DNA from: Nakamurella endophytica | GTDB lineage: Bacteria; Actinomycetota; Actinomycetes; Mycobacteriales; Nakamurellaceae | Direction: 5' to 3' | DNA length: 64,000 nucleotides | NCBI RefSeq assembly: GCF_014646215.1 | Contig: NZ_BMNA01000007.1 | Span: 62,001-126,000 of the forward strand | Shown: piece by piece, positions 1 through 64,000 of the stretch | How the letters are laid out: every line of letters begins with the position of its first letter | Numbering within the stretch: position 1 is the stretch's first letter | The notes under the pieces: generated by a model | Told to the model about the DNA's origin: nothing | Seen by the model: the letters and a program-made list of their open reading frames with translations, nothing else | Database searches by the model: none | Made by a program: the position numbers and the translations under genes

Positions 1-219
1 GCGGACGTGTGTGAGACCACCGGGCGGGTGCTGTCCCGGCACACCGGGTACGACGCGAACGTGACCCGCGCGGTCCTGCAGGCGTGTGCCGCGGCGTGCA
101 AGGCGTGCGGAGACGAGTGCGAGTCCCACGCCGGCATGCACGAGCACTGCCGGATCTGCGCGCAGGCGTGCCGCCGGTGCGAGCAGGCCTGCCGGCAGCT
201 GCTGGCGGCGCTGGGCTGA
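1..219 (+). CDS. Cys-rich copper-storage (Csp/DUF326-like) protein, C-terminal part
   Basis: The frame is open from the left edge, so the true start lies outside the window; 72 codons and a TGA are visible. The visible part has ten cysteines, mostly in CxxxC or CxxC spacing (ACAAACKACGDEC, then CRICAQACRRCEQAC), plus several His and Met. This is the pattern of four-helix-bundle copper-storage proteins, which hold many Cu(I) ions through Cys side chains inside the bundle. Family members are usually 110-140 residues, so roughly the first half is missing. The copper genes that follow support the assignment. A generic DUF326 ferredoxin-like description is the alternative; the visible part has no export signal. 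Confidence 0.72.
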   Translation, partial: ADVCETTGRVLSRHTGYDANVTRAVLQACAAACKACGDECESHAGMHEHCRICAQACRRCEQACRQLLAALG

Positions 220-295
220 GGCGCCCAGAACCGGGCGGGCCGGCCGCCAGGTCCGGCAGCGGGTCGGTCAGGTGCGGCGCCCGGGAGGCAGGCAG

Positions 296-868
296 GTGAC
301 AGGGCGGCGTTCGGACGTGACGCCGTCGGTTGCCCGCGCCGGTTGGAACACTGATCTGGTGGCTGCCGGGGGACGTCGGGGCGGTGCCGGCAGGTCGCCG
401 GCACCGGCGCGATGGGTGCTGCTCCTGGCCGTGCTGGCCGGCCTGTTCGGGATGCACGTGCTGACCGCCGAGAGCAGCTCCGGCGGGCACGGCGCGCTGC
501 CCACTGCGTCCGGGGCCGGTGCGCACTCCGCGAACCAGGCCGGTGGACATGACAGCGCAGCTGATCACGCCGTCGCAGCCCTCACCGGGTCCCTGGTCGA
601 GCCCGCGGGGATGACCCGCGCGGCCGGAGCGGCTGCGGAGGCGCCGGATCCGGCTGGCATGCCCGAGGGTCACGGCGGGCTGAGCGGCTGCATCCTGTTC
701 ATGGTGATCGGCGGCGCGCTGGTGCTGCTGGTGCTGTTGTCCGGTCGGGCCTGGCCAGCTGCCTCCGGGGCCTGGAGCGCGACGTGGACGGCGCGGTGGC
801 AGGTGCGGCGCCGTGGACCACCGGGCCGGGACCGGCCTCGGGTGGCGTTGTGCGTGATCCGGGTTTAG
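296..868 (+). CDS. DUF6153-like membrane protein of the copper cluster
   Basis: A GTG start at 296 is chosen because GGGAGG lies at 283-288 with good spacing; a second GTG at 317 is possible. The product is about 190 residues. It has a hydrophobic segment near residues 38-55 (WVLLLAVLAGLFGMHVL), a Gly/Ala/His/Met-rich middle and a second hydrophobic segment (CILFMVIGGALVLLVLL) followed by a basic tail. That layout resembles the DUF6153 family, often found next to copper genes in actinomycetes; the biochemical role is unknown. It lies between the Csp-like gene and the DUF305 lipoprotein on the same strand, so co-transcription is likely. The family call is from memory of the pattern, hence moderate confidence. 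Confidence 0.55.
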   Translation: MTGRRSDVTPSVARAGWNTDLVAAGGRRGGAGRSPAPARWVLLLAVLAGLFGMHVLTAESSSGGHGALPTASGAGAHSANQAGGHDSAADHAVAALTGSLVEPAGMTRAAGAAAEAPDPAGMPEGHGGLSGCILFMVIGGALVLLVLLSGRAWPAASGAWSATWTARWQVRRRGPPGRDRPRVALCVIRV

Positions 869-949
869 AGCGCGGCTGACGTCGTTCCCCACGGAACGGC
901 GGACTCCAGTACGCCCTCATCCGGATCTTCCTCGTAGGAGCACACCCAC

Positions 950-1774
950 ATGTCTTCCCTGAACGGGTCTTCGGCTCGGCGCGGTCTCATCGGCCTGGCC
1001 GCCGCGGCCACCCTGAGCTTGGCCGCCTGCGGCGGCAACGACACCACCACCGCGGGCGCCTCCAGCGGTTCCACTTTTTCCAGCGCGGCCATGTCGATGA
1101 CCGCGACGGCCCCGTCCTCGAGTGCAGCGTCCTCGAGCGCGCCGTCCTCCTCGATGGAGATGTCCTCCTCGATGGGCACGTCCTCGAGCTCGTCGACCTC
1201 AGCTGGCGCCGGGGACAGCACCCACAACGACGCGGACGTCATGTTCGTGCAGATGATGATCCCGCACCACCAGGGCGCCATCGCGATGGCGCAGCTGGCC
1301 GCCAGCCGGGCCAGTAACCAGCAGGTCAAGGACCTGGCCGCCACGATCGAGGCGGCACAGGGTCCGGAGATCGAGCAGATGACCGCCTGGCTGCAGGCCT
1401 GGGGAGTGAGCACCTCAACGGCCGACATGTCCTCCTCGACCGCCGCCTCATCCGAGGGCGGGATGGATCACGGCGGGATGGACCACGGCGGCATGACGAT
1501 GGGCAAGGACGGCGACATGGGCTCCTCGACGGCCATGTCGATGCCCGGGGAGATGACCGACGAGCAGATGCAGGCGCTGGAAGCGGCCACCGGCCCCGAG
1601 TTCGACCGCATGTTCCTGCAGATGATGATCGAGCACCACACCGGCGCGGTGGAGATGGCCCAGACAGAACTCGAGCAGGGCAGCAACTCCGACGCCCTGC
1701 AGCTGGCCGAGTCGATCAAGTCCAGCCAGACCGAGGAGATCGCCACCATGCAGCAGTTGCTGCAGTCGCTCTGA
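950..1774 (+). CDS. DUF305 copper-associated lipoprotein
   Basis: The 274-residue product has a lipoprotein signal with lipobox LAAC near residue 26, so it should be anchored outside the membrane. A long Ser/Thr/Ala linker leads to two copies of the DUF305 four-helix motif: HNDADVMFVQMMIPHHQGAI and, in the C-terminal part, MFLQMMIEHHTGAVEMAQ. Between them is a Met/His-rich stretch with repeats of GGMDHGGM. Paired HH and Met-rich helices suit extracytoplasmic copper binding, as known for DUF305 proteins in copper-resistance loci. A TAGGAG site lies about 10 bp before the ATG. It is in series with the upstream and downstream plus-strand copper genes. Exact metal affinity cannot be read from sequence. 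Confidence 0.85.
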   Translation: MSSLNGSSARRGLIGLAAAATLSLAACGGNDTTTAGASSGSTFSSAAMSMTATAPSSSAASSSAPSSSMEMSSSMGTSSSSSTSAGAGDSTHNDADVMFVQMMIPHHQGAIAMAQLAASRASNQQVKDLAATIEAAQGPEIEQMTAWLQAWGVSTSTADMSSSTAASSEGGMDHGGMDHGGMTMGKDGDMGSSTAMSMPGEMTDEQMQALEAATGPEFDRMFLQMMIEHHTGAVEMAQTELEQGSNSDALQLAESIKSSQTEEIATMQQLLQSL

Positions 1775-1909
1775 CCGCTGCCGGCTGTGCTGCCTGGTGG
1801 TCCGGCCGCGGGCCGGGCCACCAGGCACGCCGTGCGGCCCGCCGCCCCCGTGCGGGGCTGGCTACCTGACCTGCCTTCCCTGTGTGTTCTCGATCGAAGG
1901 GTCAGTTCG

Positions 1910-3241
1910 ATGCGCGTTTCCCGGCGCCCCCGGGCGCTGCTGGCGTCGCTGCTGCTCACGGCGGCGCTCACCGCTACCGCCTGCACCACCGGCGGCCTAA
2001 CCTCCTCCTCGCAGGTGACGGTCACCGTGTCCATCGGTCCCACCTCGACAGGGCCAACCGACGGAGCAGCGCCACCGGCGGCGAGCTCGACGCCCCCGTC
2101 CTCCCCTGCGGCGGGCACGTCCACCACCTCAAGCACGCCCAGCCCACCGACGTCGCAGGCGGTGATCACGATGACGCCGGCCGATGCGGCCACTGGCGTG
2201 CCGGTGCTGCAGCCGGTCACGGTCACCGCGACGGCCGGCACGCTGACCGAGGTGTCGCTGACCAACCCCGAGGGCAAGCTCGTGGCCGGCGCGCTGGCGC
2301 CCGATCAGCGCACCTGGACCTCCAGCGAACCGCTGGGCTACGCCCGCAGCTATCTGCTGGCCGCCACAGCCGTGGACGCCGCCGGGCTGAGCACGACCTC
2401 GTCCAGTTCGTTCACCACCGTGCAGCCGGTGGGGGTGATCTTCCCGTCGTTCGAGCCGCCGCCGGACCGCGGGCAGGTCGGCATCGGCCAGCCGCTGTCG
2501 GTGATCTTCGACCAGCCCCCGGCGGATCGCGCGGCGGCCGAACGGGCACTGTCGGTGACCAGCGACCCCGCCGTGGAGGGGGCTTGGTCGTGGGTGGACG
2601 AGCGGACGGTGCACTACCGGCCCCGGGAGTACTGGCCGGCCGGCACGCAGATCACCCTGGGGGCGAACGTGTACGGCGTCGACCTGGGCGGCGGCATGTA
2701 CGGGGAGACCGACCGGTCGATGTCGTTGACGATCGGCCCGGCCAAGATCGCCACCGTTGACAACGCCACCAAGCAGATGACCGTGAGCATCGACGGGCAG
2801 GTGGTCCGCTCCTATCCGGTCAGCCTGGGACGGGAGGAGTCCACCGTGGTGGACGGGCAGGAGATCTCCTTCGTCACCCCGAGCGGCATCTACGTGGCGC
2901 AGGAGAAGTACGAGGTCAAGCAGATGAGCTCGGCGACCTACGGGCTGCCCACGGACTACGAACTGGGCTACGACTCGGCGATCCCGCTGGCGGTGCGGCT
3001 GTCCAACTCCGGGATCTTCGCGCACTCCGCGCCCTGGTCGGTGGCCGATCAGGGCGTCCGGAACGTCTCCCACGGCTGCATCAACATGCCGCCGCAGGAC
3101 GCGCAGTGGTTCTACGACACGTTCGGCTTCGGCGACATCGTGCAGGTCACCGGGACCAGCACCCAGCTGGCCCCCGACGACGGGTACGGCGACTGGAACG
3201 TCCCGTGGGAGCAGTGGGTCGCTGGCAGCGCCCTGAGCTGA
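1910..3241 (+). CDS. L,D-transpeptidase lipoprotein (YkuD domain)
   Basis: The start is the ATG at 1910 after GAAGGG; the frame is open further upstream but without signal-like residues. The 443-residue product has a lipoprotein signal (lipobox region TATAC), a Ser/Thr/Pro linker, one or two Ig-like domains (about residues 80-290) and a C-terminal YkuD domain. The catalytic motif SHGCINM is present with Cys390, and an upstream His lies in HSAPW. This is the architecture of mycobacterial Ldt enzymes, which make 3-3 cross-links in peptidoglycan. Its place after DUF305 in a copper cluster suggests copper-induced wall remodelling: D,D-transpeptidation can be sensitive to copper, so a reserve cross-linking enzyme makes sense. 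That link is inference; the enzyme family is firm. Confidence 0.9.
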   Translation: MRVSRRPRALLASLLLTAALTATACTTGGLTSSSQVTVTVSIGPTSTGPTDGAAPPAASSTPPSSPAAGTSTTSSTPSPPTSQAVITMTPADAATGVPVLQPVTVTATAGTLTEVSLTNPEGKLVAGALAPDQRTWTSSEPLGYARSYLLAATAVDAAGLSTTSSSSFTTVQPVGVIFPSFEPPPDRGQVGIGQPLSVIFDQPPADRAAAERALSVTSDPAVEGAWSWVDERTVHYRPREYWPAGTQITLGANVYGVDLGGGMYGETDRSMSLTIGPAKIATVDNATKQMTVSIDGQVVRSYPVSLGREESTVVDGQEISFVTPSGIYVAQEKYEVKQMSSATYGLPTDYELGYDSAIPLAVRLSNSGIFAHSAPWSVADQGVRNVSHGCINMPPQDAQWFYDTFGFGDIVQVTGTSTQLAPDDGYGDWNVPWEQWVAGSALS

Positions 3242-3335
3242 CGGTCTGGCCGGGGGCGCCGGCGCCGCGATGGCGGCATGACGGCGCCCCGGCCTGCAGG
3301 TCGTGCGGACCGCCGTGGCGCGGTGCCGCCGGCGC

Positions 3336-3374
3336 GGCCCCGGACCGGCACTTCCCCGTGCCCGGTCCGGGGCC
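3336..3374. terminator. Hairpin terminator between convergent copper genes
   Basis: The 13-bp arm GGCCCCGGACCGG pairs perfectly with CCGGTCCGGGGCC, extended by CAC/GTG with a one-base bulge, around a loop of about 6 nt. It lies between the stop of the transpeptidase gene and the stop of the convergent ATPase gene, where a bidirectional terminator is expected. There is no U-tract, which is common in high-GC actinomycetes. Confidence 0.65.
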
Positions 3375-3383
3375 GTTGCACGT

Positions 3384-5843
3384 TCACCGCCCGGCTGGCA
3401 CCGGCTGATCAGCAGCGCGAGCGGGCTCGGCCGGCGCGGGCAGGCGCAGCCGCTTGAGCAGCAGGGCGTTGACCGCGACCAGGAAGCTGGACCCGGACAT
3501 GGTCAGCGCGGCGATCTCCGGGCGCAGCACCAGCCCGAGGGAGGGCTCCAGGACGCCGGCGGCGATGGGCAGGGCGATGGCGTTGTAGCCGATGGCCCAC
3601 CCGAGGTTCTGCCGCATCTTGCGGAGGGTTCCGCGGCCGATCCGCAGCGCCACCGGCACGTCCAGCGGGTCCGAACGCATGAGCACCACGTCGGCCGTTT
3701 CGATGGCCACGTCGGTGCCGGCGCCGATCGCGATGCCCAGGTCGGCCTGCGCCAGGGCTGGGGCGTCGTTCACGCCGTCCCCGACCATCGCCACCTTCCG
3801 GCCCTGGGCCTGCAGCCGGGCGATGTGCGCGGACTTGTCGGCGGGCAGGACCTCGGCGATGACGGTGTCGATGCCCAACTGCTGCGCGATCCGCTGCGCG
3901 GTGGCCTGGTTGTCGCCGGTGAGCATGACGACCCGCACCTCGGCCTGGTGCAGCGCGGTGACCGCGGCGGCGGCGGTGTCCCGGGCCGCGTCGGCCATCG
4001 CGATGACGGCGACGGCGCGGCCGTCGACCGCGACCAGCACCGCGGTGCGGCCGGCGGCGGCCAGTTCGTCGCGGCGCGACGCCAGCGGGCCCAGCTCCAC
4101 CTGCTCGGCGGCCAGCAGGGCGCGGTTGCCGACCAGGACGCGGCGGCCGGCGACAGTCGCGGTTGCGCCGTGCCCGGGCACGTTCCGGAAGCCGCTGGCC
4201 GTGTGGTCCGCACCGTCCGCGGCGGCGTGCTGCTGGGCGTAGCGGACCACCGCGGTGGCCAGCGGGTGCTCGGATTCCCGTTCGACGGCGGCGACCAGGC
4301 GCAGCAGCTCAGCGTCGCCGATGCCGTCCACGACGACGTCGGTGACCTCGGGCTCGCCGCGGGTCAGGGTGCCGGTCTTGTCCATCACGACGGTGTCGAT
4401 GCGGGCGGCGGTCTCCAGCGCGGTGGCGTTCTTGAACAGCACGCCGCGGCGGGCGCCGAGCCCGGAGCCGACCATGATCGCGGTCGGGGTGGCCAGGCCC
4501 AGGGCGTCGGGGCAGGTGATGACCACGACGGTGATCGCGAACAGCAGCGCCGTCTGCACGCCGGCCCCGGCCGCGAGCCACACCAGCAGGGTCGCGGTGC
4601 CGCCGAGCAGAGCGACCAGCACCAGCCAGAACGCGGCCCGGTCGGCCAGCCGCTGCCCGGGCGCCTTGGAGTTCTGCGCCTGCTGCACCAGCGCGACGAT
4701 CTGGGCCAGGGCAGTGTCCGAGCCGACCTTGGTGGCCCGCACCCGCAGCGTGCCGGTGGTGTTGACCGACGCCCCGATCACCCCGGAGCCGGGCTGCTTG
4801 GCCACCGGCAGGCTCTCCCCGGTGACCATCGACTCGTCGACCTCGGAGACGCCCTCGACCACGGTGCCATCGACCGGGACCTTTGCGCCGGGGCGGACCA
4901 GCAGCAGGTCCCCGACCTGCACCTGCCCGGTCGGCACCTCCACCGGGTCGCCGCCGTCGGGTGGCAGCCGCAGCGCCATCGGCGGGGACAGCTCCAGCAG
5001 GGACCGGATCGCCTCGTTGGCGCCGCCGCGGGCGCGCATCTCGAACCAGTGCCCCAGCAGCACGAACGCGGTGAGCACCGAGGCGGCCTCGTAGAACACC
5101 TCACCACCGCCGGTGAGGGTCACTCCCACGCTGTACAGCCAGCCGGCGGCCACCGCCACCGCCACCAGCACCATCATGTCCAGGGTGCGGGCCCGCAACG
5201 CCCGGTAGGCGCCATCGAAGAAGATCCACGCCGCGTAGAACACGACCGGCAGCGACAAAATCAGGCTGAACACGTCGTCGCGGAGCCCCAACGGCGCCGG
5301 CACGTGGAACCCCAGCACCTCCCGGCCGATCGGGGACCACAACAGGATCGGCACCGACAGGACCGCGGCGACCAGGAACCGGTTGCGCATGTCGCGCACC
5401 ATGTCCGCCATCGACATGCCGCCGTGGTGCCCGCCGTGCCCCATCACCTCCTGCGGCGACCGGCCACCCTCCTGCCCGTGGCCGCCGTGGCTCATCTCGT
5501 GGTCCACCGCGGTGTGCGCCGCGCCGCTCTCGTGCCCGGCGGGGGGCTGCGGGTGGGCGTGCTCGAGCTGGCCGCCGGCGCCGGCGGGTTCGCTCATCGG
5601 GTCGCACAGGTGGTTCGGCACGGACTGGCCGGCGCAGTGGTAGCCGCAGTCGCGGACCCAGCCGGTCAGCTCGCGCACCGAGGTGCGGTCGGGGTCGTAG
5701 GTGACGGTCGCGGTCTGGGCGACCGCGTTGGCCTGCACGGCCAGCACGCCGGGCCGGCGGGCCAGGGTCTGCTCCACCACCGCCTGGGAGGTGGCCCAGT
5801 GCAGGCCGCCGACGTCCAGCACGGTGCTGCGACCAGTGCTCAT
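3384..5843 (-). CDS. CopB-like P1B-type metal-transporting ATPase with a CPD motif
   Basis: The ATG at 5843 follows GGAGGACAAG closely, giving 819 residues. An N-terminal HMA-like domain lacks the CxxC pair (GLHWATS in its place) and is followed by [11 protein letters not shown] and a His/Gly-rich stretch ([19 protein letters not shown]). Then come the membrane helices, the actuator motif TGES, the phosphorylation motif DKTGT at Asp488, SEHPLA and [10 protein letters not shown]. The transmembrane metal motif reads [11 protein letters not shown] (Cys444-Pro-Asp446) instead of CPC or CPH. The ATPase family is certain; metal and direction are inferred from the copper operon (csoR, copZ, copA upstream) and from the His-rich N-terminus, which recalls CopB-type pumps. 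It is the last gene of that operon. Confidence 0.88.
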
Positions 5844-5969
5844 CTTGTCCTCCAACAACGTGTGGGGGTCGCCCAGCGGCCGCAGCGGCGAGCGGGCGGC
5901 CGGGCGGCGGCTGGGTCCGGTCCGAACATCCAAGGGATGGCGGGTGGCGGGGTGCGGCGGGGTGGCGGG

Positions 5970-8345
5970 TCAGGTGGTGGCGGGGTGCCGGTCGCGGGAT
6001 GGCGCGTGCGGCCGCCGGTGGGCGTCCTGGTCGGTGTCGGTCAAAGACACAGCGGTGAAGGAGCGCAGCCGCAGGCTGTTGCTGACCACGAACACCGAGG
6101 ACAGGGCCATCGCGGCGCCGGCGATGAGCGGGTTGAGCAGGCCGGCGACGGCCAGCGGGATCGCGGCGACGTTGTAGGCGAACGCCCAGAACAGGTTGCC
6201 CTTGATGGTGCCCAGGGTGCGGCGGGACAGCCGGATGGCATCGACCGCGGCGCGCAGGTCACCGCGGACCAGGGTCAGGTCGCTGGCCTGGATCGCGACG
6301 TCGGTGCCGGTGCCCATCGCGATGCCCAGGTCGGCCTGGGCCAGGGCGGCCGCGTCGTTCACGCCGTCACCGACCATGGCCACCACCCGGCCCTGCCGCT
6401 GCAGGTCCTGGATCACCGACAGCTTCTCGGTGGGCAGCACCTGCGCGATGACCTCGCTGATGCCGACCTCGGCGGCGACCGTCGCGGCGGCCCGCTCGTT
6501 GTCACCGGTCAGCAGCACCGGCCGCAATCCCAGCTGGCGCAGCTCAGCCACAGCGCGGGCGCTGGTCGGCTTCACCGTGTCGGCCACCACCAGCACGCCC
6601 CGCACGGCGCCGTCCCAGCCGACCACGATCGCGGTGCCGCCGGCGTCCTGCGCCTGCCGGTGCGCCGTGTTCAGGTCGGTGGGCAGCGGCAGCGCCCACT
6701 GCTCGGCCAGCCAACCGGCGCGGCCGGCGACCACGGCGTGCCCGTCCACCACCCCGGCGACCCCGAGACCCTGGGTGCTGGTGAAGTTCTCGACCGGCGG
6801 CAGCGTCCCGAGCTGCTCCCGGGCGGCGGCGGCGATGGCCGCGGCGATCGGATGCTCTGAGGCGTCCTCCAGGGCGCCGGCCAGGCGCAGCAGCTCTCGC
6901 TCGTCGACACCGTCAGCGGGCAGCGTGCGGGTCATGCGCATCCGACCGGTGGTGATGGTGCCGGTCTTGTCCAGCACGATGGTGTCCACCCGGCGGGTCG
7001 ACTCCAGGATCTGCGGGCCCTTGATCAGGATGCCCAGCTGGGCGCCGCGGCCGGTGCCCACCAGCAGCGCGGTCGGCGTGGCCAGTCCCAACGCGCACGG
7101 GCAGGCGATGATCAGCACCGCGACCGCGGCGGTGAACGCGGCCTCCGCGCCCGCTCCCCACAGCAGCCACCCGGCCAGCGTGGCCAGCGCCAGGGCGATG
7201 ACCACGGGCACGAACACCGCGGAGATCCGGTCGGCCAGCCGCTGCACCGGCGCCTTGCCGGACTGCGCGGCCTCCACCATGCGGGCCATCTGCGCCAGCT
7301 GGGTGTCGGCGCCGACGCGGGTGGCCTGCACGACGAGCCGGCCGCCGGCGTTCACGGTCGCGCCGACCACCGCATCGCCCGGCCCCACCTCCACCGGGAC
7401 GGGTTCCCCGGTGAGCATGCTGGCGTCCACCGCGGAGGAGCCGTCCACGACCTCCCCGTCGGTGGCGATCTTCTCGCCGGGGCGGACCAGGAACTGCTCG
7501 CCCACGGCCAGCTGGCCGACCGGGATCCGGACCTCCTGCCCGGAGCGCAGCACCGCGACGTCCTTGGCGCCCATCTCCAGCAGGGCGCGCAGCGCCGCGC
7601 CGGAGCGCTTCTTGGCGCGGGCCTCGAAGTACCGGCCGGCCAGGATGAACACGGTGACCGCGGCCGCGACCTCGAGGTAGATTTCCTCGGCCCCGGACCC
7701 GGCGTGCGGCAACAACCGGAACGGCATCCGCATGCCCGGGTGGCCGGCGCCGCCGAAGAACAACGCGTACAGCGACCAGCCGAACGCGGCCAGCACCCCG
7801 ACGCTGATCAACGTGTCCATGGTCGCCGCGGCGTGCCGGGCGTTGACCACCGCGGCGCGGTGGAACGGCCACGCCCCCCACACCACCACCGGCGCGGCCA
7901 ACGTCAGGGACAGCCACTGCCAGTTGGCGAACTGCAGCGGCTCGATCATCGCCAGCAGCAGCACCGGCAGCGTCAATGCCGCCGAGATCCCCAGCCTGCG
8001 GCGCAGCTCGGTGACCTCCCGGTCCTCCCCCGGCTCCGACGGCTCCATTCCGGTCGCAGCGTCATCGACCGCCGGGCGCGGCGGCTCGGGGAGCTCGGCG
8101 GTGTAGCCGGTGGCCTGCACGGTGGCCACCGCGTCGGCCACGGTGGTGCCCTCGGGCAGGTGGACGACCGCCTTCTCGGTGGCGTAGTTGACGCTGGCCT
8201 GCACTCCGGGCATCCGGTTGAGCTTGCGTTCGACCCGCGCCGCGCACGACGCGCACGTCATGCCACCGATGTTCAGTTCGACCCGCTGCCCCGCAGCAGG
8301 CAAGGAGGCAACAGGCGGCGAGGCAGCCGCGGGGGTGGACGTCAT
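5970..8345 (-). CDS. copA: Cu(I)-exporting P-type ATPase CopA
   Basis: The 791-residue product starts at ATG 8345 behind GGGAGAG. It has one N-terminal HMA domain with [13 protein letters not shown], eight predicted membrane helices, the actuator TGEP loop, the metal motif [11 protein letters not shown] (Cys415-Pro-Cys417), the phosphorylated DKTGT (Asp459), SEHPIA and [10 protein letters not shown]. These define a P1B-1 ATPase that moves Cu(I) out of the cytosol using ATP. It lies downstream of csoR and copZ on the same strand and upstream of a second, CopB-like ATPase. CopZ probably delivers copper to the HMA or membrane entry site. The C-terminal tail after the last helix is short and basic/His-containing. 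Assignment is secure; Ag(I) would also be a substrate. Confidence 0.95.
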
Positions 8346-8433
8346 GACAGCTCTCCCAACATGAACAGCACGATCACTTCGAGTCCGGCGACCGAGGAGC
8401 CGGTCGGTACTTGCGCTCCCCGGCCGCCGGCGG

Positions 8434-8784
8434 TCAGCGCAGGCTTCCGGGTACCAGCTGGTAGCCGGCCTCTTCCACGGCGTCCTGCACGGCGTCCGGG
8501 TCGACCGGGCGGTCGCTGGTCACGGTGACCTGCCCGGAGGCCAGGTCGACCTGGACCTGCGCGACGCCGGGCACGCCGTCGGTCACCTCCTGGGTCACCG
8601 CCGCCACGCAGTGCCCGCAGGTCATCCCGGTGACCTGGAACGTGGCGGTCACCGCGGCGGCGGCCGGCGTCGAGGACGGGGCCGAGGACTGGGCAGCGGC
8701 CTCACCGCACCCGCACCCGCACCCGCGTCCGCTCGGCCGCTCGGTAGCGGCGGACACGTCGGTGATGCGCAGGGACTCGCTCAT
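8434..8784 (-). CDS. copZ: CopZ-type copper chaperone (HMA domain)
   Basis: The start ATG at 8784 is set by GAAGGAG seven bases upstream; the frame runs further upstream without support. The 116-residue protein has an unusual N-terminal extension of about 45 residues with alternating cysteines (GCGCGCGE), then a standard HMA fold with the Cu(I) site GMTCGHCV and the typical ending [11 protein letters not shown] chaperones carry Cu(I) in the cytosol to CopA and CsoR. Standard CopZ is about 68 residues, so the CxCxC extension may add a second metal site. The gene lies between csoR and copA in the same operon. Confidence 0.9.
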
Positions 8785-8860
8785 CGAGAACTCCTTCGGA
8801 TTGTTGACTGGCTGGACGGCCGCGGGTGATGCGGACCGCGGGGAGTCGTGGACCGGCCGG

Positions 8861-9142
8861 TCAGGACCGGACGAGGCGGGCGATCGCGTCGGCGGCTTCC
8901 TTGACCTTGGCGTCAGCGACATCGCCGCCCTGGGCGACCGCCTCGGCCACGCAGTGGGCCATGTGCTCCTCCAGGAGCTTCACCGCCACCGACTGCAGCG
9001 CCTTCGTGGCCGCCGACACCTGGGTCAGGATGTCGATGCAGTACTGGTCGTCCTCGACCATCCGCGACAGCCCACGGATCTGACCCTCGATGCGGGCCAG
9101 CCGCTTGGCGTAGTCGCTCTTGCTGGCTGAGTAGCCGTTCAT
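8861..9142 (-). CDS. csoR: CsoR copper-sensing repressor
   Basis: The 93-residue product from ATG 9142 (GGAGG upstream) is an all-helical DUF156/CsoR protein: KRLARIEGQIRGLSRMVEDD, a Cys in QYCIDIL, and EEHMAHCV. The Cys-x-His-Cys ligand set (one Cys in helix 1-2, His and Cys four apart in the next helix) is that of true Cu(I)-sensing CsoR, in contrast to RcnR or FrmR. CsoR binds DNA as a tetramer when copper-free and is released by Cu(I). It is the first gene of csoR-copZ-copA-ATPase and has its own operator just upstream, so the operon is autoregulated. Confidence 0.93.
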   Translation of the reverse strand: MNGYSASKSDYAKRLARIEGQIRGLSRMVEDDQYCIDILTQVSAATKALQSVAVKLLEEHMAHCVAEAVAQGGDVADAKVKEAADAIARLVRS

Positions 9143-9175
9143 CTGCCTCGACCTCCGGTCCGTGCCGTCCACACC

Positions 9176-9200
9176 TTTATACCATACCCCCCCAGGGTAG
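9176..9200 (-). promoter_or_regulatory. CsoR operator and promoter of the copper operon
   Basis: TACCC (9185-9189) and GGGTA (9195-9199) form an inverted repeat around a C-rich centre, giving ATACCCCCCCAGGGTAG on the plus strand. This matches the G/C-tract pseudo-palindrome known for CsoR operators. On the minus strand a TATAAA box (9181-9176) lies immediately downstream of it and about 34 nt before the csoR ATG. Repressor binding would therefore cover the space between -35 and -10. Confidence 0.75.
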
Positions 9201-9373
9201 TCCCAGGAGTCGACTCGGCGGCCCACGGTCCCCAGGCATACCCCGGCCGCTATCCGCTCAGGTTTCTCTCAGGAGATCGACATCTGCTCACCCGGACCGG
9301 CTCGATCCCCGAGACGTTCACCGTCGCTTCGTGACGGCCGGGCAGTGTCGGTGGTCGAGGCGAGGATCAAGCC

Positions 9374-9550
9374 GTGTGGATCGCCATCGACCCTGACCAT
9401 CCCCGCCGACGCATCGCCTTCGGCGACGAGGAACGTGCCCACAGCTACGCCGACAAGCTGACCTCGGCCTGGACCGTGCGGCCCGCCGACGACCCCCAGG
9501 TCCAGCCCATCACCGGCACCTGGGCCGACGACGAGACGCCCTCCGCCTGA
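9374..9550 (+). CDS. Small acidic hypothetical protein
   Basis: A GTG-started frame of 58 codons encodes a soluble, acidic product with no cysteines, ending DDETPSA. Internal phrases such as DPDHPRRRIAFGDEERAHSY and SAWTVRP read like an ordinary protein, and third-position GC is high. I do not recognise it. No strong Shine-Dalgarno is seen. It sits between the copper operon and the broken helix-turn-helix gene. Confidence 0.3.
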   Translation: MWIAIDPDHPRRRIAFGDEERAHSYADKLTSAWTVRPADDPQVQPITGTWADDETPSA

Positions 9551-9619
9551 TCGTTCGAGCTGTCCACACCCGAGCAACCACCGACAGGAGCTTGGGCACT
9601 CGCCCAGCAGAATCGCTGC

Positions 9620-9763
9620 GTGACGACCCCACCGCCCGGCCCCCGCTTCCTCCGGTTGACCGACGTGGCCGAGGTTATGTCCCGTCTGACTGTGCGGATG
9701 AGTGTTGAGCTGCATCGATGTGTCGTGGACATGTCTGTGACGGTGGCGGGGTCGAGGCGGTGA
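9620..9763 (+). pseudogene. N-terminal fragment of a helix-turn-helix gene
   Basis: Codons from GTG 9620 to about 9676 read PGPRFLRLTDVAEV, closely matching the start of the intact neighbour at 9760 (EVRFLKLTDVAEI). After that the similarity stops abruptly and the frame runs to TGA at 9761-9763 through unrelated sequence. The missing C-terminal portion has its counterpart at 18379-18540, on the far side of the arsenic module. The two pieces look like halves of one gene. Confidence 0.6.
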
Positions 9764-9990
9764 GCGAGGTTCGGTTTCTGAAGCTGACGGACGTGGCCGA
9801 GATCTTGAACATCTCGGCCAGTCAGACGTACGCGTTGGTGCGCAGCGGCGAGCTCAAGGGCATCCAGATCGGTGGGCGCAACCAGTGGCGGGTGGAGCGG
9901 GTGAAGCTCGAGGAGTTCATCGAGGAGGCCTACCGACGCACGGCCGCGAACCTGTCGTCGCTGCCGACAACGCTCCCCGAGGACGCGTAG
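9760..9990 (+). CDS. Helix-turn-helix DNA-binding protein (excisionase/AlpA-like fold)
   Basis: From GTG 9760 the product has 76 residues: RFLKLTDVAEILNISASQTY forms a winged HTH, followed by ALVRSGELKGIQIGGRNQWR and a helical tail. This is the HTH_17/MerR-like fold common in small actinomycete regulators; some members are excisionases, but many are chromosomal. Its start overlaps the stop of the preceding fragment as GTGA. It is the only intact copy here; a related gene is split at 9620 and 18379. No target can be named. Confidence 0.75.
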   Translation: MSEVRFLKLTDVAEILNISASQTYALVRSGELKGIQIGGRNQWRVERVKLEEFIEEAYRRTAANLSSLPTTLPEDA

Positions 9991-10010
9991 CCAGGGCGCT
10001 CCGCCTACCA

Positions 10011-10044
10011 GTACAGGATGGCGTGTATTCAGCCGTCGCTGTAC
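10011..10044 (+). promoter_or_regulatory. Possible operator before the CmtR-like gene
   Basis: GTACAG (10011-10016) and CTGTAC (10039-10044) form an inverted pair 22 bp apart, ending 11 bp before the GTG of the ArsR-family gene. ArsR-family regulators commonly bind such dyads in their own promoters. The arms are short, so this is only a candidate. Confidence 0.3.
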
Positions 10045-10054
10045 GGTTCTGATC

Positions 10055-10384
10055 GTGCAGACGTTGACTCATGGTCCGGTGCTCGCCCGTTTCGGGCATG
10101 CGCTGTCCGACCCGACCCGCACCGAGATCCTGCTGTCGCTGATGCAGGGCCCTGGCTATCCGGCTGAGCTGGCCGATCGGCTGGCCGTGTCTCGGCAGTC
10201 CCTGTCCAACCACCTGGCGTGTCTGCGTGGGTGCGGCCTGGTGGTGGCCGTCCCGGAGGGCCGGCGGGTGCGGTACGAGCTGGCCGACGCCCGGTTGGGG
10301 CATGCCCTGGCTGACCTGATGGCCGTGGTGCTGGCGGTCGACCCGGAGCACTGCGCCGCCGCCGGCCAGTCGGGCTGCTGCTGA
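10055..10384 (+). CDS. cmtR: CmtR-like ArsR-family metal sensor
   Basis: The 109-residue product from GTG 10055 is a winged-helix ArsR/SmtB protein. It closely follows the pattern of mycobacterial CmtR, a Cd(II)/Pb(II) sensor: SDPTRTEILL, SRQSLSNHLACLRGCGLVVA and RRVRYELADARL. CmtR binds metal with two Cys in the recognition helix (here CLRGC) and a C-terminal Cys; this protein ends CAAAGQSGCC, offering several. Its stop overlaps the ATG of the exporter gene (TGATG), so the two are translationally coupled. It would repress its own operon until Cd or Pb binds. The sensor class is well supported, the metal less so. Confidence 0.82.
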   Translation: MQTLTHGPVLARFGHALSDPTRTEILLSLMQGPGYPAELADRLAVSRQSLSNHLACLRGCGLVVAVPEGRRVRYELADARLGHALADLMAVVLAVDPEHCAAAGQSGCC

Positions 10385-11127
10385 TGGCCACCGACCTGAC
10401 CCTCGCCACGGGGCCGTCGGCGGACGGGGCCGGCGCAGATCGGCGGCGGGTGCTGCAGCGGCGGATCCGTTGGTTCGTGGCCGCCACGATCGCCTACAAC
10501 CTGGTTGAGGCGGTGGTCGCGATCACCGCTGGGACGATCGCGTCGTCGGGTGCGCTGGTCGGGTTCGGTCTGGACTCGATCATCGAGGTGACGTCGGCGG
10601 CCGCGGTGGCGTGGCAGTTCGCGGGCCGGGATCCCGAGCAGCGGGAACGGGTGGCGTTGCGGATCATCGCCTGGTCGTTCTTCGCGCTCGCGGCGTACGT
10701 GTCCGTCGATGCCGTCCGGACGCTGTTCGGAGCGGCCGAGGCGCAGCACTCCACGGTCGGCTTGGTCCTGGCCGGCGCCAGCTTGCTGATCATGCCGGGG
10801 TTGTCGTGGGCGCAGCGGCGCACCGGTCGCGAGCTGGGCTCCCGCTCGGCGGTCGCGGACTCCAAGCAGACGCTGCTGTGCACCTACCTGTCGGCGGTGC
10901 TGCTCGTGGGTCTGGCCGTGAACAGCCTCTTCGGTTGGTCCTGGGCCGACCCCATCGCCGCCCTGGTCATCGCGGCGGTCGCGGTCAAGGAAGGCCGGGA
11001 CGCTTGGCGCGGCGACGCGTGCTGCGCCCCCGGAGCCGACCTGCACCACCATGACGACGACGCGGCCGCGCCTGCTTCCAGTGGCGGCTGCGGCGGGGCC
11101 TGCGACTGCTGCTCGCCTTCCAGGTAG
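10384..11127 (+). CDS. CDF-family cation efflux protein with Cys/His tail
   Basis: The 247-residue protein is a cation diffusion facilitator-like membrane transporter with about six hydrophobic helices. Conserved acidic positions occur in GFGLDSIIEV (helix II site) and SWADPIAALVIA (helix V site). A long soluble cytoplasmic domain of standard CDF type is absent. Instead there is a short C-terminal tail rich in metal ligands: GDACCAPGADLHHHDDD and GGCGGACDCC. CDF proteins exchange protons for divalent metals such as Zn, Cd or Co. It is cotranscribed with the CmtR-like sensor, which points to Cd(II) or Pb(II) export. The tail could scavenge metal or tune transport. Confidence 0.82.
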   Translation: MATDLTLATGPSADGAGADRRRVLQRRIRWFVAATIAYNLVEAVVAITAGTIASSGALVGFGLDSIIEVTSAAAVAWQFAGRDPEQRERVALRIIAWSFFALAAYVSVDAVRTLFGAAEAQHSTVGLVLAGASLLIMPGLSWAQRRTGRELGSRSAVADSKQTLLCTYLSAVLLVGLAVNSLFGWSWADPIAALVIAAVAVKEGRDAWRGDACCAPGADLHHHDDDAAAPASSGGCGGACDCCSPSR

Positions 11128-11177
11128 GCCGTCACCCGTCCGGCTTGCAGCGGAGTGGTCTCGCGTGCCGGTTCGGG

Positions 11178-11513
11178 TCACGCGTCCCTAGGGGCGTACA
11201 TGAGCACGGCCACGCCGATCAAGCAGATCAACGCGCCGATGACGTCCCAGCGGTCGGGGCGGAACTTGTCGACGACCATCGCCCAGGCCAGGGACCCGGC
11301 GACGAAGATGCCTCCGTAGGCGGCCAGGATCCGGCCGAAGTGGGCGTCCGGTTGCAGGGTGGCCACGAACCCGTAGGCGCCGAGCGCGAGGATCCCGCCC
11401 GCGATCCACAGGACGCCGCGGTGCTCCCTGACCCCTTGCCACACCAGCCAGGCGCCACCGATCTCGAACAGCGCGGCGACCACGAACAGCACGATGGAGC
11501 GGGTGAGCGTCAC
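11178..11513 (-). CDS. YnfA/UPF0060-family small membrane protein
   Basis: The start is GTG 11513, overlapping the stop of the MerR gene as GTGA; 111 residues result. There are four hydrophobic segments with the family patterns [57 protein letters not shown] and the ending [14 protein letters not shown]0060 proteins are distant relatives of small multidrug-resistance transporters. In actinomycetes they are often cotranscribed with metal-responsive MerR regulators, as here. Transport substrate is not established. It is the second gene of a two-gene minus-strand operon that converges with the CDF exporter. Confidence 0.85.
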
Positions 11514-12238
11514 TGGCTGGTCTGCGTCCGTGCCCCGACGACGAGGTCGAGCACCGCGGTCCGGGCGTGCTCCGGGGCCGTGATCTCCAGCTGGGTGGTC
11601 GGCCCGGTGAAAGTCAATCGGAAGGACAGGAATGGGCAGCACTGCTGCTCGGCGACGATCAGCGACGCCAAGGCAGCGGTCCGGTCTGCCGGTACCTGCA
11701 GGACCGCACCGGTCGGCGTTGCGGTCCAGGGAACGTCGGCCAGCGTGGTCGTCCAGTGTTCGAGGCGGTCACGGTGATCGGTCGGGGTGAGCGAGCAGGC
11801 GATCTCCGGCTCCGGCCCCGGCTCCGGCGCCGGCTCGGTCAGGAACGCGCAGGTCGGCGCGCAGGCGGTGTCGCGGTCGGGCAGGGTGTCCAACCGGTGC
11901 AGCGCCGACCGCAGCCGTGCGTCGATCTCGGCGACCGCTGCGCGGTCCCGTTCCAACCGCTCGAGCTGCTGGTCGATCAGGGGTCGTAGGCGCTGCTTGA
12001 CCGACCGGCACGGACGGGACTGCCACATCTGGGTGAGTTCGGCGATCGCCTCCAGCGGCAGCCGCAGGCGTCGGGCCGCGGCGATGAACCGGATCTGCTC
12101 AACCGCCCGTTCGTCGTAGATGCGGTACCCGGCTGGCGTGCGGCCGGGGCGCAACAACCCGACGTCCTCGTAGTAGCGCAACGTCGTCGCCGGCACGCCG
12201 CTGCGAGCGGCAGCATCCGAGATCCGAAGGGCAGGCAC
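11510..12238 (-). CDS. MerR-family metal regulator with Cys-rich C-terminal domain
   Basis: GTG 12238 is chosen as start because a promoter-like dyad ends just upstream; the transcript is probably leaderless. The product is 242 residues. Residues 1-70 are a MerR winged helix ([27 protein letters not shown]), followed by the dimerisation helix with [10 protein letters not shown] and then CAPTCAFL. The C-terminal 90 residues form a separate domain with [15 protein letters not shown], a vicinal-Cys motif likely to bind a soft metal. MerR proteins twist an over-long promoter spacer to activate it when ligand binds. It controls at least itself and the YnfA-like gene. The inducer could be mercury, arsenic or another thiophilic metal. 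Confidence 0.85.
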
Positions 12239-12250
12239 GCGGCGACGGTA

Positions 12251-12274
12251 GACCTTCGAGCCCACTCGAAGGTC
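12251..12274 (-). promoter_or_regulatory. MerR-type operator/promoter
   Basis: GACCTTCGAG (12251-12260) and CTCGAAGGTC (12265-12274) form a perfect 10-bp inverted repeat with a 4-bp centre. On the minus strand the dyad starts inside a TTGACC -35 box, and a CTACCG -10-like box follows about 19 bp later, the long spacer typical of MerR promoters. The start codon of the MerR gene lies only about a dozen bases further. The rest of the 12239-12526 interval shows no other convincing feature. Confidence 0.78.
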
Positions 12275-12526
12275 AAGCGTGCGCACCGGCCACTTCCCCT
12301 GGGTTCAGGTGGCTCGCACGGGCCTCGGGGGACGCAGCGGCGACCTCGACGCCAGCTGGATCGATGAACGCGAGCAGCGGAGTGTGGGACGCCGGCGCGT
12401 GGGACGGCGCATCGTCGGGCGCGCTCCGCCGGCCCGCCCCGCGGCTGTGGAGTTGGCAGTGGTCGCTGCAGTGCTGCAACGGTTCAGACCGATGATGACC
12501 GTCCTGGCGACACTGGCCGTGGTGAC

Positions 12527-12949
12527 CTACTGGTGGTGGAGCCGGGCTTGGAGGCGTGCAGCGAGCTGGTCGACCCGGTGTGCGATGTCGTCGCGGACCA
12601 GGCGCATGCGTTCGAGACCGTCGATGCCGCGTTCGGAGGGTTCGTCGGTGTCCCAGACCTCGACGGGGGTGCCGTCGACCGGGTCGACGGTGGCCTCGCG
12701 ACCGAGGACCACGACGAGGTCGGCGGCGGCGATCAGCTCCGGCGTGACGGACTTCGGGCTGTTGCCGCTGATGTCGACGCCGACCTCGGCGAGGGTCTGC
12801 GCGGACAGGGCGTTGATCGTGCTGCCGGGATCGGTGCCGGCGGAGTCGACCTCGACGGTGTCGCCGGCGGTCTTGCGCATGAGACCTGCGGCCATCTGCG
12901 ACTTGCCGCCGTTGCGGACGCACACGAACAGCACCGACGGCGTGCTCAC
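12527..12949 (-). CDS. Low-molecular-weight phosphatase-family protein (ArsC-like, variant P-loop)
   Basis: GTG 12949 overlaps the previous stop as GTGA, giving 140 residues. It has the LMW-phosphatase/arsenate reductase fold: VLFVCVRNGGKSQMAAGLM, VDSAGTDPGSTIN and VVVLGREATVD. The P-loop is CVRNGGKSQ, with Lys where ArsC enzymes have Arg (CxxNxGRSQ). The ending WDTDEPSERGIDGLERMRLV is characteristic of an actinomycete sub-family found beside ars genes. It may be an arsenate-mycothiol transferase-type reductase or a related phosphatase; the Lys substitution leaves the activity open. It is the last gene of the arsM operon. Confidence 0.75.
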   Translation of the reverse strand: MSTPSVLFVCVRNGGKSQMAAGLMRKTAGDTVEVDSAGTDPGSTINALSAQTLAEVGVDISGNSPKSVTPELIAAADLVVVLGREATVDPVDGTPVEVWDTDEPSERGIDGLERMRLVRDDIAHRVDQLAARLQARLHHQ

Positions 12950-13371
12950 TGGCGAGCCTGACCGGCGGGCGCGGGCAGCAGTTCGGCGATGAGGGTCTCG
13001 ACGCGGGCGCGGATGTCGTCGCGGATGGGGCGGACCGCGTCGATGCCCTGGCCGGCGGGGTCGTCCAGGGCCCAGTCCTCGTAGCGCTTGCCGGGGAAGA
13101 TCGGGCAGGCGTCGCCGCAGCCCATGGTGATGACGACGTCGGATGCGCGGACGGCGTCGGTGGTGAGTTGCTTGGGGACCTCGGTGGCGATGTCGATGCC
13201 GACCTCGGCCATGGCCGCGACGGCGACCGGGTTGACCTGGTCGGCAGGCAGGGACCCGGCGGAGCGAACCTCGATGGCCCCGCCGGAGAGGTGGGTCAGG
13301 AAGCCGGCGGCCATCTGGGAGCGGCCGGCGTTGTGCACGCACACGAACAGGACGGTCGGCTTGCTGGTCAC
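12946..13371 (-). CDS. arsC: Arsenate reductase ArsC (LMW-phosphatase type)
   Basis: The 141-residue protein has the canonical active-site loop CVHNAGRSQMAAGF, the second signature EVRSAGS, and the arsenate-specific segment TMGCGDACPIFPGKRYEDW. ArsC of this family reduces As(V) to As(III); in actinomycetes the thiol partner is usually mycothiol/mycoredoxin or thioredoxin. Cysteines in GCGDAC can act as resolving residues. It overlaps the next gene by 4 bp, lies about 25 bp after the flavoprotein gene, and belongs to the ars operon that starts at 17649. Confidence 0.9.
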   Translation of the reverse strand: MTSKPTVLFVCVHNAGRSQMAAGFLTHLSGGAIEVRSAGSLPADQVNPVAVAAMAEVGIDIATEVPKQLTTDAVRASDVVITMGCGDACPIFPGKRYEDWALDDPAGQGIDAVRPIRDDIRARVETLIAELLPAPAGQARQ

Positions 13372-13395
13372 AGGTGGCTCCTGGGATCGGTGGGG

Positions 13396-14829
13396 TCAGG
13401 TGGTGACGAGGGCGCCGGCGGGCTGCGGCGCGGGCTGATGGTGTTCGCGGGTCCAGGCGTGGCCGGCCATCTGCACGGCGTCCCATGGTGAGCCCAGTGG
13501 TGGGGTGTAGGACAAATCGAGGGCGTCGAGGTCGGGGACGGTCATGCCGGCGTACAGGGCGGTGGCGTAGGTGTCGACGCGTTTGGCGATCTCGCTGCCA
13601 CGGCGGCCGACGAGCTGCGCGCCCAGCAGGCGGCTGTCGCGGGTGTCGCCGGTGACCCGGATCGCGATGCGGTGGGCGCCCGGGTAGTAGGCCTTGTGGT
13701 CGTCGGCGGTGGTCTGGGTGGTGGCCGGGTGGAACCCGGCGCGGGCGGCCTCGTCGTGCCGAAGGCCGGTGCGGGCGGCGACGAGGTCGAACACCTTGAC
13801 GACCTGGGTGCCCACGCTGCCGGTGAACCGGGCGCTACCCCCGACGGCGTTGGTGCCGGCGACCTTGCCCTGCTTGTGGGCGGTGGTGCCCAGCGGCAGG
13901 TAGGTGACACCCAGGAGGCGGTGATGGGTGGTGACGCAGTCGCCGGCGGCGTACACATGCGGCAGGCCGGTGCGCATCGCCTCGTCGACGACCACGGCGC
14001 CGCCGGCCCCGGTGACGGCGCCGGCCGACACCAGCAGGTCGGTGTCCGGGCGCACCCCGACCACGACCAGGACCACGTCGACGGTGCGGGTGAACGGAGT
14101 GCCGTCGCGGCGACCGGTGACGGTGACCCGGCCACCCGTGCTGGCCCGTGCGCGGGCGATGGCGGTGATGGTGGTGCCGGTGACGACCTCGACGCCGTGC
14201 GCGGTGAGCTCGTCGCGAACCAGAGCACCGAGGGGCTCATCCAGGGTCGACAGCACCTGCGGGCCGCGCTGGACCTGGGTGACGGTGATGCCGCGGGCGG
14301 TGAGAGCCTCGGCCATCTCCAGGCCGACGTAGCCGGCGCCCACGATGAGCGCGGTCTCCGGCTGCTGGGCCAGATCCCCGGCCAGGGCGAAGGTGTCGCC
14401 CATGGTGTGCAGGACGTGCACGCCGTCGGCCGGGCCGAGCGCGTCCGGTCCGGTGAACCCGCCGATCCGGGATCGGGTGGGGACGGCGCCGGTGCCCACG
14501 ACCAGCTCGTCGTAGGACAACCACGACTGCTGCCCGCCGGCGCTGGTGAGCAGTACCCGCTGCTCGGCGACATCGATCCGCTCGGCGCGGGTGTCCAGGG
14601 CCAGGCGCATGCCGGTGGCCTGCAGGTCCGCCACGGTGCGGTGAGCCAGGTCTCGCCAGTCCGGGACATCACCGGAGAGGTGGTACGGGATGCCGCAGAT
14701 CGAGAAGTTCGGGTAGGCGTCGGCCACGACGACGGTGACGTCCACGCCGGGCTCGAGTTCACGAGCGCGCAGCGCAGCGGAGATCCCCGCGTCTCTGCCG
14801 CCGATGGCCACCAGGTGCCGGTTCGCCAT
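13396..14829 (-). CDS. FAD-dependent pyridine nucleotide-disulfide oxidoreductase (CoA-disulfide reductase-like)
   Basis: The 477-residue product starts MANRHLVAIGGRDAGISAAL, an FAD dinucleotide fold. NFSICGIPYHLSGDV holds the single redox Cys (near residue 45) seen in CoA-disulfide reductases and NADH oxidases. An NAD(P)H fold follows (ALIVGAGYVGLEMAEAL), then YAAGDCVTTHH and a C-terminal dimerisation domain. Enzymes of this class reduce low-molecular-weight disulfides or peroxide/oxygen with NAD(P)H. Inside an ars operon it may regenerate thiols used by arsenate reductase or oxidise/reduce an arsenic-thiol adduct. That role is inference. Flanking genes are both arsC-type. Confidence 0.82.
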   Translation of the reverse strand: MANRHLVAIGGRDAGISAALRARELEPGVDVTVVVADAYPNFSICGIPYHLSGDVPDWRDLAHRTVADLQATGMRLALDTRAERIDVAEQRVLLTSAGGQQSWLSYDELVVGTGAVPTRSRIGGFTGPDALGPADGVHVLHTMGDTFALAGDLAQQPETALIVGAGYVGLEMAEALTARGITVTQVQRGPQVLSTLDEPLGALVRDELTAHGVEVVTGTTITAIARARASTGGRVTVTGRRDGTPFTRTVDVVLVVVGVRPDTDLLVSAGAVTGAGGAVVVDEAMRTGLPHVYAAGDCVTTHHRLLGVTYLPLGTTAHKQGKVAGTNAVGGSARFTGSVGTQVVKVFDLVAARTGLRHDEAARAGFHPATTQTTADDHKAYYPGAHRIAIRVTGDTRDSRLLGAQLVGRRGSEIAKRVDTYATALYAGMTVPDLDALDLSYTPPLGSPWDAVQMAGHAWTREHHQPAPQPAGALVTT

Positions 14830-14846
14830 GTCCGGTGCTCCGCCGG

Positions 14847-15533
14847 TCAGCGGGCCTGGTCGGACGACCGGCCGGCCTCACCGACGAGTTCGGTGAGCAG
14901 GGCCCGCACGCGCTGGTCGAGGTCGTCGCGGATCGCCCGGACCTGCTCCAGTGGCAGGCCCTCGGGGTCGGGCAGCTGCCAGTCCAGGTACCGCTTGCCC
15001 GAGTACACCGCGCACGCGTCGCCGCAGCCCATGGTGACCACCACGTCCGCGGCGCTGACCACGTCGTCGGTCAACGGCTTGGGGAACTCCCCGACCAGGT
15101 CGACGGCGACCTCTTCCAGGGCCTGAACGACGACCGGGTTGATCTGCGCGGCGGGCAGCGACCCGGCCGAGCGGACGTGGACCCGGCCGCCGGCGCGGGC
15201 GGTCAGCAACGCGGCGGCCATCTGCGAGCGGCCCGAGTTGTGCACGCACACGAACAGCACCTCGGGCACGTCCTTGTCGACCTTGCCCTTGGCCTGCGCG
15301 AGGGCGGTAAGCCGGTCCTGGGCGAACCGTTGCGTCAACACCGGCAGGAACGTCGTGACCCTCGAGGTGCGGCGCAGCGTGGCGTAGGACTCGAACACGT
15401 ACCGCTCGACGGTCTCGGCGGAGAACACCCCGGCGAACCGGGTACACAGCCGCGCGGTGATGTCCAGCAGCGTGTCCCGGGGGATCGCCGCGGCATCGAC
15501 ATCACTCGGCGCGGGGGCGGATGGGGCGGTCAT
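14847..15533 (-). CDS. arsC: ArsC fused to an N-terminal three-helix domain
   Basis: The 228-residue protein has about 85 N-terminal residues forming a helical domain (LLDITARLCTRFAGVFSAET, VERYVFESYATL), then a complete ArsC domain with CVHNSGRSQMAAALL, VRSAGSLPA and TMGCGDACAVYSGKRYLDW. The N-terminal part matches the three-helix-bundle dimerisation domain known in several actinomycete arsenate reductases. The catalytic domain should reduce As(V). Its ATG overlaps the acr3 stop as ATGA, so it is coupled to the As(III) exporter. It is the second of three LMW-type reductase genes in this operon, counting from arsM. Confidence 0.9.
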   Translation of the reverse strand: MTAPSAPAPSDVDAAAIPRDTLLDITARLCTRFAGVFSAETVERYVFESYATLRRTSRVTTFLPVLTQRFAQDRLTALAQAKGKVDKDVPEVLFVCVHNSGRSQMAAALLTARAGGRVHVRSAGSLPAAQINPVVVQALEEVAVDLVGEFPKPLTDDVVSAADVVVTMGCGDACAVYSGKRYLDWQLPDPEGLPLEQVRAIRDDLDQRVRALLTELVGEAGRSSDQAR

Positions 15534-16660
15534 GACCGAACTCCCTTCGTGGTGTCGGCGGTGGCGCCGACCGGGACGGTGGCGGTGGGATCACCGGGGA
15601 AGAACCGCCGCCCGGCCCACAGGGCGACGTAGACCAGGGCGACCAGGACCGGGACCTCGATCAGGGGCCCGACGACGCCGGCCAGGGCCTGCCCGGAGGT
15701 GACGCCGAAGGTCCCGATCGCGACGGCGATGGCCAGCTCGAAGTTATTGCCGGCAGCGGTGAACCCCAGCGTCGTCGTCTTGGCGTACCCCAGCCGCAGC
15801 GCGCGGCCCAGGACGAATCCGAGGGCGAAGGTGATGGCGAAGTAGACCAGCAGCGGCAGCGCGATCCGGGCGACGTCCCACGGGCGGCTGGTGATCTGGT
15901 CACCCTGCAGGGCGAACAGCACGACAATGGTGAACAGCAGGCCGTACAACGCCCACGGCCCGATCCGCGGCAGCACCCGGGACTCGTACCGCTCCCGGCC
16001 CAGGCGGCGTTCGCCGAGGGTGCGGGTGAGGAACCCGGCCAGCAGCGGGATCCCGAGGAACACCAGCACACTGATAACGATCGCGCCGACGGAGAAGCCG
16101 GCGCTGGTGGTGGACAGGCCGAGCCAGCCCGGCAGCACCTGCAGGTAGAACCAGCCCAGCGCGCCGAACGCGACCACCTGGAACACCGAGTTGATCGCGA
16201 CGAGCACCGCGGCCGCCTCACGGTCACCGCAGGCCAGGTCGTTCCAGATCAGCACCATGGCGATGCAGCGGGCCAGCCCGACGATGATCAGCCCGGTGCG
16301 GTACTCGGGCAGGTCCGGCAGCAGCAGCCAGGCCAGGGCGAACATCAACGCCGGACCCACGACCCAGTTCAGGACCAGCGAACTGACCAGCAGCCGCCGG
16401 TCGCCGGTGACGCGGCCGGTCTCGTTGTAGCGGACCTTGGCCAGCACCGGATACATCATGACCAGCAGGCCGATCGCGATCGGCAGGGACACCGACCCGA
16501 TCTTCACGGCATCCAGGCCCTCGGCCAGGCCGGGGATCAGCCGACCCAGCAGCAGCCCGAGGGCCATGGCGGCGATGATCCAGACCGGCAGGAACCGGTC
16601 GAGCGTCGACAGCTTCTTCAGGACCGGTGCGTCGGTGATGGCGGTCGAACTGGTGCTCAT
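15530..16660 (-). CDS. acr3: ACR3-type arsenite efflux permease
   Basis: The 376-residue membrane protein has ten predicted helices and the hallmarks of ACR3: a conserved Cys in GLARCIAMVLIWNDLACGD and the Glu-containing helix AGNNFELAIAVAIGTFG. ACR3 extrudes As(III) as arsenite anion or As(OH)3 with proton exchange, without an ATPase. It overlaps its neighbours on both sides by 4 bp (arsM upstream, fused arsC downstream), so reduction, export and methylation are produced together. Antimonite is a possible second substrate. Confidence 0.95.
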   Translation of the reverse strand: MSTSSTAITDAPVLKKLSTLDRFLPVWIIAAMALGLLLGRLIPGLAEGLDAVKIGSVSLPIAIGLLVMMYPVLAKVRYNETGRVTGDRRLLVSSLVLNWVVGPALMFALAWLLLPDLPEYRTGLIIVGLARCIAMVLIWNDLACGDREAAAVLVAINSVFQVVAFGALGWFYLQVLPGWLGLSTTSAGFSVGAIVISVLVFLGIPLLAGFLTRTLGERRLGRERYESRVLPRIGPWALYGLLFTIVVLFALQGDQITSRPWDVARIALPLLVYFAITFALGFVLGRALRLGYAKTTTLGFTAAGNNFELAIAVAIGTFGVTSGQALAGVVGPLIEVPVLVALVYVALWAGRRFFPGDPTATVPVGATADTTKGVRS

Positions 16661-17649
16661 CGACCGGTTTCCTGGCAGCCGCAGGTACCCGCGAGGTGCG
16701 CGGAGGCCTCGCAGCAGTCGGCCTTGGCGGCCGGCTCACAGCAGGAGTCCTGCACCGCCGGGGCGCAGCACGACGCAGCGTCCGCGGTGACGTCGGTGAC
16801 GGGCAGTCCCGTCCAGACCGGCGCAGCCCAGTTGGAAGTGGTGGTGCTCGTCGCAGGGCTGTCCGACGCGGTGGGTGCGTCCAGCGGCTTGGTCGCGCGG
16901 ACGATGGCGCCGTGCATCCCGGGCGCGACCTCATGGGTGAAGACCACCTCGGTGTCGGTGAAGCCCATCGCGGCCAGACCCTGCAGGTATTCGGCGCGGG
17001 ACAGTGCCCCGGCGACACAGCCGACGTAGGAACCGCGTTCGGCCCGCTGCTCCGGGGTGACGTGGTCCTCGGCGACGACATCGGAGATGCCGATCCGCCC
17101 GCCCGGGGTGAGAACCCGGAACATCTCGGACAGCACCGCCGGCTTGTCGGTGGACAGGTTGATCACACAGTTGGAGATGACGACGTCGACCGCGGCATCG
17201 GGCAGCGGCACGGCCTCGATGTGGCCCTTGACGAACTCCACGTTGGTGGCGCCGGCCTTGGAGGCGTTGGCGCGGGCCAGCTCCAGCATCTCGTCGGTCA
17301 TGTCCAGTCCGTAGGCGTACCCGCTCAAGCCCACCCGGCGGGCGGACAGCAGCACGTCGATGCCGCCACCCGAACCCAGATCCAGCACCCGCTCGCCCGC
17401 ACGGAGCTCGGCGACCGCCAGCGGGTTCCCGCAGCCCAGGCTGGCCAGGACGGCCTCCTCGGGCAGCTCCCCGGTCTGGCCCGGCTCGTACAGTCCGGCG
17501 CCGAAGACGTCCGTGGGGCTGCCGGTCACGGTGGCGACCGCATCGTCAGGTCCGCAGCAGCTCGCCCCGGTACCCGATCCCACAGCCCGGGCGGCGGCGG
17601 CGTACCGCTCCCGGACCTGCTCACGCACGACATCGGTCGATGCGGTCAT
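16657..17649 (-). CDS. arsM: Arsenite S-adenosylmethionine methyltransferase ArsM
   Basis: ATG 17649 follows a GGGGTGGGGAG stretch, giving 330 residues. The SAM-binding motif is VLDLGSGGGIDVLLSARRVG, and conserved cysteines for As(III) occur in GASCCGPDD, VISNCVINLS and GSYVGCVAG. ArsM adds methyl groups to As(III), yielding mono- to trimethyl species. The C-terminal 60 residues form an extra Cys-rich tail with CCAPAVQDSCCEP, ADCCEAS and GTCGC, which many ArsM proteins lack or have shorter. It is the first gene of the ars operon and divergent from arsR, sharing a control region with two ArsR-like boxes. Confidence 0.93.
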   Translation of the reverse strand: MTASTDVVREQVRERYAAAARAVGSGTGASCCGPDDAVATVTGSPTDVFGAGLYEPGQTGELPEEAVLASLGCGNPLAVAELRAGERVLDLGSGGGIDVLLSARRVGLSGYAYGLDMTDEMLELARANASKAGATNVEFVKGHIEAVPLPDAAVDVVISNCVINLSTDKPAVLSEMFRVLTPGGRIGISDVVAEDHVTPEQRAERGSYVGCVAGALSRAEYLQGLAAMGFTDTEVVFTHEVAPGMHGAIVRATKPLDAPTASDSPATSTTTSNWAAPVWTGLPVTDVTADAASCCAPAVQDSCCEPAAKADCCEASAHLAGTCGCQETGR

Positions 17650-17669
17650 GACTCCCCACCCCTTGCATA

Positions 17670-17724
17670 GACAACCGTCGATGACTGGAACCACGATGCA
17701 CCGGGACATCGACAACTGTCAATG
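17670..17724. promoter_or_regulatory. Divergent arsM/arsR control region with two ArsR-like boxes
   Basis: GACAACCGTCGATG (17670-17683) and GACAACTGTCAATG (17711-17724) are direct repeats differing at two of 14 positions. They lie 41 bp apart, about four helical turns, on the same face of the DNA. They lie between the arsM start (17649) and the arsR start (17744), one close to each gene. ArsR dimers would repress both promoters until As(III) binds. Confidence 0.6.
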
Positions 17725-17743
17725 CCACGGGCACACTGGCTGC

Positions 17744-18109
17744 ATGGCCGGCCCGAAGACCCTTCCCCTGCTCGATCCGGCATGCTGCGCCCCGCTGGTC
17801 CGCGCCCCGCTGGACGCCGCGGCCGCCACCAGCCTGGCCCGGACGCTCAAGGCGCTCGCCGACCCGGCCCGGCTCCGGCTCCTGTCGATGGTCGCCGCCC
17901 ACGAGGGCGGCGAGGCCTGCGTCTGCGACCTCACCGAACCGCTCGGCCTGACCCAGCCGACCGTCTCGCACCACCTCAAGGTCCTCGTCGACGCCGGCCT
18001 GCTCACCCGGGACAAACGCGGCGTGTGGGCCTACTACGCCCTGGTCCCCGGCGCCCTCGACGCGGTGGCTGCGGTCCTCACCAGCCAGGACGTCGCCGTC
18101 CGGATCTGA
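17744..18109 (+). CDS. arsR: As(III)-responsive repressor ArsR
   Basis: ATG 17744 gives 121 residues starting MAGPKTLPLLDPACCAPLV, the usual N-terminus of actinomycete ArsR; the frame is open further upstream. The winged helix is LKALADPARLRLLSMV, CDLTEPLGLTQPTVSHHLKV. Candidate As(III) ligands are the N-terminal vicinal CC and Cys in EACVCDL, the arrangement described for Corynebacterium-type ArsR. It represses the divergent arsM operon and itself through the boxes at 17670-17724. Confidence 0.92.
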   Translation: MAGPKTLPLLDPACCAPLVRAPLDAAAATSLARTLKALADPARLRLLSMVAAHEGGEACVCDLTEPLGLTQPTVSHHLKVLVDAGLLTRDKRGVWAYYALVPGALDAVAAVLTSQDVAVRI

Positions 18110-18128
18110 CCAGGGCCGAGCCCGGCGG

Positions 18129-18302
18129 TCACCGCGTGACGGTGGGCACACCGAAACGCAGGGTGCGCAGCTCGCCGTAGAGGATGGCGATCTGCGCCTG
18201 CAAGGCGCGGTTCTCGGCGGTCAACGCCCGATTCCGGTCATGTGCCAGTGACAGTCGTGCAGCAGTGTCTGCTCGCTGGCCCGCTCGCCAGTCGGCGGAG
18301 CG
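18129..18302 (-). pseudogene. Coiled-coil C-terminal remnant, possibly of a TnpC/DUF6262-type transposition protein
   Basis: The last 55 or so codons before TGA at 18131-18129 read RNRALTAENRALQAQIAILY and GELRTLRFG, a leucine/alanine coiled coil preceded by ADTAARLSLAHD. No start or preceding domain can be found; the frame upstream becomes nonsense. Such an ending resembles the DNA-binding accessory proteins (TnpC, DUF6262) of Tn554-like elements, which often carry arsenic genes. Family membership is a guess from pattern. It lies exactly between arsR and the right half of the split helix-turn-helix gene. Confidence 0.4.
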
Positions 18303-18378
18303 CCCGCGGTGGTGGCCGGCGCCGGCGCTCGAGGTAGGTCGGCCAGCAGTATGGGATGGGTGTAGACGCCGACGTCCG

Positions 18379-18540
18379 TACGCCCTGGTCCGCAGCGGTG
18401 AGCTGCGAGCCATCCAGATCGGCAACCGCAACCAGTGGCGGGTCGAACGGGCCAAGCTCGAGGAGTACATCGAGCAGGCGTACCGGCGGGCGGTGGACAA
18501 CCTGGGCAACCTGCCGGCGGAGCCGCCCGAGGAAGCGTGA
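18379..18540 (+). pseudogene. C-terminal fragment of a helix-turn-helix gene
   Basis: The 53 codons from 18379 read YALVRSGELRAIQIGNRNQW and continue to EEYIEQAYRRA, matching the intact gene at 9760 from its residue 28 onward and ending in the same acidic PPEEA style. The upstream part of the gene is missing. The complementary N-terminal piece is at 9620-9676. Together they would restore all but about nine residues of one protein. Confidence 0.65.
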
Positions 18541-18563
18541 CCGCAGCACCTACTATCTCGAAC

Positions 18564-18887
18564 ATGCGTTCGACTGACGGGCTCAGGTCGGTTCGCGGGT
18601 ACGAGCTGAGCGGGCGTCACTTCGGCCGGCACGGAGCCGAAAGGCTGATCGAGTTCATGCCGTCCCGCTGCCCGGGCGGGCACGAGCTCATCGAGAACAC
18701 GGTGCTGGTCGGGACGCATCCGTGCCTGTGCCTGTGCGCGGCTCCGGTGACGTGCCATCGGACGTAGCGGTGCCGGGTGTGCGACGCCTGCTGGGTGTAC
18801 CCCGCATGCACCGGGCATCCGCGGTGGCCCGAGTGGGACGGCGTCGATCCGCCACCCCGCCGGGGCCGCCGGCCGCGCATGGGCTAG
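18564..18887 (+). pseudogene. Small Cys-rich zinc-ribbon-like protein interrupted by an in-frame TAG
   Basis: From ATG 18564 the frame encodes MRSTDGLRSVRGYELSGRHF and then a Cys/His series: SRCPGGHELI, HPCLCLCAAPVTCHRT. TAG at 18765-18767 stops it, but the same frame continues convincingly: RCRVCDACWVYPACTGHPRW, PEWDG and a basic tail to TAG at 18885. A Trp (TGG) at the stop position would give CHRTWRCRVC, a natural zinc-finger spacing. So the intact protein would be 107 residues. The gene may be a nonsense pseudogene, a sequencing error, or a truncated 67-residue protein. No family is recognised. A TACTAT -10-like box lies just before the ATG. Confidence 0.55.
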
Positions 18888-18936
18888 ACGGTATGGGGGT
18901 CAAGGCCGATCCGCCCCGACCCCCATACCGTCTAGC
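18883..18936. terminator. 19-bp perfect hairpin, bidirectional terminator
   Basis: CTAGACGGTATGGGGGTC (18884-18901) pairs perfectly with GACCCCCATACCGTCTAG (18918-18935), extended by one outer G-C pair, with a 16-nt loop. The TAG of the plus-strand gene (18885-18887) and the TAG of the convergent minus-strand gene (18934-18932) both lie inside the stem, at mirror positions. Confidence 0.8.
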
Positions 18937-19243
18937 GCTCCAACTCTCGGCCGTCATCCGCGGCGCCGCGGTGCCGGTCGTCGTCGCGGCCGCGGCGCGC
19001 GTCGGCGCTGCGTCGCGCTGCCGCGGACTGCTGCTGCTGCAGGTTGGCGCGGTACCGGTCGGTCATCCGGGCGGTCCGTTCGTTGAGGTCGACGAGGCGT
19101 TCCAGGGCCTGGACCAGCCGTTCGGCCACCGGGGCCGTCGACCATCCACCGGGTGGCGGTGACCCGGGGAACGGCAGCCGTGCCGGCAGGAGCAGTGGAT
19201 CGGTGTCGCGGTGGGGGCGGCGCGGTGGGCCGGGGGTGGTCAT
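18932..19243 (-). CDS. Hypothetical protein, last gene of the conjugation operon
   Basis: The 103-residue product has a Pro-rich N-terminus, then a helix predicted to be coiled (ERLVQALERLVDLNERTARM, TDRYRANLQQQQ) and a very polar Arg/Asp tail. No signal peptide or membrane span. I do not recognise the family. It follows the lipoprotein gene by about 20 bp and ends in the shared terminator hairpin, so it closes the 13.6-kb minus-strand operon. Confidence 0.6.
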   Translation of the reverse strand: MTTPGPPRRPHRDTDPLLLPARLPFPGSPPPGGWSTAPVAERLVQALERLVDLNERTARMTDRYRANLQQQQSAAARRSADARRGRDDDRHRGAADDGRELER

Positions 19244-19262
19244 CGCGAAAGGTTCCTTCCGG

Positions 19263-19901
19263 TCAGTAGTCGCGGCTGGCGATGCGCCAGCCGCCGTCGG
19301 TGCGGACGGCGGTGAGGGTGACCGCCAGCGCCTCGTCCGCGGGGTCGGTGCCGGTGGCGCAGGTGGTGTGCAGGGTGCCGGCGGCCTGGACGTGGACGGT
19401 GGTGTCGGTGCGGGGCGCTTCGGGTGGGATCACGGCGGCGGCGTCGTCGACGCGGGCGGTGCAGCGGCGGTCGACGAAGTCCTGCCAGGCCATGCCGGGG
19501 CCGCGGCCGTCCCGCCGCAGCTGCAGGTTCTGTTGGGCGAGCTGGTCGGTGACGTAGGAGGCGGTGCGGTCGATCCAGGCGTCGGCCGCGCCGGTGAAGC
19601 TGGCCGTCCGGTAGGCGACCAGCCAGGCCACCGCCAGCTGCTCGACCGTGGCGTCCGGGTCCTCGGCCGTGAGCGAACTGGCCGGGCTGGTCGACGGGGA
19701 TGCCGGCGCGGCGATGGTCGTCTCGATGCCGGTCGCGGTCGCGGTCGTGGTCGGTGCCGGGCTGGGGGCAGTGAGCCGGACGGTCGGTGGCGCGCCCGCC
19801 GTGGGCGTGCCGGCGGGTGCTGCGCACGCGGCCGTCCCCGCGGTGATGCCGGCGGCCAGGAAGGTCAGCAGCAGCCGGCTGGCGTCGGTGCGCCCGTTCA
19901 T
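19263..19901 (-). CDS. Conjugation-operon lipoprotein, NTF2-like
   Basis: ATG 19901 overlaps the upstream stop as ATGA; 212 residues. The signal sequence ends in a lipobox-like GTAACA, followed by a Thr/Ser/Pro linker. The C-terminal 130 residues (VEQLAVAWLVAYRTASFTGA, ending VRTDGGWRIASRDY) have the small alpha/beta layout of NTF2-like conjugation proteins of Gram-positive type IV systems. It is probably an envelope component of the mating channel. Its position after the NlpC/P60 hydrolase supports this. No specific family name is certain. Confidence 0.7.
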   Translation of the reverse strand: MNGRTDASRLLLTFLAAGITAGTAACAAPAGTPTAGAPPTVRLTAPSPAPTTTATATGIETTIAAPASPSTSPASSLTAEDPDATVEQLAVAWLVAYRTASFTGAADAWIDRTASYVTDQLAQQNLQLRRDGRGPGMAWQDFVDRRCTARVDDAAAVIPPEAPRTDTTVHVQAAGTLHTTCATGTDPADEALAVTLTAVRTDGGWRIASRDY

Positions 19902-21022
19902 GCGCCCGGCCGGACGGCGCCGATGAACTCGGCGCCGCGGTTGCCGCCCCAGATGCCGCTGCTGATCTTGACGACGTCGCCGGACTGTGGCGCCTCGACC
20001 ATGCGGTCGTCGCCGAGGTAGATGCCGACGTGGTGGATGCCGTTGGCGGCGCCGTTGCTGGAGTACAGCAGCAGGTCGCCGGGCTGCAAGGTGGTCCGGT
20101 CGGTCAGGTGTGGGAAGGCGGCCCAGATCGCCTGGGTCTGGTGCGGGACGGCGACGCCGATGCCGGCGTAGGCGTAGAGGGCGAGGCCGGAGCAGTCGAA
20201 GCCGACCTTGGCGTAGTCGCCGTGGGCGTCGGCCACTCCCCCGTCGTGTATGCCGAGTGTGGGGCCGTTGGCGTCTCCGCCGCCCCAGGAGTAGGTCACG
20301 CCGAGCTGGCTCAGCGCTCGGTTGATCACCGTCTCCGCGCGAGGGTTGGACGGCAGGCTGATCGAGGTTCCGCCGGCGGCGCCCGCGGCCGGTGTCGTGG
20401 TGCAGGTGCGGCCCTCGACGGCGCCGACGACCTGGTTGGCCGGCTGCTCCCACTTGGCGTAGGCGTCGGGGGTCTCGGACTGCTGCACCCGCTGCGCGGC
20501 CACGGTGACCGGCAGCTGCTCCCACCCGGGGATATCGAGCAGGCCGGGCTGGCCGGCCTGCCCGCCGGTATAGAACATCGCCGCGGACTTGGCCGGATCG
20601 AGCCGGTCGGCCAGCGGCCCCCAGGCGTCCAGCTGCTGGAACAGCCCCCGGGAGGACGACATCTGGCCGTTGGCCATCGTGTCGCCGTAGTTCAAGGTGC
20701 GCAGGGTCGACTCCTGCATGGCGGTGGCCACCGCCACGACCCAGCCCCGCTCCGGCACCCCCAGCGCCTTGCCTTGGCCGACGATGACCGCGGCGTTGTC
20801 CAGCTGGTCCCCGGAGAACCCGGCAACGTCTTGACCGGTGGTTGATCCAGCCGATCCGCCGCTGCCGGAGGCCGGTGCGGTGGTGCAGACAACGCCGGGC
20901 TGCCCGCCCGGCGGTGCCGCCTGCGCCTCGTCCTCGCTGCCGAACAGGACGGCGACCAGCATCGACAGCAGCAGCACGGGCACCAGGACGACGGCGAGTC
21001 CCGCCCCGATCAGCCGCTTCAC
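19898..21022 (-). CDS. NlpC/P60 peptidoglycan hydrolase of the conjugation apparatus
   Basis: The 374-residue exported protein has an N-terminal membrane helix (LVPVLLLSMLVAVLF), a central transglycosylase-like region (NAAVIVGQGKALGVPERGWV, ATAMQESTLR, SSRGLFQQ) and a C-terminal NlpC/P60 domain. The last has catalytic Cys in FDCSGLALYAYAG, His in HHVGIYLGDDRMVEAP and the SWGG pattern. Two-domain hydrolases of this kind (VirB1/TcpG-like) open the peptidoglycan for the secretion channel. It lies in the type IV operon and overlaps the following lipoprotein gene. Confidence 0.9.
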   Translation of the reverse strand: MKRLIGAGLAVVLVPVLLLSMLVAVLFGSEDEAQAAPPGGQPGVVCTTAPASGSGGSAGSTTGQDVAGFSGDQLDNAAVIVGQGKALGVPERGWVVAVATAMQESTLRTLNYGDTMANGQMSSSRGLFQQLDAWGPLADRLDPAKSAAMFYTGGQAGQPGLLDIPGWEQLPVTVAAQRVQQSETPDAYAKWEQPANQVVGAVEGRTCTTTPAAGAAGGTSISLPSNPRAETVINRALSQLGVTYSWGGGDANGPTLGIHDGGVADAHGDYAKVGFDCSGLALYAYAGIGVAVPHQTQAIWAAFPHLTDRTTLQPGDLLLYSSNGAANGIHHVGIYLGDDRMVEAPQSGDVVKISSGIWGGNRGAEFIGAVRPGA

Positions 21023-21067
21023 GTCACGTCCCCGGCGTACCTGCTGGCAATGCTGGCATTACCGGCA

Positions 21068-21250
21068 TCACCAGTAGCAGCGCTCAATGTCGCGGCCGAT
21101 GGCGGCGTCCCGGTCCCGTCGACGCTGCTCCTCGTAGATCTCGCGGTCGCGGCGGCGTTCCTGCTCACGGGTCCGGTCATCCTCCTGCCGGGCCCGCTCC
21201 AGTTGGTCACGGCGGTCGTCGTCGTCGCGGATGCGGTCGAGCCAGCTCAT
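21068..21250 (-). CDS. Small highly charged hypothetical protein
   Basis: ATG 21250, preceded by GAAGGA, encodes 60 residues that are almost half Arg, Asp or Glu (RIRDDDDRRDQLERARQEDD), predicted to form one long helix. Its start overlaps the previous stop as ATGA, so it is translated as part of the conjugation operon. No function is known; it could be a coupling or assembly adaptor. Confidence 0.6.
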   Translation of the reverse strand: MSWLDRIRDDDDRRDQLERARQEDDRTREQERRRDREIYEEQRRRDRDAAIGRDIERCYW

Positions 21251-22086
21251 GGTCGGGTCCTTCCGGTGGTGGGCGATGAGGCTGGGGCCTTGGTCGAACG
21301 GCTGGGCTTGCCGTTCTTGGCCGGTGCGCTCTTGGGTGTCGGTGGGATGGGCGGTGCGAGTTGCCGGGTGCGGGCGAGTCGGTAGTCGGCGCCGCCGGCG
21401 GCGGCGGCCTGGGTGCTCCAGCGGCGGTGCGCCTGGGCGGCGAACGCGGTGTCCAGCGCGCAGGTCTCGGTGCAGCGGGCGCCGCGCAACCAGACGGCCC
21501 ATCGGGCGCCGGCGGCCTTGTGCAGCTGGTCGTGCCAGAGCACGGCGGCGTCGTAGCGGCCCTCGTCGACCCAGACGTTCTGCCAGGCCACGTAGAACCC
21601 GGCGAGCTCCTCGGCGAGGGCGTCGTGCCGGTCCCAGCAGGCCGGGATCGCGTCGGTGAGCTGGTAGGTGGCCACCAGCCACGACACCCACTTGGCGAGC
21701 TCGGCGTGCGCGGCCGCGGCGTCGGCGGCCGGGTGGCGTTCGTAGCGAAACCGCAGGTGCTTGCCGGCGCCGGTGCCGTCCTGGTCGTGGCGGTCAGCGC
21801 TGATGAGCTGGTCCAGCTCGTCGATGCGTTGGGTGAGCACGTGCAGCTGCTGCAGCGCCTCGTCGAGCAGTTCCTCGGGCGTGTTCCCCCACGGCGGAGC
21901 CGGCGCGGCCGGCCTGGATCCTGCAGCGGCGGCGGCGTCCGCGCCGCCGGGCGGTGCGGACAAGTCCGCGTCGTCGGCGATGAACCCGCCGGCGTCGGGC
22001 ACCGGGTACAGCCGACGCACCGAGGCGTCCGTGGCGTAGCCGGCGGGATCTGAGGGCTCGTCGGGGCCGTCGGGTGGCTGGGTCAT
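21247..22086 (-). CDS. DUF4913-like protein of the conjugation operon
   Basis: The 279-residue cytoplasmic protein has an acidic, Pro-rich N-terminus, a helix (LLDEALQQLHVLTQRIDELD) and a conserved region with ELAKWVSWLVATYQL, IPACWDRHDALAEELAGFYV and AWQNVWVD. That region matches the DUF4913 pattern often found beside VirD4-like genes in actinomycete mobile elements. The tail is basic and Pro/Lys-rich. ATG 22086 overlaps the VirD4 stop by 4 bp. A role with the coupling protein is inferred from position only. Confidence 0.72.
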   Translation of the reverse strand: MTQPPDGPDEPSDPAGYATDASVRRLYPVPDAGGFIADDADLSAPPGGADAAAAAGSRPAAPAPPWGNTPEELLDEALQQLHVLTQRIDELDQLISADRHDQDGTGAGKHLRFRYERHPAADAAAAHAELAKWVSWLVATYQLTDAIPACWDRHDALAEELAGFYVAWQNVWVDEGRYDAAVLWHDQLHKAAGARWAVWLRGARCTETCALDTAFAAQAHRRWSTQAAAAGGADYRLARTRQLAPPIPPTPKSAPAKNGKPSRSTKAPASSPTTGRTRP

Positions 22087-23951
22087 GGTCGTCTCCTGGC
22101 CAGGGGCAGGTGGTGGGCGCGGGCGTCGTCGTAGTCCTCGGCGGCGCGGTGCACGTGCGCGGCATCGGGGCGCCGCCACCACGGGGTCAGCTCGATCTCC
22201 ACCGGGGGCATCTGGGAGGCGAGCACGATCGCCCGGCCGGGTGGGGTGTTGCGGACATCGGCGACGGTGCGGGTGGCCTGCCGGCGGCTGGACAGCGAGT
22301 GCACGGTTCCGGCGGTGTCGCGGGAGTAGGTAGCGACCTCGACGTCGCCGAACGCCTCGGCGACTTCCTTGCTGTCGGCGCCGCCCTCTCCCCCGCCGAC
22401 CATCATTCGCATCCCGGCGGCGGACCAGATGGCCTCGCCCTGGTCCCGGCCGTAGGCGCCGCGCAGCAGGGAGCGGGTCTGCACCACCATGTGGGCGCTG
22501 ATCCCCCAGCCGCGGGAGTCCGACAGCACCGTCTCCCAGTCCGGCAACCGGCAGGTGTTCACCGACTCGTCCGCGATGATCGGCAGCGGTGGGTCCAGCC
22601 GGGCCCCGGTGGAGGCGGCGGCCAGATGCCGGGCGGCGTCGAGGATGTCGGCGACGATCAGGGACACGATCTTGGTGGCGCCGGCCAGCATCGTGTTGTG
22701 GGTGAGCAGGTACAGGCTGTCGGTGCCCTCGGCGAGCCAACGGGTCGCGTTGAACGCCCGGGACGGCCGGTGGTCGATCACGGCCAGCACCTGCGGGGTG
22801 GACATGCCGTCGAACGCCGAGCGGACCGACAGGTAGGACCCTTCCCGTTGCCGGTCCGGGGTCTTGCGGACCGAGGCCAGTTCCTCGGCGTAGAGCTGGT
22901 AACCGCGGGACGAGCCGCGGATGATCTGCTCCGGCCGCTGATCCAGGGGGTTGTAGACCCAACCCAGCAGCTCGGTCACGGTGGCGTCGGCCAGGCCGGC
23001 GGCGTGCAGCAGGGCCCGGACGACGCGGCGGCCGTCGGCGGCGAAGTCGGCGTGCGGGTCTGGGCCGGCGGCGCGTTCGGTGAGCACCTTGGTGCGGGCC
23101 TCGGCGATGTTCGGGTCGGCGCAGCCCTGGATCGGCGTCCAGGACAGCTCGGGGAACACCCCACCGGACAGGCGCAGCGGGTCGAACACCCGCAGTCCGC
23201 CGCGGTCGGCGGCCGCCGCCCACGTGCACCGCAAGATGTCGGTCTTGGTGGTGGACACCACCTGTCGGCCCTCCCAGTCCAGCACGGCCGGGATGACCAC
23301 CGAGGTCGTCTTGCCCGACTCGGACAGGCCGGTGACGATCGAGGACGTCTCGATGGCCCGCCACACGTCGCGGCCGCTGGCCACCGACCGGCCCAATCGG
23401 GCGCCCAGCTGCTCCGGCCGCAGTTCCCGCGGCGTGGTGGTGGCTGCCAGTTGGGGCCGCAGCGACCCGGCCCGGGCGCGCAGGCTGTCGGCGGTCATCG
23501 ACCGGGTCTCCTGCGCGCGGGTGGCCACCCCGGCCGTCGCCGGCCGGTGCACCCGCCGCACCAGCAGCACCGCCGTCGCGGCGACGGCGACCAGCCCGGT
23601 CAGCAGCACCGCGGTCAGCGCCCACACCAGCACCGGCCCCGGCCGGCCGGCCGGCTCGGGCCAGCCCCGGGTCGGGTCACCGGGGTGAGCGAGCATGCCG
23701 ACGGCGGCCGCGGCCGGCGAACCGGCGTCCGGCCAGCCGCGCCCGGTGACCAGGTAGGCCAGATGCCCGGCCAGCAACGGCGCCGCCAGCATCGCCGCGG
23801 CCAGCACGGCCCCGCCGGCCAGCAGCAGCCAGGTGCCGGACGACGCGCCGGCGGTCACCGAGCGGCTGTCCCCGTGCACGGGCTGTCCGGCGTCTGCGCC
23901 GCTTCCGCCGGTTCCGGTTGCTCGCAGGCGGGTCGGCAAGGAGCGGGTCAC
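22083..23951 (-). CDS. VirD4/TraG-type conjugative coupling ATPase
   Basis: GTG 23951 overlaps the VirB4 stop as GTGA, giving 622 residues. Two N-terminal membrane helices (near residues 42-66 and 107-131) precede the ATPase domain. Walker A is GLSESGKTT (about 208-216) and Walker B is LPIIADES, followed by the VVQTRSLLRGAYGRD region typical of TraG/VirD4. Coupling proteins bring relaxase-bound DNA to the channel and power translocation. It stands after the VirB4-like gene in an actinomycete SCO6880-type order. No relaxase gene lies in the window. Confidence 0.9.
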   Translation of the reverse strand: MTRSLPTRLRATGTGGSGADAGQPVHGDSRSVTAGASSGTWLLLAGGAVLAAAMLAAPLLAGHLAYLVTGRGWPDAGSPAAAAVGMLAHPGDPTRGWPEPAGRPGPVLVWALTAVLLTGLVAVAATAVLLVRRVHRPATAGVATRAQETRSMTADSLRARAGSLRPQLAATTTPRELRPEQLGARLGRSVASGRDVWRAIETSSIVTGLSESGKTTSVVIPAVLDWEGRQVVSTTKTDILRCTWAAAADRGGLRVFDPLRLSGGVFPELSWTPIQGCADPNIAEARTKVLTERAAGPDPHADFAADGRRVVRALLHAAGLADATVTELLGWVYNPLDQRPEQIIRGSSRGYQLYAEELASVRKTPDRQREGSYLSVRSAFDGMSTPQVLAVIDHRPSRAFNATRWLAEGTDSLYLLTHNTMLAGATKIVSLIVADILDAARHLAAASTGARLDPPLPIIADESVNTCRLPDWETVLSDSRGWGISAHMVVQTRSLLRGAYGRDQGEAIWSAAGMRMMVGGGEGGADSKEVAEAFGDVEVATYSRDTAGTVHSLSSRRQATRTVADVRNTPPGRAIVLASQMPPVEIELTPWWRRPDAAHVHRAAEDYDDARAHHLPLARRRP

Positions 23952-25561
23952 GTCGGGTCCCCGGTGGCGTGCTGCTCGAGCAGGGCGTCCCACTCGGCGT
24001 CGGAGATGTCGTCGATGCCGGCGATCACCTTCATCCGGGAATCGGTGTTGACCAGCGGCCGCTCCACCGAGGACAAGATGTGCTTGACCACCGCGGTGCG
24101 CTCGCCGATCTTCCACAGGCCCACGCCCTGCTTGAGGAACCGCAGCAAGTCCTCCTGCACGTCCGACAGGCTCATCAGCGCACCAGTGACCGGCAGCGCC
24201 GCCTCGCCCTGCCGGTAGGCGATCTTGATACCGGTGTCCTCCAGCAGACCCGTTGCCAAATTGCGGGTCTCGCTGCCGGCGTCGCCGATCGCGTCCAGGT
24301 CGGTGAACCGGTGAAAGGCGATCCAGTTGGCGATTCCGTACAGCCGGGAGAGCTTCCACTGCTCCTGGAAGCGGCGCAGCAGCGGCAGGTACCGCATCGC
24401 CATCCACGCCTCGTCGTAGCCGACCAGCCGCCGCGGAGCGTCCGGGTGCATCAGCTCGGCCTCCATCGCCGACTGCGCGCACACCATCGACAGCACCGTC
24501 AGCATCTCGTTGTGCCGCACCCGGTTCAGGTCGACCACGGTGCCCAGCGCCCGGAAGTCGAAGGCCAGGTTGCGCGGCTCGGTGGAGTCGAACATGCCCG
24601 ACAACGACCCGGTCACCAGCTCGGCCAGCGCCAGCCGCACGTCTTGGGCCTGGTCGGCCAGGTCCGCGGCGTCCAGGCCGAGCTCGACAGCGCGGTGCTG
24701 CCACCGCTGCGGCGTGACCAGATGACCCAGCAGCGACGGCAAGGACACCGGCGCGAGGTGGGTCGATGCGCCGTCATCGGCGCCGGTGGCGGCGTCCAAC
24801 GCCCACCCGATCACCGAGCGTTCCACCGGTCGCATCCCGCGGCGCAGCGCCACCTGAAGCAGCCCCTCCAGCAGTGCGATCCGGCGGGAGCGGTTGCCGG
24901 CGCGGTGCTCGACGTCGTTCTGCTCCGGGTGCCGGCGCACCTCCGCCAGCGGGTTCAGCCGCACCAACTGGCCTGGGCCGATCCGCAGCGGCTCGATGCC
25001 CAGCGCGGCGCACAGGTCCTCGTACTCGGGTTTGACCTGCACCCACGAGAACGAGATGCCGAACACCAGCAGTCGCAGGATCAGCGACTTCATCAGCGCG
25101 GACTTGCCGGCGCCGATCTCCCCGACCAGCGCCATGTTCGGCGAGGAGATCACCCCGGCCGCGTACAGCTCGAACGGGTCGAACAGAAAGCTGGCCTGGG
25201 AGAACAGGTCCTGCCCGACGTAGGCGCCGGGTACCCCTAGGCCGGGGTCCATGATCCACGGGTAGATGCCCTTGAGCATCCGCGACGGCGCGGTGTGCGC
25301 CTGCAGCCGCATCCGCCCCCACAACCGGCCTGAGCCGGTGCCTTTCGCGCCGCGGCGGTCCAGCCCGGTGCCGCGGATCAGCCGTTCGAGGCGGCGCTGC
25401 TCCTGCTCGGCCGAGCGTGCGGCGGCGGCCGCGGCCGCGGCGGCGTCCCGCTGCGCCAGGCGGCGGGCGACCTCACCGGGCACCGTCACCCCGGGCAGGG
25501 CGCCGATCGCGGCCGCGCGAGTGCGGCGGACCGGCCGGGCGGGTCGTTCGGTGGTGGTCAT
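23948..25561 (-). CDS. VirB4-like conjugation ATPase
   Basis: The 537-residue protein has a basic, Ala-rich coiled N-terminus and then an ATPase domain with Walker A VGEIGAGKSALMKS (about 147-158) and Walker B LVGYDEAW. The segment ENRNLA-like TEPRNLAFDFRALG and the terminal GVGLWKIGERTAVVKH are typical of VirB4/TraC C-terminal domains. VirB4 energises channel and pilus assembly. The classical N-terminal VirB4 half is absent here and is supplied by the preceding SCO6880-like gene, which overlaps it by 4 bp. So VirB4 is encoded as two polypeptides. Confidence 0.88.
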   Translation of the reverse strand: MTTTERPARPVRRTRAAAIGALPGVTVPGEVARRLAQRDAAAAAAAAARSAEQEQRRLERLIRGTGLDRRGAKGTGSGRLWGRMRLQAHTAPSRMLKGIYPWIMDPGLGVPGAYVGQDLFSQASFLFDPFELYAAGVISSPNMALVGEIGAGKSALMKSLILRLLVFGISFSWVQVKPEYEDLCAALGIEPLRIGPGQLVRLNPLAEVRRHPEQNDVEHRAGNRSRRIALLEGLLQVALRRGMRPVERSVIGWALDAATGADDGASTHLAPVSLPSLLGHLVTPQRWQHRAVELGLDAADLADQAQDVRLALAELVTGSLSGMFDSTEPRNLAFDFRALGTVVDLNRVRHNEMLTVLSMVCAQSAMEAELMHPDAPRRLVGYDEAWMAMRYLPLLRRFQEQWKLSRLYGIANWIAFHRFTDLDAIGDAGSETRNLATGLLEDTGIKIAYRQGEAALPVTGALMSLSDVQEDLLRFLKQGVGLWKIGERTAVVKHILSSVERPLVNTDSRMKVIAGIDDISDAEWDALLEQHATGDPT

Positions 25562-27081
25562 ACCCCGGCCACCCCGCGCATCGGGGACAGGCCGCGGGCC
25601 AGCGGCAGCGCGCCGGCGAAGAACGCCTGGTCCTGCTCGCCGTAGAGCACGATCGACTGGCAGCGGGCCCGGATCAGCCGCCGCCGCGCCGAGAGCATCT
25701 GCCGCGTCAGGGTTTTCTCATCCGGCGCGGTCACGGTCAGAAACAGGTGGTAGCGGAACACGCCGTCGCCGTCGGCCTGCGCCTCGTCCTGATCCAGCGC
25801 CGCCTGCGCCTCCTTGCGCAGCCGCGCCGTCGTCGGCCTGCCCATCTTGCGCCGCTCCGCTGCGGACCCCTCGGCGCGCAGCGCCTGCCGCTCGGCGGAC
25901 GCCTGAGCCTTCACCTCGCCCAGCGGCTCGGCCACCAGCGACAGCGTCCGGCGCAGCCCGGACTGCTGCAGCACCGGCGCCAACCAGTTCGTGGTCACCG
26001 GCCGCTTGGGCAGCTCGTGCACCCACACCGTGCGCGAGACCGCCGAGTCGTGCCGTAAGGACTTCCACGCCCGCTCGGTCGCCGACGGGCCGGCCAGCCG
26101 CGGATCCAGGTCGTGGTCCTGCCCGGCCAGCACGTCATGCAGCGGCAGCGACTCCGGGTCGAACTGGGTGTGGATCAGCGCCGCGTACTGCCCCGGCCGC
26201 AGCCACCCACGCGACTCGATCCGGGCCTCGGTGATACCCCGCTCCAGGTCCAGCAGCCGCTCCAGGACCACGACGCCGACCGCCTCGTCGCGGCTGGAAC
26301 CCTCCGACAGGGAGGTGATCTCGTCGCCCAGGGCGCGCAGGTCGAACGCGACGATCAGGTACACCTCGTGACGCTGCGCGGCCGGCGCCGCCTGCGCGAT
26401 GAGTTCCTGGGTGGCCTGCCACGCCGGGCCGGAGCGCACCACCGCCTTGTCCCGGGCGTGCCGGCTGGCCACGTTCACCACGTCCGGGGCAGTGCGGGCC
26501 AGCAGCTGCCACCGGGACACTCCCGCGCCCTGGGCGCAGAAGGACTCCATCACCGCTTCCCAGTCATCCAGCCGCATGCCCTGCTCGGTGCTGCCCTCCA
26601 GCAGCATCGCCGAGCCGAACGTCAGCAGCGCCGCGCACGCGACCTTCTCGCGGTCGTTGACCATCAGCCCGACCGTCGACCGGCCATCCGGGGTGGGCAC
26701 CGCGACCGCGCGGTAGTTGACCAGGTCTCCTGGCAGATCCATCCGGTGCGCCAGCGACGACGGGGAGAACACCGCGCCGCGGAACACCCCGCGGCGGGTC
26801 AGCCGGTCCCCCACCGTGGCCAGCACCGGGTGCAGGTAGGCCGTCAGCGGCCGGCCACCGACCCGCGGGAACGGGAACGCCGCCAACAGCAGCGCCGCCA
26901 CGCCCAGGCCGACCAGCCACCACACCGACACCGGGATCAGCCGGAAGCCGGTCCACAACAGCGCAAGCGCCGCGGCGAAGAACGCCAGATCTACGATGCC
27001 GAACCGGCCGACGATCCCGGCCGTCGGCCGCGGTGGGTACACGAACTGCCGCGGCCCCCCGCCGCCACTGCTCCTAGCCAT
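25558..27081 (-). CDS. SCO6880-family protein (PrgI-like membrane part and VirB4 N-terminal half)
   Basis: The 507-residue product starts MARSSGGGGPRQFVYPPRPT and has two close membrane helices (IVDLAFFAAALALLW, WWLVGLGVAALLLAAFPFPR), a PrgI-like element. A long soluble region follows with VNDREKVACAALLTFGSAML, GVVVLERLLDLERG and ARRRLIRARCQSIVLYGEQD. This is the arrangement of actinomycete SCO6880-type proteins, which correspond to the N-terminal domain of VirB4. It has no Walker motif, in line with the ATPase half being in the next gene. It follows the VirB6-like gene by 27 bp. Confidence 0.85.
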   Translation of the reverse strand: MARSSGGGGPRQFVYPPRPTAGIVGRFGIVDLAFFAAALALLWTGFRLIPVSVWWLVGLGVAALLLAAFPFPRVGGRPLTAYLHPVLATVGDRLTRRGVFRGAVFSPSSLAHRMDLPGDLVNYRAVAVPTPDGRSTVGLMVNDREKVACAALLTFGSAMLLEGSTEQGMRLDDWEAVMESFCAQGAGVSRWQLLARTAPDVVNVASRHARDKAVVRSGPAWQATQELIAQAAPAAQRHEVYLIVAFDLRALGDEITSLSEGSSRDEAVGVVVLERLLDLERGITEARIESRGWLRPGQYAALIHTQFDPESLPLHDVLAGQDHDLDPRLAGPSATERAWKSLRHDSAVSRTVWVHELPKRPVTTNWLAPVLQQSGLRRTLSLVAEPLGEVKAQASAERQALRAEGSAAERRKMGRPTTARLRKEAQAALDQDEAQADGDGVFRYHLFLTVTAPDEKTLTRQMLSARRRLIRARCQSIVLYGEQDQAFFAGALPLARGLSPMRGVAGV

Positions 27082-27108
27082 CTCGATTGCTCCGCTCTGT
27101 TCGGTGGC

Positions 27109-30100
27109 TCACGCCGGCCGCGGCCGACGCGAGGTGGACGGTGACGAACTCCTCGGCCGCTTCACCGCGGGCCCCGGCGTCTCAGCCGCCGGTGGGGCGA
27201 CCACCGGCGGGAGATCTGACAGCGGCGACGCAGTCGGCTCCGCACTCGCCGGCGTCGCGACCGCCGTCATCTGCGCTGACGCTGACACTGACGCCGCCGG
27301 GACGGGTGCCGGCGGCGGAGGCGACGCGGGCGGAGCTGCGGCCGGGGGTGGGCTCGCTGCCGGTGTCGGCAGGGCGGCCGACGCTGCCGCGACGGGTGCC
27401 GATGCGGGTACTGGCGCGGCCGGGGCTGGGCTCGCTGCCGGTGTCGGCAGGGCGGCCGACGCTGCTGCGACGGGTGCCGGCGCGGGCGCGGGTGCTGGCG
27501 CTGCGGCCGGGGGCGGGCTCGCTGCCGGTGTCGACTGAGCGGCCGACGCTGCCGCGACGGGTGCCGGTGCGGGTGCTGGCGCTGCGGCCGGGGCCGGGCT
27601 CGCTGCCGGTGTCGGCAGGGCGGCCGACGCTGCCGCGACGGGTGCCGGTGCGGGTGCTGGCGCTGCGGCCGTTCCTGACGGTGCCGGCGCGGGTGTCGAA
27701 GCAGCCGCCGCACCTGCAGGTGCTGGTACAGACGTTGCGCCCGCCGCCGGCGTCGGTGATGCCGGTGCGGCAGCGCCACCAGCTTGCGCCGGTGCCGGTG
27801 AGGCTGCGGCGCCACACCGCCGGGCCTGCGGGTTCCGGGTTCCGCGAGCAGCGTTGCCGTTGACCGTCCCGCCCGGTACGTGACCGTTCACCGTGGCGCC
27901 GTCGGTGCCCGGATCGGTCGCCGCGGCCTGTCCGTCCCCACCCGCGCCCGCAGGGGCTGGGGCGTCGCCTGGCTGCGGGCTGGGACCAGTGCCGGTCGAT
28001 CCGGTCGTCGACGCGGCCGCTGCAGACCCGGCCGCGCCGGTACCCGTTGCGATGCCGTCCGTCGTTGGGTCCCCGTTCGAGGCGGTCGTGGCCGTCGAGC
28101 CGGACCGGCGGCCGGCGGTGGCGCCTGTTCGGCGTCGCGTGCCTGCGCCTGCGGTCGCCGCCGCGGCGGCACCGCCGGTGGCAGCAGCGCCCGCGGCTGC
28201 CGCACCGGCGCCGGCCGCGGTGTGCAGATCCTCGGGGGCTTCCAGGTCGGCGTCCTGCGGATCCGGTGGCGGCTCCCGCGCGCCGGCCGGTGCGGTACCC
28301 CCGGCGCCCGGAGCTTTGGTGGGCGCCCCGTCGCCGCAGCCGCCCGCGTCCGGCTTGCCGCCCGTGTCACCGGCGGGGGAACCGTCGCCGTCGGACTCCC
28401 CGCCGCCGCCAGGAGCCGTGCCGCCAGCAGCACCGCCGCCCGGAGCCACGCCGGGCGGATCGCCGGCCGGAAGTGCCGGTGCGCCGCCGGCGTCACCGCC
28501 GCCGTCGTCCTGGTCGTCGTCCATCTCGCCGTAGGTGCGGCCGTCGCCGGTGCCGAAGGTCCCGTTGCCGAGCTCGCCCAGGGCGACCAGGTTGTTGCCC
28601 ATGGTGGCCATGGCGTGAGCGGCCCCGGCCGAGGCTGCACCCGCGGCTGGCGCGGCCTTGAGTGCTGCCATGCCCGCCGCGGCGGTCATCTTCTGCGCCA
28701 TGGCGTCTCCGGCGGCGGAGGTGTGGCCGACGGTGAAGGACATGACCCCGGACAGCAGCCAGGGCGTGGTGGGCAGCAGCAGCATGAGCAGCATGCCGGA
28801 CAGCACCGAGAACAGTTGCTGACCGAAGTTCTGCTGCATGTTGGCGGAGGTGCTGGTGAGCAGGTTCTGCGCCAGGATCGTCATGCCGACCATGAAGAAC
28901 TTGCACCAGGCCAGCGAGAGCAGCTTGATGAACCAGCGGCCCATCCAGTGCGAGGTCCCGGCGTGCGCCTGGCCGGCGGCGGCGACGGTCCCGAACAGCG
29001 CGTGCCCCAAGGTCAGCGGCGCCTGGAACACCAGCACCAGGCCGGCGCCGATCAGTCCGAGGATGGTGAGCACGGCGGCGATCAAGCCGACGACCGGGTT
29101 CACTTGCAGCAGCGAGGCGGTGAAGTCGGAGTTGGCGATCTGTCGCTGCTGTCCGGAGATCAGGCCCAAGGTGGCCTGATTGGCCAGCTGGAGCATCAGG
29201 TAGGCGATGATGCCGACGATCTGGATGCCGACGATGGCCTTGACCGCGCCGATGATGGAGCCGGTGAGCCGGCCGCGGCGCCAGGCGGTGACCAGCCCGG
29301 CCAGCCAGATCAAAAAGGCCATGGCCAGCATGACGCCGGAGATCAGGTTGTAGGTGTCGACGAAGCCGCCGGTGGCCAGGTTCGGCGTCGTGGAGTTGAT
29401 CATCCAGGCGGTGACCTGCCCCCACAGCCACACCGCGCCGGAGGTGAAGAACGCGACGACCTGCTCCATGCCCTTCTTGGCGACCCACCCGATCGCGTCG
29501 CCGACCTTGCCCAGCACCCAACCGAGGCCGCTGACCACCCAGGCGCCTGCGGTCCACAGGCCGTGCCCGACCGCGCTGAAGAAGTCGCCGACCCGGTCCA
29601 GCACGGACTTGTTCTGGTCGATCCAGTGCGCCATGCCGTTGAGGTGCTGCTGCACCGAGACGTTCCAGTCCAGACACCGCTGCTTGCCGGCGGTGTCGGC
29701 CTGATCGCAGTTGACGAAGAACGCCCGCGAGCACAGGTAGGAGTCCGGGTCGTCCGAGCACACGGTCAGTGGGTTGGCGATGTCCTGCCCGCCGACCGCG
29801 GTCATCCGCCGCAGCGACCCGTCGTCGGGCCGGGCCACCCAGCTGAACCCCCACGGGGAGCTCGCGTCCGGGGTGCCCCACTGCTGCAGGTCGGCCGCGC
29901 ACACCCCGGGCGCCACGTTGTAGGCGGCGTCGCCGTTGGGGAACACCTGGTCGTCCTGCGGCCGCGGCGCCTGGATGCCCAGGTCCTGCAGATCCGGGTT
30001 GCCCTTGATCAGCTCGGCCATCATCTGCTGCCGGAACGCCGCTTCCCGCTGGAAGTAGGTGTTGATGTAGCGGCTGACATCACCGCCCCGACCCTGGCAA

Positions 30101-30324
30101 TCGCCCTCGGTGAACCACGGCGCCGAGGTGAACGCCGGCGTGCCGGCGACCAGCTGCTGCAGGTCGGTGGGCCACGAGGCGACCACGGCCGGGTCCCCGC
30201 CGCCCTGGGTGGTCGGCACCGCGCCGCTGGGCAGCGCCGCAGCCAGCAGCAGCGCGGCCGCCGTCACGGTCACCGTGACCGCCCGGCCCAGGTGACGGGG
30301 CAGTCGGATCAGTCGGGGCAGCAT
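27109..30324 (-). CDS. VirB6/TrbL-like polytopic membrane protein with long low-complexity tail
   Basis: The 1071-residue protein starts with a signal/anchor helix (AVTVTVTAAALLLAAALPSG) and an extracellular Cys-containing domain to about residue 230. About eight membrane helices follow, among them VMLAMAFLIWLAGLVTAWRR, IVGIQIVGIIAYLML and LSGMLLMLLLPTTPWLLSG. The core resembles SCO6881/TrbL/VirB6, the inner-membrane channel scaffold. From about residue 600 the chain is Gly/Ala/Pro/Asp-rich, then contains repeats of APVAAASAALPTPAASP and ends RPRSSSPSTSRRPRPA. The tail is predicted disordered and probably cytoplasmic. It is the longest gene of the conjugation operon. Confidence 0.85.
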   Translation of the reverse strand: MLPRLIRLPRHLGRAVTVTVTAAALLLAAALPSGAVPTTQGGGDPAVVASWPTDLQQLVAGTPAFTSAPWFTEGDCQGRGGDVSRYINTYFQREAAFRQQMMAELIKGNPDLQDLGIQAPRPQDDQVFPNGDAAYNVAPGVCAADLQQWGTPDASSPWGFSWVARPDDGSLRRMTAVGGQDIANPLTVCSDDPDSYLCSRAFFVNCDQADTAGKQRCLDWNVSVQQHLNGMAHWIDQNKSVLDRVGDFFSAVGHGLWTAGAWVVSGLGWVLGKVGDAIGWVAKKGMEQVVAFFTSGAVWLWGQVTAWMINSTTPNLATGGFVDTYNLISGVMLAMAFLIWLAGLVTAWRRGRLTGSIIGAVKAIVGIQIVGIIAYLMLQLANQATLGLISGQQRQIANSDFTASLLQVNPVVGLIAAVLTILGLIGAGLVLVFQAPLTLGHALFGTVAAAGQAHAGTSHWMGRWFIKLLSLAWCKFFMVGMTILAQNLLTSTSANMQQNFGQQLFSVLSGMLLMLLLPTTPWLLSGVMSFTVGHTSAAGDAMAQKMTAAAGMAALKAAPAAGAASAGAAHAMATMGNNLVALGELGNGTFGTGDGRTYGEMDDDQDDGGGDAGGAPALPAGDPPGVAPGGGAAGGTAPGGGGESDGDGSPAGDTGGKPDAGGCGDGAPTKAPGAGGTAPAGAREPPPDPQDADLEAPEDLHTAAGAGAAAAGAAATGGAAAAATAGAGTRRRTGATAGRRSGSTATTASNGDPTTDGIATGTGAAGSAAAASTTGSTGTGPSPQPGDAPAPAGAGGDGQAAATDPGTDGATVNGHVPGGTVNGNAARGTRNPQARRCGAAASPAPAQAGGAAAPASPTPAAGATSVPAPAGAAAASTPAPAPSGTAAAPAPAPAPVAAASAALPTPAASPAPAAAPAPAPAPVAAASAAQSTPAASPPPAAAPAPAPAPAPVAAASAALPTPAASPAPAAPVPASAPVAAASAALPTPAASPPPAAAPPASPPPPAPVPAASVSASAQMTAVATPASAEPTASPLSDLPPVVAPPAAETPGPAVKRPRSSSPSTSRRPRPA
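27348..27676 (-). repeat. Tandem coding repeats in the VirB6-like tail
   Basis: Four imperfect copies of a 78-87-bp unit begin near 27348, 27428, 27515 and 27596. Each encodes PVAAASAALPTPAASP (one copy reads AAQSTPAASP) within PAPAPA linkers. A fifth partial unit follows. Unit length stays a multiple of three, so the repeats can expand or contract without breaking the frame. Confidence 0.8.
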
Positions 30325-30330
30325 CGCCGG

Positions 30331-30999
30331 CTATCGCAGGTAGACGGTCAGGGCGCCGGTCAGCGGCACCAGGTTCTCCCCGCCGGCACCGTCGTCGTCC
30401 GGGCCGTCGGCGACGGACAGGTCGGCGACCTTCCAGTCGCCCTGCTCCCAGGACAGGGCGACGGTGAAGGTGAACCACATGCCGGTGGTGCGGGTCTTGT
30501 TCCCGACGGTGCCGCCGTAGGCGCTGACCGCCCACACCGACACCACGGCCTGCTGCTGGTCCTGCGACCGCACGGTCACCGCGGCCGGGGTCAGCTGCTG
30601 GCCGCTGTCGTCGCGGGCGACCCGGCCCTGCCCGATCGTCTTGAGCACTTCGGCCGAGGGGTTCGCTGCGGCCATGACCGCGCGGATCCGCTCGACGTCG
30701 CCGACGCCGGAGGCTGCAGACCAGCAGGTCTGCAGGAAGTTCACCGCCGCGGTCGCCGCCCCGGCCCGGTCCCGCGGATAGCCGGCCGGGATGCCGTCGA
30801 CGACCATCGCGGGCCCGTGCGGGGACAGCACCATTGACCCAGCGGCGAGTGCCGCGGCTGCGGAACTGGCGTTGGCGGTCGCCCGACCGAGTAGCAGCCC
30901 GCCGCCCAGCAGCACGGCTCCGACGACGAGCACGACCGTGGCCAGCAGGCCGGTGCGGCGGGAGCCGCGACCGTGCAACGGGGTGTAGTCCGTGGTCAC
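30331..30999 (-). CDS. VirB8/TcpC-like bitopic conjugation protein
   Basis: GTG 30999 starts 3 bp after the upstream stop, with GTGAGG as ribosome site; 222 residues. One membrane helix (LLATVVLVVGAVLLGGGLLL) follows a short basic cytoplasmic N-terminus. The outside domain of about 170 residues (AVNFLQTCWSAASGVGDVER, ending WEQGDWKVADLSVADGPDD) has the NTF2-like outline of VirB8 and TcpC, which scaffold the mating channel. It lies between the VirB2-like and VirB6-like genes, a typical place. Sequence families of these proteins are very diverse, so the assignment is structural. Confidence 0.7.
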   Translation of the reverse strand: MTTDYTPLHGRGSRRTGLLATVVLVVGAVLLGGGLLLGRATANASSAAAALAAGSMVLSPHGPAMVVDGIPAGYPRDRAGAATAAVNFLQTCWSAASGVGDVERIRAVMAAANPSAEVLKTIGQGRVARDDSGQQLTPAAVTVRSQDQQQAVVSVWAVSAYGGTVGNKTRTTGMWFTFTVALSWEQGDWKVADLSVADGPDDDGAGGENLVPLTGALTVYLR

Positions 31000-31001
31000 C
31001 C

Positions 31002-31322
31002 TCACTGCGAGACGACCCACGTCCAGATCGCGCCGGCCGAGCCCAGGATCATGCCGACGGCGATGGCGCGGATGATCGTGGTCTTACCCTCGTCCAGGAC
31101 GTGCCGGCCGCCGATCTTGTGCCCGACGCCCCACATGATCAGACCGATCAAAAAGGCCAGGAACGCGCCGCCGTACCCGACGTACATCAAGATGTTGGCG
31201 ATCACCTTCCAGATGTCCAGCTGCGTCAAACCCTCGTTGCTGGGCCGGAACTGGTTGAAGTTGATCCCCCCGGTCCCGCCACCTCCGGCGGGCGGCACGG
31301 TCGGATCAGCTGTGGGGTCCAT
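31002..31322 (-). CDS. VirB2/TrbC-like small two-helix membrane protein
   Basis: ATG 31322 overlaps the ParA-like stop as ATGA; 106 residues. A Pro/Gly-rich N-terminus is followed by two hydrophobic helices (VIANILMYVGYGGAFLAFLI and IIRAIAVGMILGSAGAIWTW) joined by a short polar loop with a Lys/Arg/Asp set. The shape is that of VirB2-type pilin or pore subunits of type IV systems. There is no classical cleavable signal. It could also be a VirB3-type component. Confidence 0.65.
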   Translation of the reverse strand: MDPTADPTVPPAGGGGTGGINFNQFRPSNEGLTQLDIWKVIANILMYVGYGGAFLAFLIGLIMWGVGHKIGGRHVLDEGKTTIIRAIAVGMILGSAGAIWTWVVSQ

Positions 31323-32530
31323 CAGGAGTGCTCCTCATCGTGGGTGGATTCGGCGATCGCTAGCGGCCGCAAGGTCGATGGGGGCGTGTTGAGGTGGTGC
31401 GCGGTGCGAGCCAGGGCGCACACCAGCTCGGCCAGCGCGCCGGACACGGCGCGGTCCCAGCCGCCGACCGGGACCGGGCTGCGCCGCAGCACCGGGGCCT
31501 TGGGAAGAACCAGCACGTCGGCGGCGGTGGCCGCCAGCCGCTGCGCCGTGCGCAGCACCCCGGGCCGGGAGCCCGCCGCATCGCAGAGCACCAGCACCGG
31601 GCGGCGGGTCAGTCCCGCGGCGTCCAGCTCGGTCAGTGCGGCCAGCGCGGCGGTCACCCCGGCCGAGTCGGCGCGGGCCACCATCACCGCCGGCCCGTCG
31701 TGATCCAGCAGCAAGGCCCGGGTATCGGCGTGCTCCAGCGATCCCAGATCGGCCACCACCGCCGTGTCCGCGGTCAGCCGCTCAGACAGGCGAGGCCACC
31801 AATGCGCGCCCGCCTGAACCACTCGGGCGCCACTGGGCCCCGACGGAAGCCCGGCCAGGTCCGGCGCCTGCTCGACGTCCGACGGCAGCCACCCACCCAC
31901 GGACACCGCATCCACCGCGCCGCACACCTGCCGAGTCAGCTGCGAAAATTCCCGGCGCGCCAGCTCCACGGCCAGCACCTGGTCCGGCCGGGCCGCCGCC
32001 ATCAACCCGACCAGCGCCGCCACCACGGTCGTCGCCCCGACACCGCCACCGGCCGCGCAGACCAGCACCCGGGGCGCCGGGACGGTATCGGTCAGCCACA
32101 ACCAAGCCCGGAGCGCGGCGGGACCGGTGAACCCCGCCGGAGCCGACCGACCCGCCGCGATCACCGTCTCGTCGGGCCCCGGCGGCGTGGCTTCCGCCAC
32201 AGCGCGCCACCGCGGCGCCCACCGCCGCGATCTCCCAGGGCGCTCGGCCGGCTCGGTCTCGGCCGGCTCCTGCGCCTCGCGCACGGCCGGTTCGGTGGCC
32301 GGTTCGACGTCTCGTTCCGGCGGCTGGGTGGTGGCCGCAAGGGGTGCCGCCGCCCGCTCGGAAGGCGCGATCAGTCGCGGCCGCATGGTCGCCCGGGCCG
32401 CGGCCATCGCTTGCGCCGCCACGAGCGCCGCCTGCAGCTCGGCCACCGTCAACAGCCGACCGGTCGCCTCGTCGACGTCGCCGCCGTCCAGGACCGACCG
32501 ATGCTGGCCCGGCAGACCGATCTCCGCCAT
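31322..32530 (-). CDS. ParA/MinD-like protein with non-canonical P-loop, first gene of the conjugation operon
   Basis: ATG 32530 is chosen at MAEIGLPGQH; the frame is open further upstream. The 402-residue product has a polar Ala/Glu/Pro-rich N-terminal half and a C-terminal ParA-like Rossmann domain. The P-loop reads CAAGGGVGATTVVAAL: glycines are kept, but the nucleotide-binding Lys of GKT is Ala. Other ParA-like features remain (AVVADLGSLEH, VMVARADSAGV). Such degenerate MinD-like proteins are known near VirB/Tad operons and may act as localisation or regulatory partners without ATP hydrolysis. It opens the operon and overlaps the VirB2-like gene. Confidence 0.75.
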   Translation of the reverse strand: MAEIGLPGQHRSVLDGGDVDEATGRLLTVAELQAALVAAQAMAAARATMRPRLIAPSERAAAPLAATTQPPERDVEPATEPAVREAQEPAETEPAERPGRSRRWAPRWRAVAEATPPGPDETVIAAGRSAPAGFTGPAALRAWLWLTDTVPAPRVLVCAAGGGVGATTVVAALVGLMAAARPDQVLAVELARREFSQLTRQVCGAVDAVSVGGWLPSDVEQAPDLAGLPSGPSGARVVQAGAHWWPRLSERLTADTAVVADLGSLEHADTRALLLDHDGPAVMVARADSAGVTAALAALTELDAAGLTRRPVLVLCDAAGSRPGVLRTAQRLAATAADVLVLPKAPVLRRSPVPVGGWDRAVSGALAELVCALARTAHHLNTPPSTLRPLAIAESTHDEEHS

Positions 32531-33356
32531 GCGCCTACCCACGGACAACCCCGCTCGCGGCGCTGCCGGCAAGCCGGTGCCAGCGTCGGTCCGGCACCCG
32601 TGGAGTCGCGGTTGCAGCCACGGCCCCACCGGTCCCCCGACCGAGCACCGCCCGGCGTTCCCGATCCCTCACGCCCTAGACAGGTTCGGTTCGAGGCCGA
32701 ATGTGGACACCACGAACGGAGCAATCTGGATCGACACGACTCGCCGACCCGTCCGGGGATTGGGGCTCGCGTGCTAGGGCCCCGCGGACTTCGCCCGGCC
32801 GGTTGTGGATTACCCGCACTCGGACGGCGTCCGGTAGTCGATCGAGGATAGCGGCGCATCAATGGGTCGCGCGACTCGTTCGCCTTGGATCAAGCTCCCG
32901 CGCCCGCCGGCTAAGGAAGCAGCGTGTCCCCCACGACCTACGCAGACGTGCCCACCGATGACGACCCGTTCTAGCGCCCCACTACAACGGCTCCACGCCA
33001 AGGCGCCCGGATACCCGCAGCCCGAGGTGCTCGTCGACACCAGCGGCCGCTCGCAGGACACCGTCGCACTATCGACACGGATCATGGTCGAGTGCGTCAT
33101 GCTGCCCCGGACGAACAGCGGACGCGGGGCTGGCCACGGTTGCGCGGCTGGCCGGTCGCGCATCTCGTTGAACAGCTTGCGGACCTAGCGGCGGACACCC
33201 CTGTCGGCGACGGCTTCAGACAGTGAGGTGCTCTGTCCCTGCAGGGGGATCATCACCCAAGCGGCGCACACCGGCATACCCGAGCCGGCCATCCGGAATA
33301 GCGCCTGAGCGTGTGAGAGTCGACCGATCACACCACACCGGGCGCCGCGACCCGGA
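32531..33356. other. 826-bp intergenic region upstream of the conjugation operon
   Basis: No convincing gene is seen. Short open frames on both strands have no ribosome sites and arginine/serine-heavy shadow-type composition. The promoter of the conjugation operon must lie here or just inside; no box is clear enough to mark. TTCGG and CCGAA arms around 32686-32702 form a weak dyad. Possible cis functions such as oriT cannot be shown. Confidence 0.5.
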
Positions 33357-33527
33357 TCAGCGGACGCGTGCGATCTTGCTGACTGCCTTGGGCACTGTCT
33401 TGCCCAGCTTGCTGCTGATCGCCACCTGAGCCCGCGCCGCAGCGATCGTGGAGCCCGACACCTTGACGATGCGGCGAGCGCGAGCCTCACTGAAGGCGGC
33501 GGAGCTCGGCCTCTGCGTCGTCGTCAT
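33357..33527 (-). CDS. Small basic hypothetical protein
   Basis: ATG 33527 is preceded by AGAGGAG at good distance; 56 residues. The product is strongly basic (SEARARRIVKVSGSTIAAAR, SSKLGKTVPKAVSKIARVR) with Ser/Ala-rich helices and no cysteine. It may be a small DNA- or RNA-binding protein. Family unknown. It stands alone upstream of the HTH protein gene, on the same strand as the conjugation operon. Confidence 0.5.
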   Translation of the reverse strand: MTTTQRPSSAAFSEARARRIVKVSGSTIAAARAQVAISSKLGKTVPKAVSKIARVR

Positions 33528-33797
33528 GGCGTCTCCTCTGTGGGGCTGACCCAGTGTCCCGGACGTAGTCGATGTCGTCCACATCGACGTCAACGAGCCG
33601 CGCCGACGCTGCGAACTGCGGGTCGTGCACCAGCTGCAGCAGCGTCCGGTTCCCTACTTGGCCAGCGGCGAGGTAGCCAAGCGTTCAGCACGCGGAAACC
33701 TTGCACTCTCGACCTCGTCGCGATCGAACTGAGGGAGCCCGTGCGCGACTGCACCCGGGGAGCCGCAAGAGCATCCGACGCCTCGAGCGCTTAGGAG

Positions 33798-34562
33798 CTA
33801 CGCCGCCCGTTCCAAAAGAAATCGGGGGCCCGCGGCGCGCAACGCCGCCAAAGTCCGGTCCCGCCGGCGGCGCAGCGTCCGCTCGTTGATACCAAGCTCG
33901 GCGGCGATCCGATGCCGGCTCCGCGAGCCGTAGCCGGCCCGCTCCTGCAGCGCGACAAGCATCCGCAGGTCGTCGGGGTCGGCGATGCTGTTGCGCTCAG
34001 CCCACCGCATCAGGTCGGTGAGCATCACCTCCTGGGCAGCGGGCGCCTCGGCAGGTGCAGGCAGCGAGCGCCAAAGCGAGTCGAGCGGGTCGAGCGAGAC
34101 GTCGCGGCGAGTGCCGTCCGGGCCGAGCGCAGGCAGCTCCTTCAGCAACGCGTGCTTGGTGTCCAGTAGCAGATTCGCCGCGTACGCGCGGGTCCGCCGA
34201 CGCCACGGGAACGACCGGATCTGGCAGGTCAACTCGCCGGCGACCAGCGCCACGGCCTCCGCCCACGGATGCGGCAGACGGGACGCCAACGAGTAGATCC
34301 CGTCACTGAGCAGGTGCAGCAGCACCAGCGCCGCGTCCGGGTCTGCCATCCCGTCGACGGCTGCGACTCGGATCAGCGCGCCCAGGACGCGGTCGGACTC
34401 GCCGCGGTCCGAATGGACGGCCGTGCACGACGGCAGCCCTGCCGGCGACGGCACCGTCGCCAGCTCCGGCGCCCACGTACGCCACCGCCCAAACGCACCC
34501 GCGCGATCCAGCCGCTCAAGCAACACCGACCAGTCACCCACCGGCGAACAGTCCTGGAACAC
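33798..34562 (-). CDS. Putative transcriptional regulator with C-terminal helix-turn-helix
   Basis: GTG 34562 is set by GGAGG seven bases upstream (VFQDCSPVGDWSVLLERLDR); 254 residues. The N-terminal 190 residues are helical with no recognised domain. The C-terminal 65 residues carry a sigma-region-4-like helix-turn-helix: ERAGYGSRSRHRIAAELGIN followed by ERTLRRRRDRTLAALRAAG. This suggests a DNA-binding regulator of the mobile element, possibly of conjugation. The 880-bp gap upstream separates it from the toxin-antitoxin pair on the other strand. No close family is recognised. Confidence 0.7.
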   Translation of the reverse strand: MFQDCSPVGDWSVLLERLDRAGAFGRWRTWAPELATVPSPAGLPSCTAVHSDRGESDRVLGALIRVAAVDGMADPDAALVLLHLLSDGIYSLASRLPHPWAEAVALVAGELTCQIRSFPWRRRTRAYAANLLLDTKHALLKELPALGPDGTRRDVSLDPLDSLWRSLPAPAEAPAAQEVMLTDLMRWAERNSIADPDDLRMLVALQERAGYGSRSRHRIAAELGINERTLRRRRDRTLAALRAAGPRFLLERAA

Positions 34563-35443
34563 GATCAACCTCCAGAAGATCAAGACCCAATGTCTCGACC
34601 CTCCGAAGCGCAGTCAGTCTCTTGTCAGTGATCGGTCAGCAGTTGCTGGTCGACCTTGCGTGCCGTGGCCACTGACACGCACAGCCCGCTCAAGCAGGAG
34701 CCCAACCGAGCCCGGTGGCGAGGGCCGGCCCATTAACGCCGTGAACGTGTGGCGAAACGTGCGCGGGCCGGGCGGTCGCCGGCGTCAGCGCTGACAACGC
34801 GACGAGCGCAAGATCAGCAGCAATCCCGCGTAGACATCGGCGACCCGGCCCGGCTTACGAGATCGCTGGTCGGAACTGCCTGTCGTCCGGGGTCGCGACC
34901 AGCGGCCGTGGCGGCATCCAGTGCGAAGTAGAAGACGCCGGACGTCCGGCACCACATCGGCAGTGTGCTAATAGCCGCGATTTAGGTCGTACTAGGTCAC
35001 TGGAACGATCCCGCACACCACGGACGCGGGGTCCGGTTTGCCGTGCTCGTCCGTCGCGATCAAGTGCCTCAGACAGCCGCACCACCAGCCCGGGCGAGGC
35101 GACTGGGCGCGTCACGGCGGTCCACGGTGATCCTGACCGCAGCACGAGCAGCCGGCACGGCGGTCCTCTCGAACGCCATCACCGCCCAGGCCTCTCCCGA
35201 CCGCACCGCGAGCGTCGTCGTCGTCGTCGACAGACTTGGGTGCAGCAGGAACTGTTGTAGGAGGCCAGCGACCGATCGCTCACGCAGAGCCCGGGATCGG
35301 CCGAGAGACAGAGCACCACGGTGCGCAGCCGTGCGCATGTCTTGAGCGCGACTGGAGGTGGACGCGTGTCCGTCGTGCCTTGTGGTGTGAAACGGCGTGT
35401 GAAGCTGGCTGTCATCGAGTCGGTGCCAGTTGTACGGTGGGGC
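34563..35443. other. 880-bp region without convincing genes
   Basis: Between the divergent HTH regulator (34562, minus) and the antitoxin gene (35444, plus). Base composition is slightly less GC-rich than the neighbours. Open frames on both strands are short, overlap each other and lack ribosome sites. It must contain the promoters of both flanking genes; no clear operator was found. Confidence 0.5.
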
Positions 35444-35839
35444 ATGGCCACCTCGAGCCCGGCCCGACCGGACTTGCGCAGCTACGAGCGCACCGTCCGC
35501 CTGGACACTTCCGAGCTGGTCAAAGAGCTGCGGGAAGCGCTCGGCGCCAAGCTCGTGGCCTTCCTCGGCGGTGTTCGGGAGACTCGTGCCGTCCGTCAAT
35601 GGGCCGACGGCGAGCGGAACATCCAAGACCGCGCCGTCGAGCAGCGGCTCCGCATCGCCCATCAGGCCGCCGCGATGATCCTCGTGAAGGACTCCCCCAG
35701 GGTCGCTCAGGCCTGGTTCCAAGGGCTGAACCCGCATCTGGAGGACCGGTCCCCGGCGCGGATCCTGCGCGACGGCGACCTAGAAGTTGCCGGGCCCCAG
35801 GTGCTGGCGGCGGCCCGCGCTTTCGCCGCCACCGGCTGA
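35444..35839 (+). CDS. Xre/MbcA/ParS-type (DUF2384) antitoxin
   Basis: ATG 35444 gives 131 residues: an N-terminal helix-turn-helix-like helical region (LREALGAKLVAFLGGVRETR, AVRQWADGERNIQDRAVEQR), then the toxin-binding DUF2384 part AWFQGLNPHLEDRSPARIL. This is the antitoxin type that pairs with RES toxins. The RES gene starts 7 bp after its stop. The antitoxin should repress the operon promoter and neutralise the toxin by binding. The window between 35321 and 35444 is also open in frame, but the conserved part begins here. Confidence 0.85.
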   Translation: MATSSPARPDLRSYERTVRLDTSELVKELREALGAKLVAFLGGVRETRAVRQWADGERNIQDRAVEQRLRIAHQAAAMILVKDSPRVAQAWFQGLNPHLEDRSPARILRDGDLEVAGPQVLAAARAFAATG

Positions 35840-35846
35840 CCCCGCA

Positions 35847-36587
35847 ATGCCGCTGGCGCAACGGCACACGGCCGACGGTCCAGTCGCAGTCCTGAACCAT
35901 CCGGGCACCGTATGGCGGGTCGGGTACCTACCTGATCCGTGGAACTGGACACCCTGGGAGTACGCCGAGCAGGGTCGCTTCCATGGCCGCTGGGACGACC
36001 CGGACGGCCGATACCGCACTCTCTACGCCGGTGTGAGCCTGCTCGGCTGCCTTGTCGAAGTGCTCGCGTGCTTCCGGCCCGACCCGACGATGGACCTCCA
36101 GCTCGCAGACATCCAGGAGGACCCGCAGGACGCCCAGCTCTGGCCCACAGCGCCGGCAGGTCAGGTTCCGCTCGACTGGCTTACCCCCCGCACGGCCACC
36201 TCCGCCACGCTCACAGGAACCTACTGCTCGGTCACCAAAGCCGAGACCATCTCCACGCTGCGTCCCCGGTTCCTCGCCGCCGCCATCACCTACGGTCTGC
36301 CCGACTTCGACGCGGCCGCCTTACGACTGGCCAGGCCTCGATCGCTCACCCAAGAGGTCTCCGCCTGGCTGTACCGGCAGCACTTACCCACCGGCGATGC
36401 CCTGTTCGACGGCGCGCACTTCCAGTCCCGACACGGCGACGACCACGAGCTGCTCGCCATCTTCGAACGCGGCGTCGACGACGACTCCTCCCGGCTGCTC
36501 ACCCAGCATGCCGAGGAGCCACTGCATCCCGCGCACCCCGCCATCGTCAGGGCCATGGCGCTACACCGACTTGTCTGGGCTGGGTAG
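35847..36587 (+). CDS. RES-domain toxin
   Basis: The 246-residue protein starts MPLAQRHTADGPV and carries a RES domain: Arg in TVWRVGYLP, Tyr in YRTLYAGVSLLGCLVEVLA with the Glu after it, and a C-terminal Ser region. RES toxins (MbcT, ParT relatives) attack NAD+ or ADP-ribosylate a host enzyme and stop growth when the antitoxin is lost. The Arg-Tyr-Glu set is intact, so the toxin is probably active. It is longer than typical RES toxins (about 150-230), with extra C-terminal residues. The pair would stabilise the element in the population. Confidence 0.87.
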   Translation: MPLAQRHTADGPVAVLNHPGTVWRVGYLPDPWNWTPWEYAEQGRFHGRWDDPDGRYRTLYAGVSLLGCLVEVLACFRPDPTMDLQLADIQEDPQDAQLWPTAPAGQVPLDWLTPRTATSATLTGTYCSVTKAETISTLRPRFLAAAITYGLPDFDAAALRLARPRSLTQEVSAWLYRQHLPTGDALFDGAHFQSRHGDDHELLAIFERGVDDDSSRLLTQHAEEPLHPAHPAIVRAMALHRLVWAG

Positions 36588-36795
36588 TTAGTAGCCACGC
36601 GCTAGTTCGCGGGTTCGCCTAACCGTCATAAACCCAGTCAGCCCTCAACTTCGTCGGCACTGGTGCAATGCCCATCCAGGTCCGTTACCTCGACAGGCTC
36701 CCGGCACCGCGACGACAACGTGTCAACACCCACCAGATAGATGCCGCCCCCGACCCGGAATGCCACCAACCTCCGTGCCGCAAACACGCTCGGCG

Positions 36796-37437
36796 CTATA
36801 GCCACAGCGCAAGGACCGCGCCGGCGAGCAGGGCCGGGCCCATGGGCACCGTGACGGTGCGGCGGAGCCCGCGGCGGCTACGGGCCGCCATCGTGACCGC
36901 GGTCAGCGCGGCCAGCAAGAAGGTCAGCAGCAGCGCCTGCCAGACGTCAGCCCAGCCGACCCAGCCCAGCACGCCGCTGGTCAGCGCGGCCAGCCGGGCG
37001 TCGCCGAGACCGGTCGTGCGGGGCGAGAGAAACCAGAGGGCCAGCCACAGCACGCCAACCGTCAGCGCCGCAAGGCCGGCGCGCAGCAGCGGACCAGCGT
37101 CGCCGCCGATGACCGCGGCGGCGACGAGCGCGGCGGCGATGAGGGCGGCCAGCGGGTAGGTCAGCCGGGCCGGTAGCAACTCCGTCTGCGCGTCGACGAC
37201 GGCCAGGACACCGCCGCCGACGGCCAGCAGCCACCACGCCACCGACGGGTGCCCGGCAGCGGCCAGCAGCACCAGCGCGGCGGTCACCGCAGCGACGGTG
37301 GCCCAGCGCCGCGCACTGACCGGCCGAAGCCGCCACCAGCCCCTGTGCTGACCCGCGGCCAGCGCTGCGGTCCACGCCGCTGACAAGGGGCTGACCGCGA
37401 CCGCGGCGACGACCGACACCAGCAACGGCCAGGTCAT
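36796..37437 (-). CDS. Prepilin peptidase (A24 family, TadV/CpaA-like)
   Basis: ATG 37437 follows GAAGG at 6 bp; 213 residues with about seven hydrophobic helices. The two aspartates of A24 aspartic peptidases are in AVVDAQTELLPARLTYP and GLGDARLAAL (GxGD type). The N-terminal methylase domain of PilD is lacking, as in TadV/CpaA. It would cleave the leader of the Flp pilin encoded at 42510-42710 and possibly of the TadE-like proteins. It is the last gene of the pilus operon, 37 bp after the LysM-BTAD gene. Confidence 0.85.
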   Translation of the reverse strand: MTWPLLVSVVAAVAVSPLSAAWTAALAAGQHRGWWRLRPVSARRWATVAAVTAALVLLAAAGHPSVAWWLLAVGGGVLAVVDAQTELLPARLTYPLAALIAAALVAAAVIGGDAGPLLRAGLAALTVGVLWLALWFLSPRTTGLGDARLAALTSGVLGWVGWADVWQALLLTFLLAALTAVTMAARSRRGLRRTVTVPMGPALLAGAVLALWL

Positions 37438-37474
37438 CGCCACCTTCGACCGCCCGTGCTGGGGGTCGGGTCGT

Positions 37475-40400
37475 TCATGCCGCCGGCGGTAGGAGTTGGC
37501 GGCGCCGCAGTACGTCGTAGGTGCGCGGCGACAGGTCCTCGAGGTCGTCGGCGCCGTGGTTGCGCAGGATCTGCTTGACGTGGGCGTCGCCCTCGGCGCG
37601 GCGGTCCTGAGCGTCGCAGGCCCAGACCAGGTCCAGCAGGGAAATGTCGCTGGCGCCCTCCACGCCCCGCGTCGCGGTGAGCGCGATCTTCGCGGCGGCC
37701 TCGGCCCGGTCGGGCTCGCCGACGGCGAGGTGGTGGGTGGCCACGGCGTGGGCCAGGTCGACCATCGTGGCGGTGTACTCGTGGTCGACCGGGCGGCCGG
37801 CCAGCCAGCCGTAGCCGCCGGGCCGCTGGTTGTCGAACGGGGCGCCGCGGACCAGGTGAAGCGCCTGCCACCAGTCGGCCAGCCGGTCGTCCTGCTCGTC
37901 GCGGGTGAACCCGCGCAGCCGGAGCCGGCGGAACAGCTCAGCGTCGATCAGCACGTCCTCCAGCCGGTACAGGGCGCCGTTGGTGGCCGCGTTGCGGGGC
38001 AGGTACTCGGTGCCGGTGCGGGCGTTGACCCCGAGCGCCCGGCGAAGCTCGTAGATGCTGTTGCGCAGCTTGGTGCTGCCGGCAATGCCCGGATCCTCCG
38101 GCCACAGGTCCGTGCCGTACTGCTCGGGGCTCACCCCGGTGGGATGCATGGACAGGTAGACTGCGATCTCGGCCTTCATCGGCGACAGCGGCCGCGGCGA
38201 GGCGCCGCCCCGCGGCCACACGGCCACCGCTCCCAGCACCGCGATCCGCGGTCGGCTGCTGGCCCGGTCGGTCCACTCCGCCACGTCGGCGTCCAGGTCC
38301 GGGTCACCGGCGGCCAGCTGCTCACGGACGTCGGCCTGCACCACCGGCGCCATCGCCTGCAGGTCGCGGGAAGTCGTGGCGGACTGCTCGAGGTAGACCT
38401 GCTCCGGCAGCGGCAATGCCGAGTCCGCCCGCGCCCACCGCGCCTCATCCGGCTCCGGGCGGGGATGCGTCGAGACGGGCTTGTCCTCGGGCAGCGGCGA
38501 GGCGACCGACCCCTCGTCGGTGTTCACGGCCAGGGCCAGCAGCTGCGCCAGCTGGCCGGCCTGCTCGGGCGGGATCTGCTGGGCGATCAGTTCCAGACCG
38601 AGGTCGGGGATGGAGAGCACGCCGTGCTCGTCGACCCGCAGCACCCACCCGCCGTCGCCCGCCGCCGCGACGTCGGTGTCGTCGGTGTTCCCACCGGTGG
38701 TCACCACCAACGCGACGGTGGAGCGGTCCCCGCGACCGGTCACCGCATCCAGCAGCTCGGTCAGGCCGGCCCGGTCGGTCGCGTCGTCCGGGAGGGCCTG
38801 CGGGGCGATGAGCAGCACGTGCGGCGCCCAGGCATCGCCGGCGATGCCCCGGCCGCGGCCGTCCAGCACGGGCAGGCCCGACTCGTCCACGACGGCGGCC
38901 ACCGACCGCAGCTGCGCGGTGACCGCGTCCAGGGCTGCGGCCGGGTCCGCGGCGTAGGTGAGCCGGTCCGGGTGCATCTGTGCCATCTCGGCGCCGAACC
39001 CGACCAGGGTCACCTGCAGCAGCTCAGCCCAGGAATTGTGGGCCAGCTCGGCGGCCAGGAAGCGGGCCAGGTTCGTCGCCCGCTCGGCGTCCCCGGTCAG
39101 CGTCAGCGCGCCGATGCGTTCCAGGTCCAGCAGCCAGTGCTCACCGCCGGCGGTGTAGCCGACGGTGGCCAGCGTCGGATACGGGGTGACGTCGCGGTCG
39201 CGGCGCTGCGGGTCGTACCCGGTCGACTGGCCTCGGTCCAGGACCCAGGTGCCGTCCGACTGCGGCGTCCACGCACCCACCGGGGTCGGGCACGGGCTGG
39301 CCAGCACCAGCCGAAGCCGGGTGTCGGTGGCGCACACCGCCAGGACGTCCGGCAGGGACAAGGCGCCGTCGCTGGCCGCGACCGCGTGGCCCAGGCCGCG
39401 CAGCGCCTCATCCAGCCACTGCGCGTCGGCGGAGCTGGCGCCGCCGACGCTGCGCAGCGCCCGCTCGATCTCCAGCAGCCCGGACGGCGCCGCGGCGACC
39501 AACTCACCGGGGCGGCGGTGCTGCAGCTGCCGGCGCCGTGCCCGCACCAGGGCCGCTAGCAGCAGCGCGGCCAGCACCCCACCGCCGCCGGCGAACACCG
39601 CGAACGACGTCGCCACCGACGACGAGGACGAGGAGTTGGACGAGGATGAGTCGGACGAAGGCGAGCCGGCCGCCGGAGAGGAGACGGCCGGCGTCAGCAC
39701 CGGCGCAGTCGGCACGCTCGGCGCCGAGGCAGGAGCCGCCGATGGGCTGGCCGGTCCAGTTGCAGCGGCCGACGGGACGGAGTTAGCGGTGCCGGGGCCT
39801 GTAGCGGCCAGCGGCGTGGAGTCCGCCGGACCGGGCTCCGTGGCGGCCGGCGGCGTGGAGTCAGAGGCGCCGGGCTCCGTGGCGGCCGGCGGCTGTGCAG
39901 GTTCTGGCGGGGTCGGAGCGGCTGACGGGCCGGAGTCAGTGCCAGCCGACGGCTGGGCGTCGGCCGGGCGCGGGATGGTGATGGTCCAACCAGGCTCGAT
40001 GTCGTCCGGGTCGGTCAAGGCCTGCCCGTCGGGCTGGGGGACGCCGGTGTTGGCGGCGATGACCGCGTCGAGGTCAGCGCCGCGAGCTGCGGCGATGCCG
40101 GACAGAGTGTCCCCGGGCTCGACGACGACCCGGTCCGCGGCCATGCCGTTCGAGCCGGAGTCAGTGGCCGCGCCGGCGGAGTCAGTGCCGGAGTCAGTGG
40201 CCAGTGGGGCCGGGATGGTGATGGTCCAGCCGGGCTCGATGTAGTCCGGGTCGGTCAGGTGCGCGCCGCCGGGCTCGGCGCGGCCGGCGTTGGCCTGCCA
40301 CAGCTGCGGCCAGTCCCCGGAAGCATGCTCGGCGGCCAGCTCGGACAAGGTGTCCCCCGGCTGCACCGTGACGTCCACCGCTACGTCAGCAGCGGCCTGC

Positions 40401-41095
40401 GCGGCTGACCGCGCTGCCGGCTCCGTGGCCGGGACGAGCACCGTCCAGCCGAGCTTAAGCACGGTCCGGTCGTTGCGCAGCACGGTGCCGTCGTCCTGGG
40501 CGCGGCCCTGGTTCAGCTCCCACAGCTGGTGCCACCGGGACCCGTCGCCCAGGTGTTGGACGGCAAGGTCCCACCAGGTGCGGGCGCCGTCCGCGGACAC
40601 GCTCACGGGCTGGGTGGGCACCTGCGGGCGGGGTGCCGGAGCGACCGTCGCCGGGGCCGCGGCGGGTGCCGGCGGCGGCGCCGCCGCCGGAGCCATGGCA
40701 AGTGCCTGTGCGGCGGGGGCGACCGTGGACAGGGTCAGCGGCAGGAGCAGTAGGGCGCCGTTGACTAGTGCCCGGGCCAGGCCCTGTTGAAAGCCGAACA
40801 CGCCGGGGATGCGCCGCGGCATCGGGGTGCGGCGCAGCGCCGAAGCGAGCTCGACCACGAACGCGATGGCGAACTGGGCCCATGCCAGCCACACCACCGC
40901 GGCGATCGCGGCCAGGATCACCTGGTCGTTGACGTCGCCGGCGAGCAGGTCCGGCAGCCGGTCCAGCGGGTTGCCGATCGTGGTGGCCAGCAGCCACGGC
41001 ACCCCGACCACCAGCAGCGCGGAGGCCACGGTGGACGCCAGGACGCGCAGCAGCCGCCCGATCACCCGGGTGCCTGCCGTGGACGAGGTGGGCAT
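37475..41095 (-). CDS. Membrane LysM-BTAD regulatory protein of the pilus operon
   Basis: The 1206-residue product has two or three N-terminal membrane helices (to about residue 130), an outside part with three LysM-like modules (about 165-225, 240-297 and 320-375; VQPGDTLSELAAEHASGDWP, VVEPGDTLSGIAAARG, IEPGWTITIP), a Ser/Pro/Thr linker with DSTPPAATEPG repeats, another membrane helix (about 495-525) and a cytoplasmic region. The last 260 residues are an OmpR-like winged helix plus BTAD repeats (GSTKLRNSIYELRRALGVN, FRRLRLRGF). It could couple peptidoglycan binding to gene control or protein contact. Related proteins occur in actinomycete Tad loci. ATP-binding motifs are not seen. Confidence 0.88.
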   Translation of the reverse strand: MPTSSTAGTRVIGRLLRVLASTVASALLVVGVPWLLATTIGNPLDRLPDLLAGDVNDQVILAAIAAVVWLAWAQFAIAFVVELASALRRTPMPRRIPGVFGFQQGLARALVNGALLLLPLTLSTVAPAAQALAMAPAAAPPPAPAAAPATVAPAPRPQVPTQPVSVSADGARTWWDLAVQHLGDGSRWHQLWELNQGRAQDDGTVLRNDRTVLKLGWTVLVPATEPAARSAAQAAADVAVDVTVQPGDTLSELAAEHASGDWPQLWQANAGRAEPGGAHLTDPDYIEPGWTITIPAPLATDSGTDSAGAATDSGSNGMAADRVVVEPGDTLSGIAAARGADLDAVIAANTGVPQPDGQALTDPDDIEPGWTITIPRPADAQPSAGTDSGPSAAPTPPEPAQPPAATEPGASDSTPPAATEPGPADSTPLAATGPGTANSVPSAAATGPASPSAAPASAPSVPTAPVLTPAVSSPAAGSPSSDSSSSNSSSSSSVATSFAVFAGGGGVLAALLLAALVRARRRQLQHRRPGELVAAAPSGLLEIERALRSVGGASSADAQWLDEALRGLGHAVAASDGALSLPDVLAVCATDTRLRLVLASPCPTPVGAWTPQSDGTWVLDRGQSTGYDPQRRDRDVTPYPTLATVGYTAGGEHWLLDLERIGALTLTGDAERATNLARFLAAELAHNSWAELLQVTLVGFGAEMAQMHPDRLTYAADPAAALDAVTAQLRSVAAVVDESGLPVLDGRGRGIAGDAWAPHVLLIAPQALPDDATDRAGLTELLDAVTGRGDRSTVALVVTTGGNTDDTDVAAAGDGGWVLRVDEHGVLSIPDLGLELIAQQIPPEQAGQLAQLLALAVNTDEGSVASPLPEDKPVSTHPRPEPDEARWARADSALPLPEQVYLEQSATTSRDLQAMAPVVQADVREQLAAGDPDLDADVAEWTDRASSRPRIAVLGAVAVWPRGGASPRPLSPMKAEIAVYLSMHPTGVSPEQYGTDLWPEDPGIAGSTKLRNSIYELRRALGVNARTGTEYLPRNAATNGALYRLEDVLIDAELFRRLRLRGFTRDEQDDRLADWWQALHLVRGAPFDNQRPGGYGWLAGRPVDHEYTATMVDLAHAVATHHLAVGEPDRAEAAAKIALTATRGVEGASDISLLDLVWACDAQDRRAEGDAHVKQILRNHGADDLEDLSPRTYDVLRRRQLLPPAA

Positions 41096-41096
41096 G

Positions 41097-41585
41097 TCAG
41101 GACGCTCCCGTGGTCGTGCCGTGCAGAGGGATCGCGGTGGCGGTGGCGCTGCCGCCGACCTCGTCGATGCCGACGATCGCCAGGATCGCGGTGGGCTTGC
41201 TGGCGCGGGCGGAGACGGTGACCCGGGATCCGGTCACGGTCACTTCTCCTTCAACCCCGGCGGCGGACAGCACCGCCTGCGCCGCGGCCCGCGCGGCGGC
41301 TGGGTTGGCGGTCAGCCCGGCCGGGGTCGGGCTCCGCAGCGACATGCCGTCCAGGGCGTCGGCGCCGGCGCGGGCGGCCTGCTGGGCCACGTCCGCCGCC
41401 TGCCCGCGGGCGGTCAGCGCCGCGCCGCCGTCCAGGACCAGCCCGGCCAACGCGAACAAGGCGAAGGTGATGACCACCAGGTAGCCGGTGATCGAGCCGC
41501 GGTCGCCCTCTCGGCGCAGTACCAACCAGCGCCGGCGGAGCAGGCCCCCGATCCGAGCGGCCGCCCCGCGGGTGCGGCCGCTCAC
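41097..41585 (-). CDS. TadG-like pilus assembly protein
   Basis: GTG 41585 overlaps the previous stop as GTGA; 162 residues. A short basic N-terminus is followed by DRGSITGYLVVITFALFALA and GLVLDGGAALTARGQAADVA, the pattern of the TadE/TadG-like N-terminal helix. A small outside domain ends in TAIPLHGTTTG. It is a pseudopilin-like or minor pilus protein. It stands between the TadE-like gene and the LysM-BTAD gene. Confidence 0.8.
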   Translation of the reverse strand: MSGRTRGAAARIGGLLRRRWLVLRREGDRGSITGYLVVITFALFALAGLVLDGGAALTARGQAADVAQQAARAGADALDGMSLRSPTPAGLTANPAAARAAAQAVLSAAGVEGEVTVTGSRVTVSARASKPTAILAIVGIDEVGGSATATAIPLHGTTTGAS

Positions 41586-42067
41586 GATCCACCGGCCCGG
41601 GAATCGGCGTACTGCCGGTAGGTCTCCAGCGGCGCGGCGCCAGTCGCGGACATCCTTGCCGACCCGGGGACGCCGGCTAGGGTCAGGCCGGACAGATCCG
41701 CGGTGCAGGTCACGGTGACCCTGACGGTGCCGCCGGCCCGGAACGAGCTGGTGTCCACGGCGGTGCTCATCGACGCGCAGGACACCCCCGCATCGGACAA
41801 CGCCCCCGACGCCGCCTGGACGGCGCGGTCCTGCGCCTGCGAGGCCGTCGAGGCCAGCGACGCGGCGCGGGCCGCTGCCGCCGCGGCCTGCTCCACCAGC
41901 TGCTTGCCGTGGGCGTACCGGCCCAGCGCCACTACCAGCAACAAGATCACGACTACGACCGGAGCGATGATCACCAGCTCCGTCGTCGACGCGCCCCGGT
42001 CCCGGTTCTGCTGGCCGGTGGATGCCAGACGGCGGCGCAGCGCCGCCGGCCAGCCGGCGGCGGTCAT
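41582..42067 (-). CDS. TadE-like pseudopilin
   Basis: ATG 42067 overlaps the previous stop by 4 bp; 161 residues. The motif DRGASTTELVIIAPVVVVIL is the TadE processing/anchor region with the conserved Glu, followed by an outside domain with two or more cysteines (VSCASMS, VTCTADL). TadE-like minor pilins are cut by prepilin peptidase and help start Flp pilus assembly. Confidence 0.85.
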   Translation of the reverse strand: MTAAGWPAALRRRLASTGQQNRDRGASTTELVIIAPVVVVILLLVVALGRYAHGKQLVEQAAAAAARAASLASTASQAQDRAVQAASGALSDAGVSCASMSTAVDTSSFRAGGTVRVTVTCTADLSGLTLAGVPGSARMSATGAAPLETYRQYADSRAGGS

Positions 42068-42492
42068 GGCGCACCCGCCGCGGTGAACGCCTCCACCGGG
42101 GCGCTGGCGGATTCGTCGACCGTGAAGCGACCGAACGGGATGACCGACAGCACGTCGGCGTGCACGGTCACCGTGACGGTGGTGGCGGCCCGGACGACCT
42201 GCACGTCCCGGCCGGGCAGCAGGTTGGCCGCGACCTGCTGCAGGTAGGCATCGCCGTCGGCCTGCCCGAATGCTGCTGTGCCCTGGTAGGCGGCGGCGGA
42301 GCGGGCGGCGATCTGCGCGGCCGCCTGGGCGACGTGGCGGCCGTGCCAGAGCAGCACGGATTGCACCACCACCATCGTCAACACCACCACGATCGGCACG
42401 ATCAGCACCGCCTCGACGGTGGCGGACCCGCGGTCAGGGTCGCCAGCAACCCGGCGCCACCGGCGCCGGGTCCACCCCAGCAATCCCCGCAC
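42064..42492 (-). CDS. TadE/TadF-like pseudopilin
   Basis: GTG 42492, 18 bp after the pilin stop, gives 142 residues. DRGSATVEAVLIVPIVVVLT is the TadE-type helix with Glu; the rest is an exported domain (AYQGTAAFGQADGDAYLQQV) without cysteines. It is the second of three TadE/G-like genes in a row. Which one corresponds to TadE or TadF cannot be told. Confidence 0.82.
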   Translation of the reverse strand: MRGLLGWTRRRWRRVAGDPDRGSATVEAVLIVPIVVVLTMVVVQSVLLWHGRHVAQAAAQIAARSAAAYQGTAAFGQADGDAYLQQVAANLLPGRDVQVVRAATTVTVTVHADVLSVIPFGRFTVDESASAPVEAFTAAGAP

Positions 42493-42509
42493 GGGCCGAT
42501 CCGCTGCGG

Positions 42510-42710
42510 TTACTGCAGGTCGATGCTGTTGGCCTTGCTGGTGATCTTGGCGACGATGATGCCGCCGATCACCAGGGCCGCCACCACGATCAGCGCCACC
42601 CAGATCACCGTCTCCGACGTGTTGCTGCCCCGATCCGGCTCCTCCTCGCGCAGCGCGGCGACCCTGGTCATCACCCAGGTGCGAACCATCTCCAACTCCA
42701 GCTTCAACAT
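42510..42710 (-). CDS. flp: Flp-type pilin
   Basis: ATG 42710 is preceded by AAAGGAA; 66 residues. A leader of about 30 residues ends in EEEPDRGSNTSETVIWVALI, with a Glu-containing helix IVVAALVIGGIIVAKITS. This is the size and layout of Flp/Fap pilins in actinomycetes. Processing is expected just before or within the GSNTSE region by the A24 peptidase of the same operon. A gap of about 105 bp separates it from tadC, so pilin may be expressed from an extra promoter. Confidence 0.78.
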   Translation of the reverse strand: MLKLELEMVRTWVMTRVAALREEEPDRGSNTSETVIWVALIVVAALVIGGIIVAKITSKANSIDLQ

Positions 42711-42815
42711 GTGCGTTCCTTTCACAGAGGGGTCGTGACGCGCTCTCGTCGGCGGTGGTCACGTCAGTGCGGGTTGGCTTGGTCAGGTCGGAATGATCGG
42801 GTCGGGGATGGCGGG

Positions 42816-43745
42816 TCAGAAGGACAGGACGGCGACGACGGCGGGGTACCCGAGGAAGGCGATAAACCCCAAGCCGATCAGGATCTGCGCGATGCGCATG
42901 CTCTGATCGGCCTTGCCTGCCTTGCCCTCGAGGTTGGCCAATTCATGCCGACGCATGGTCTGGGCGCGGGCGGTGAGCGTGGAGCGGACCCGGGCGCCGT
43001 CGTGGGCGACCAGCGCGATCAGCTGGCCCAGATCCCGCAGCTCGCCGACGCCGATCCGCTGCCCCAGGTCGGCCAGGGCCGTCCACGGGTTCCGCCCGCC
43101 CCGGGTGGCGCGGTAGAGGGTGTCCCGGATCAGGGCGAGCGGCCAGCCGGCGCCAATGCGGGCCGCCGACGGCAACGCCTCGGCGGGAGCGGCGGAGCCG
43201 GCCATCTCCAACGCCACCAGGTCCAGGTAGGCACCCAAGGCGCGGCGGAACTCCTCCCGGCGCCGGGCGGCCTCGGTGCGGGCGTCCAGATCGGGCAGGA
43301 AGAAGAACGCCGCCGCGAGCACCAGGGCCAGGATCACCGGGGCGCCCGCGGGCAGCGCCAGCCCCGCCACGGTCAAACCGACGGTGGCCAGCAGACCCAG
43401 CAGCAGGCCGGCGCCGGCCAAGGTGATCTTGCGGCCCAGGGCGTCCTCAACGGTGCGGCCGGTCAACGCCAGGTCCTGCCGCAGACTGGTGTAGCCGACG
43501 CCGCGGCGGGTCAGCTGCCAGGCGAGCCACCGACCCGACTGCCCCTGCACCCGCGCCAGGACGCCGCGCCCGGCGCCGGCAGCACCGGCCTTCTCGGCCT
43601 GGGTGAGCGCCGCTGCGGTGGCGCCGTGCCCCGCGTCGAAGTGGGCCAGCTGCACCAGCGGCGACGTCTTGGGCGGCGCCAGGCGCACCAGCAGCGCGAA
43701 CAGCACCCCTCCGAGCGCGGCGCCCAGGACCACGGCGGCGATCAC
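42816..43745 (-). CDS. tadC: TadC inner-membrane platform protein (GspF-like)
   Basis: GTG 43745 overlaps the tadB stop; 309 residues. It has an N-terminal helix, a central helical pair (LAGAGLLLGLLATVGLTVAG, APVILALVLAAAFFFLPDLD) and a GspF/TadC cytoplasmic domain (AYLDLVALEMAGSAAPAEAL, DLGQLIALVAHDGA), ending in a terminal helix. With TadB it forms the platform for Flp pilus extrusion. Confidence 0.9.
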   Translation of the reverse strand: MIAAVVLGAALGGVLFALLVRLAPPKTSPLVQLAHFDAGHGATAAALTQAEKAGAAGAGRGVLARVQGQSGRWLAWQLTRRGVGYTSLRQDLALTGRTVEDALGRKITLAGAGLLLGLLATVGLTVAGLALPAGAPVILALVLAAAFFFLPDLDARTEAARRREEFRRALGAYLDLVALEMAGSAAPAEALPSAARIGAGWPLALIRDTLYRATRGGRNPWTALADLGQRIGVGELRDLGQLIALVAHDGARVRSTLTARAQTMRRHELANLEGKAGKADQSMRIAQILIGLGFIAFLGYPAVVAVLSF

Positions 43746-44701
43746 CGGATCACCTGCCGGCGCAGCGTGCCGCTGCCGGTCGTCGGCATCGGGTTGTCGA
43801 CCAGGGTGGTCACCAGCCGGGCCTCGAGGGGGTCGGGCTGCGCGTCCGGGCGGGTCAAAAACGGCGGCACCGGAGCCTGCACCGACAGCTTGCGCATCCA
43901 GGCAAACGCCGCGGCGAAGATGCCAACCACCACGGCCAGGGCCAGCTGCCCGGTGACCGTGGAGTACGGGGCGATGTAGGTCTTGCTGAACACCACTAGG
44001 AACACCGCGATGGCCACGGTCACCCCCACGACCATCTGCATGCCGCGGCGCAGCTGCGCGCGGCCGGCGGAGATCTTCCGCCGCATCTCCAGCTCCTCCC
44101 GCGCCGAGGACGCCAGGCCGGTCAACACCTCGCCGAGCCGGTCACCGCGGCGACGGACGTTCAGGATCAGCGCGGCGATCACCAGGTCGGCGCTGGGGTC
44201 GTTCAGTTCGGCGGCCAGGTTCAGCAGCGCCCGGTCCATCGGGACCCGGGCCCGGATCTGCCCGACCAGCCGCACCAGCGGCGCCCGGATCAGCTCGGGC
44301 GCGTTCACCGCCGACGCCGGGATGGCGTGTTCCAGGCTGGCGTGCGCGGCGATGGTGTCGCGCAGCGACTCCGTCCACACCACCAGCGCCTCGAGCGAGG
44401 CGATCTGCCGGGCCTCGGCGGCGCCGCCGCCGAACAGCTTCGGCCACAGCAGCACCAGCGTGGCCAGCCCGGCCGCGGCGACCGGCCAGCGGGTCAGCGC
44501 AAGCACCGCGACGCCGACGACCGCGGCGGCCAGGATCCGCCCGGACAGCGCCGGCGAGCGCAGCGCCGCCACCGCGCGGGCGGCCCGCGACGGGGGGCGG
44601 GTCGGATCGACGGTGGTGCCCCGCAGTCCCACGACGATCAGCAGCAGGCCGGCGCCCATGCCGATGCCCAGCAGCACCGTCAGCGCCATGGTCCCGGTCA
44701 C
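43742..44701 (-). CDS. tadB: TadB inner-membrane platform protein (GspF-like)
   Basis: GTG 44701 overlaps the tadA stop; 319 residues. Membrane helices flank the GspF domain, which shows ASLEALVVWTESLRDTIAAH, ASLEHAIPASA and RGDRLGEVLTGLASSAREEL. Typical TadB length and order (tadA-tadB-tadC). It anchors the ATPase TadA at the membrane. Confidence 0.9.
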   Translation of the reverse strand: MTGTMALTVLLGIGMGAGLLLIVVGLRGTTVDPTRPPSRAARAVAALRSPALSGRILAAAVVGVAVLALTRWPVAAAGLATLVLLWPKLFGGGAAEARQIASLEALVVWTESLRDTIAAHASLEHAIPASAVNAPELIRAPLVRLVGQIRARVPMDRALLNLAAELNDPSADLVIAALILNVRRRGDRLGEVLTGLASSAREELEMRRKISAGRAQLRRGMQMVVGVTVAIAVFLVVFSKTYIAPYSTVTGQLALAVVVGIFAAAFAWMRKLSVQAPVPPFLTRPDAQPDPLEARLVTTLVDNPMPTTGSGTLRRQVIR

Positions 44702-46050
44702 GACGTCGGCCCGCTCGGGAAGTGGAACGAGGTGGCGGTGTCGTCGTAGCCGGCGTCGGCCAGCTCCTCCAGCCGGGCGTCGCTGATGGCGACGTCGTCG
44801 ACCCGCACCGCGCGGCCATCAAGCGGGGACGGCCCGAAGATCCGGGCCGAGGCCACCCGGCCGTCCGGGGCGCCGGCCAGCTCGACCACCTCGGTCACGG
44901 TGCGGCTGCCACCCAACCGGCGGTTCTTGCCGATGAACACCACGAAGTCGACCGCGCCGGCGATCAAGGCGTGGGCGACCCGGTTCTCGATCCGCTCGTA
45001 CTGCTCGGCGTACTGGGCGAGCTTGGCGAACACGTCGGCCGCGGACCGGGCATGCAGCGTCGACAGCGACCCGTTGTTGCCCTGGCTCATCGCCGACAAC
45101 ATCTCCACTACCTCGGGGCCCAGGACCTCGCCGACCACCACGCGGGACGGGTTGTGGCGTCGGGTACGGCGCACCAGCTGCTGGATGGTGATGCCGCCGT
45201 GACCCTCGGCGTCGGGCAGCACCTCCTCCCACTCCACGACGTCGGCGTGCAGGCCCTGTCGGCGAATCCCGAGCTCCAGAGACCGCTCCACCGTGATCAG
45301 CCGCTCATCGCCCTGGATGCAATTGATACAGGCCCGCAGCAGCGTGGTTTTCCCCGCGTCCGTGGCGCCGGCAATGATCAGATTCATCCGGGCGCGCACC
45401 GCCGCCTGCAGGAACACCGCCAGCTGCTCGTCGATGGTGCCCAGCTCGACCAGCTGCGACAGGAACATCTGCGGGTAGCGGTTGCGGCGGATCGACACCG
45501 CCGGCCGCTCCCCCGCGCCCATCACCGCCGACAGCCGAGACCCGTCCGGCAGCCGCAGGTCCAGCTCCGGGTTGGCTCGGGTGAACGGGCGGGCGTTGAT
45601 GCTGGCGTAGGCGGCCAGGTTCTGCACGATCTGGACCAGGTCCTCGTCCGCTGCGGCGATCGGTGCGCCGCGGACCTTGCCCCGGTCGGCGTAGCTGATC
45701 CACACTTCGTCGCAGCCGTTGATGTCGATGTTTTCGACCTGGTCGTCGTCCAGGAGTTCCTGTAGCTCGCCGGCTGCGTAGATGGCCGAGTCCACGGCCA
45801 TGATCAGCCGCAGGTCGTAGCCGGTGTCCGCGGGCAGCTCGCCGCCCGCCTTGACGATCTCGGCCTGGTGCGCCTGCACCGCGCTGGTGATCAGGCTCAG
45901 CGCCAGCTGTCGCTCGTCCGGCTCGGACAGCTCGCTCAAGCCCCGGCGGTCCCGTTCCTGCTTGGCGCGGGTCATCGCGTCGGCGACCTGCACCCGCAGC
46001 GCCTTCACCAGCTCGTACTCCACCGGCGTCTCGCTGACCGGCCCGGTCAC
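44698..46050 (-). CDS. tadA: TadA/CpaF-type pilus assembly ATPase
   Basis: GTG 46050 overlaps the cpaE-like stop; 450 residues. It is a secretion ATPase of the VirB11/GspE group: Walker A IIAGATDAGKTTLLR (about residue 229), acidic boxes, and Walker B RVVVGEVLGPEVVEML with the His box GSLSTLHARSA. It powers Flp pilus growth. The N-terminal part (ELQELLDDDQVENIDINGCD) is the usual CpaF region. The C-terminus extends about 30 residues beyond the core. Confidence 0.93.
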   Translation of the reverse strand: MTGPVSETPVEYELVKALRVQVADAMTRAKQERDRRGLSELSEPDERQLALSLITSAVQAHQAEIVKAGGELPADTGYDLRLIMAVDSAIYAAGELQELLDDDQVENIDINGCDEVWISYADRGKVRGAPIAAADEDLVQIVQNLAAYASINARPFTRANPELDLRLPDGSRLSAVMGAGERPAVSIRRNRYPQMFLSQLVELGTIDEQLAVFLQAAVRARMNLIIAGATDAGKTTLLRACINCIQGDERLITVERSLELGIRRQGLHADVVEWEEVLPDAEGHGGITIQQLVRRTRRHNPSRVVVGEVLGPEVVEMLSAMSQGNNGSLSTLHARSAADVFAKLAQYAEQYERIENRVAHALIAGAVDFVVFIGKNRRLGGSRTVTEVVELAGAPDGRVASARIFGPSPLDGRAVRVDDVAISDARLEELADAGYDDTATSFHFPSGPTS

Positions 46051-46904
46051 GGAGCCACCGCCGGTGCCGGCGCCGTCGTCGACTCGGCGTGCACGTCCGC
46101 TGACGAGTCGGTGGCGTCGAAGGTCGCGGTCAGGGACGGCCAGGTAGCCAGCACCGACTCGGCGACCGAGCGGGCCGAGCGCACCAGCTCGCTGCCCGCC
46201 AGCCGGCGCGTCATCACCCCGGCCCACAGCTGCTGCGCCACGGCCGGGTCGTGCACGAAGCAGCCCAGCACCGGAGCCGGTGAGCCGACCGAAGCCAGGA
46301 CCTGATGCACCTGCTCGACCGCGGCCCGGCGCTGCTTGACCGGGGCGGTCACCACGACACCGACCCGGATCCGGTCGCCCTCCCCTGGTCCGACCATGCC
46401 GGCCAGCTCCACCACCCGGTCCCGGACGTGGAACAGCCCCTCCAGGTCCGCGCGAGTCAGCAGCAGCACCGCCGTCGACGCCTGCGCCACCGGCGCGGCC
46501 GGCGCACCCGGGTGCAACCGGCCCAGATCGGCCAGCACCGTTCCCGGCCAACCCGCCAGAGCCTGACCCAGCCCCGGCCACAGCGACCGCAGCGGCCGGA
46601 ACCGCTCCGCCGATAGCACTCCGGGCACCACCGGCACGCCCAGCGAGGTCTCCTGCGCGAACGGCAGCGGTCCGGCCCCGGTCAGCCCCAGCCGCGCAGC
46701 CGTGGCCAAGCCCGCGATCGACGGGTCCGGCGCCAGATGCGACAGCGGTGTGTCCGCGGCCGCCGGGTGCAGCCTGAACGACAGGTCGCTGCCGGCGGTG
46801 TCGGCCTCCACGACCGCCCGGGGGCCGGGCCACACCACCCCCAGCGCCGTCGCCAGCGTCGTCACCCCAGGGGCACCCTTGTCCGAGCACACCGAGACGA
46901 TCAC
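46047..46904 (-). CDS. CpaE/TadZ-like ParA-family protein with degenerate P-loop
   Basis: The 285-residue product has a MinD/ParA fold starting MIVSVCSDKGAPGVTTLATA. The signature Lys of ParA (DKGxxG) is kept, but the P-loop Lys of GKT is Val (GVTT). VVEADTAGSDLSFRLHP and TAVLLLTRADLEGLFHVRD are the other ParA-like elements. TadZ/CpaE proteins mark the cell site for pilus assembly, and several are atypical ATPases. It lies directly before tadA, as usual in Tad operons. Confidence 0.82.
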   Translation of the reverse strand: MIVSVCSDKGAPGVTTLATALGVVWPGPRAVVEADTAGSDLSFRLHPAAADTPLSHLAPDPSIAGLATAARLGLTGAGPLPFAQETSLGVPVVPGVLSAERFRPLRSLWPGLGQALAGWPGTVLADLGRLHPGAPAAPVAQASTAVLLLTRADLEGLFHVRDRVVELAGMVGPGEGDRIRVGVVVTAPVKQRRAAVEQVHQVLASVGSPAPVLGCFVHDPAVAQQLWAGVMTRRLAGSELVRSARSVAESVLATWPSLTATFDATDSSADVHAESTTAPAPAVAP

Positions 46905-47638
46905 GACGCCGGCACCTTCACCAGCGCCGCCGACGCCGACGCGCTTGCCGCCGCGACGGCGGGCCCGTCGGCCGCGGGCACCAACAGCGTCAGCAGGGTC
47001 CCGCCGGCCTGCACCGGATCCGGGTGCGCCGCGTAGACCGTCGCCGCGTCGACGAGCACCACCGGCTTCCCGGCGTCCCCGCCGGGCCCGGACTGCTGCT
47101 GCCCGGACGGCAGCGCCAGCACCTGCACCCGGTCGCCCGGCACCAAGCCGTCCGCGGGCAGCTGGCCGCCCTTCACCGCCACACCGACCTGCACCTGCCC
47201 GGCCGGCATCGGATCCACGTCAGTCACCATCGAGCGCTGCAGCAGCGTGTGCGGCAGCAGCGCCACCGCGGCCCGCTGCCCCACCACCGAGTGCAGGTTC
47301 GCGCCGGCGATCGCGGTGATGTCTCCCGCCACGTCCACCGTCGACAGGTCGCTGCGCTCGATCACCTGGCCCACGGCCACCGGCTGGGCCACCACCACCA
47401 CCGGGACCTTCTCGCCCGCCGTCGAGTACAGGTAGCCAAACCCGCCGCCCAAGCCCAGCACCAACAGCGCGCCCAGCGCCGCATACCCAGGACGACGCTG
47501 CCGCGTCGGCAACGGCGACCGCGCCACCGGCGTCGCCGCACCGCCCTTCCCCACCGTCGGCGCCGCGGCCGGGCGTGCGCTGCCGTTCGTCCCCACCGGG
47601 CGGGCCGAACCGTTCACCCCATTGACTGACGTCGTCAC
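46901..47638 (-). CDS. CpaB/RcpC-like SAF-domain protein
   Basis: GTG 47638 overlaps the previous stop; 245 residues. A Gly/Ala/Pro-rich cytoplasmic start is followed by one membrane helix (YAALGALLVLGLGGGFGYLY) and a SAF domain (VVVVAQPVAVGQVIERSDLS, GQRAAVALLPHTLLQRSMV), then VKGGQLPADGLVPGDRVQV. CpaB/RcpC proteins are envelope parts of Tad machines thought to bind peptidoglycan or guide the pilus. The position before cpaE and tadA fits. Confidence 0.85.
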   Translation of the reverse strand: MTTSVNGVNGSARPVGTNGSARPAAAPTVGKGGAATPVARSPLPTRQRRPGYAALGALLVLGLGGGFGYLYSTAGEKVPVVVVAQPVAVGQVIERSDLSTVDVAGDITAIAGANLHSVVGQRAAVALLPHTLLQRSMVTDVDPMPAGQVQVGVAVKGGQLPADGLVPGDRVQVLALPSGQQQSGPGGDAGKPVVLVDAATVYAAHPDPVQAGGTLLTLLVPAADGPAVAAASASASAALVKVPAS

Positions 47639-48717
47639 CGGATCACCACCTGAATCTGCTCCACCAAGAACGAAGACGAGGAGGACGTCGTCGAGGCCGG
47701 GAACGTCCCCGACGCCCCGGTGTTGCTGGTCCAGCTCACCTCCCACTGCACCGACGTCGTCGCCCTCAGCGGGCCGTTCGGCGTCACCGACCGGTAGCTG
47801 TAGCCGCACGCCCCGTTCGACGCAGGCTCGTTGCCGTCCGCCGCAACCCACGGCCGACCCGGACCCGCACAGGTCACCGCCGCGTTGCCGTCGCCCGGGT
47901 CGAACGAGAGCCCCGTCGGCGTCGCAGTGGCCGTCGCCGAAACGCCGCGCAACGCAACCGTCCTGGTCATCGGCTGCCAGTCATCCACCCAGAAGTAGGT
48001 GCTCAGCCCGACCCACGTGTACGGCAGGCCGCCGTACGCAGGATCCGAGTTGGTCTCCGGCGGCGACCGGTGCGCCACCGGCGACGGCAGCGTCAGCTCC
48101 GTCCTGGCCTGCTGCGCCAACACCGCAGGATCCGGCGGCGGCGGGGGCGGCGGCGCTGCGGCCCCGCCGCCCAGCGCCGAATCGGGCACGTACACGAACT
48201 GCTCCGGGCCACCGTTGCACGAGTTCGTCACCAGCGACCCGGCCGCCGGATTGTTCGAACCCCAGCGCGGGTCGCCCGCAGGCACATCGTCCGCCACCCG
48301 CCACTGACACTCCATCGACGCCACCGCATCCGGATCCGGCGCACCCCCGCCGGAGCCACCAGAGCCACCTGAGCCACCGGAGCCGCCGGAGCCGTCGTCG
48401 CCGCCGCCGCTGGTGTGGCCGGCCAGCTCGTCGACGGCTGACCCCACGCCAGAACCCACCGACGACCCACTTCGGGCCGTACCCGCCGCCCTGATCGCCT
48501 GCTCAACCTGGCCCGGCTCCAACCCGCCACCGGAACCCGACGACCCACCAACCGACAACGTCAACGAGTAACTCGATCCGCCGAGCAGGCTGCCGTCGCC
48601 TGCCACCACTTGGACCGGAGGCGGGTCGGCGTGCGGCGCCGCAGCGGCCGCTATCGGGAACGACAACACCGCAGCACTGGCAAGAGTCGTCGCAACAGCC
48701 CACTGACGGGCTAGCAC
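47635..48717 (-). CDS. Exported protein of the pilus operon with Gly/Ser linker
   Basis: GTG 48717, overlapping the end of the previous gene, gives 360 residues with a signal peptide (TTLASAAVLSFPIAAAAAPH). The N-terminal 70 residues are followed by a GGSGGSGG linker, a domain with cysteines (ASMECQWRVADDVPAGDPRW, TNSCNGGPEQFVYVPDS), a proline stretch of eight residues, and a C-terminal domain (YTWVGLSTYFWVDDWQ, AVTCAGPG, NGACGYSYR). No family is recognised; similar exported proteins accompany actinomycete Tad loci. It may be an outer pilus-associated or wall-bound factor. Confidence 0.7.
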   Translation of the reverse strand: MLARQWAVATTLASAAVLSFPIAAAAAPHADPPPVQVVAGDGSLLGGSSYSLTLSVGGSSGSGGGLEPGQVEQAIRAAGTARSGSSVGSGVGSAVDELAGHTSGGGDDGSGGSGGSGGSGGSGGGAPDPDAVASMECQWRVADDVPAGDPRWGSNNPAAGSLVTNSCNGGPEQFVYVPDSALGGGAAAPPPPPPPDPAVLAQQARTELTLPSPVAHRSPPETNSDPAYGGLPYTWVGLSTYFWVDDWQPMTRTVALRGVSATATATPTGLSFDPGDGNAAVTCAGPGRPWVAADGNEPASNGACGYSYRSVTPNGPLRATTSVQWEVSWTSNTGASGTFPASTTSSSSSFLVEQIQVVIR

Positions 48718-49499
48718 GGCTCGTCTTTCAAGTAGTAGACCTGCTCGACGCGCCAAACACCGTCCCGGCCCTTAACCATCCGGCCCTGGTAGTGGTCCCG
48801 GGCGACACCGACCGTCAGCTTGTTGCCGGTCGCCACATCCAGCGACCCGCTATGACTGCGATCCTGACAGTCCGAGATCACCGCACTAGCGCCACCGTTG
48901 ACGGCGCGGGGCCACGAGATCCGGTGCCCCAGCGTCCCGTACGTGCGCACACCCTGCGCGTCGAACCTCTTGGCGTCACTGAGCATACTCGCCCGCGCAG
49001 GATCCACCGCCACTGCGTCCACCGCAGCAACACGATCAGCAACCGGCGTCCGGGCGAGCGCGAGATACACGTTCCAGGAACGGATCCACTGCGCCTGGAT
49101 CGCTGCCCGGTCCTGCTGCTCCTCCGACTGGGCCGACGTTGATGCCGACGGACTCGTCCCAATAGAGGATGAGGACGGGCCCGACGACGAGGATGTCGTG
49201 CCCATCGTCGGCGCCGACGTCGAAATGTTTGCAGAGCTCGACGAATCATCGCTCGGCGTCACAGGCGGCGTCGAGGACGGCGCCATTGGGGTCGTTGAGT
49301 CCGCGACGGTCTGCGTAGCCACAGTGGTCGAGGAACTCGGCACGGACTGTGTAGTAACACCCGCATCGCCCCGGCAGCCGGTCGCAAGAAGCACGGCACC
49401 GACGGCTGACGCCACCGCCAACGCCCCCCGAACCCGCACGAACCAACTCCTTGCATCACCTCGGGCACCCACGTCCGTGCCCGACCGGCCGAGCGTCAT
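48711..49499 (-). CDS. Lipoprotein heading the pilus operon
   Basis: ATG 49499 gives 262 residues with lipobox LATGC near residue 42, then a Ser/Thr-rich linker of about 90 residues. The C-terminal 120 residues (WIRSWNVYLALARTPVADRV, ending GVWRVEQVYYLKDEPC) resemble NTF2-like secretion accessory domains. It overlaps the following exported gene by 7 bp and appears to be first in the 12.7-kb pilus operon. A diverged partial copy of its 5' part and upstream DNA lies at 53.3-53.9 kb. Confidence 0.72.
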   Translation of the reverse strand: MTLGRSGTDVGARGDARSWFVRVRGALAVASAVGAVLLATGCRGDAGVTTQSVPSSSTTVATQTVADSTTPMAPSSTPPVTPSDDSSSSANISTSAPTMGTTSSSSGPSSSSIGTSPSASTSAQSEEQQDRAAIQAQWIRSWNVYLALARTPVADRVAAVDAVAVDPARASMLSDAKRFDAQGVRTYGTLGHRISWPRAVNGGASAVISDCQDRSHSGSLDVATGNKLTVGVARDHYQGRMVKGRDGVWRVEQVYYLKDEPC

Positions 49500-49920
49500 C
49501 CACTCACCGTGCCCACGTCAACCCGTACGGCGACCAACTCAAACTCGTGCTCACCCGTGTGCCTGCCGTCGGTTACACACGGTTTGCTGACCCCGTGGCT
49601 ACTCACCTCGACGGTCGGCCTCGCACCGAAGGCATCGATCACCTGATCCGTTCTCAGCGCCCGCGCGCGCAACGGCACGGCCTTCACCCACCGCCCCGAT
49701 CAAGCGCCGGCAACCAACCTCGCCGCGTCGTCCCCGACGACGCCGTTCGAGCCATGGTTTCGACCTGGCAACCACGAGCGCCCGATGGTCGGACGCCGGA
49801 GCGCAAGCGCGGAGCGATCAAACGACGGGGAGAGCTTTAGACAGCCAGGGCGTCGGCCCGTCGCCAACGGCCGCAGCCGTTCGTTGAGCCACCTCAACTG
49901 GGTGACTCGCCGCCCAACTG
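49290..49920. repeat. Copy A of a diverged duplication (partner 53291-53921)
   Basis: About 630 bp covering the lipoprotein 5' end and the non-coding DNA upstream of it aligns to 53291-53921. Long identical blocks include GCACGAACCAACTCCTTGCA and GAGCGTCATCCACTCACCGT. The offset is 4001 bp at both ends. The part upstream of the gene (49500-50230) holds no other gene that I can support. Confidence 0.8.
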
Positions 49921-50230
49921 GGCCGTGCGCCCCGATCTGACCGTCTGCATACGCCCTCCACTTGAAGTGTGTCCCGCATCACACCCGTCGAAGGCGCCTC
50001 AGTGCTCCGAAGGTCGCTTGGCGACGTCCGACCGCATCCCCACAGCCTGTGGGGAAAACCGCCACCGGTGCGCCATGCGCCCCCAGACGACCGGCGTTGA
50101 ACGCCGCGTCATCGCCGACTGGTGCACGCCGCCCGGCGACGGTCTGGGCGGTCCCCAGGCGCACAGCAGCTGCGCCAGCGACAGAGATGGTCACAACTAA
50201 GGCCTCGCCCTCTTGCGCCGCCCACTGACG

Positions 50231-50236
50231 CCTAGC
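50231..50236. repeat. Left target-site duplication CCTAGC
   Basis: CCTAGC directly abuts the left inverted repeat and is repeated at 51327-51332. It matches the NCTAGN target preference reported for IS481. Confidence 0.85.
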
Positions 50237-51221
50237 TGTAGTGCCCAGCACGGTTGTTGACGGTGGTGCGGGCGATGGGTGGTTGGCCGGCGAGTGCTGT
50301 GTGGTTGCGGTGGTGGTTGTAGGTGTGGAGCCAGGCTGGCAGGGCGGCGGCTCGTTCGGCGGAGCTACGGAAAGGTCGGATGTAGGCCCATTCGTCGGCC
50401 AGGGTGCGGTTGAACCGTTCTGCTTTGCCGTTGGTCTGCGGCCGGTAGGAGCGGGTGAACCGTTGATCGATGCCCAGGTCGGTCATGGCTTGCCGCCAGG
50501 CGGTGCCGCGCCGATAGGCCATGGCGTTGTCGGTCATGACCCGTTGGATGCGGTCGATGCCCACCGTGGCGAACCAGGCCACGGCCGAGCGCAGAAACGC
50601 CGCGCACGTGCTGCTGGTCTCGTCGGGATGGATCTCGGCGTAGGCCAGCCGGCTGTGGTCGTCGATGGCGCAGTGCACGAAGTCGTAGCCGACTCTGCGG
50701 CCGGCGCCCACCTCGGCGCGGCTGTGGTTGTGTTGGTCGGATCCGCGGCCGTGAGCGCACCAGCCGCCGCCGTCGCGGATCGCGCCGAGCTTTTTGACGT
50801 CGATATGGACGAGCTCGCCGGGCCGAGCCCGCTCGTAGCGGCGCACCAACTCACCGGTCGGACGGTCCAACCACGCCAACCGGTGCATGCCGTGCCGGCG
50901 CAGCACCGCATGCACCGTCGAGGCCGGCAACCCCACCAGCGGCGCGATCCTGGCCGGCCCCAACTTCCGCGCCGACCGCAACGCCACCACCTTGGCCTCT
51001 AACTGCGCAGAGGTCCTGCCCGGCAGACGGTGCGCCCGGCTGGGCCGGTCGACCAGTCCTGACGGGCCCTCGGCGCGCCACCTGGCCAACCACTTGTAAC
51101 CGGTCGCCCGGGAGACGTTCATCTCCACCACCACATGCGCAACCGGACGGCCTTGCTCCACCACACGGCGCACCAACTCCGCCCGACCATGAACCGTCAG
51201 ACGGGCATTAGCGTGGGACAT
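50232..51221 (-). CDS. IS481-family DDE transposase
   Basis: The 329-residue protein has an N-terminal helix-turn-helix pair (VAHVVVEMNVSRATGYKWLA; LGPARIAPLVGLPASTVHAV) and an rve integrase core. The catalytic acids are in LVHIDVKKLGAI (Asp), VMTDNAMAYRRG (Asp) and NGKAERFNRTL (Glu). The coding frame reads through the left inverted repeat, and its stop TAG (50234-50232) is in the flanking target duplication, so the stop codon comes from the target site. Length and motifs are those of an intact IS481 enzyme. Confidence 0.93.
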   Translation of the reverse strand: MSHANARLTVHGRAELVRRVVEQGRPVAHVVVEMNVSRATGYKWLARWRAEGPSGLVDRPSRAHRLPGRTSAQLEAKVVALRSARKLGPARIAPLVGLPASTVHAVLRRHGMHRLAWLDRPTGELVRRYERARPGELVHIDVKKLGAIRDGGGWCAHGRGSDQHNHSRAEVGAGRRVGYDFVHCAIDDHSRLAYAEIHPDETSSTCAAFLRSAVAWFATVGIDRIQRVMTDNAMAYRRGTAWRQAMTDLGIDQRFTRSYRPQTNGKAERFNRTLADEWAYIRPFRSSAERAAALPAWLHTYNHHRNHTALAGQPPIARTTVNNRAGHYS

Positions 51222-51326
51222 CGAGACCTCCGGGTTGTCGGTGAGGCGTCAGCACCCACACCTTCACCCGGAGGTCTCCCCACCCACCACCACGACCCGC
51301 CGTCAACAACGCTCATGGGCAGTACA
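50237..51326 (-). mobile_element. Intact IS481-family insertion sequence
   Basis: The element is 1090 bp. The terminal inverted repeats are TGTAGTGCCCAGCACGGTTG at the left and, read inward from the right, TGTACTGCCCATGAGCGTTG; both continue TTGACGG. It is flanked by the perfect 6-bp duplication CCTAGC and encodes one transposase. All parts look functional, so this is probably a recent insertion. Confidence 0.9.
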
Positions 51327-51332
51327 CCTAGC
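51327..51332. repeat. Right target-site duplication CCTAGC
   Basis: Identical to 50231-50236 and directly abutting the right inverted repeat of the IS481 element. Confidence 0.85.
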
Positions 51333-51424
51333 CGCCAGCCTCCGACGCCGGACGCCACGCCCATCCCCAGCCGATAGCGTCAACACCCCGCACGCCCGTC
51401 CGGAGGCTGGAGGTAGCCGCCCAG

Positions 51425-51826
51425 ATGTCCCCAGCTCCGTGGTGGGTCACCATCGTCATCGGCGTCCTCACCGTGGCCGGTTCCTTCCTCGCCGCACGGA
51501 TCGGCGCCGCGCAGACTCGACAAGCCACCGACCAGAGGGAACTTGCAGCAGCCCGAGAGGAGTGGTTCCGCCGCATGCAGTGGGCCGCCGACCTGAGCCT
51601 GCGAGATGACGCCCGCAGCCGAGCCGCCGGTCTGGCCCTACTCGCCGCCCTAGGCGACTCACCCCTGGCCCACAACGCTGACCTGGAGCTACTCTGGGCT
51701 CTGAACGCCAACGCCGACCTGGATGAGCTCGAAAGCAACCTAGTCGACGACCTGGACGACACCGACTTCATCGCCGATGATGACACTGACACGGAGGAGG
51801 ACCAGCATGGCAACAACGAGCCGTAG
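51425..51826 (+). CDS. Membrane-anchored hypothetical protein with acidic tail
   Basis: ATG 51425, with GGAGG upstream, gives 133 residues. One N-terminal helix (WWVTIVIGVLTVAGSFLAAR) is followed by a long charged helix (TRQATDQRELAAAREEWFRR) and a strongly acidic tail (LVDDLDDTDFIADDDTDTEE). Similar small bitopic proteins are common on actinomycete plasmids, but no function is known. The next gene starts within its last codons. Confidence 0.65.
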   Translation: MSPAPWWVTIVIGVLTVAGSFLAARIGAAQTRQATDQRELAAAREEWFRRMQWAADLSLRDDARSRAAGLALLAALGDSPLAHNADLELLWALNANADLDELESNLVDDLDDTDFIADDDTDTEEDQHGNNEP

Positions 51827-51986
51827 CCGCCGCACAGTCGCCGTCTCGCCCGTCCTCGTCCAAGCCGCTCGGTTGCGCAAGGTGATCAACGATCGCCGTG
51901 GACTGGCGACCTCGCCGGTCACCCAGAAGATCGCCGCCCTCGACCACAACCTCCAGCACGAACCGCAGGCCTACCCGAACCACTGA
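51807..51986 (+). CDS. Small basic hypothetical protein coupled to the membrane protein
   Basis: ATG 51807, preceded by GGAGGA, gives 59 residues: a basic Ser/Arg start, then VSPVLVQAARLRKVINDRRG and VTQKIAALDHN. It overlaps the upstream gene by 20 bp, so the two are probably an operon. Possibly DNA-binding; family unknown. Confidence 0.6.
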   Translation: MATTSRSRRTVAVSPVLVQAARLRKVINDRRGLATSPVTQKIAALDHNLQHEPQAYPNH

Positions 51987-52377
51987 CTCCGATCGGCTTC
52001 GCCCTGAGCGGCGGTGCGCAGCGCACGGGCGGATCGGCTGGACGAGCGGCGTCCCAAGCCACAACCCTCGCCTCCCGGCTGAGAACTGACCGGATCATGT
52101 CCTACGGCTGGTACGCCCAGCCATCGCATGAGCGGCTGACGGACGACCGGCGACAGCTGCGCGGAGCTCCCAAAATCGAGGGTCGGCGCCCCAGCCTGAG
52201 GCGCGACCTCGAAGCAGTGCCGACCGCACCGACCGTCCTGTCAAGCCTCCCAACGGTCCGTTGGGAAATTTCCTCGGGTCAGTCCGTACGCCCTCTACCC
52301 GTCCGATGACGACCTGAGGACTAGTGGCCGGCCAGCCGGTAGGCCGGCTCTCGGTTCCCGGGCCCCGGTCGCTGCAC
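51987..52377. other. 390-bp region without a supported gene
   Basis: Lies between the end of the small basic gene and the stop of the convergent FN3 locus. Frames here are short shadows. No hairpin strong enough to call was found. Confidence 0.45.
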
Positions 52378-53187
52378 TCATCGACCTGCAGGCCCGTCGA
52401 ACCGGACAGAAGCGCCAACCCCCGCTGCATTGACCGCACGCAACGCCAAGTGGTACACCCCGACGCTGTCCAGCCCGCCGATAACGGCGCGCAACGACGC
52501 TGAACCGGCTGCCCGCACGGACTGCCACGTTCGACCGGCGTCCAACGACAGCTGATAGCCGCGGATCTGTCCACCGCCGCCGGCCGACGCCGGGGGGATG
52601 AACCCAATCGTCACGGACCGATGGCCCCCAGCGACACGGACGGCCCGAGGCGCCGACGGAACGGCCGACGGCACACCAGCCACCGTGACTGCGAACGCCC
52701 GGGAGACCGAGCCGGCACTGTTGCTGGCTCTCACACCGAAGACGAACCGCCCCGCCCTGGTCGGGGTCCCGGTCAACGCGCCCGCACCCGTGTCCAACTG
52801 CAGGCCCGGCGGAAGAGCGCCGCTGGCGAACCGGTAACGGACCGGCTTCGACCCGGCCGTCGCCGCAACCGACCCGGCGTAGCGAATACCCACCTGGCCA
52901 GAAGGCACCGTCCGCGGCAGCAGCGGCGCGGATCCCGGAGCCTGCGGGATCACCGGCGGCGACGCGGCAGACGGGTCGCTCAGGCCCACGGTGTTTCCAG
53001 CGCGCACGCTGAAGGTGTACGCCGTGCCGTTCTGAAGGCCGCCCACTGTCCAGCTCGTCCGCGGCGCCCCGGCTGCCGATACCACGCTCGAGCCGGCCGG
53101 GGACTGCACGGACCGCCCTGCCGCTGACATCGTGATCGCGTACGAGATAACCGCGGAGCCGCCGTCGTCAGGCTGAGGAGGAGCCTG
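52378..53187 (-). pseudogene. FN3 and Ig-like (He_PIG) repeat protein lacking its own 5' end
   Basis: The 270 codons from 53187 encode an FN3 module (QAPPQPDDGGSAVISYAITM; NGTAYTFSVRAGNTVGLSDP), a putative-Ig module (PPGLQLDTGAGALTGTPTRA) and a second FN3 module (GGGGQIRGYQLSLDAGRTWQ; VYHLALRAVNAAGVG). Such proteins are exported, but no signal peptide is in frame: the first FN3 strand runs straight into the 3' end of the lipoprotein fragment in another frame. An internal ATG at 53130 would cut the first FN3 module. So the gene seems to have lost its start by recombination or to need a frameshift. Confidence 0.6.
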
Positions 53188-53473
53188 ATGACCGGGATGT
53201 CGTCCGTGTCCCCTGCACCGACGTCGAGTTGCCTGCAGGGTTCGTAGAAGTAGTGGCTAGCGTGCCCGGCGGCTTCGAGGACAGCGTCGCTTGAGTGGTC
53301 GCGTGTGAGACGATTTGCGTGGCGGCAGTGGTCGGCGAGGTCGGTATGGACTGCGTAGTGACGCCCGCACCGCCCTGGCAGCCGGTCGCAACAAGCAGGG
53401 CAGCGACGATCGAAGCCGCCAAGACCCTCCAAGCCCGCACGAACCAACTCCTTGCATCACCTCGGACACCCAC
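53168..53473 (-). pseudogene. Truncated lipoprotein copy joined to the FN3 locus
   Basis: GVRGDARSWFVRAWRVLAAS and lipobox LVATGC match the pilus-operon lipoprotein at 49499 (GARGDARSWFVRVRGALAVA, LATGC). The Ser/Thr linker (GAGVTTQSIPTSPTTAATQI) also aligns, but the frame stops at 53168 after RSSGSSSA without the NTF2-like domain. It overlaps the FN3 reading by 20 bp in a different frame. It could be a short lipoprotein, a frameshifted lipoprotein-FN3 fusion, or debris. Confidence 0.6.
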
Positions 53474-53921
53474 ATCCGCGCCCCAACCGGGCGAGCGTCA
53501 TCCACTCACCGTGCCCACGTCAACCCGTACCGCGACCACACTCAAACTCGTGCTCACACGTATGCCTGCCGTCAGTTACAGACCGTGCGTTGACCCCGTG
53601 GTTACTCCTCTGAACGGCGGCCCTCGCAACGAAGGCATCCGTCACCTGATCCATTGCCGAGCGCCCGACGTGCAATGGCACGGCCGTAGCCCACCGCCCT
53701 GGCGCAGCACCCGTAGGAGCCTCGCCGCGTCGCTCAGACGGCGCCGTTCGGGCCCAGGGCGGAACCTGCCCGCCACGAGCGCCGGCTCCTCGCACGCCGG
53801 AATGCGAACTCAAACCTGATCTGTCGATCGCTGCAGCGTTAGCCAGGTCGAGCGTCGGGCTGTCGCCAACGGCGGCAGCCGTTCGTTGCCACAGCCCAAC
53901 CGGGTGACGCGCCGCCCTGCT
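53291..53921. repeat. Copy B of the diverged duplication (partner 49290-49920)
   Basis: Same order of conserved blocks as copy A at an offset of 4001 bp, for example the block around 53442 and GTCGCCAACGGCGGCAGCCG near 53861. Divergence is scattered over the whole length, so the duplication is older than the IS481 insertion that lies between the copies. Confidence 0.8.
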
Positions 53922-54609
53922 CGTCAGCAAGGTCTCGGTTGACGGTCTGCACATGACCTGCCAGCAACGAGTGACCTGAATCACAGCCCCGTTTTACCCC
54001 CGGTCCCGTCCAGGTCGCCGCAGGTGCCGACGCGTCGACGGGAGTGTCGGGTTGGTCGGTCTTCTCAGCGATCGTTCACTTCAAGGTATGGATGTACAGC
54101 CGTGCCTGTCCGGCCGTGTGCGTTCGTGGCTTATCGCCACTCTGCGAGTGGTGGTTGACGGCGCTGGCCGTGCCCGGGTTGGTTGGGGTCGTCGGGCAGC
54201 GCCTGCAGCCGCGCTCGTAGAAGTCGGCGTCGATGGGTTGGACGGACGAACCTTACGGGGTGGCGTCCACGTCGGCCGTCGCGAGCAGTGTGCGTTGGGG
54301 TGGGCCAAGTCGTGGGAGCAGCACGACCTCCACGGCCGAATCCGACCATCCACCGACCGTTGTCTTACAGAACTTGGAGACCGGAGTGAGATCCTGCAGC
54401 AACCGCGATCGTCCACGGGCACTCGACGCGTCTACAGCCCGGCGAGTCCCCCCGACCCGGGCCTTTAGCGGTGGAACTCCGAAGGCAAACCAGGCTCGGT
54501 AAGCATCGGTCATCGGTGGTGCAAAGGTCAGCGGAAAGCGCTGCTGGCGCGGCAGCCCAGCGACACGATGCCGGTCATCGGGCAGCATTTAGCGGTAGCG
54601 TCGACGCCC
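53922..54609. other. 690-bp region without a supported gene
   Basis: Several frames on both strands overlap one another between 54052 and 54588, and none has a ribosome site or a recognisable motif. Composition is somewhat less GC-rich than elsewhere, suggesting acquired or degraded DNA. Confidence 0.4.
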
Positions 54610-55185
54610 GTGACGACGGTGTGGATGGAGAGCACCCGACGTAGCCTGAGCGAAGCCGTCGACCTGTTGAGCGACGCGGTGCAGAAGTGCCCGGACGACC
54701 TCTGGTGTGCTTCCATGTGGCGAGTCGAGGCCCACGAAATTGTCGGGCCGGTCAACGACGGCGGCGGCGGCGTCATCACTGATCCTACCGAGAAAGACAT
54801 ACGCATCCAGCGTTGGGCGCAGCCCTGGAGCGTGGCCTGGCACGCCTTGGAGGTCCTCGATTACGACTTGAACGGCGAGCTGCGAACGTGGACACCGCCG
54901 CCCCCGTTCGCCGGCAACCCACACTGGAAGACGTTCGCCAGTCTGCGCGTCGGCTGGTCAAAGGCGGAGATTGCCTCATACATCGACGAGTGTCGGCGGC
55001 GAGTCCAGTCCACGTTCGATGCGATGACCGACGTCAAGGCCGCCACGCTCCTGCCGGCCGCCCATCGCTACGCAGGCCAACCCTATGCCTGGCTCGTGAC
55101 CAGTCTGATCGGACATACGACGGCCCACGCCATGCAGATCCGACAATTCATTACCACTACGGCAAGATCCAAGCTTTCGCACTGA
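54610..55185 (+). CDS. DinB-like (metal-dependent hydrolase fold) protein
   Basis: GTG 54610 or ATG 54625 may start the gene; no clear ribosome site decides. The product is about 190 residues, all helical. MESTRRSLSEAVDLLSDAVQ begins a four-helix bundle; candidate metal ligands are His in RVEAHEIVGP, VAWHALEVLDYDL and GHTTAHAMQIRQF (HxxxH). That is the DinB/YfiT arrangement. Members in actinomycetes act in thiol transfer or are uncharacterised. It stands alone between two gene-poor stretches. Confidence 0.65.
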   Translation: MTTVWMESTRRSLSEAVDLLSDAVQKCPDDLWCASMWRVEAHEIVGPVNDGGGGVITDPTEKDIRIQRWAQPWSVAWHALEVLDYDLNGELRTWTPPPPFAGNPHWKTFASLRVGWSKAEIASYIDECRRRVQSTFDAMTDVKAATLLPAAHRYAGQPYAWLVTSLIGHTTAHAMQIRQFITTTARSKLSH

Positions 55186-55958
55186 CGCCGCCGGGTGTCC
55201 TTCGAGCGGGTGAGAGTTCGGGACGGCGACGAGCTTCAAACGGTGAGTCAACCCGTCGACGTCGCCTCGCCGAATCGTGCCAGACGTCAACTCGCGTGTC
55301 GCGAGACGCCGGGTGAGCTGCGCCCGCTGCAGTTTGTTCCCGGGGTGGCGGGACGGGCTAATGAGCGACCGCCCCGAGGGCCCGGAGGGAGGCCCTGCCA
55401 TGACACTCGAGTGGAGGGCGCACCATCATCGAGCCGCGGCCGCGCGATAACCGCCGATCTGTACTTCAACGCCCAGCTGCAGACCCGCCCCGGGCAGTCG
55501 CCCGTGCTGGCCAGGAACACCCTGGTCGCCGCAGCCTCAAGCCGTGGACGGCTCGCGGGTACGAGGCCACGGTTCGGCCGGCGGCGAGCGCTGACGGGTT
55601 CGACCTGTACGCCCGCTGGCCCCCGACCACTCCGGGCGGATGCGCGTCCGGCGGCGAATTCAAACGGTTCGTCACGATCACGTCACGTGGAAATTGCAAG
55701 ACGGTGACTACTGCCGTCGATTGAGGGGCCAGCACCCACCCAAGCGGCGCATCCACGCCAACGCGCGGACAGTCACAATCCGTGATCGGCACCACGCCCT
55801 CATCCGGACGCGTGCGCCCGCGTCCCACCGCCGTCCCGGGTCGCACCAACGCAGCTGCCGAAATTTGTGCGCTCAGGGTGTCCACATTTGGCGTTTCCAG
55901 CGACCTGTATTAGGTGCAGCCCGCAGCAAGAGGAAGGAGCACACCGGCCCGCGACCAG
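55186..55958. other. 770-bp region without a supported gene
   Basis: Only short or Arg-rich shadow frames. No repeat or hairpin recognised apart from local GC-rich stems. It ends at the stop of the minus-strand AlpA-like gene. Confidence 0.4.
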
Positions 55959-56186
55959 CTATGCGTGAGCCTCACGGTCAGCGGCACGCTTCACCGGCCG
56001 CACCGACCGACCCGTCCGCTCGCAGTAGTCCAGCACATCGGAGTACCGCCAAATCCGACCAACGCTGAGCTCCGCGACCGGCGCAGGAAAGTCAGGCCGC
56101 GCGATCAGCTGCACCACCCGCGTCTTGGAGACGCCGAGCAACTGCACCAACTCCGCCATCGCAACCACCGGCGGCGGGCCATCCAC
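55959..56186 (-). CDS. AlpA/MerR-like helix-turn-helix regulator
   Basis: GTG 56186 follows AGGGTGAGG; 75 residues. AMAELVQLLGVSKTRVVQLI is the helix-turn-helix, ARPDFPAPVAELSVGRIWRY the wing, and the tail is basic. This is the fold of AlpA-type phage or plasmid regulators and excisionases. It is divergent from the ribbon-helix-helix gene at 56262, across a 75-bp interval with repeated CAGTACAG. It probably regulates that promoter or its own. Confidence 0.75.
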   Translation of the reverse strand: MDGPPPVVAMAELVQLLGVSKTRVVQLIARPDFPAPVAELSVGRIWRYSDVLDYCERTGRSVRPVKRAADREAHA

Positions 56187-56211
56187 AGCCTCACCCTAAG
56201 CACTGCGCCAT

Positions 56212-56235
56212 CAGTACAGTGCACTAGCAGTACAG
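56212..56235. promoter_or_regulatory. Repeated CAGTACAG in the divergent promoter
   Basis: CAGTACAG occurs at 56212-56219 and 56228-56235, 16 bp apart, between two divergent regulator genes. This is a likely operator pair for one of them. Confidence 0.5.
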
Positions 56236-56261
56236 GTCGGCTCGAGCGAGGAAGGACCGTC

Positions 56262-57053
56262 ATGAACAGCTCGCACGACACCACCCCGCGCGACTGCCAC
56301 CACTCCGGGCAGCCACACCGCCACGGCACCCGCGCCGCCTACCTGGCCGACCGCTGTCGATGCCAGCCCTGCCGAACCGCCAACCGCCGCTACGGCCAAA
56401 CCCGAGCCCGCGCCATCGCCGCAGGCCGCTGGCACCCGACCACCGATAGCGCACCCGTCAACGCCCACCTCGAGCAGCTGTTCGCCACCGGCCTCACCCT
56501 CGACCACATCGCAGCCGCCTCCGGCGTGCACGTGACCACCCTCCGCCGGATCCTTCGACCCACCCCACCCGAGCACCAGCGCGCCGACGTCCGCACCAGC
56601 ACCGCCCACGCCGTCCTGGCCGTCACCGTCGACAACCCCGACAACGCCGGCAGTGCCGGTGCGCATGTCCGGTCGCGCACCCCCACCCCACCCACCCGGA
56701 CAGAGCGCACCCCACCTGTCGACGGCACCGGCCAGCCCTTGTCCAGCAACCACCCCGGCACCGGCCACACCGACACCGACACCGGCGTGTCGGACCGCGA
56801 CCTCCCACCCCCCGGCGGCGCAGGGCACTACATGTACAGCATGAGCGTTCCTGAACGAGCCAGCCGCGGCAGCATGAAAGAAGCCGTCGGCGTGCACATC
56901 AAGCTCACCCCCGAGCTGTATGCGCAGTTCGACCGGGCCGCCGCCGAACGCGGCATCTCCAAGAGAGCCCTACTGACCGCCGCCCTGGAACGTGAACTGT
57001 CCGACCCCAGCATCGACAAGCCGCAGGAGACCCTCTACGACGTCGCCAGCTAG
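56262..57053 (+). CDS. Putative plasmid regulator: Cys/His motif, HTH and C-terminal ribbon-helix-helix
   Basis: ATG 56262 follows GAGGAAGGA; 263 residues. The N-terminus has His/Cys clusters (RDCHHSGQPHRHGTRAAYLA, RCRCQPCRTANRRYG), a pattern seen in small phage/plasmid regulators. A helix-turn-helix (LTLDHIAAASGVHVTTLRRI) and a Pro/Thr-rich linker follow. The last 55 residues form a ribbon-helix-helix domain (VGVHIKLTPELYAQFDRAAA, ERGISKRALLTAALE). Three DNA-binding-type elements in one chain suggest a copy-number or transfer regulator. The replication protein gene follows 600 bp downstream on the same strand. Confidence 0.68.
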   Translation: MNSSHDTTPRDCHHSGQPHRHGTRAAYLADRCRCQPCRTANRRYGQTRARAIAAGRWHPTTDSAPVNAHLEQLFATGLTLDHIAAASGVHVTTLRRILRPTPPEHQRADVRTSTAHAVLAVTVDNPDNAGSAGAHVRSRTPTPPTRTERTPPVDGTGQPLSSNHPGTGHTDTDTGVSDRDLPPPGGAGHYMYSMSVPERASRGSMKEAVGVHIKLTPELYAQFDRAAAERGISKRALLTAALERELSDPSIDKPQETLYDVAS

Positions 57054-57121
57054 CCCAGCACGCCGGCCAGCACCCCACTGACCGGCCCGGGCACCCCGGA
57101 GCCACCCGGCCCCGGACAAGA

Positions 57122-57174
57122 CGAAGCCCCACACCCCAAGTCACTTTGGCCGGCGATTTGGGTGCGGGGCTTCG
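57122..57174 (+). terminator. Hairpin after the ribbon-helix-helix gene
   Basis: CGAAGCCCCACACCC (57122-57136) pairs with GGGTGCGGGGCTTCG (57160-57174), 14 of 15 positions, loop 23 nt. It is a likely terminator or attenuator; a small gene with a good ribosome site starts 35 bp later. Confidence 0.65.
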
Positions 57175-57208
57175 CGGAACAACTGAACTACGAGGAGAAC
57201 TGTACCCA

Positions 57209-57526
57209 ATGAGCGCACCCGCGACGGGATATGCGCGCGGCCACGGCACGGCGTGTCCTCCACCGCCCAGCCGCAGCGCCGCCCACCACCGCACACCCGC
57301 CGACCTGGCAGCGCGACCAGCCATGCGCACCCAGCCCCACCCGGCCGCGCCGGCCTACCCAGCAGCCCGGTCCGCGGCCGCGTATGCGCACTCGCGCCCC
57401 CAGCCGGCTCCCGTGACCACCGCCGGTGCGACCACCTATGCGCACCCGCCGGTCAAGCGTGCCGCCGGGCCGACGCCCGCGGCGACCTGCACCCACCACC
57501 AGGAGCCGCCGGTGACCTGCAGCTAG
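57209..57526 (+). CDS. Small low-complexity hypothetical protein
   Basis: ATG 57209 is preceded by GAGGAG at 9 bp. The 105 residues are Ala/Pro/His/Thr-rich (GYARGHGTACPPPPSRSAAH, YAHSRPQPAPVTTAGATTYA) with repeated YAH motifs and two C-terminal cysteines. No family recognised. It lies between two related hairpins. The ribosome site argues for translation, while the composition makes it uncertain. Confidence 0.4.
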   Translation: MSAPATGYARGHGTACPPPPSRSAAHHRTPADLAARPAMRTQPHPAAPAYPAARSAAAYAHSRPQPAPVTTAGATTYAHPPVKRAAGPTPAATCTHHQEPPVTCS

Positions 57527-57564
57527 CGCGCCGACCGGCGCCGACACAACTGCATACACAACGA

Positions 57565-57588
57565 AGCCCGCCTTTGGCGGGGCGGGCT
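57565..57588 (+). terminator. Hairpin before the replication gene
   Basis: AGCCCGCC (57565-57572) pairs with GGCGGGCT (57581-57588), loop 8 nt; an alternative CCCGCC-TTT-GGCGGG stem is also possible. Both this and the hairpin at 57122 begin ACGAAGCCC. It could terminate the small gene or modulate the replication gene 65 bp downstream. Confidence 0.5.
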
Positions 57589-57652
57589 CCGCTGAAGAGA
57601 ACGACCGGACCAGTTGGCGCTGGCAACCCGGTCTGACCCCGAAGGGCCTGTC

Positions 57653-59647
57653 GTGTCAGACAGCTCCGATGCTAACGCATACCTTGTCGCGCCCCAAGAG
57701 CATCCGGGCGCACAACCCGGCGCGTCGCGTGCCGCCGCCAGCCCCGCCGACCAAGCCTGGGCTGCGCTGGCGCCGCTGCTCGCCGGGCGACCCCGCGTGC
57801 GCGAATCCCGCAGCGGCGGCCACACCTACCTGCGCCGCTGGGAACGACCCCTCACCGACCGGCGACCCGCCGTCCCCGCCGCCATCCCCCTCTACAGCGG
57901 CGTCGGAGACACCCGCACCCTGGTCATCGACCTCGACACCAGCCGCGGCGGCCCCGACGCCGTCCACCGCGACACCGCCGCCCTCACTGCGCTGATCACC
58001 GGCGCCGGCGGCCAACTCATCCAAGACCACAGCCCCACCGGCGGCGTGCACCTCTACCTACCCCTGCAACAACCCCTCGGCTTCCACGACGCCCGCGACC
58101 TCGCCCTCGCCCTGGCCGCCCGCACCCCCACCATGGACCCCGCCCCCAACCAAAACCTCACCGACGGGCTCATCCGCCCCCCAGGCTCACCCCACCCCCG
58201 CGGCGGCCACCAACGCCTGGACACCCCCCTGTCCCGCGCATACGCCATCGCGCGCACCCGCAACCCCGCCGCCGTCATCAACAACCTCCGCCACGCCCTA
58301 GCCGCCGAACTCGCCGCCCTACACACCCAGCCGGCCAACGACGCAGCCCACAGCCCCGACGGCACCGGCAGCGCCAGCTCCGGCACCGAGCTCGGGCATC
58401 GGCCGCGGCGCGGCGGACCCCGCGACCTACCCGCCGACTACCTGGCCATCGCCACCACCGGCCAGTACAACCCGGTCCGCTACCGCTCCCCCTCCGAAGC
58501 CCGCCAAGCCGTCCTCTCCGCCGCCGTCTGGGCCGGCCACACCCTCCCCCAACTGCTGGCCCGCATCGACGGCGGCCACTGGCCCGGCCTCGCCAGCTTC
58601 TACACCCGCTACCGCAACCCCCACACCCGCCGCAAAGCCCTCCTCGCCGACTGGCGCAATGCCCTCGCCTGGGTCACCGCCAACCAGCACACCCACCGAG
58701 CCCAGAACGTTGTCCGTAACTCCCCCACAAGCCAGCCACCTACACACGGGGGGCACGCTTCACCCACTGTTCAAGATCACCGACACATCGATGACAGCAT
58801 CCAGCAGCGCCGCGGCACCGCCGCCGAATATCAATGGATCCGCAGTTGGTGGACCGCACTGCAGCTACTCGAGCACCGCCGCTACACCGGACGCTCCGCA
58901 GTCGCCCTCCGCTGGGTCCTACGGGCCCTCGGGGAAGCAGCCCACAAAAGCGGCAGCCGCTACATCGCCTTCGGAGTCCGCAGCCTGTCCATCGCCACCG
59001 GCCTCGACCACACCACCGTCGCCGCCCACCTCCGCACCCTGCGCAGCGAAGACGACCCGTTCCTCGACCTCATCGAAGACGACCGCGGCCTCGCCGCCGA
59101 CCTCTACACCTTGCGCATCCCCGACGAAGCCACCCAGCGGGCCCACCGCACCAGCTGGCCCGCCGGCCGCCTGCACGCCCTCCGACCCGTGTTCCGCGAA
59201 CTCGGCCACACCGCCGCCACCGTCTATGAAGCCCTCGAACACACCCGCGAACCGGTCCGCAGCTTCGACCTGCTGCACCGCACCGGTCTATCCCGCAGCG
59301 CCACCCACACCGCCCTACAGACCCTCGCCGCGTGGAACCTGATCCAACAGCGACACGGCCGCTGGCACATCGTCGCCGGGACCAGCCTGGTCCTGCTCGC
59401 CGAACAGTTCGGCTGCCTCGACGCCGTCCGCGACCTCATCGACCGCCACCGCACCGAACGCGCCGCCTACCGCGCCGCCTACGCCCTCACCCGACGAGCC
59501 GGCCACACCCCCGGCACCCCGCTGCTACCGCCCCTCGACGACGACTGGCCACCCCCACCCGAACCACCCGACCAGCACCAGACCCTGCTCGACCTGCTCG
59601 AACAACAACTCGGCGCCCACCCCATCGCCACCCACACCCACGCATAA
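57653..59647 (+). CDS. Replication initiation protein with archaeo-eukaryotic primase-type domain
   Basis: GTG 57653 follows GAAGGG; 664 residues. The N-terminal 230 residues look like an AEP primase-polymerase: metal-binding DxD in RTLVIDLDTSRGG, then SPTGGVHLYLPL (His) and LIRPPGSPHPRGGHQRLDTP. A central helical region (LADWRNALAWVTANQH) follows. The C-terminal half has one or two winged helices (YIAFGVRSLSIATGLDHTTV; LLHRTGLSRSATHTALQTLA). Such proteins start replication of actinomycete conjugative plasmids and integrative elements. No helicase motif is seen. It is the best evidence that the element replicates on its own. Confidence 0.75.
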   Translation: MSDSSDANAYLVAPQEHPGAQPGASRAAASPADQAWAALAPLLAGRPRVRESRSGGHTYLRRWERPLTDRRPAVPAAIPLYSGVGDTRTLVIDLDTSRGGPDAVHRDTAALTALITGAGGQLIQDHSPTGGVHLYLPLQQPLGFHDARDLALALAARTPTMDPAPNQNLTDGLIRPPGSPHPRGGHQRLDTPLSRAYAIARTRNPAAVINNLRHALAAELAALHTQPANDAAHSPDGTGSASSGTELGHRPRRGGPRDLPADYLAIATTGQYNPVRYRSPSEARQAVLSAAVWAGHTLPQLLARIDGGHWPGLASFYTRYRNPHTRRKALLADWRNALAWVTANQHTHRAQNVVRNSPTSQPPTHGGHASPTVQDHRHIDDSIQQRRGTAAEYQWIRSWWTALQLLEHRRYTGRSAVALRWVLRALGEAAHKSGSRYIAFGVRSLSIATGLDHTTVAAHLRTLRSEDDPFLDLIEDDRGLAADLYTLRIPDEATQRAHRTSWPAGRLHALRPVFRELGHTAATVYEALEHTREPVRSFDLLHRTGLSRSATHTALQTLAAWNLIQQRHGRWHIVAGTSLVLLAEQFGCLDAVRDLIDRHRTERAAYRAAYALTRRAGHTPGTPLLPPLDDDWPPPPEPPDQHQTLLDLLEQQLGAHPIATHTHA

Positions 59648-60113
59648 CCAGTCGCACCCCACCGCGGAGCCACCGCCCGCAGCTCTGCCACACCCGCCCA
59701 CACCAACGAATCCGACCCTGAGGCGAACTTGGAGGGCGCAGCAGCCGCTTCCCTCGCGCATGGCTGGTCGCGGCTCGGCGCGCGTCTGCTGTCCGACCGT
59801 CACCCCAGGCATGTAGACGAAGCCAGGCTGGCGTCCATGGACGGTACGAGATCCGCGCACAACTAGTCGCGCAGCTCGCTCCGACCATCAACCCATGCCG
59901 TCCCAGCGGTATCCCATCCCAACTCCACGACGGCCCCGGCCGCCGGATCGACAGCACCTACCCAAGTCCAAACCCTCCTCGGGTACGCCACGGGACAGCG
60001 CTACGTCACCTGCCGCACCACTACAACATCAACCGCCACGGGCGCCGGTACACCGACCGGCACACCAACCGGCACCTGCCCGCAACGGCGCCGTCTGAGG
60101 CGTCGGTCGGCCG
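59648..60113. other. 466-bp region after the replication gene
   Basis: No gene and no iterons recognised. It lies between the stops of the replication gene and a convergent minus-strand gene. An origin could be here or inside the gene, but nothing visible proves it. Confidence 0.4.
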
Positions 60114-60644
60114 TCAAAACGCCAGCGGCAGCGCCAGCTGGCCGTCCGCGCATGCGCGCCGCGCGGCACGACTGCGACCGGGCCGGGCCGATCGCTGACT
60201 CCAGGCCGGCGCCACCAACCCCGAGGCAACGACGAACTCAGCCAACGACCGCGTATCCAACTGCAAGTCCCAGTCACCGTCGCCGTCGTCCGTGCCGCCA
60301 GCGGCCGGCTCGTAGCGGGCGATCTGCCACGACAGCAACGTCGCCAGGTCAGGCTCCATCACCTCGACCGTTGGATCGCACAACACAGCGCAGGTGAGGG
60401 CATCAACCCGCTGCTCGCGGGACCAATCCGGCGCGGACAATGAATCCAAATCGGCGATCAGCGCCTGCAACACCGTGACGCCCTCGCCGGCGCGCAGACG
60501 AATCGGTAAATTCGACAGATGCGGGGCCGGGCGTCGACGCGGCGACACCAGCTCATACGCAACCGCCGCCGCCACCTGCCCGGCCACCCAACGCGCCCAC
60601 ATCATCGGAAACGCCGAAACCGCCGGACAACCCAGACCCTCCAT
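60114..60644 (-). CDS. Hypothetical protein
   Basis: ATG 60644 gives 176 residues; no ribosome site is seen, so translation may be leaderless or start later. The product is mostly helical (WARWVAGQVAAAVAYELVSP, VTVLQALIADLDSLSAPDWS) with an acidic loop (GGTDDGDGDWDLQLDTRSLA) and a basic end. No known family. Codon use is like that of the neighbours. Confidence 0.5.
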   Translation of the reverse strand: MEGLGCPAVSAFPMMWARWVAGQVAAAVAYELVSPRRRPAPHLSNLPIRLRAGEGVTVLQALIADLDSLSAPDWSREQRVDALTCAVLCDPTVEVMEPDLATLLSWQIARYEPAAGGTDDGDGDWDLQLDTRSLAEFVVASGLVAPAWSQRSARPGRSRAARRACADGQLALPLAF

Positions 60645-60820
60645 ATCGCAACACTACCCACCATGCCGACGCACCGACCCGTCAGCGCAATCCGCGCCGG
60701 CGGCAGACGCTCGGCCACCAAGCCAGAACCCCGGCCAGCCCAGACCACACCCGTGCCGTCCCACCGAACTGATGCGCACGGAATCGGTACATTTTTGCCC
60801 GCACTGCAACGGCTCTCGAG

Positions 60821-61315
60821 GTGTCGAGTAGCGACGGGCTCCCTGCACGGCCAACTGCGGATAGACTACGAACCAATCGCTTCGGCCACCGTCGGCCGAC
60901 CGGCGAAAGCGTTTGGATTGCTCATCACCCCACCCGCTCACCTTGCACAGGAGCACACCCCGCGGCATCCCAAGTCACCACCACAACCACCGACGACATC
61001 GACGGCAGCAAGGCCGCCGAAACCATTCGCTTCGCCCTCGACGGCACCGACTTCGAAATCGACCTCAGCTCCCGCAACGCCAAAGCACTGCGCAAGGCCA
61101 TGGCCGAATTCGTCGACCACGCCCGCCGACTCCCGGCAACCTCCCGCCCCCGCAGCGCCGCCGCCCGCAACCGCGCCGCCGCCGTCCGCACCGACAAAGC
61201 CGAACTCGTGGCCATCCGCACCTGGGCCGCCGACAATGGCCACCAGCTCGCCGCCCGCGGCCGCATCCCCGCCCACATCCGCGACCAATACCTGGCCGCA
61301 CACGCCGCCGACTAA
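60821..61315 (+). CDS. lsr2: Lsr2-like nucleoid protein, paralogue 1, with missing or unusual start
   Basis: The Lsr2 homology starts at 60962 and runs 117 codons: DDIDGSKAAETIRFALDGTD, FEIDLSSRNAKALRKAMAEF, and the C-terminal DNA-binding part IRTWAADNGHQLAARGRIPA with the RGR AT-hook-like motif. An AGGAG site lies 8 bp before codon 60962, exactly where a start is expected, but the codon is GCG. The only in-frame start is GTG 60821, with no ribosome site and an unrelated 47-residue extension. So this paralogue may be untranslated, mis-assembled or use an odd start. Lsr2 silences AT-rich foreign DNA and bridges chromosomes. Confidence 0.72.
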   Translation: MSSSDGLPARPTADRLRTNRFGHRRPTGESVWIAHHPTRSPCTGAHPAASQVTTTTTDDIDGSKAAETIRFALDGTDFEIDLSSRNAKALRKAMAEFVDHARRLPATSRPRSAAARNRAAAVRTDKAELVAIRTWAADNGHQLAARGRIPAHIRDQYLAAHAAD

Positions 61316-61616
61316 ACCGCAGGCCGCGGCGGGCACCACCAGGTGCTCGCCGTCGGCCGCCGCGCCGGCACACACGCCCGCCTACGGATCGGCCACCGAG
61401 CCGGACCACACCGTCACAAGACAGGCCGCACGCACGGTGTTGCCCCCAGCCGCCGCACCGTCGGAGCCACCTATCAGCCGCCAGCGCCTCCCCGCCCAAA
61501 TGTCGACGAACAGCAGCCCCGCGTGGACCAACCACGCCCCGCTGTGATCAACACCGGCGCCCTAGGCCGGCGTGTACGCCGAAATGCTGCCAGCGTGGTC
61601 ACTACCGTCTGACGGC
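61316..61616. other. 300-bp spacer between the Lsr2 paralogues
   Basis: No gene with support. The promoter for the second paralogue must lie near its end; no clear ribosome site precedes ATG 61617, so that transcript may be leaderless. Confidence 0.4.
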
Positions 61617-61982
61617 ATGGCAGCAGTCACCCACACCCACCTGGTCGACGATCTCGACGGCGCCACCGACGACGTCGCCACCGTCCGCTTCGCCCTCGAC
61701 GGCCGCGACTACGAGATCGACCTCAGCAAGGGCAATCAACAGCTGCTTCGCAAGGAGCTGGACCCCTACCTGACCCACGCCCGTCGACTCCCCGGCCCCG
61801 CTGGGCGACCCGCCCGCAACCGCGTCGGCACCTCCGGCAGCCGCTCCCGCGAACAGCTGCACGCCATCCGCGAATGGGCCAACCGCAACGGCTACCCAGT
61901 CTCGCCCCGCGGCCGCCTGTCCAACGACGTCCTCACGGCCTTCGACGACGCCCACCCCACCACCCCCACCGCAGCCGAGTAG
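61617..61982 (+). CDS. lsr2: Lsr2-like nucleoid protein, paralogue 2
   Basis: The 121-residue protein has the N-terminal oligomerisation part (LVDDLDGATDDVATVRFALD, YEIDLSKGNQQLLRKELDPY) and the C-terminal DNA-binding part (LHAIREWANRNGYPVSPRGR). It is complete, including the RGR motif in the AT minor-groove loop. Plasmid-borne Lsr2 can act like a stealth protein that keeps foreign genes silent and reduces fitness cost. It lies one gene length downstream of paralogue 1, to which it is clearly related but diverged. Confidence 0.92.
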   Translation: MAAVTHTHLVDDLDGATDDVATVRFALDGRDYEIDLSKGNQQLLRKELDPYLTHARRLPGPAGRPARNRVGTSGSRSREQLHAIREWANRNGYPVSPRGRLSNDVLTAFDDAHPTTPTAAE

Positions 61983-62146
61983 CCCCCGCAGAGCCACACA
62001 CCGGGACCAGTCAAGCGGCACGCCACCAGCCTGTCGCCCGCGAAAGGGCACGCCTCGACCAACCAGCCAGTACGTTGCCCACCACGACCACCTCGACGGT
62101 GGTGACGACGAAGCGCCCGATGCAAGGGCGAAGAAGGGTGGCTGCG

Positions 62147-62371
62147 ATGGCGGTATCGGTGAACCTGGCCAAGGCACTGGACAAGGCCTGGGAAGACAAG
62201 GACCTCGATCAGCTACTAGCAGCGCCGCCCTCGGCGCTGGCCGGCCTGACCGAACGGCACGACCAAGTCCTTGCCGAAACCTTCGGGATCCGCACGCTGG
62301 CCGACCTGGGATCCAACAAGTACTTCGCCCTCGCCGGCGCCCTCGTCGCCCTGTCCACCAAGACCGGCTGA
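62147..62371 (+). CDS. Small helical protein with helix-hairpin-helix-like motif
   Basis: ATG 62147 follows GAAGGG; 74 residues. ALDKAWEDKDLDQLLAAPPS and LAGLTERHDQVLAETFGIRT lead into LADLGSNKYFALAGALVAL. The order short helix, proline turn, FGIRTLADL resembles a single helix-hairpin-helix-type module. Proteins of this kind occur widely in bacteria as stand-alone small ORFs with unknown role. Codon use fits a real gene. Confidence 0.65.
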   Translation: MAVSVNLAKALDKAWEDKDLDQLLAAPPSALAGLTERHDQVLAETFGIRTLADLGSNKYFALAGALVALSTKTG

Positions 62372-62385
62372 CCCTCTGACGGGGA

Positions 62386-63402
62386 GTGCGCCGGCCCGTT
62401 CACGGCCCGACGCCCGCCACCCGAGGCGCGACTCGATCTGATTGCGAGCTGGCGACCAGTTGCCGTGCACGGACAAGCAGTCCAGTCGTGGCCATTCACC
62501 CGGTCCACGCGACAACCCTGGCACGCCTGCTGGACCGCACGGTACTGGGCGGTCGACAAGTCGTGCACGCCACTGCACGGACGTTGTCCGTGCACTGCTC
62601 GGCTGAGGCGACCTGGCCCGCCTGGCAAGCTGGACGATCCGTCCTCGACCGCAGCGGACGATGGCCGATGCTGGTCACCTCGTTCGACCGACCCGGCGAT
62701 CCAGGCTGGCTGGACCTGGCATACGCCGGCGACCCGGACGACGAGGGCATCGCCGCGGACCTGGCCGCCGCCGAAACGGTCGATCCGTGAGCCTGCTTCA
62801 ACCGCTGGGCTGAAGACCCACTCGATCAAGACTTCCTCCAACTGATCGTCGACCAGGACCCCCTGCTCACCTCGCAGGACCTGCAAACGCTAACAGCGGT
62901 ACACGCCAGCATGGTCAGCGCGGAACGACTGCGCTTCGACCGCCGGGTAGCCGCCAGCGGCGGCCTGCCAGAACCCGAGGACGAAACCTGGCTCGACCGC
63001 GAAACGCTGTGGCTCGAGCCCACCGGCCAACCGTGCGCACTGCTGTTACTACCCACCGACAAGACCTGGCGCGCAGCAGCGCAGGCGTCCTACTTCGGCG
63101 TTCACGGATGGGACGCCGCCCCAGAAAGCACCCGCGAAAGCGCCTTCATCGCCACCGTCCACCAATGGTCTGACCGCTACGGTGCCGAGCTCGTCGCCTC
63201 GTGGGGCACCACGCTGCAGTTCGTCGCAACCCACCCACCAGCACCGACGAAGCCATCAAACTCGCAGGACAACTGCTCACCATCGGCGGCAGCCTCGAGA
63301 TACCGCAACGCGACCCTGGCCACCGCACTCATGCACACCCACTTCTGGTTCCTCCACGACCGCCCCTTACCCCCCGGAAACCACGGACTTCCGCCCCCAT
63401 AA
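62386..63402 (+). pseudogene. DUF4253-like gene disrupted by nonsense and frameshift changes
   Basis: In one frame the sequence reads GRWPMLVTSFDRPGDPGWLD and ends ETVDP before TGA (62788-62790), then continues ACFNRWAEDPLDQDFLQLIV in the same frame. A TGG instead of TGA would join them as DPWACFNRW. Further on, ALLLLPTDKTWRAAAQASYF and WSDRYGAELVASWGTTLQF have the DUF4253 pattern. Near 63235 coding sense moves to another frame (PPTSTDEAIKLAGQLLTIGG) and returns near 63295 (RNATLATALMHTHFWFLHDR). So one nonsense and two compensating frameshifts are inferred. The true 5' end is unclear. A start at ATG 62911 could give a truncated protein. Confidence 0.6.
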
Positions 63403-63747
63403 GCCGCCCTGTCCGCCCCAGACAGCAGCAACGTCCCGATCCACCACGACTGGGCAGATGTCCTGGCCGTCAACGGGCCGCTGGCCGCAGCTGCCACTGG
63501 CCGGCCGAGTCGAGCTCAGCACCGGACGATCACACCGCTGCGTCAAATCGCCAGCGCAGCGCCACAGCTGCCGGAACCGACCGTCGGTCGCCATACGTCG
63601 CCGAAACAACCGGGTCGCTCGCGCGGCGTTGATCCGCATTCACCCGGGTGGCTGGTCCTCACCAAGTGTCCGTTGAGGATCGGTCGTGGTGCTGCATGCT
63701 GCGGCGTGCAGCGTTCTGTACGGCGGGTCGACGGTTCAGGGGATGGT
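63403..63747. other. 345-bp region with possible coding debris
   Basis: One plus-strand frame after 63405 reads SSNVPIHHDWADVLAVNGPL, which looks protein-like but soon breaks. It may belong to the decayed gene upstream or to a lost neighbour. Nothing else is supported. Confidence 0.35.
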
Positions 63748-64000
63748 GTGAGACGCGTGATCGCCGCCGCCTTGGTCGCGGCCCTCGGCCTGGTGGTGTC
63801 CGGGTGTTCGGCCGATCCGCTGCGTGCGTACACCCAGGACGGCAGCTACACCGATCAGTACAAGGCGGCAGTGGCCGGCTTCGTCCAAGCCGTGCACGAC
63901 CGTGACGCCGTGTGGCTCGTCGCGCACAACTACCCCGGCACCGACCAAGTACCGGGAGGCACGATGGCCGGAATACGGGAGCTGTTGGACCGCTACGGCG
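63748..64000 (+). CDS. Lipoprotein, N-terminal part, runs off the window
   Basis: GTG 63748 (an alternative GTG lies at 63757) starts VRRVIAAALVAALGLVVSGC, a clear lipoprotein signal with lipobox VSGC. SYTDQYKAAVAGFVQAVHDR and DAVWLVAHNYPGTDQVPGG follow. The gene continues past 64000. The early helix recalls NTF2-like lipoproteins of secretion clusters, but too little is visible for a family call. Confidence 0.7.
   Translation, partial: MRRVIAAALVAALGLVVSGCSADPLRAYTQDGSYTDQYKAAVAGFVQAVHDRDAVWLVAHNYPGTDQVPGGTMAGIRELLDRYG

Follow-up and report, generated by a model that had tools for sequence, protein, structure and literature searches.

A Tad/Flp pilus operon adjoining a SCO6880-type conjugation module on a contig of Nakamurella endophytica

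Described systems closest to the locus

A type IV pilus on a conjugative plasmid is known from the IncI1 plasmid R64, whose thin pilus is needed for mating in liquid. It differs from the locus considered here, being a type IVb pilus of Gram-negative bacteria and not a Tad pilus.

In actinobacteria, the same operon has been published beside conjugation genes on the C. acnes plasmids pIMPLE-HL096PA1 and p09-9. The description of the tad locus of the former plasmid by Kasimatis et al. 2013 (PMC3666418) covers the LysM,BTAD gene. Surface TadE and appendages have been reported for the C. acnes linear plasmids (PMC3666418, PMC5696575; Davidsson et al.), and the authors of these studies have already raised a link between the pilus and conjugation as a question (PMC3666418, PMC5696575). 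According to the discussion section of PMC5696575, Flp pili of other bacteria serve adhesion or colonisation, and tad of Micrococcus luteus is needed for transformation, as cited there. The first-pass annotation had put the locus forward as a candidate for an undescribed combined system, which is not supported. The pairing of tad with conjugation genes is of an already known kind, and this locus is a further case. In the open-licence literature no survey of this pairing in actinobacteria at large was found, which is a weak absence.

The operons of pIMPLE-HL096PA1 and p09-9 were re-read. They share with our locus the order SAF, TadZ, TadA, TadB, TadC, small prepilin, three TadE genes and LysM-BTAD. 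A VirB4-type ATPase, a C40 peptidase, a TcpC-like protein and FtsK adjoin the operon, and ParA is encoded next to it. However, the type IV secretion system (T4SS) of these plasmids is of the TcpC type and divergently transcribed, whereas that of our locus is of the SCO6880 type and lies on the tad strand. Besides, no A24 peptidase is annotated directly after LysM-BTAD in the C. acnes plasmids, and the stretch that was read contains no MOBF relaxase.

The plasmids pNOCA01 of Nocardioides JS614 and pTC1 of Paenarthrobacter aurescens TC1 are also similar. Here tad with the LysM gene is followed by SCO6880 and VirB4 on one strand, and both plasmids encode a MobF-helicase-Toprim relaxase; pTC1 also has a homologous backbone gene. 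However, their TadA proteins are only 40-42% identical to ours, the peptidase does not directly follow LysM, and in pNOCA01 an insertion separates TadB from TadC. Plasmid pKRAD01 of Kineococcus radiotolerans has the full operon with the terminal prepilin peptidase, ParA and an adjoining T4SS, but the latter is of the TcpC type and transcribed divergently. Finally, chromosomal tad/LysM operons of Nonomuraea, Streptomyces, Kribbella and others have the same gene set and order, with TadA up to ~50% identical, but conjugation genes were not found near them.

The tad operon

The source genome consists of 30 contigs (4.94 Mb). The window, that is, the whole 64,000-nucleotide stretch that was analysed, covers bases 62001-126000 of contig C7 (133,786 bp); unless stated otherwise, coordinates are those of the window. 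Thirteen co-directional genes at 36796-49499 on the minus strand form a Tad/Flp pilus operon. Their order is lipoprotein, exported protein, SAF/CpaB, TadZ-like, TadA, TadB, TadC, 66-aa prepilin, TadE, TadE, TadG-like, LysM protein and A24 peptidase. Most junctions are 4-bp gene overlaps, and a single 105-bp gap precedes the pilin gene. Every gene named in the first-pass annotation was confirmed at its coordinates on the minus strand, with Pfam or NCBIfam support where a match is given below.

The first gene (48711..49499) encodes a candidate lipoprotein with a lipobox-like N-terminus; its homologues occupy the same place in G298, a genome of the same genus (60% over 156 aa), and, with weak similarity, in pKRAD01. 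The exported protein (47635..48756) has in-place homologues in G298 (49%), in G335, a genome from another family of the same order (44%), in a Nonomuraea plasmid and in pFRL4. CpaB/RcpC (46901..47638) contains a SAF domain (Pfam, 9.3e-7). The TadZ/CpaE-like ATPase (46047..46904) has the P-loop KGAPGVTT; a Pfam search gave no match, and the protein is assigned by homology and synteny with pNOCA01, Kitasatospora, G298 (62%) and G335 (48%).

The pilus assembly ATPase TadA/CpaF (44698..46050) matches T2SSE (9.7e-33) and, below the cut-off of that model, TIGR03819 (2.9e-57). Its nearest solved structures are CpaF pilus ATPases (1e-40), with VirB11 far behind (1.7e-17). The T2SSE ATPases encoded on contigs C1, C4 and C5 were considered as second tad copies, but they are other, distant proteins. 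TadB (43742..44701; T2SSF, 2e-6) and TadC (42816..43745; T2SSF, 0.003, below cut-off, and 59% to the same-place homologue of G298) are a tandem pair of platform proteins.

The putative Flp-type major prepilin (42510..42710, 66 aa) had no match to Flp Pfam models even at E<=1. It is tentatively assigned by its position, its size and the prepilin motif DRG|SNTSE followed by a hydrophobic helix. TadE-like pseudopilins 1 (42064..42492; 2.7e-10) and 2 (41582..42067; 3.6e-11), both matched with PF07811, have the motifs DRG|SATVE and DRG|ASTTE. The TadG-like protein (41097..41585; PF13400 Tad, 2.3e-6) has DRG|SITGY. Thus prepilin-type sites are present in four operon proteins, with glutamate at +5 in G|SNTSE, G|SATVE and G|ASTTE, but not in G|SITGY. 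The last gene encodes the A24 prepilin peptidase (36796..37443; Peptidase_A24, 2.7e-6), in which the aspartates of both motifs, VVDAQ and GLGD, are present. No secretin match was observed among the operon proteins, as expected for a cell with a single membrane.

The LysM protein (37475..41095, 1206 aa) has four hydrophobic segments and two LysM matches (3.9e-16). Three hydrophobic segments near the N-terminus are followed by the LysM domains, the fourth segment (493-521) and a tail of ~685 residues. Pfam did not find a BTAD domain in this protein, and gave a BTAD match in two of the seven LysM proteins aligned. The last 290 residues were modelled by AlphaFold from 24 sequences with pLDDT 89, and this model matches EmbR of M. 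tuberculosis (E 8.8e-6) and AfsR of Streptomyces (1.5e-5). The predicted C-terminus is thus SARP-like, i.e. a winged helix followed by BTAD. The count of membrane segments suggests that the LysM domains face outside and the SARP-like part inside.

The conjugation module and the gene between the modules

The SCO6880/VirB4/VirD4 conjugation module (19898-32629) lies on the tad strand of the same 133.8-kb contig and starts ~4 kb from the operon. It encodes, all on the minus strand, a ParA-like, ATPase-type protein (31322..32629; weak BcsQ-type match, 4.4e-5), a small VirB2/TrbC-like membrane protein (31002..31322; TrbC/VirB2 0.024 and DUF6112 0.017, both below cut-off) and a large membrane protein assigned by position (27109..30324; no Pfam family). 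These are followed by the SCO6880-family T4SS protein (25558..27081; NF042935, 1.1e-73, above cut-off), an adjoining VirB4-like ATPase (23948..25561; VirB4 families, 1.5e-10, partial and below cut-off; AAA_10, 0.0025), the VirD4/TraG coupling protein (22083..24704; TraG-D_C, 4.4e-17; T4SS-DNA_transf, 3.2e-14) and an NlpC/P60 and lysozyme-like cell-wall hydrolase of the T4SS (19898..21022; NLPC_P60, 2.8e-18; SLT_3, 4.6e-6). The VirB2/TrbC-like protein has counterparts in G012, G043, G105, G289 and G238, and the VirB4-like ATPase is conserved in pNOCA01 and pTC1. Since the 5' end of the VirD4 frame overlaps the VirB4 frame, the true start of VirD4 is probably later.

Some other genes of the contig are of plasmid type. 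Outside the window, C7 encodes a MOBF relaxase-helicase-primase fusion of 1,923 aa (contig positions 32117-37888; TrwC, 6e-84), ParA (2.1e-23) and RHH partition proteins. At 57614..59647 on the plus strand there is a candidate plasmid backbone protein with a winged helix and a possible replication or primase function, assigned by its plasmid homologues. The latter are found on 129 plasmids, mostly from Arthrobacter and other actinobacteria, with best matches at 43-47%. No tRNA was found on C7. A terminal overlap was looked for and not found, and both ends of this draft contig are open. We infer from its gene content that C7 is a conjugative plasmid or a plasmid-like element.

The first-pass annotation had placed the complete Tad operon and the T4SS on one mobile element, with an element boundary somewhere from 33 to 37 kb as the observation that would refute this. 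Both modules are on C7, and such a boundary is not supported. The gene at 33798..34583 (minus strand), sited between tad/LysM and the T4SS, encodes a protein ending in an HTH; its homologue in G335 (38% over 256 aa, 2e-32) sits between LysM-BTAD and P60 with the T4SS, and the attachment repeats of G335 enclose both modules. In pNOCA01 and pTC1, this gene is represented by weak local matches (42-45 bits) together with position; a tblastn search against plasmids at 1e-5 gave no match. The region between the modules also contains, on the plus strand, a candidate Xre/MbcA-type antitoxin (35321-35839; Xre_MbcA_ParS_C, 0.0076, below cut-off) and a RES-domain toxin (35787-36587; RES, 1.7e-9). This toxin-antitoxin pair is plausibly a later insertion.

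Recurrence of the pairing and possible roles of the pilus

In G335, tad, LysM-BTAD, the homologue of the 33798 gene, P60, SCO6880, VirB4 and VirD4 are situated within 2331760-2408009. At both borders of this 76-kb stretch the end of tRNA-Gly is repeated over 45 bp without a mismatch. An integrase adjoins tRNA-Gly, and the stretch contains a gene that was judged relaxase-like from its sequence as read. In G313, which is from the same genus as G335, the same two flanks are ~2.3 kb apart, and therefore the element is absent there. In the genus of the window, a close TadA (74%) was observed in one of the 16 other genomes, namely G298. There the operon adjoins a tyrosine integrase and tRNA-Leu, and the end of this tRNA recurs as a 28-bp repeat 124.5 kb away. 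No SCO6880 gene was seen near this operon; the SCO6880 gene of that genome is at 481 kb, 2.5 Mb off. Since the G335 block is bounded by attachment repeats, G313 lacks the element, the operon is patchy in the genus, and that of G298 is at an integrase and tRNA-Leu site, the tad operon is, as judged from these arrangements, accessory and carried about by integrative elements.

The first-pass annotation had suggested a survey of actinomycete plasmids and integrative elements for tadA linked to SCO6880 or virD4, and the linkage was indeed observed on plasmids and integrated elements. TadA served as the survey marker, as the alignment of LysM-BTAD proteins is too divergent for that use. Eight SCO6880-TadA pairs at distances <=40 kb were found in 297 genomes, the pair of the window among them, against ~1.4 expected under uniform placement and with phylogeny ignored. 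On the TadA tree, a minimum of four changes is required for the SCO6880-linked proteins, and thus they do not form one clade. Reading of the neighbourhoods demonstrated a SCO6880-type T4SS adjoining tad in pNOCA01, pTC1, G012, G043, G105, G289, G238, G201 and G335, and a TcpC/VirB4-type T4SS adjoining tad in pKRAD01 and in Kitasatospora, Brachybacterium, Micrococcus and C. acnes plasmids. G012 has two copies of tad with a SCO6880-type T4SS, each with TrwC. The LysM gene of tad is also present on the plasmids that match the relaxase fusion over nearly its full length (pTC1, pNOCA01, two from Pimelobacter, and that of Nocardioides QY071). Chromosomal copies form the majority: among 48 named tad/LysM loci, 47 showed no T4SS marker within +/-10 kb, and at the chromosomal loci of G133, G216, G104, G164 and G151 no VirB4, VirD4 or SCO6880 marker was found within ~30 kb on each side. 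As most chromosomal copies have no conjugation genes nearby, the tad/LysM operon is not conjugation-specific.

Taken on its gene content, the Tad operon is very likely to be functional and to reside on a conjugative mobile element. The preferred reading, held with slightly better than even confidence, is that a conjugative plasmid, or an element resembling one, has among its backbone modules a complete Tad (type IVc) operon of the actinobacterial LysM-BTAD kind, and that the fibre of this operon aids mating contact. From what is known of Tad biology, the A24 peptidase would cut the Flp and TadE/G prepilins, and TadA, positioned by TadZ, would drive TadB and TadC, so that a thin fibre is extruded at the surface. 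The SAF and LysM proteins may anchor the base of the fibre in the membrane and the wall; a secretin would be unneeded in a one-membrane cell. The fibre would then attach donors to recipients or to surfaces and provide stable contacts for the T4SS, whose own gene set shows nothing that would encode a long pilus. The LysM protein, via its predicted cytoplasmic SARP-like end, may also report the state of the wall or the pilus to transcription.

An alternative, possible but on the unlikely side, is that the pilus is a cargo adhesin. It would aid surface colonisation or biofilm formation by the host, and the element would gain through host fitness, with no part for the pilus in DNA transfer. The wide occurrence of the same operon family on chromosomes without a T4SS agrees with this, as does the role of Flp pili elsewhere in the discussion of PMC5696575. 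However, the linkage of tad to two T4SS types on plasmids and on the tRNA-bounded element is tight and recurrent, and the T4SS-linked TadA proteins are polyphyletic. Adhesion combined with a gain in transfer is held, as above, with slightly better than even confidence. It is very unlikely that the operon encodes a DNA-uptake pilus importing DNA as in M. luteus, where the tad requirement cited in PMC5696575 offers a precedent: the neighbours here are export-type conjugation genes, and the annotations of neighbouring genes on related plasmids do not mention the competence genes ComEA/ComEC.

Even less probably, TadA and its partners would be parts of the T4SS, with TadA replacing VirB11 and no pilus made. 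TadA belongs to the VirB11/CpaF superfamily, and a separate VirB11 was not seen in the T4SS cluster, but the protein is far closer to CpaF structures than to VirB11, and its conserved companions include TadB, TadC, TadE/G and in many cases the peptidase. Moreover, SCO6880 systems exist with no tad nearby, and tad exists without a T4SS; the substitution was rejected. The smallest chance is left to a fortuitous neighbourhood of a chromosomal tad locus and an inserted element. Tad operons on chromosomes are frequent in the class, and C7 is a draft contig, but tad is patchy in the genus, and C7 has plasmid backbone genes and no tRNA. Together with the enclosing repeats of G335, the conserved junction gene largely refutes this explanation and the proposed boundary.

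On the preferred reading, a known actinobacterial Tad pilus has, as gene neighbourhoods suggest, been repeatedly recruited by conjugative elements, probably as a contact or adhesion organelle. A bolder and rather doubtful version is that Tad pili are a mating-contact organelle which actinobacterial conjugation systems have recruited again and again, independently for two T4SS types or more, and that contact at the wall or the pilus is linked through the LysM-SARP protein to the transcription of transfer genes. If true, a contact organelle would be identified for a large class of actinobacterial plasmids and integrated elements, which bears on how Gram-positive donors hold recipients without a conjugative pilus. 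Because the pairing recurs across T4SS and element types, several soil hosts lend themselves to a test of the mating-contact hypothesis.

The LysM-BTAD protein has matches on 146 plasmids from about 20 actinobacterial genera. MOB-suite labels 119 of these plasmids as non-mobilizable, and several of those so labelled carry T4SS genes; in this respect, the pairing points to a blind spot in plasmid typing.

Relaxases of the plasmid-like contig and its relatives

The plasmid-like contig C7 encodes a MOBF relaxase fusion protein of 1,923 aa (C7:32117-37888, approximately 24-30 kb to the left of the window start). In this single polypeptide chain the relaxase is joined to a RecD-like helicase and a Toprim primase, together with a DnaG N-terminal domain. 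Close relatives of near full length were found on pTC1, pNOCA01 and Pimelobacter/Nocardioides plasmids, and these plasmids also contain tad genes.

A second TrwC relaxase was observed in the same genome on a different contig, C15 (82 kb), where the match (C15:21512-22720) lies inside an open frame that spans 2,272 aa. A P60-type hydrolase is encoded approximately 11 kb from it, but there is no SCO6880 match. Possibly, this relaxase marks a second mobile element of the genome.

Plasmid typing and record assignment

Among the plasmids of the collection with a match to LysM-BTAD, the large LysM and BTAD-like membrane protein of the tad operon, 119 of 146 were typed as non-mobilizable by MOB-suite. 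Since several of the plasmids typed in this way nevertheless carry VirB4/TcpC genes, it seems that plasmid typing misses actinobacterial transfer systems.

The record NZ_LR594676.1 is titled Variovorax sp. PBS-H4 plasmid 2. It encodes Lsr2, an LPXTG protein and a MobF relaxase of the actinobacterial type (53% identity to the C7 relaxase); the plasmid probably belongs to an actinobacterium that was present in a mixed culture, and not to Variovorax.

Cargo and neighbouring genes

The metal-resistance cargo of the element occupies window positions 3384-8345 and 13396-17715. These gene groups contain two copper-type P-ATPases, an ACR3 arsenite pump, a flavoprotein resembling CoA-disulfide-reductase, and a methyltransferase, labelled ArsM-like by its position.

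Consecutive NuoN-, NuoM-, NuoL-, NuoK- and NuoJ-like genes (C7:52137-57902) make up a gene set for the membrane arm of complex I or for a related transporter; the remaining complex I genes were not seen nearby.

The interval between the T4SS genes and the tad operon contains a RES-domain toxin and Xre/MbcA-type antitoxin pair (window 35321-36587), encoded on the strand opposite to both.
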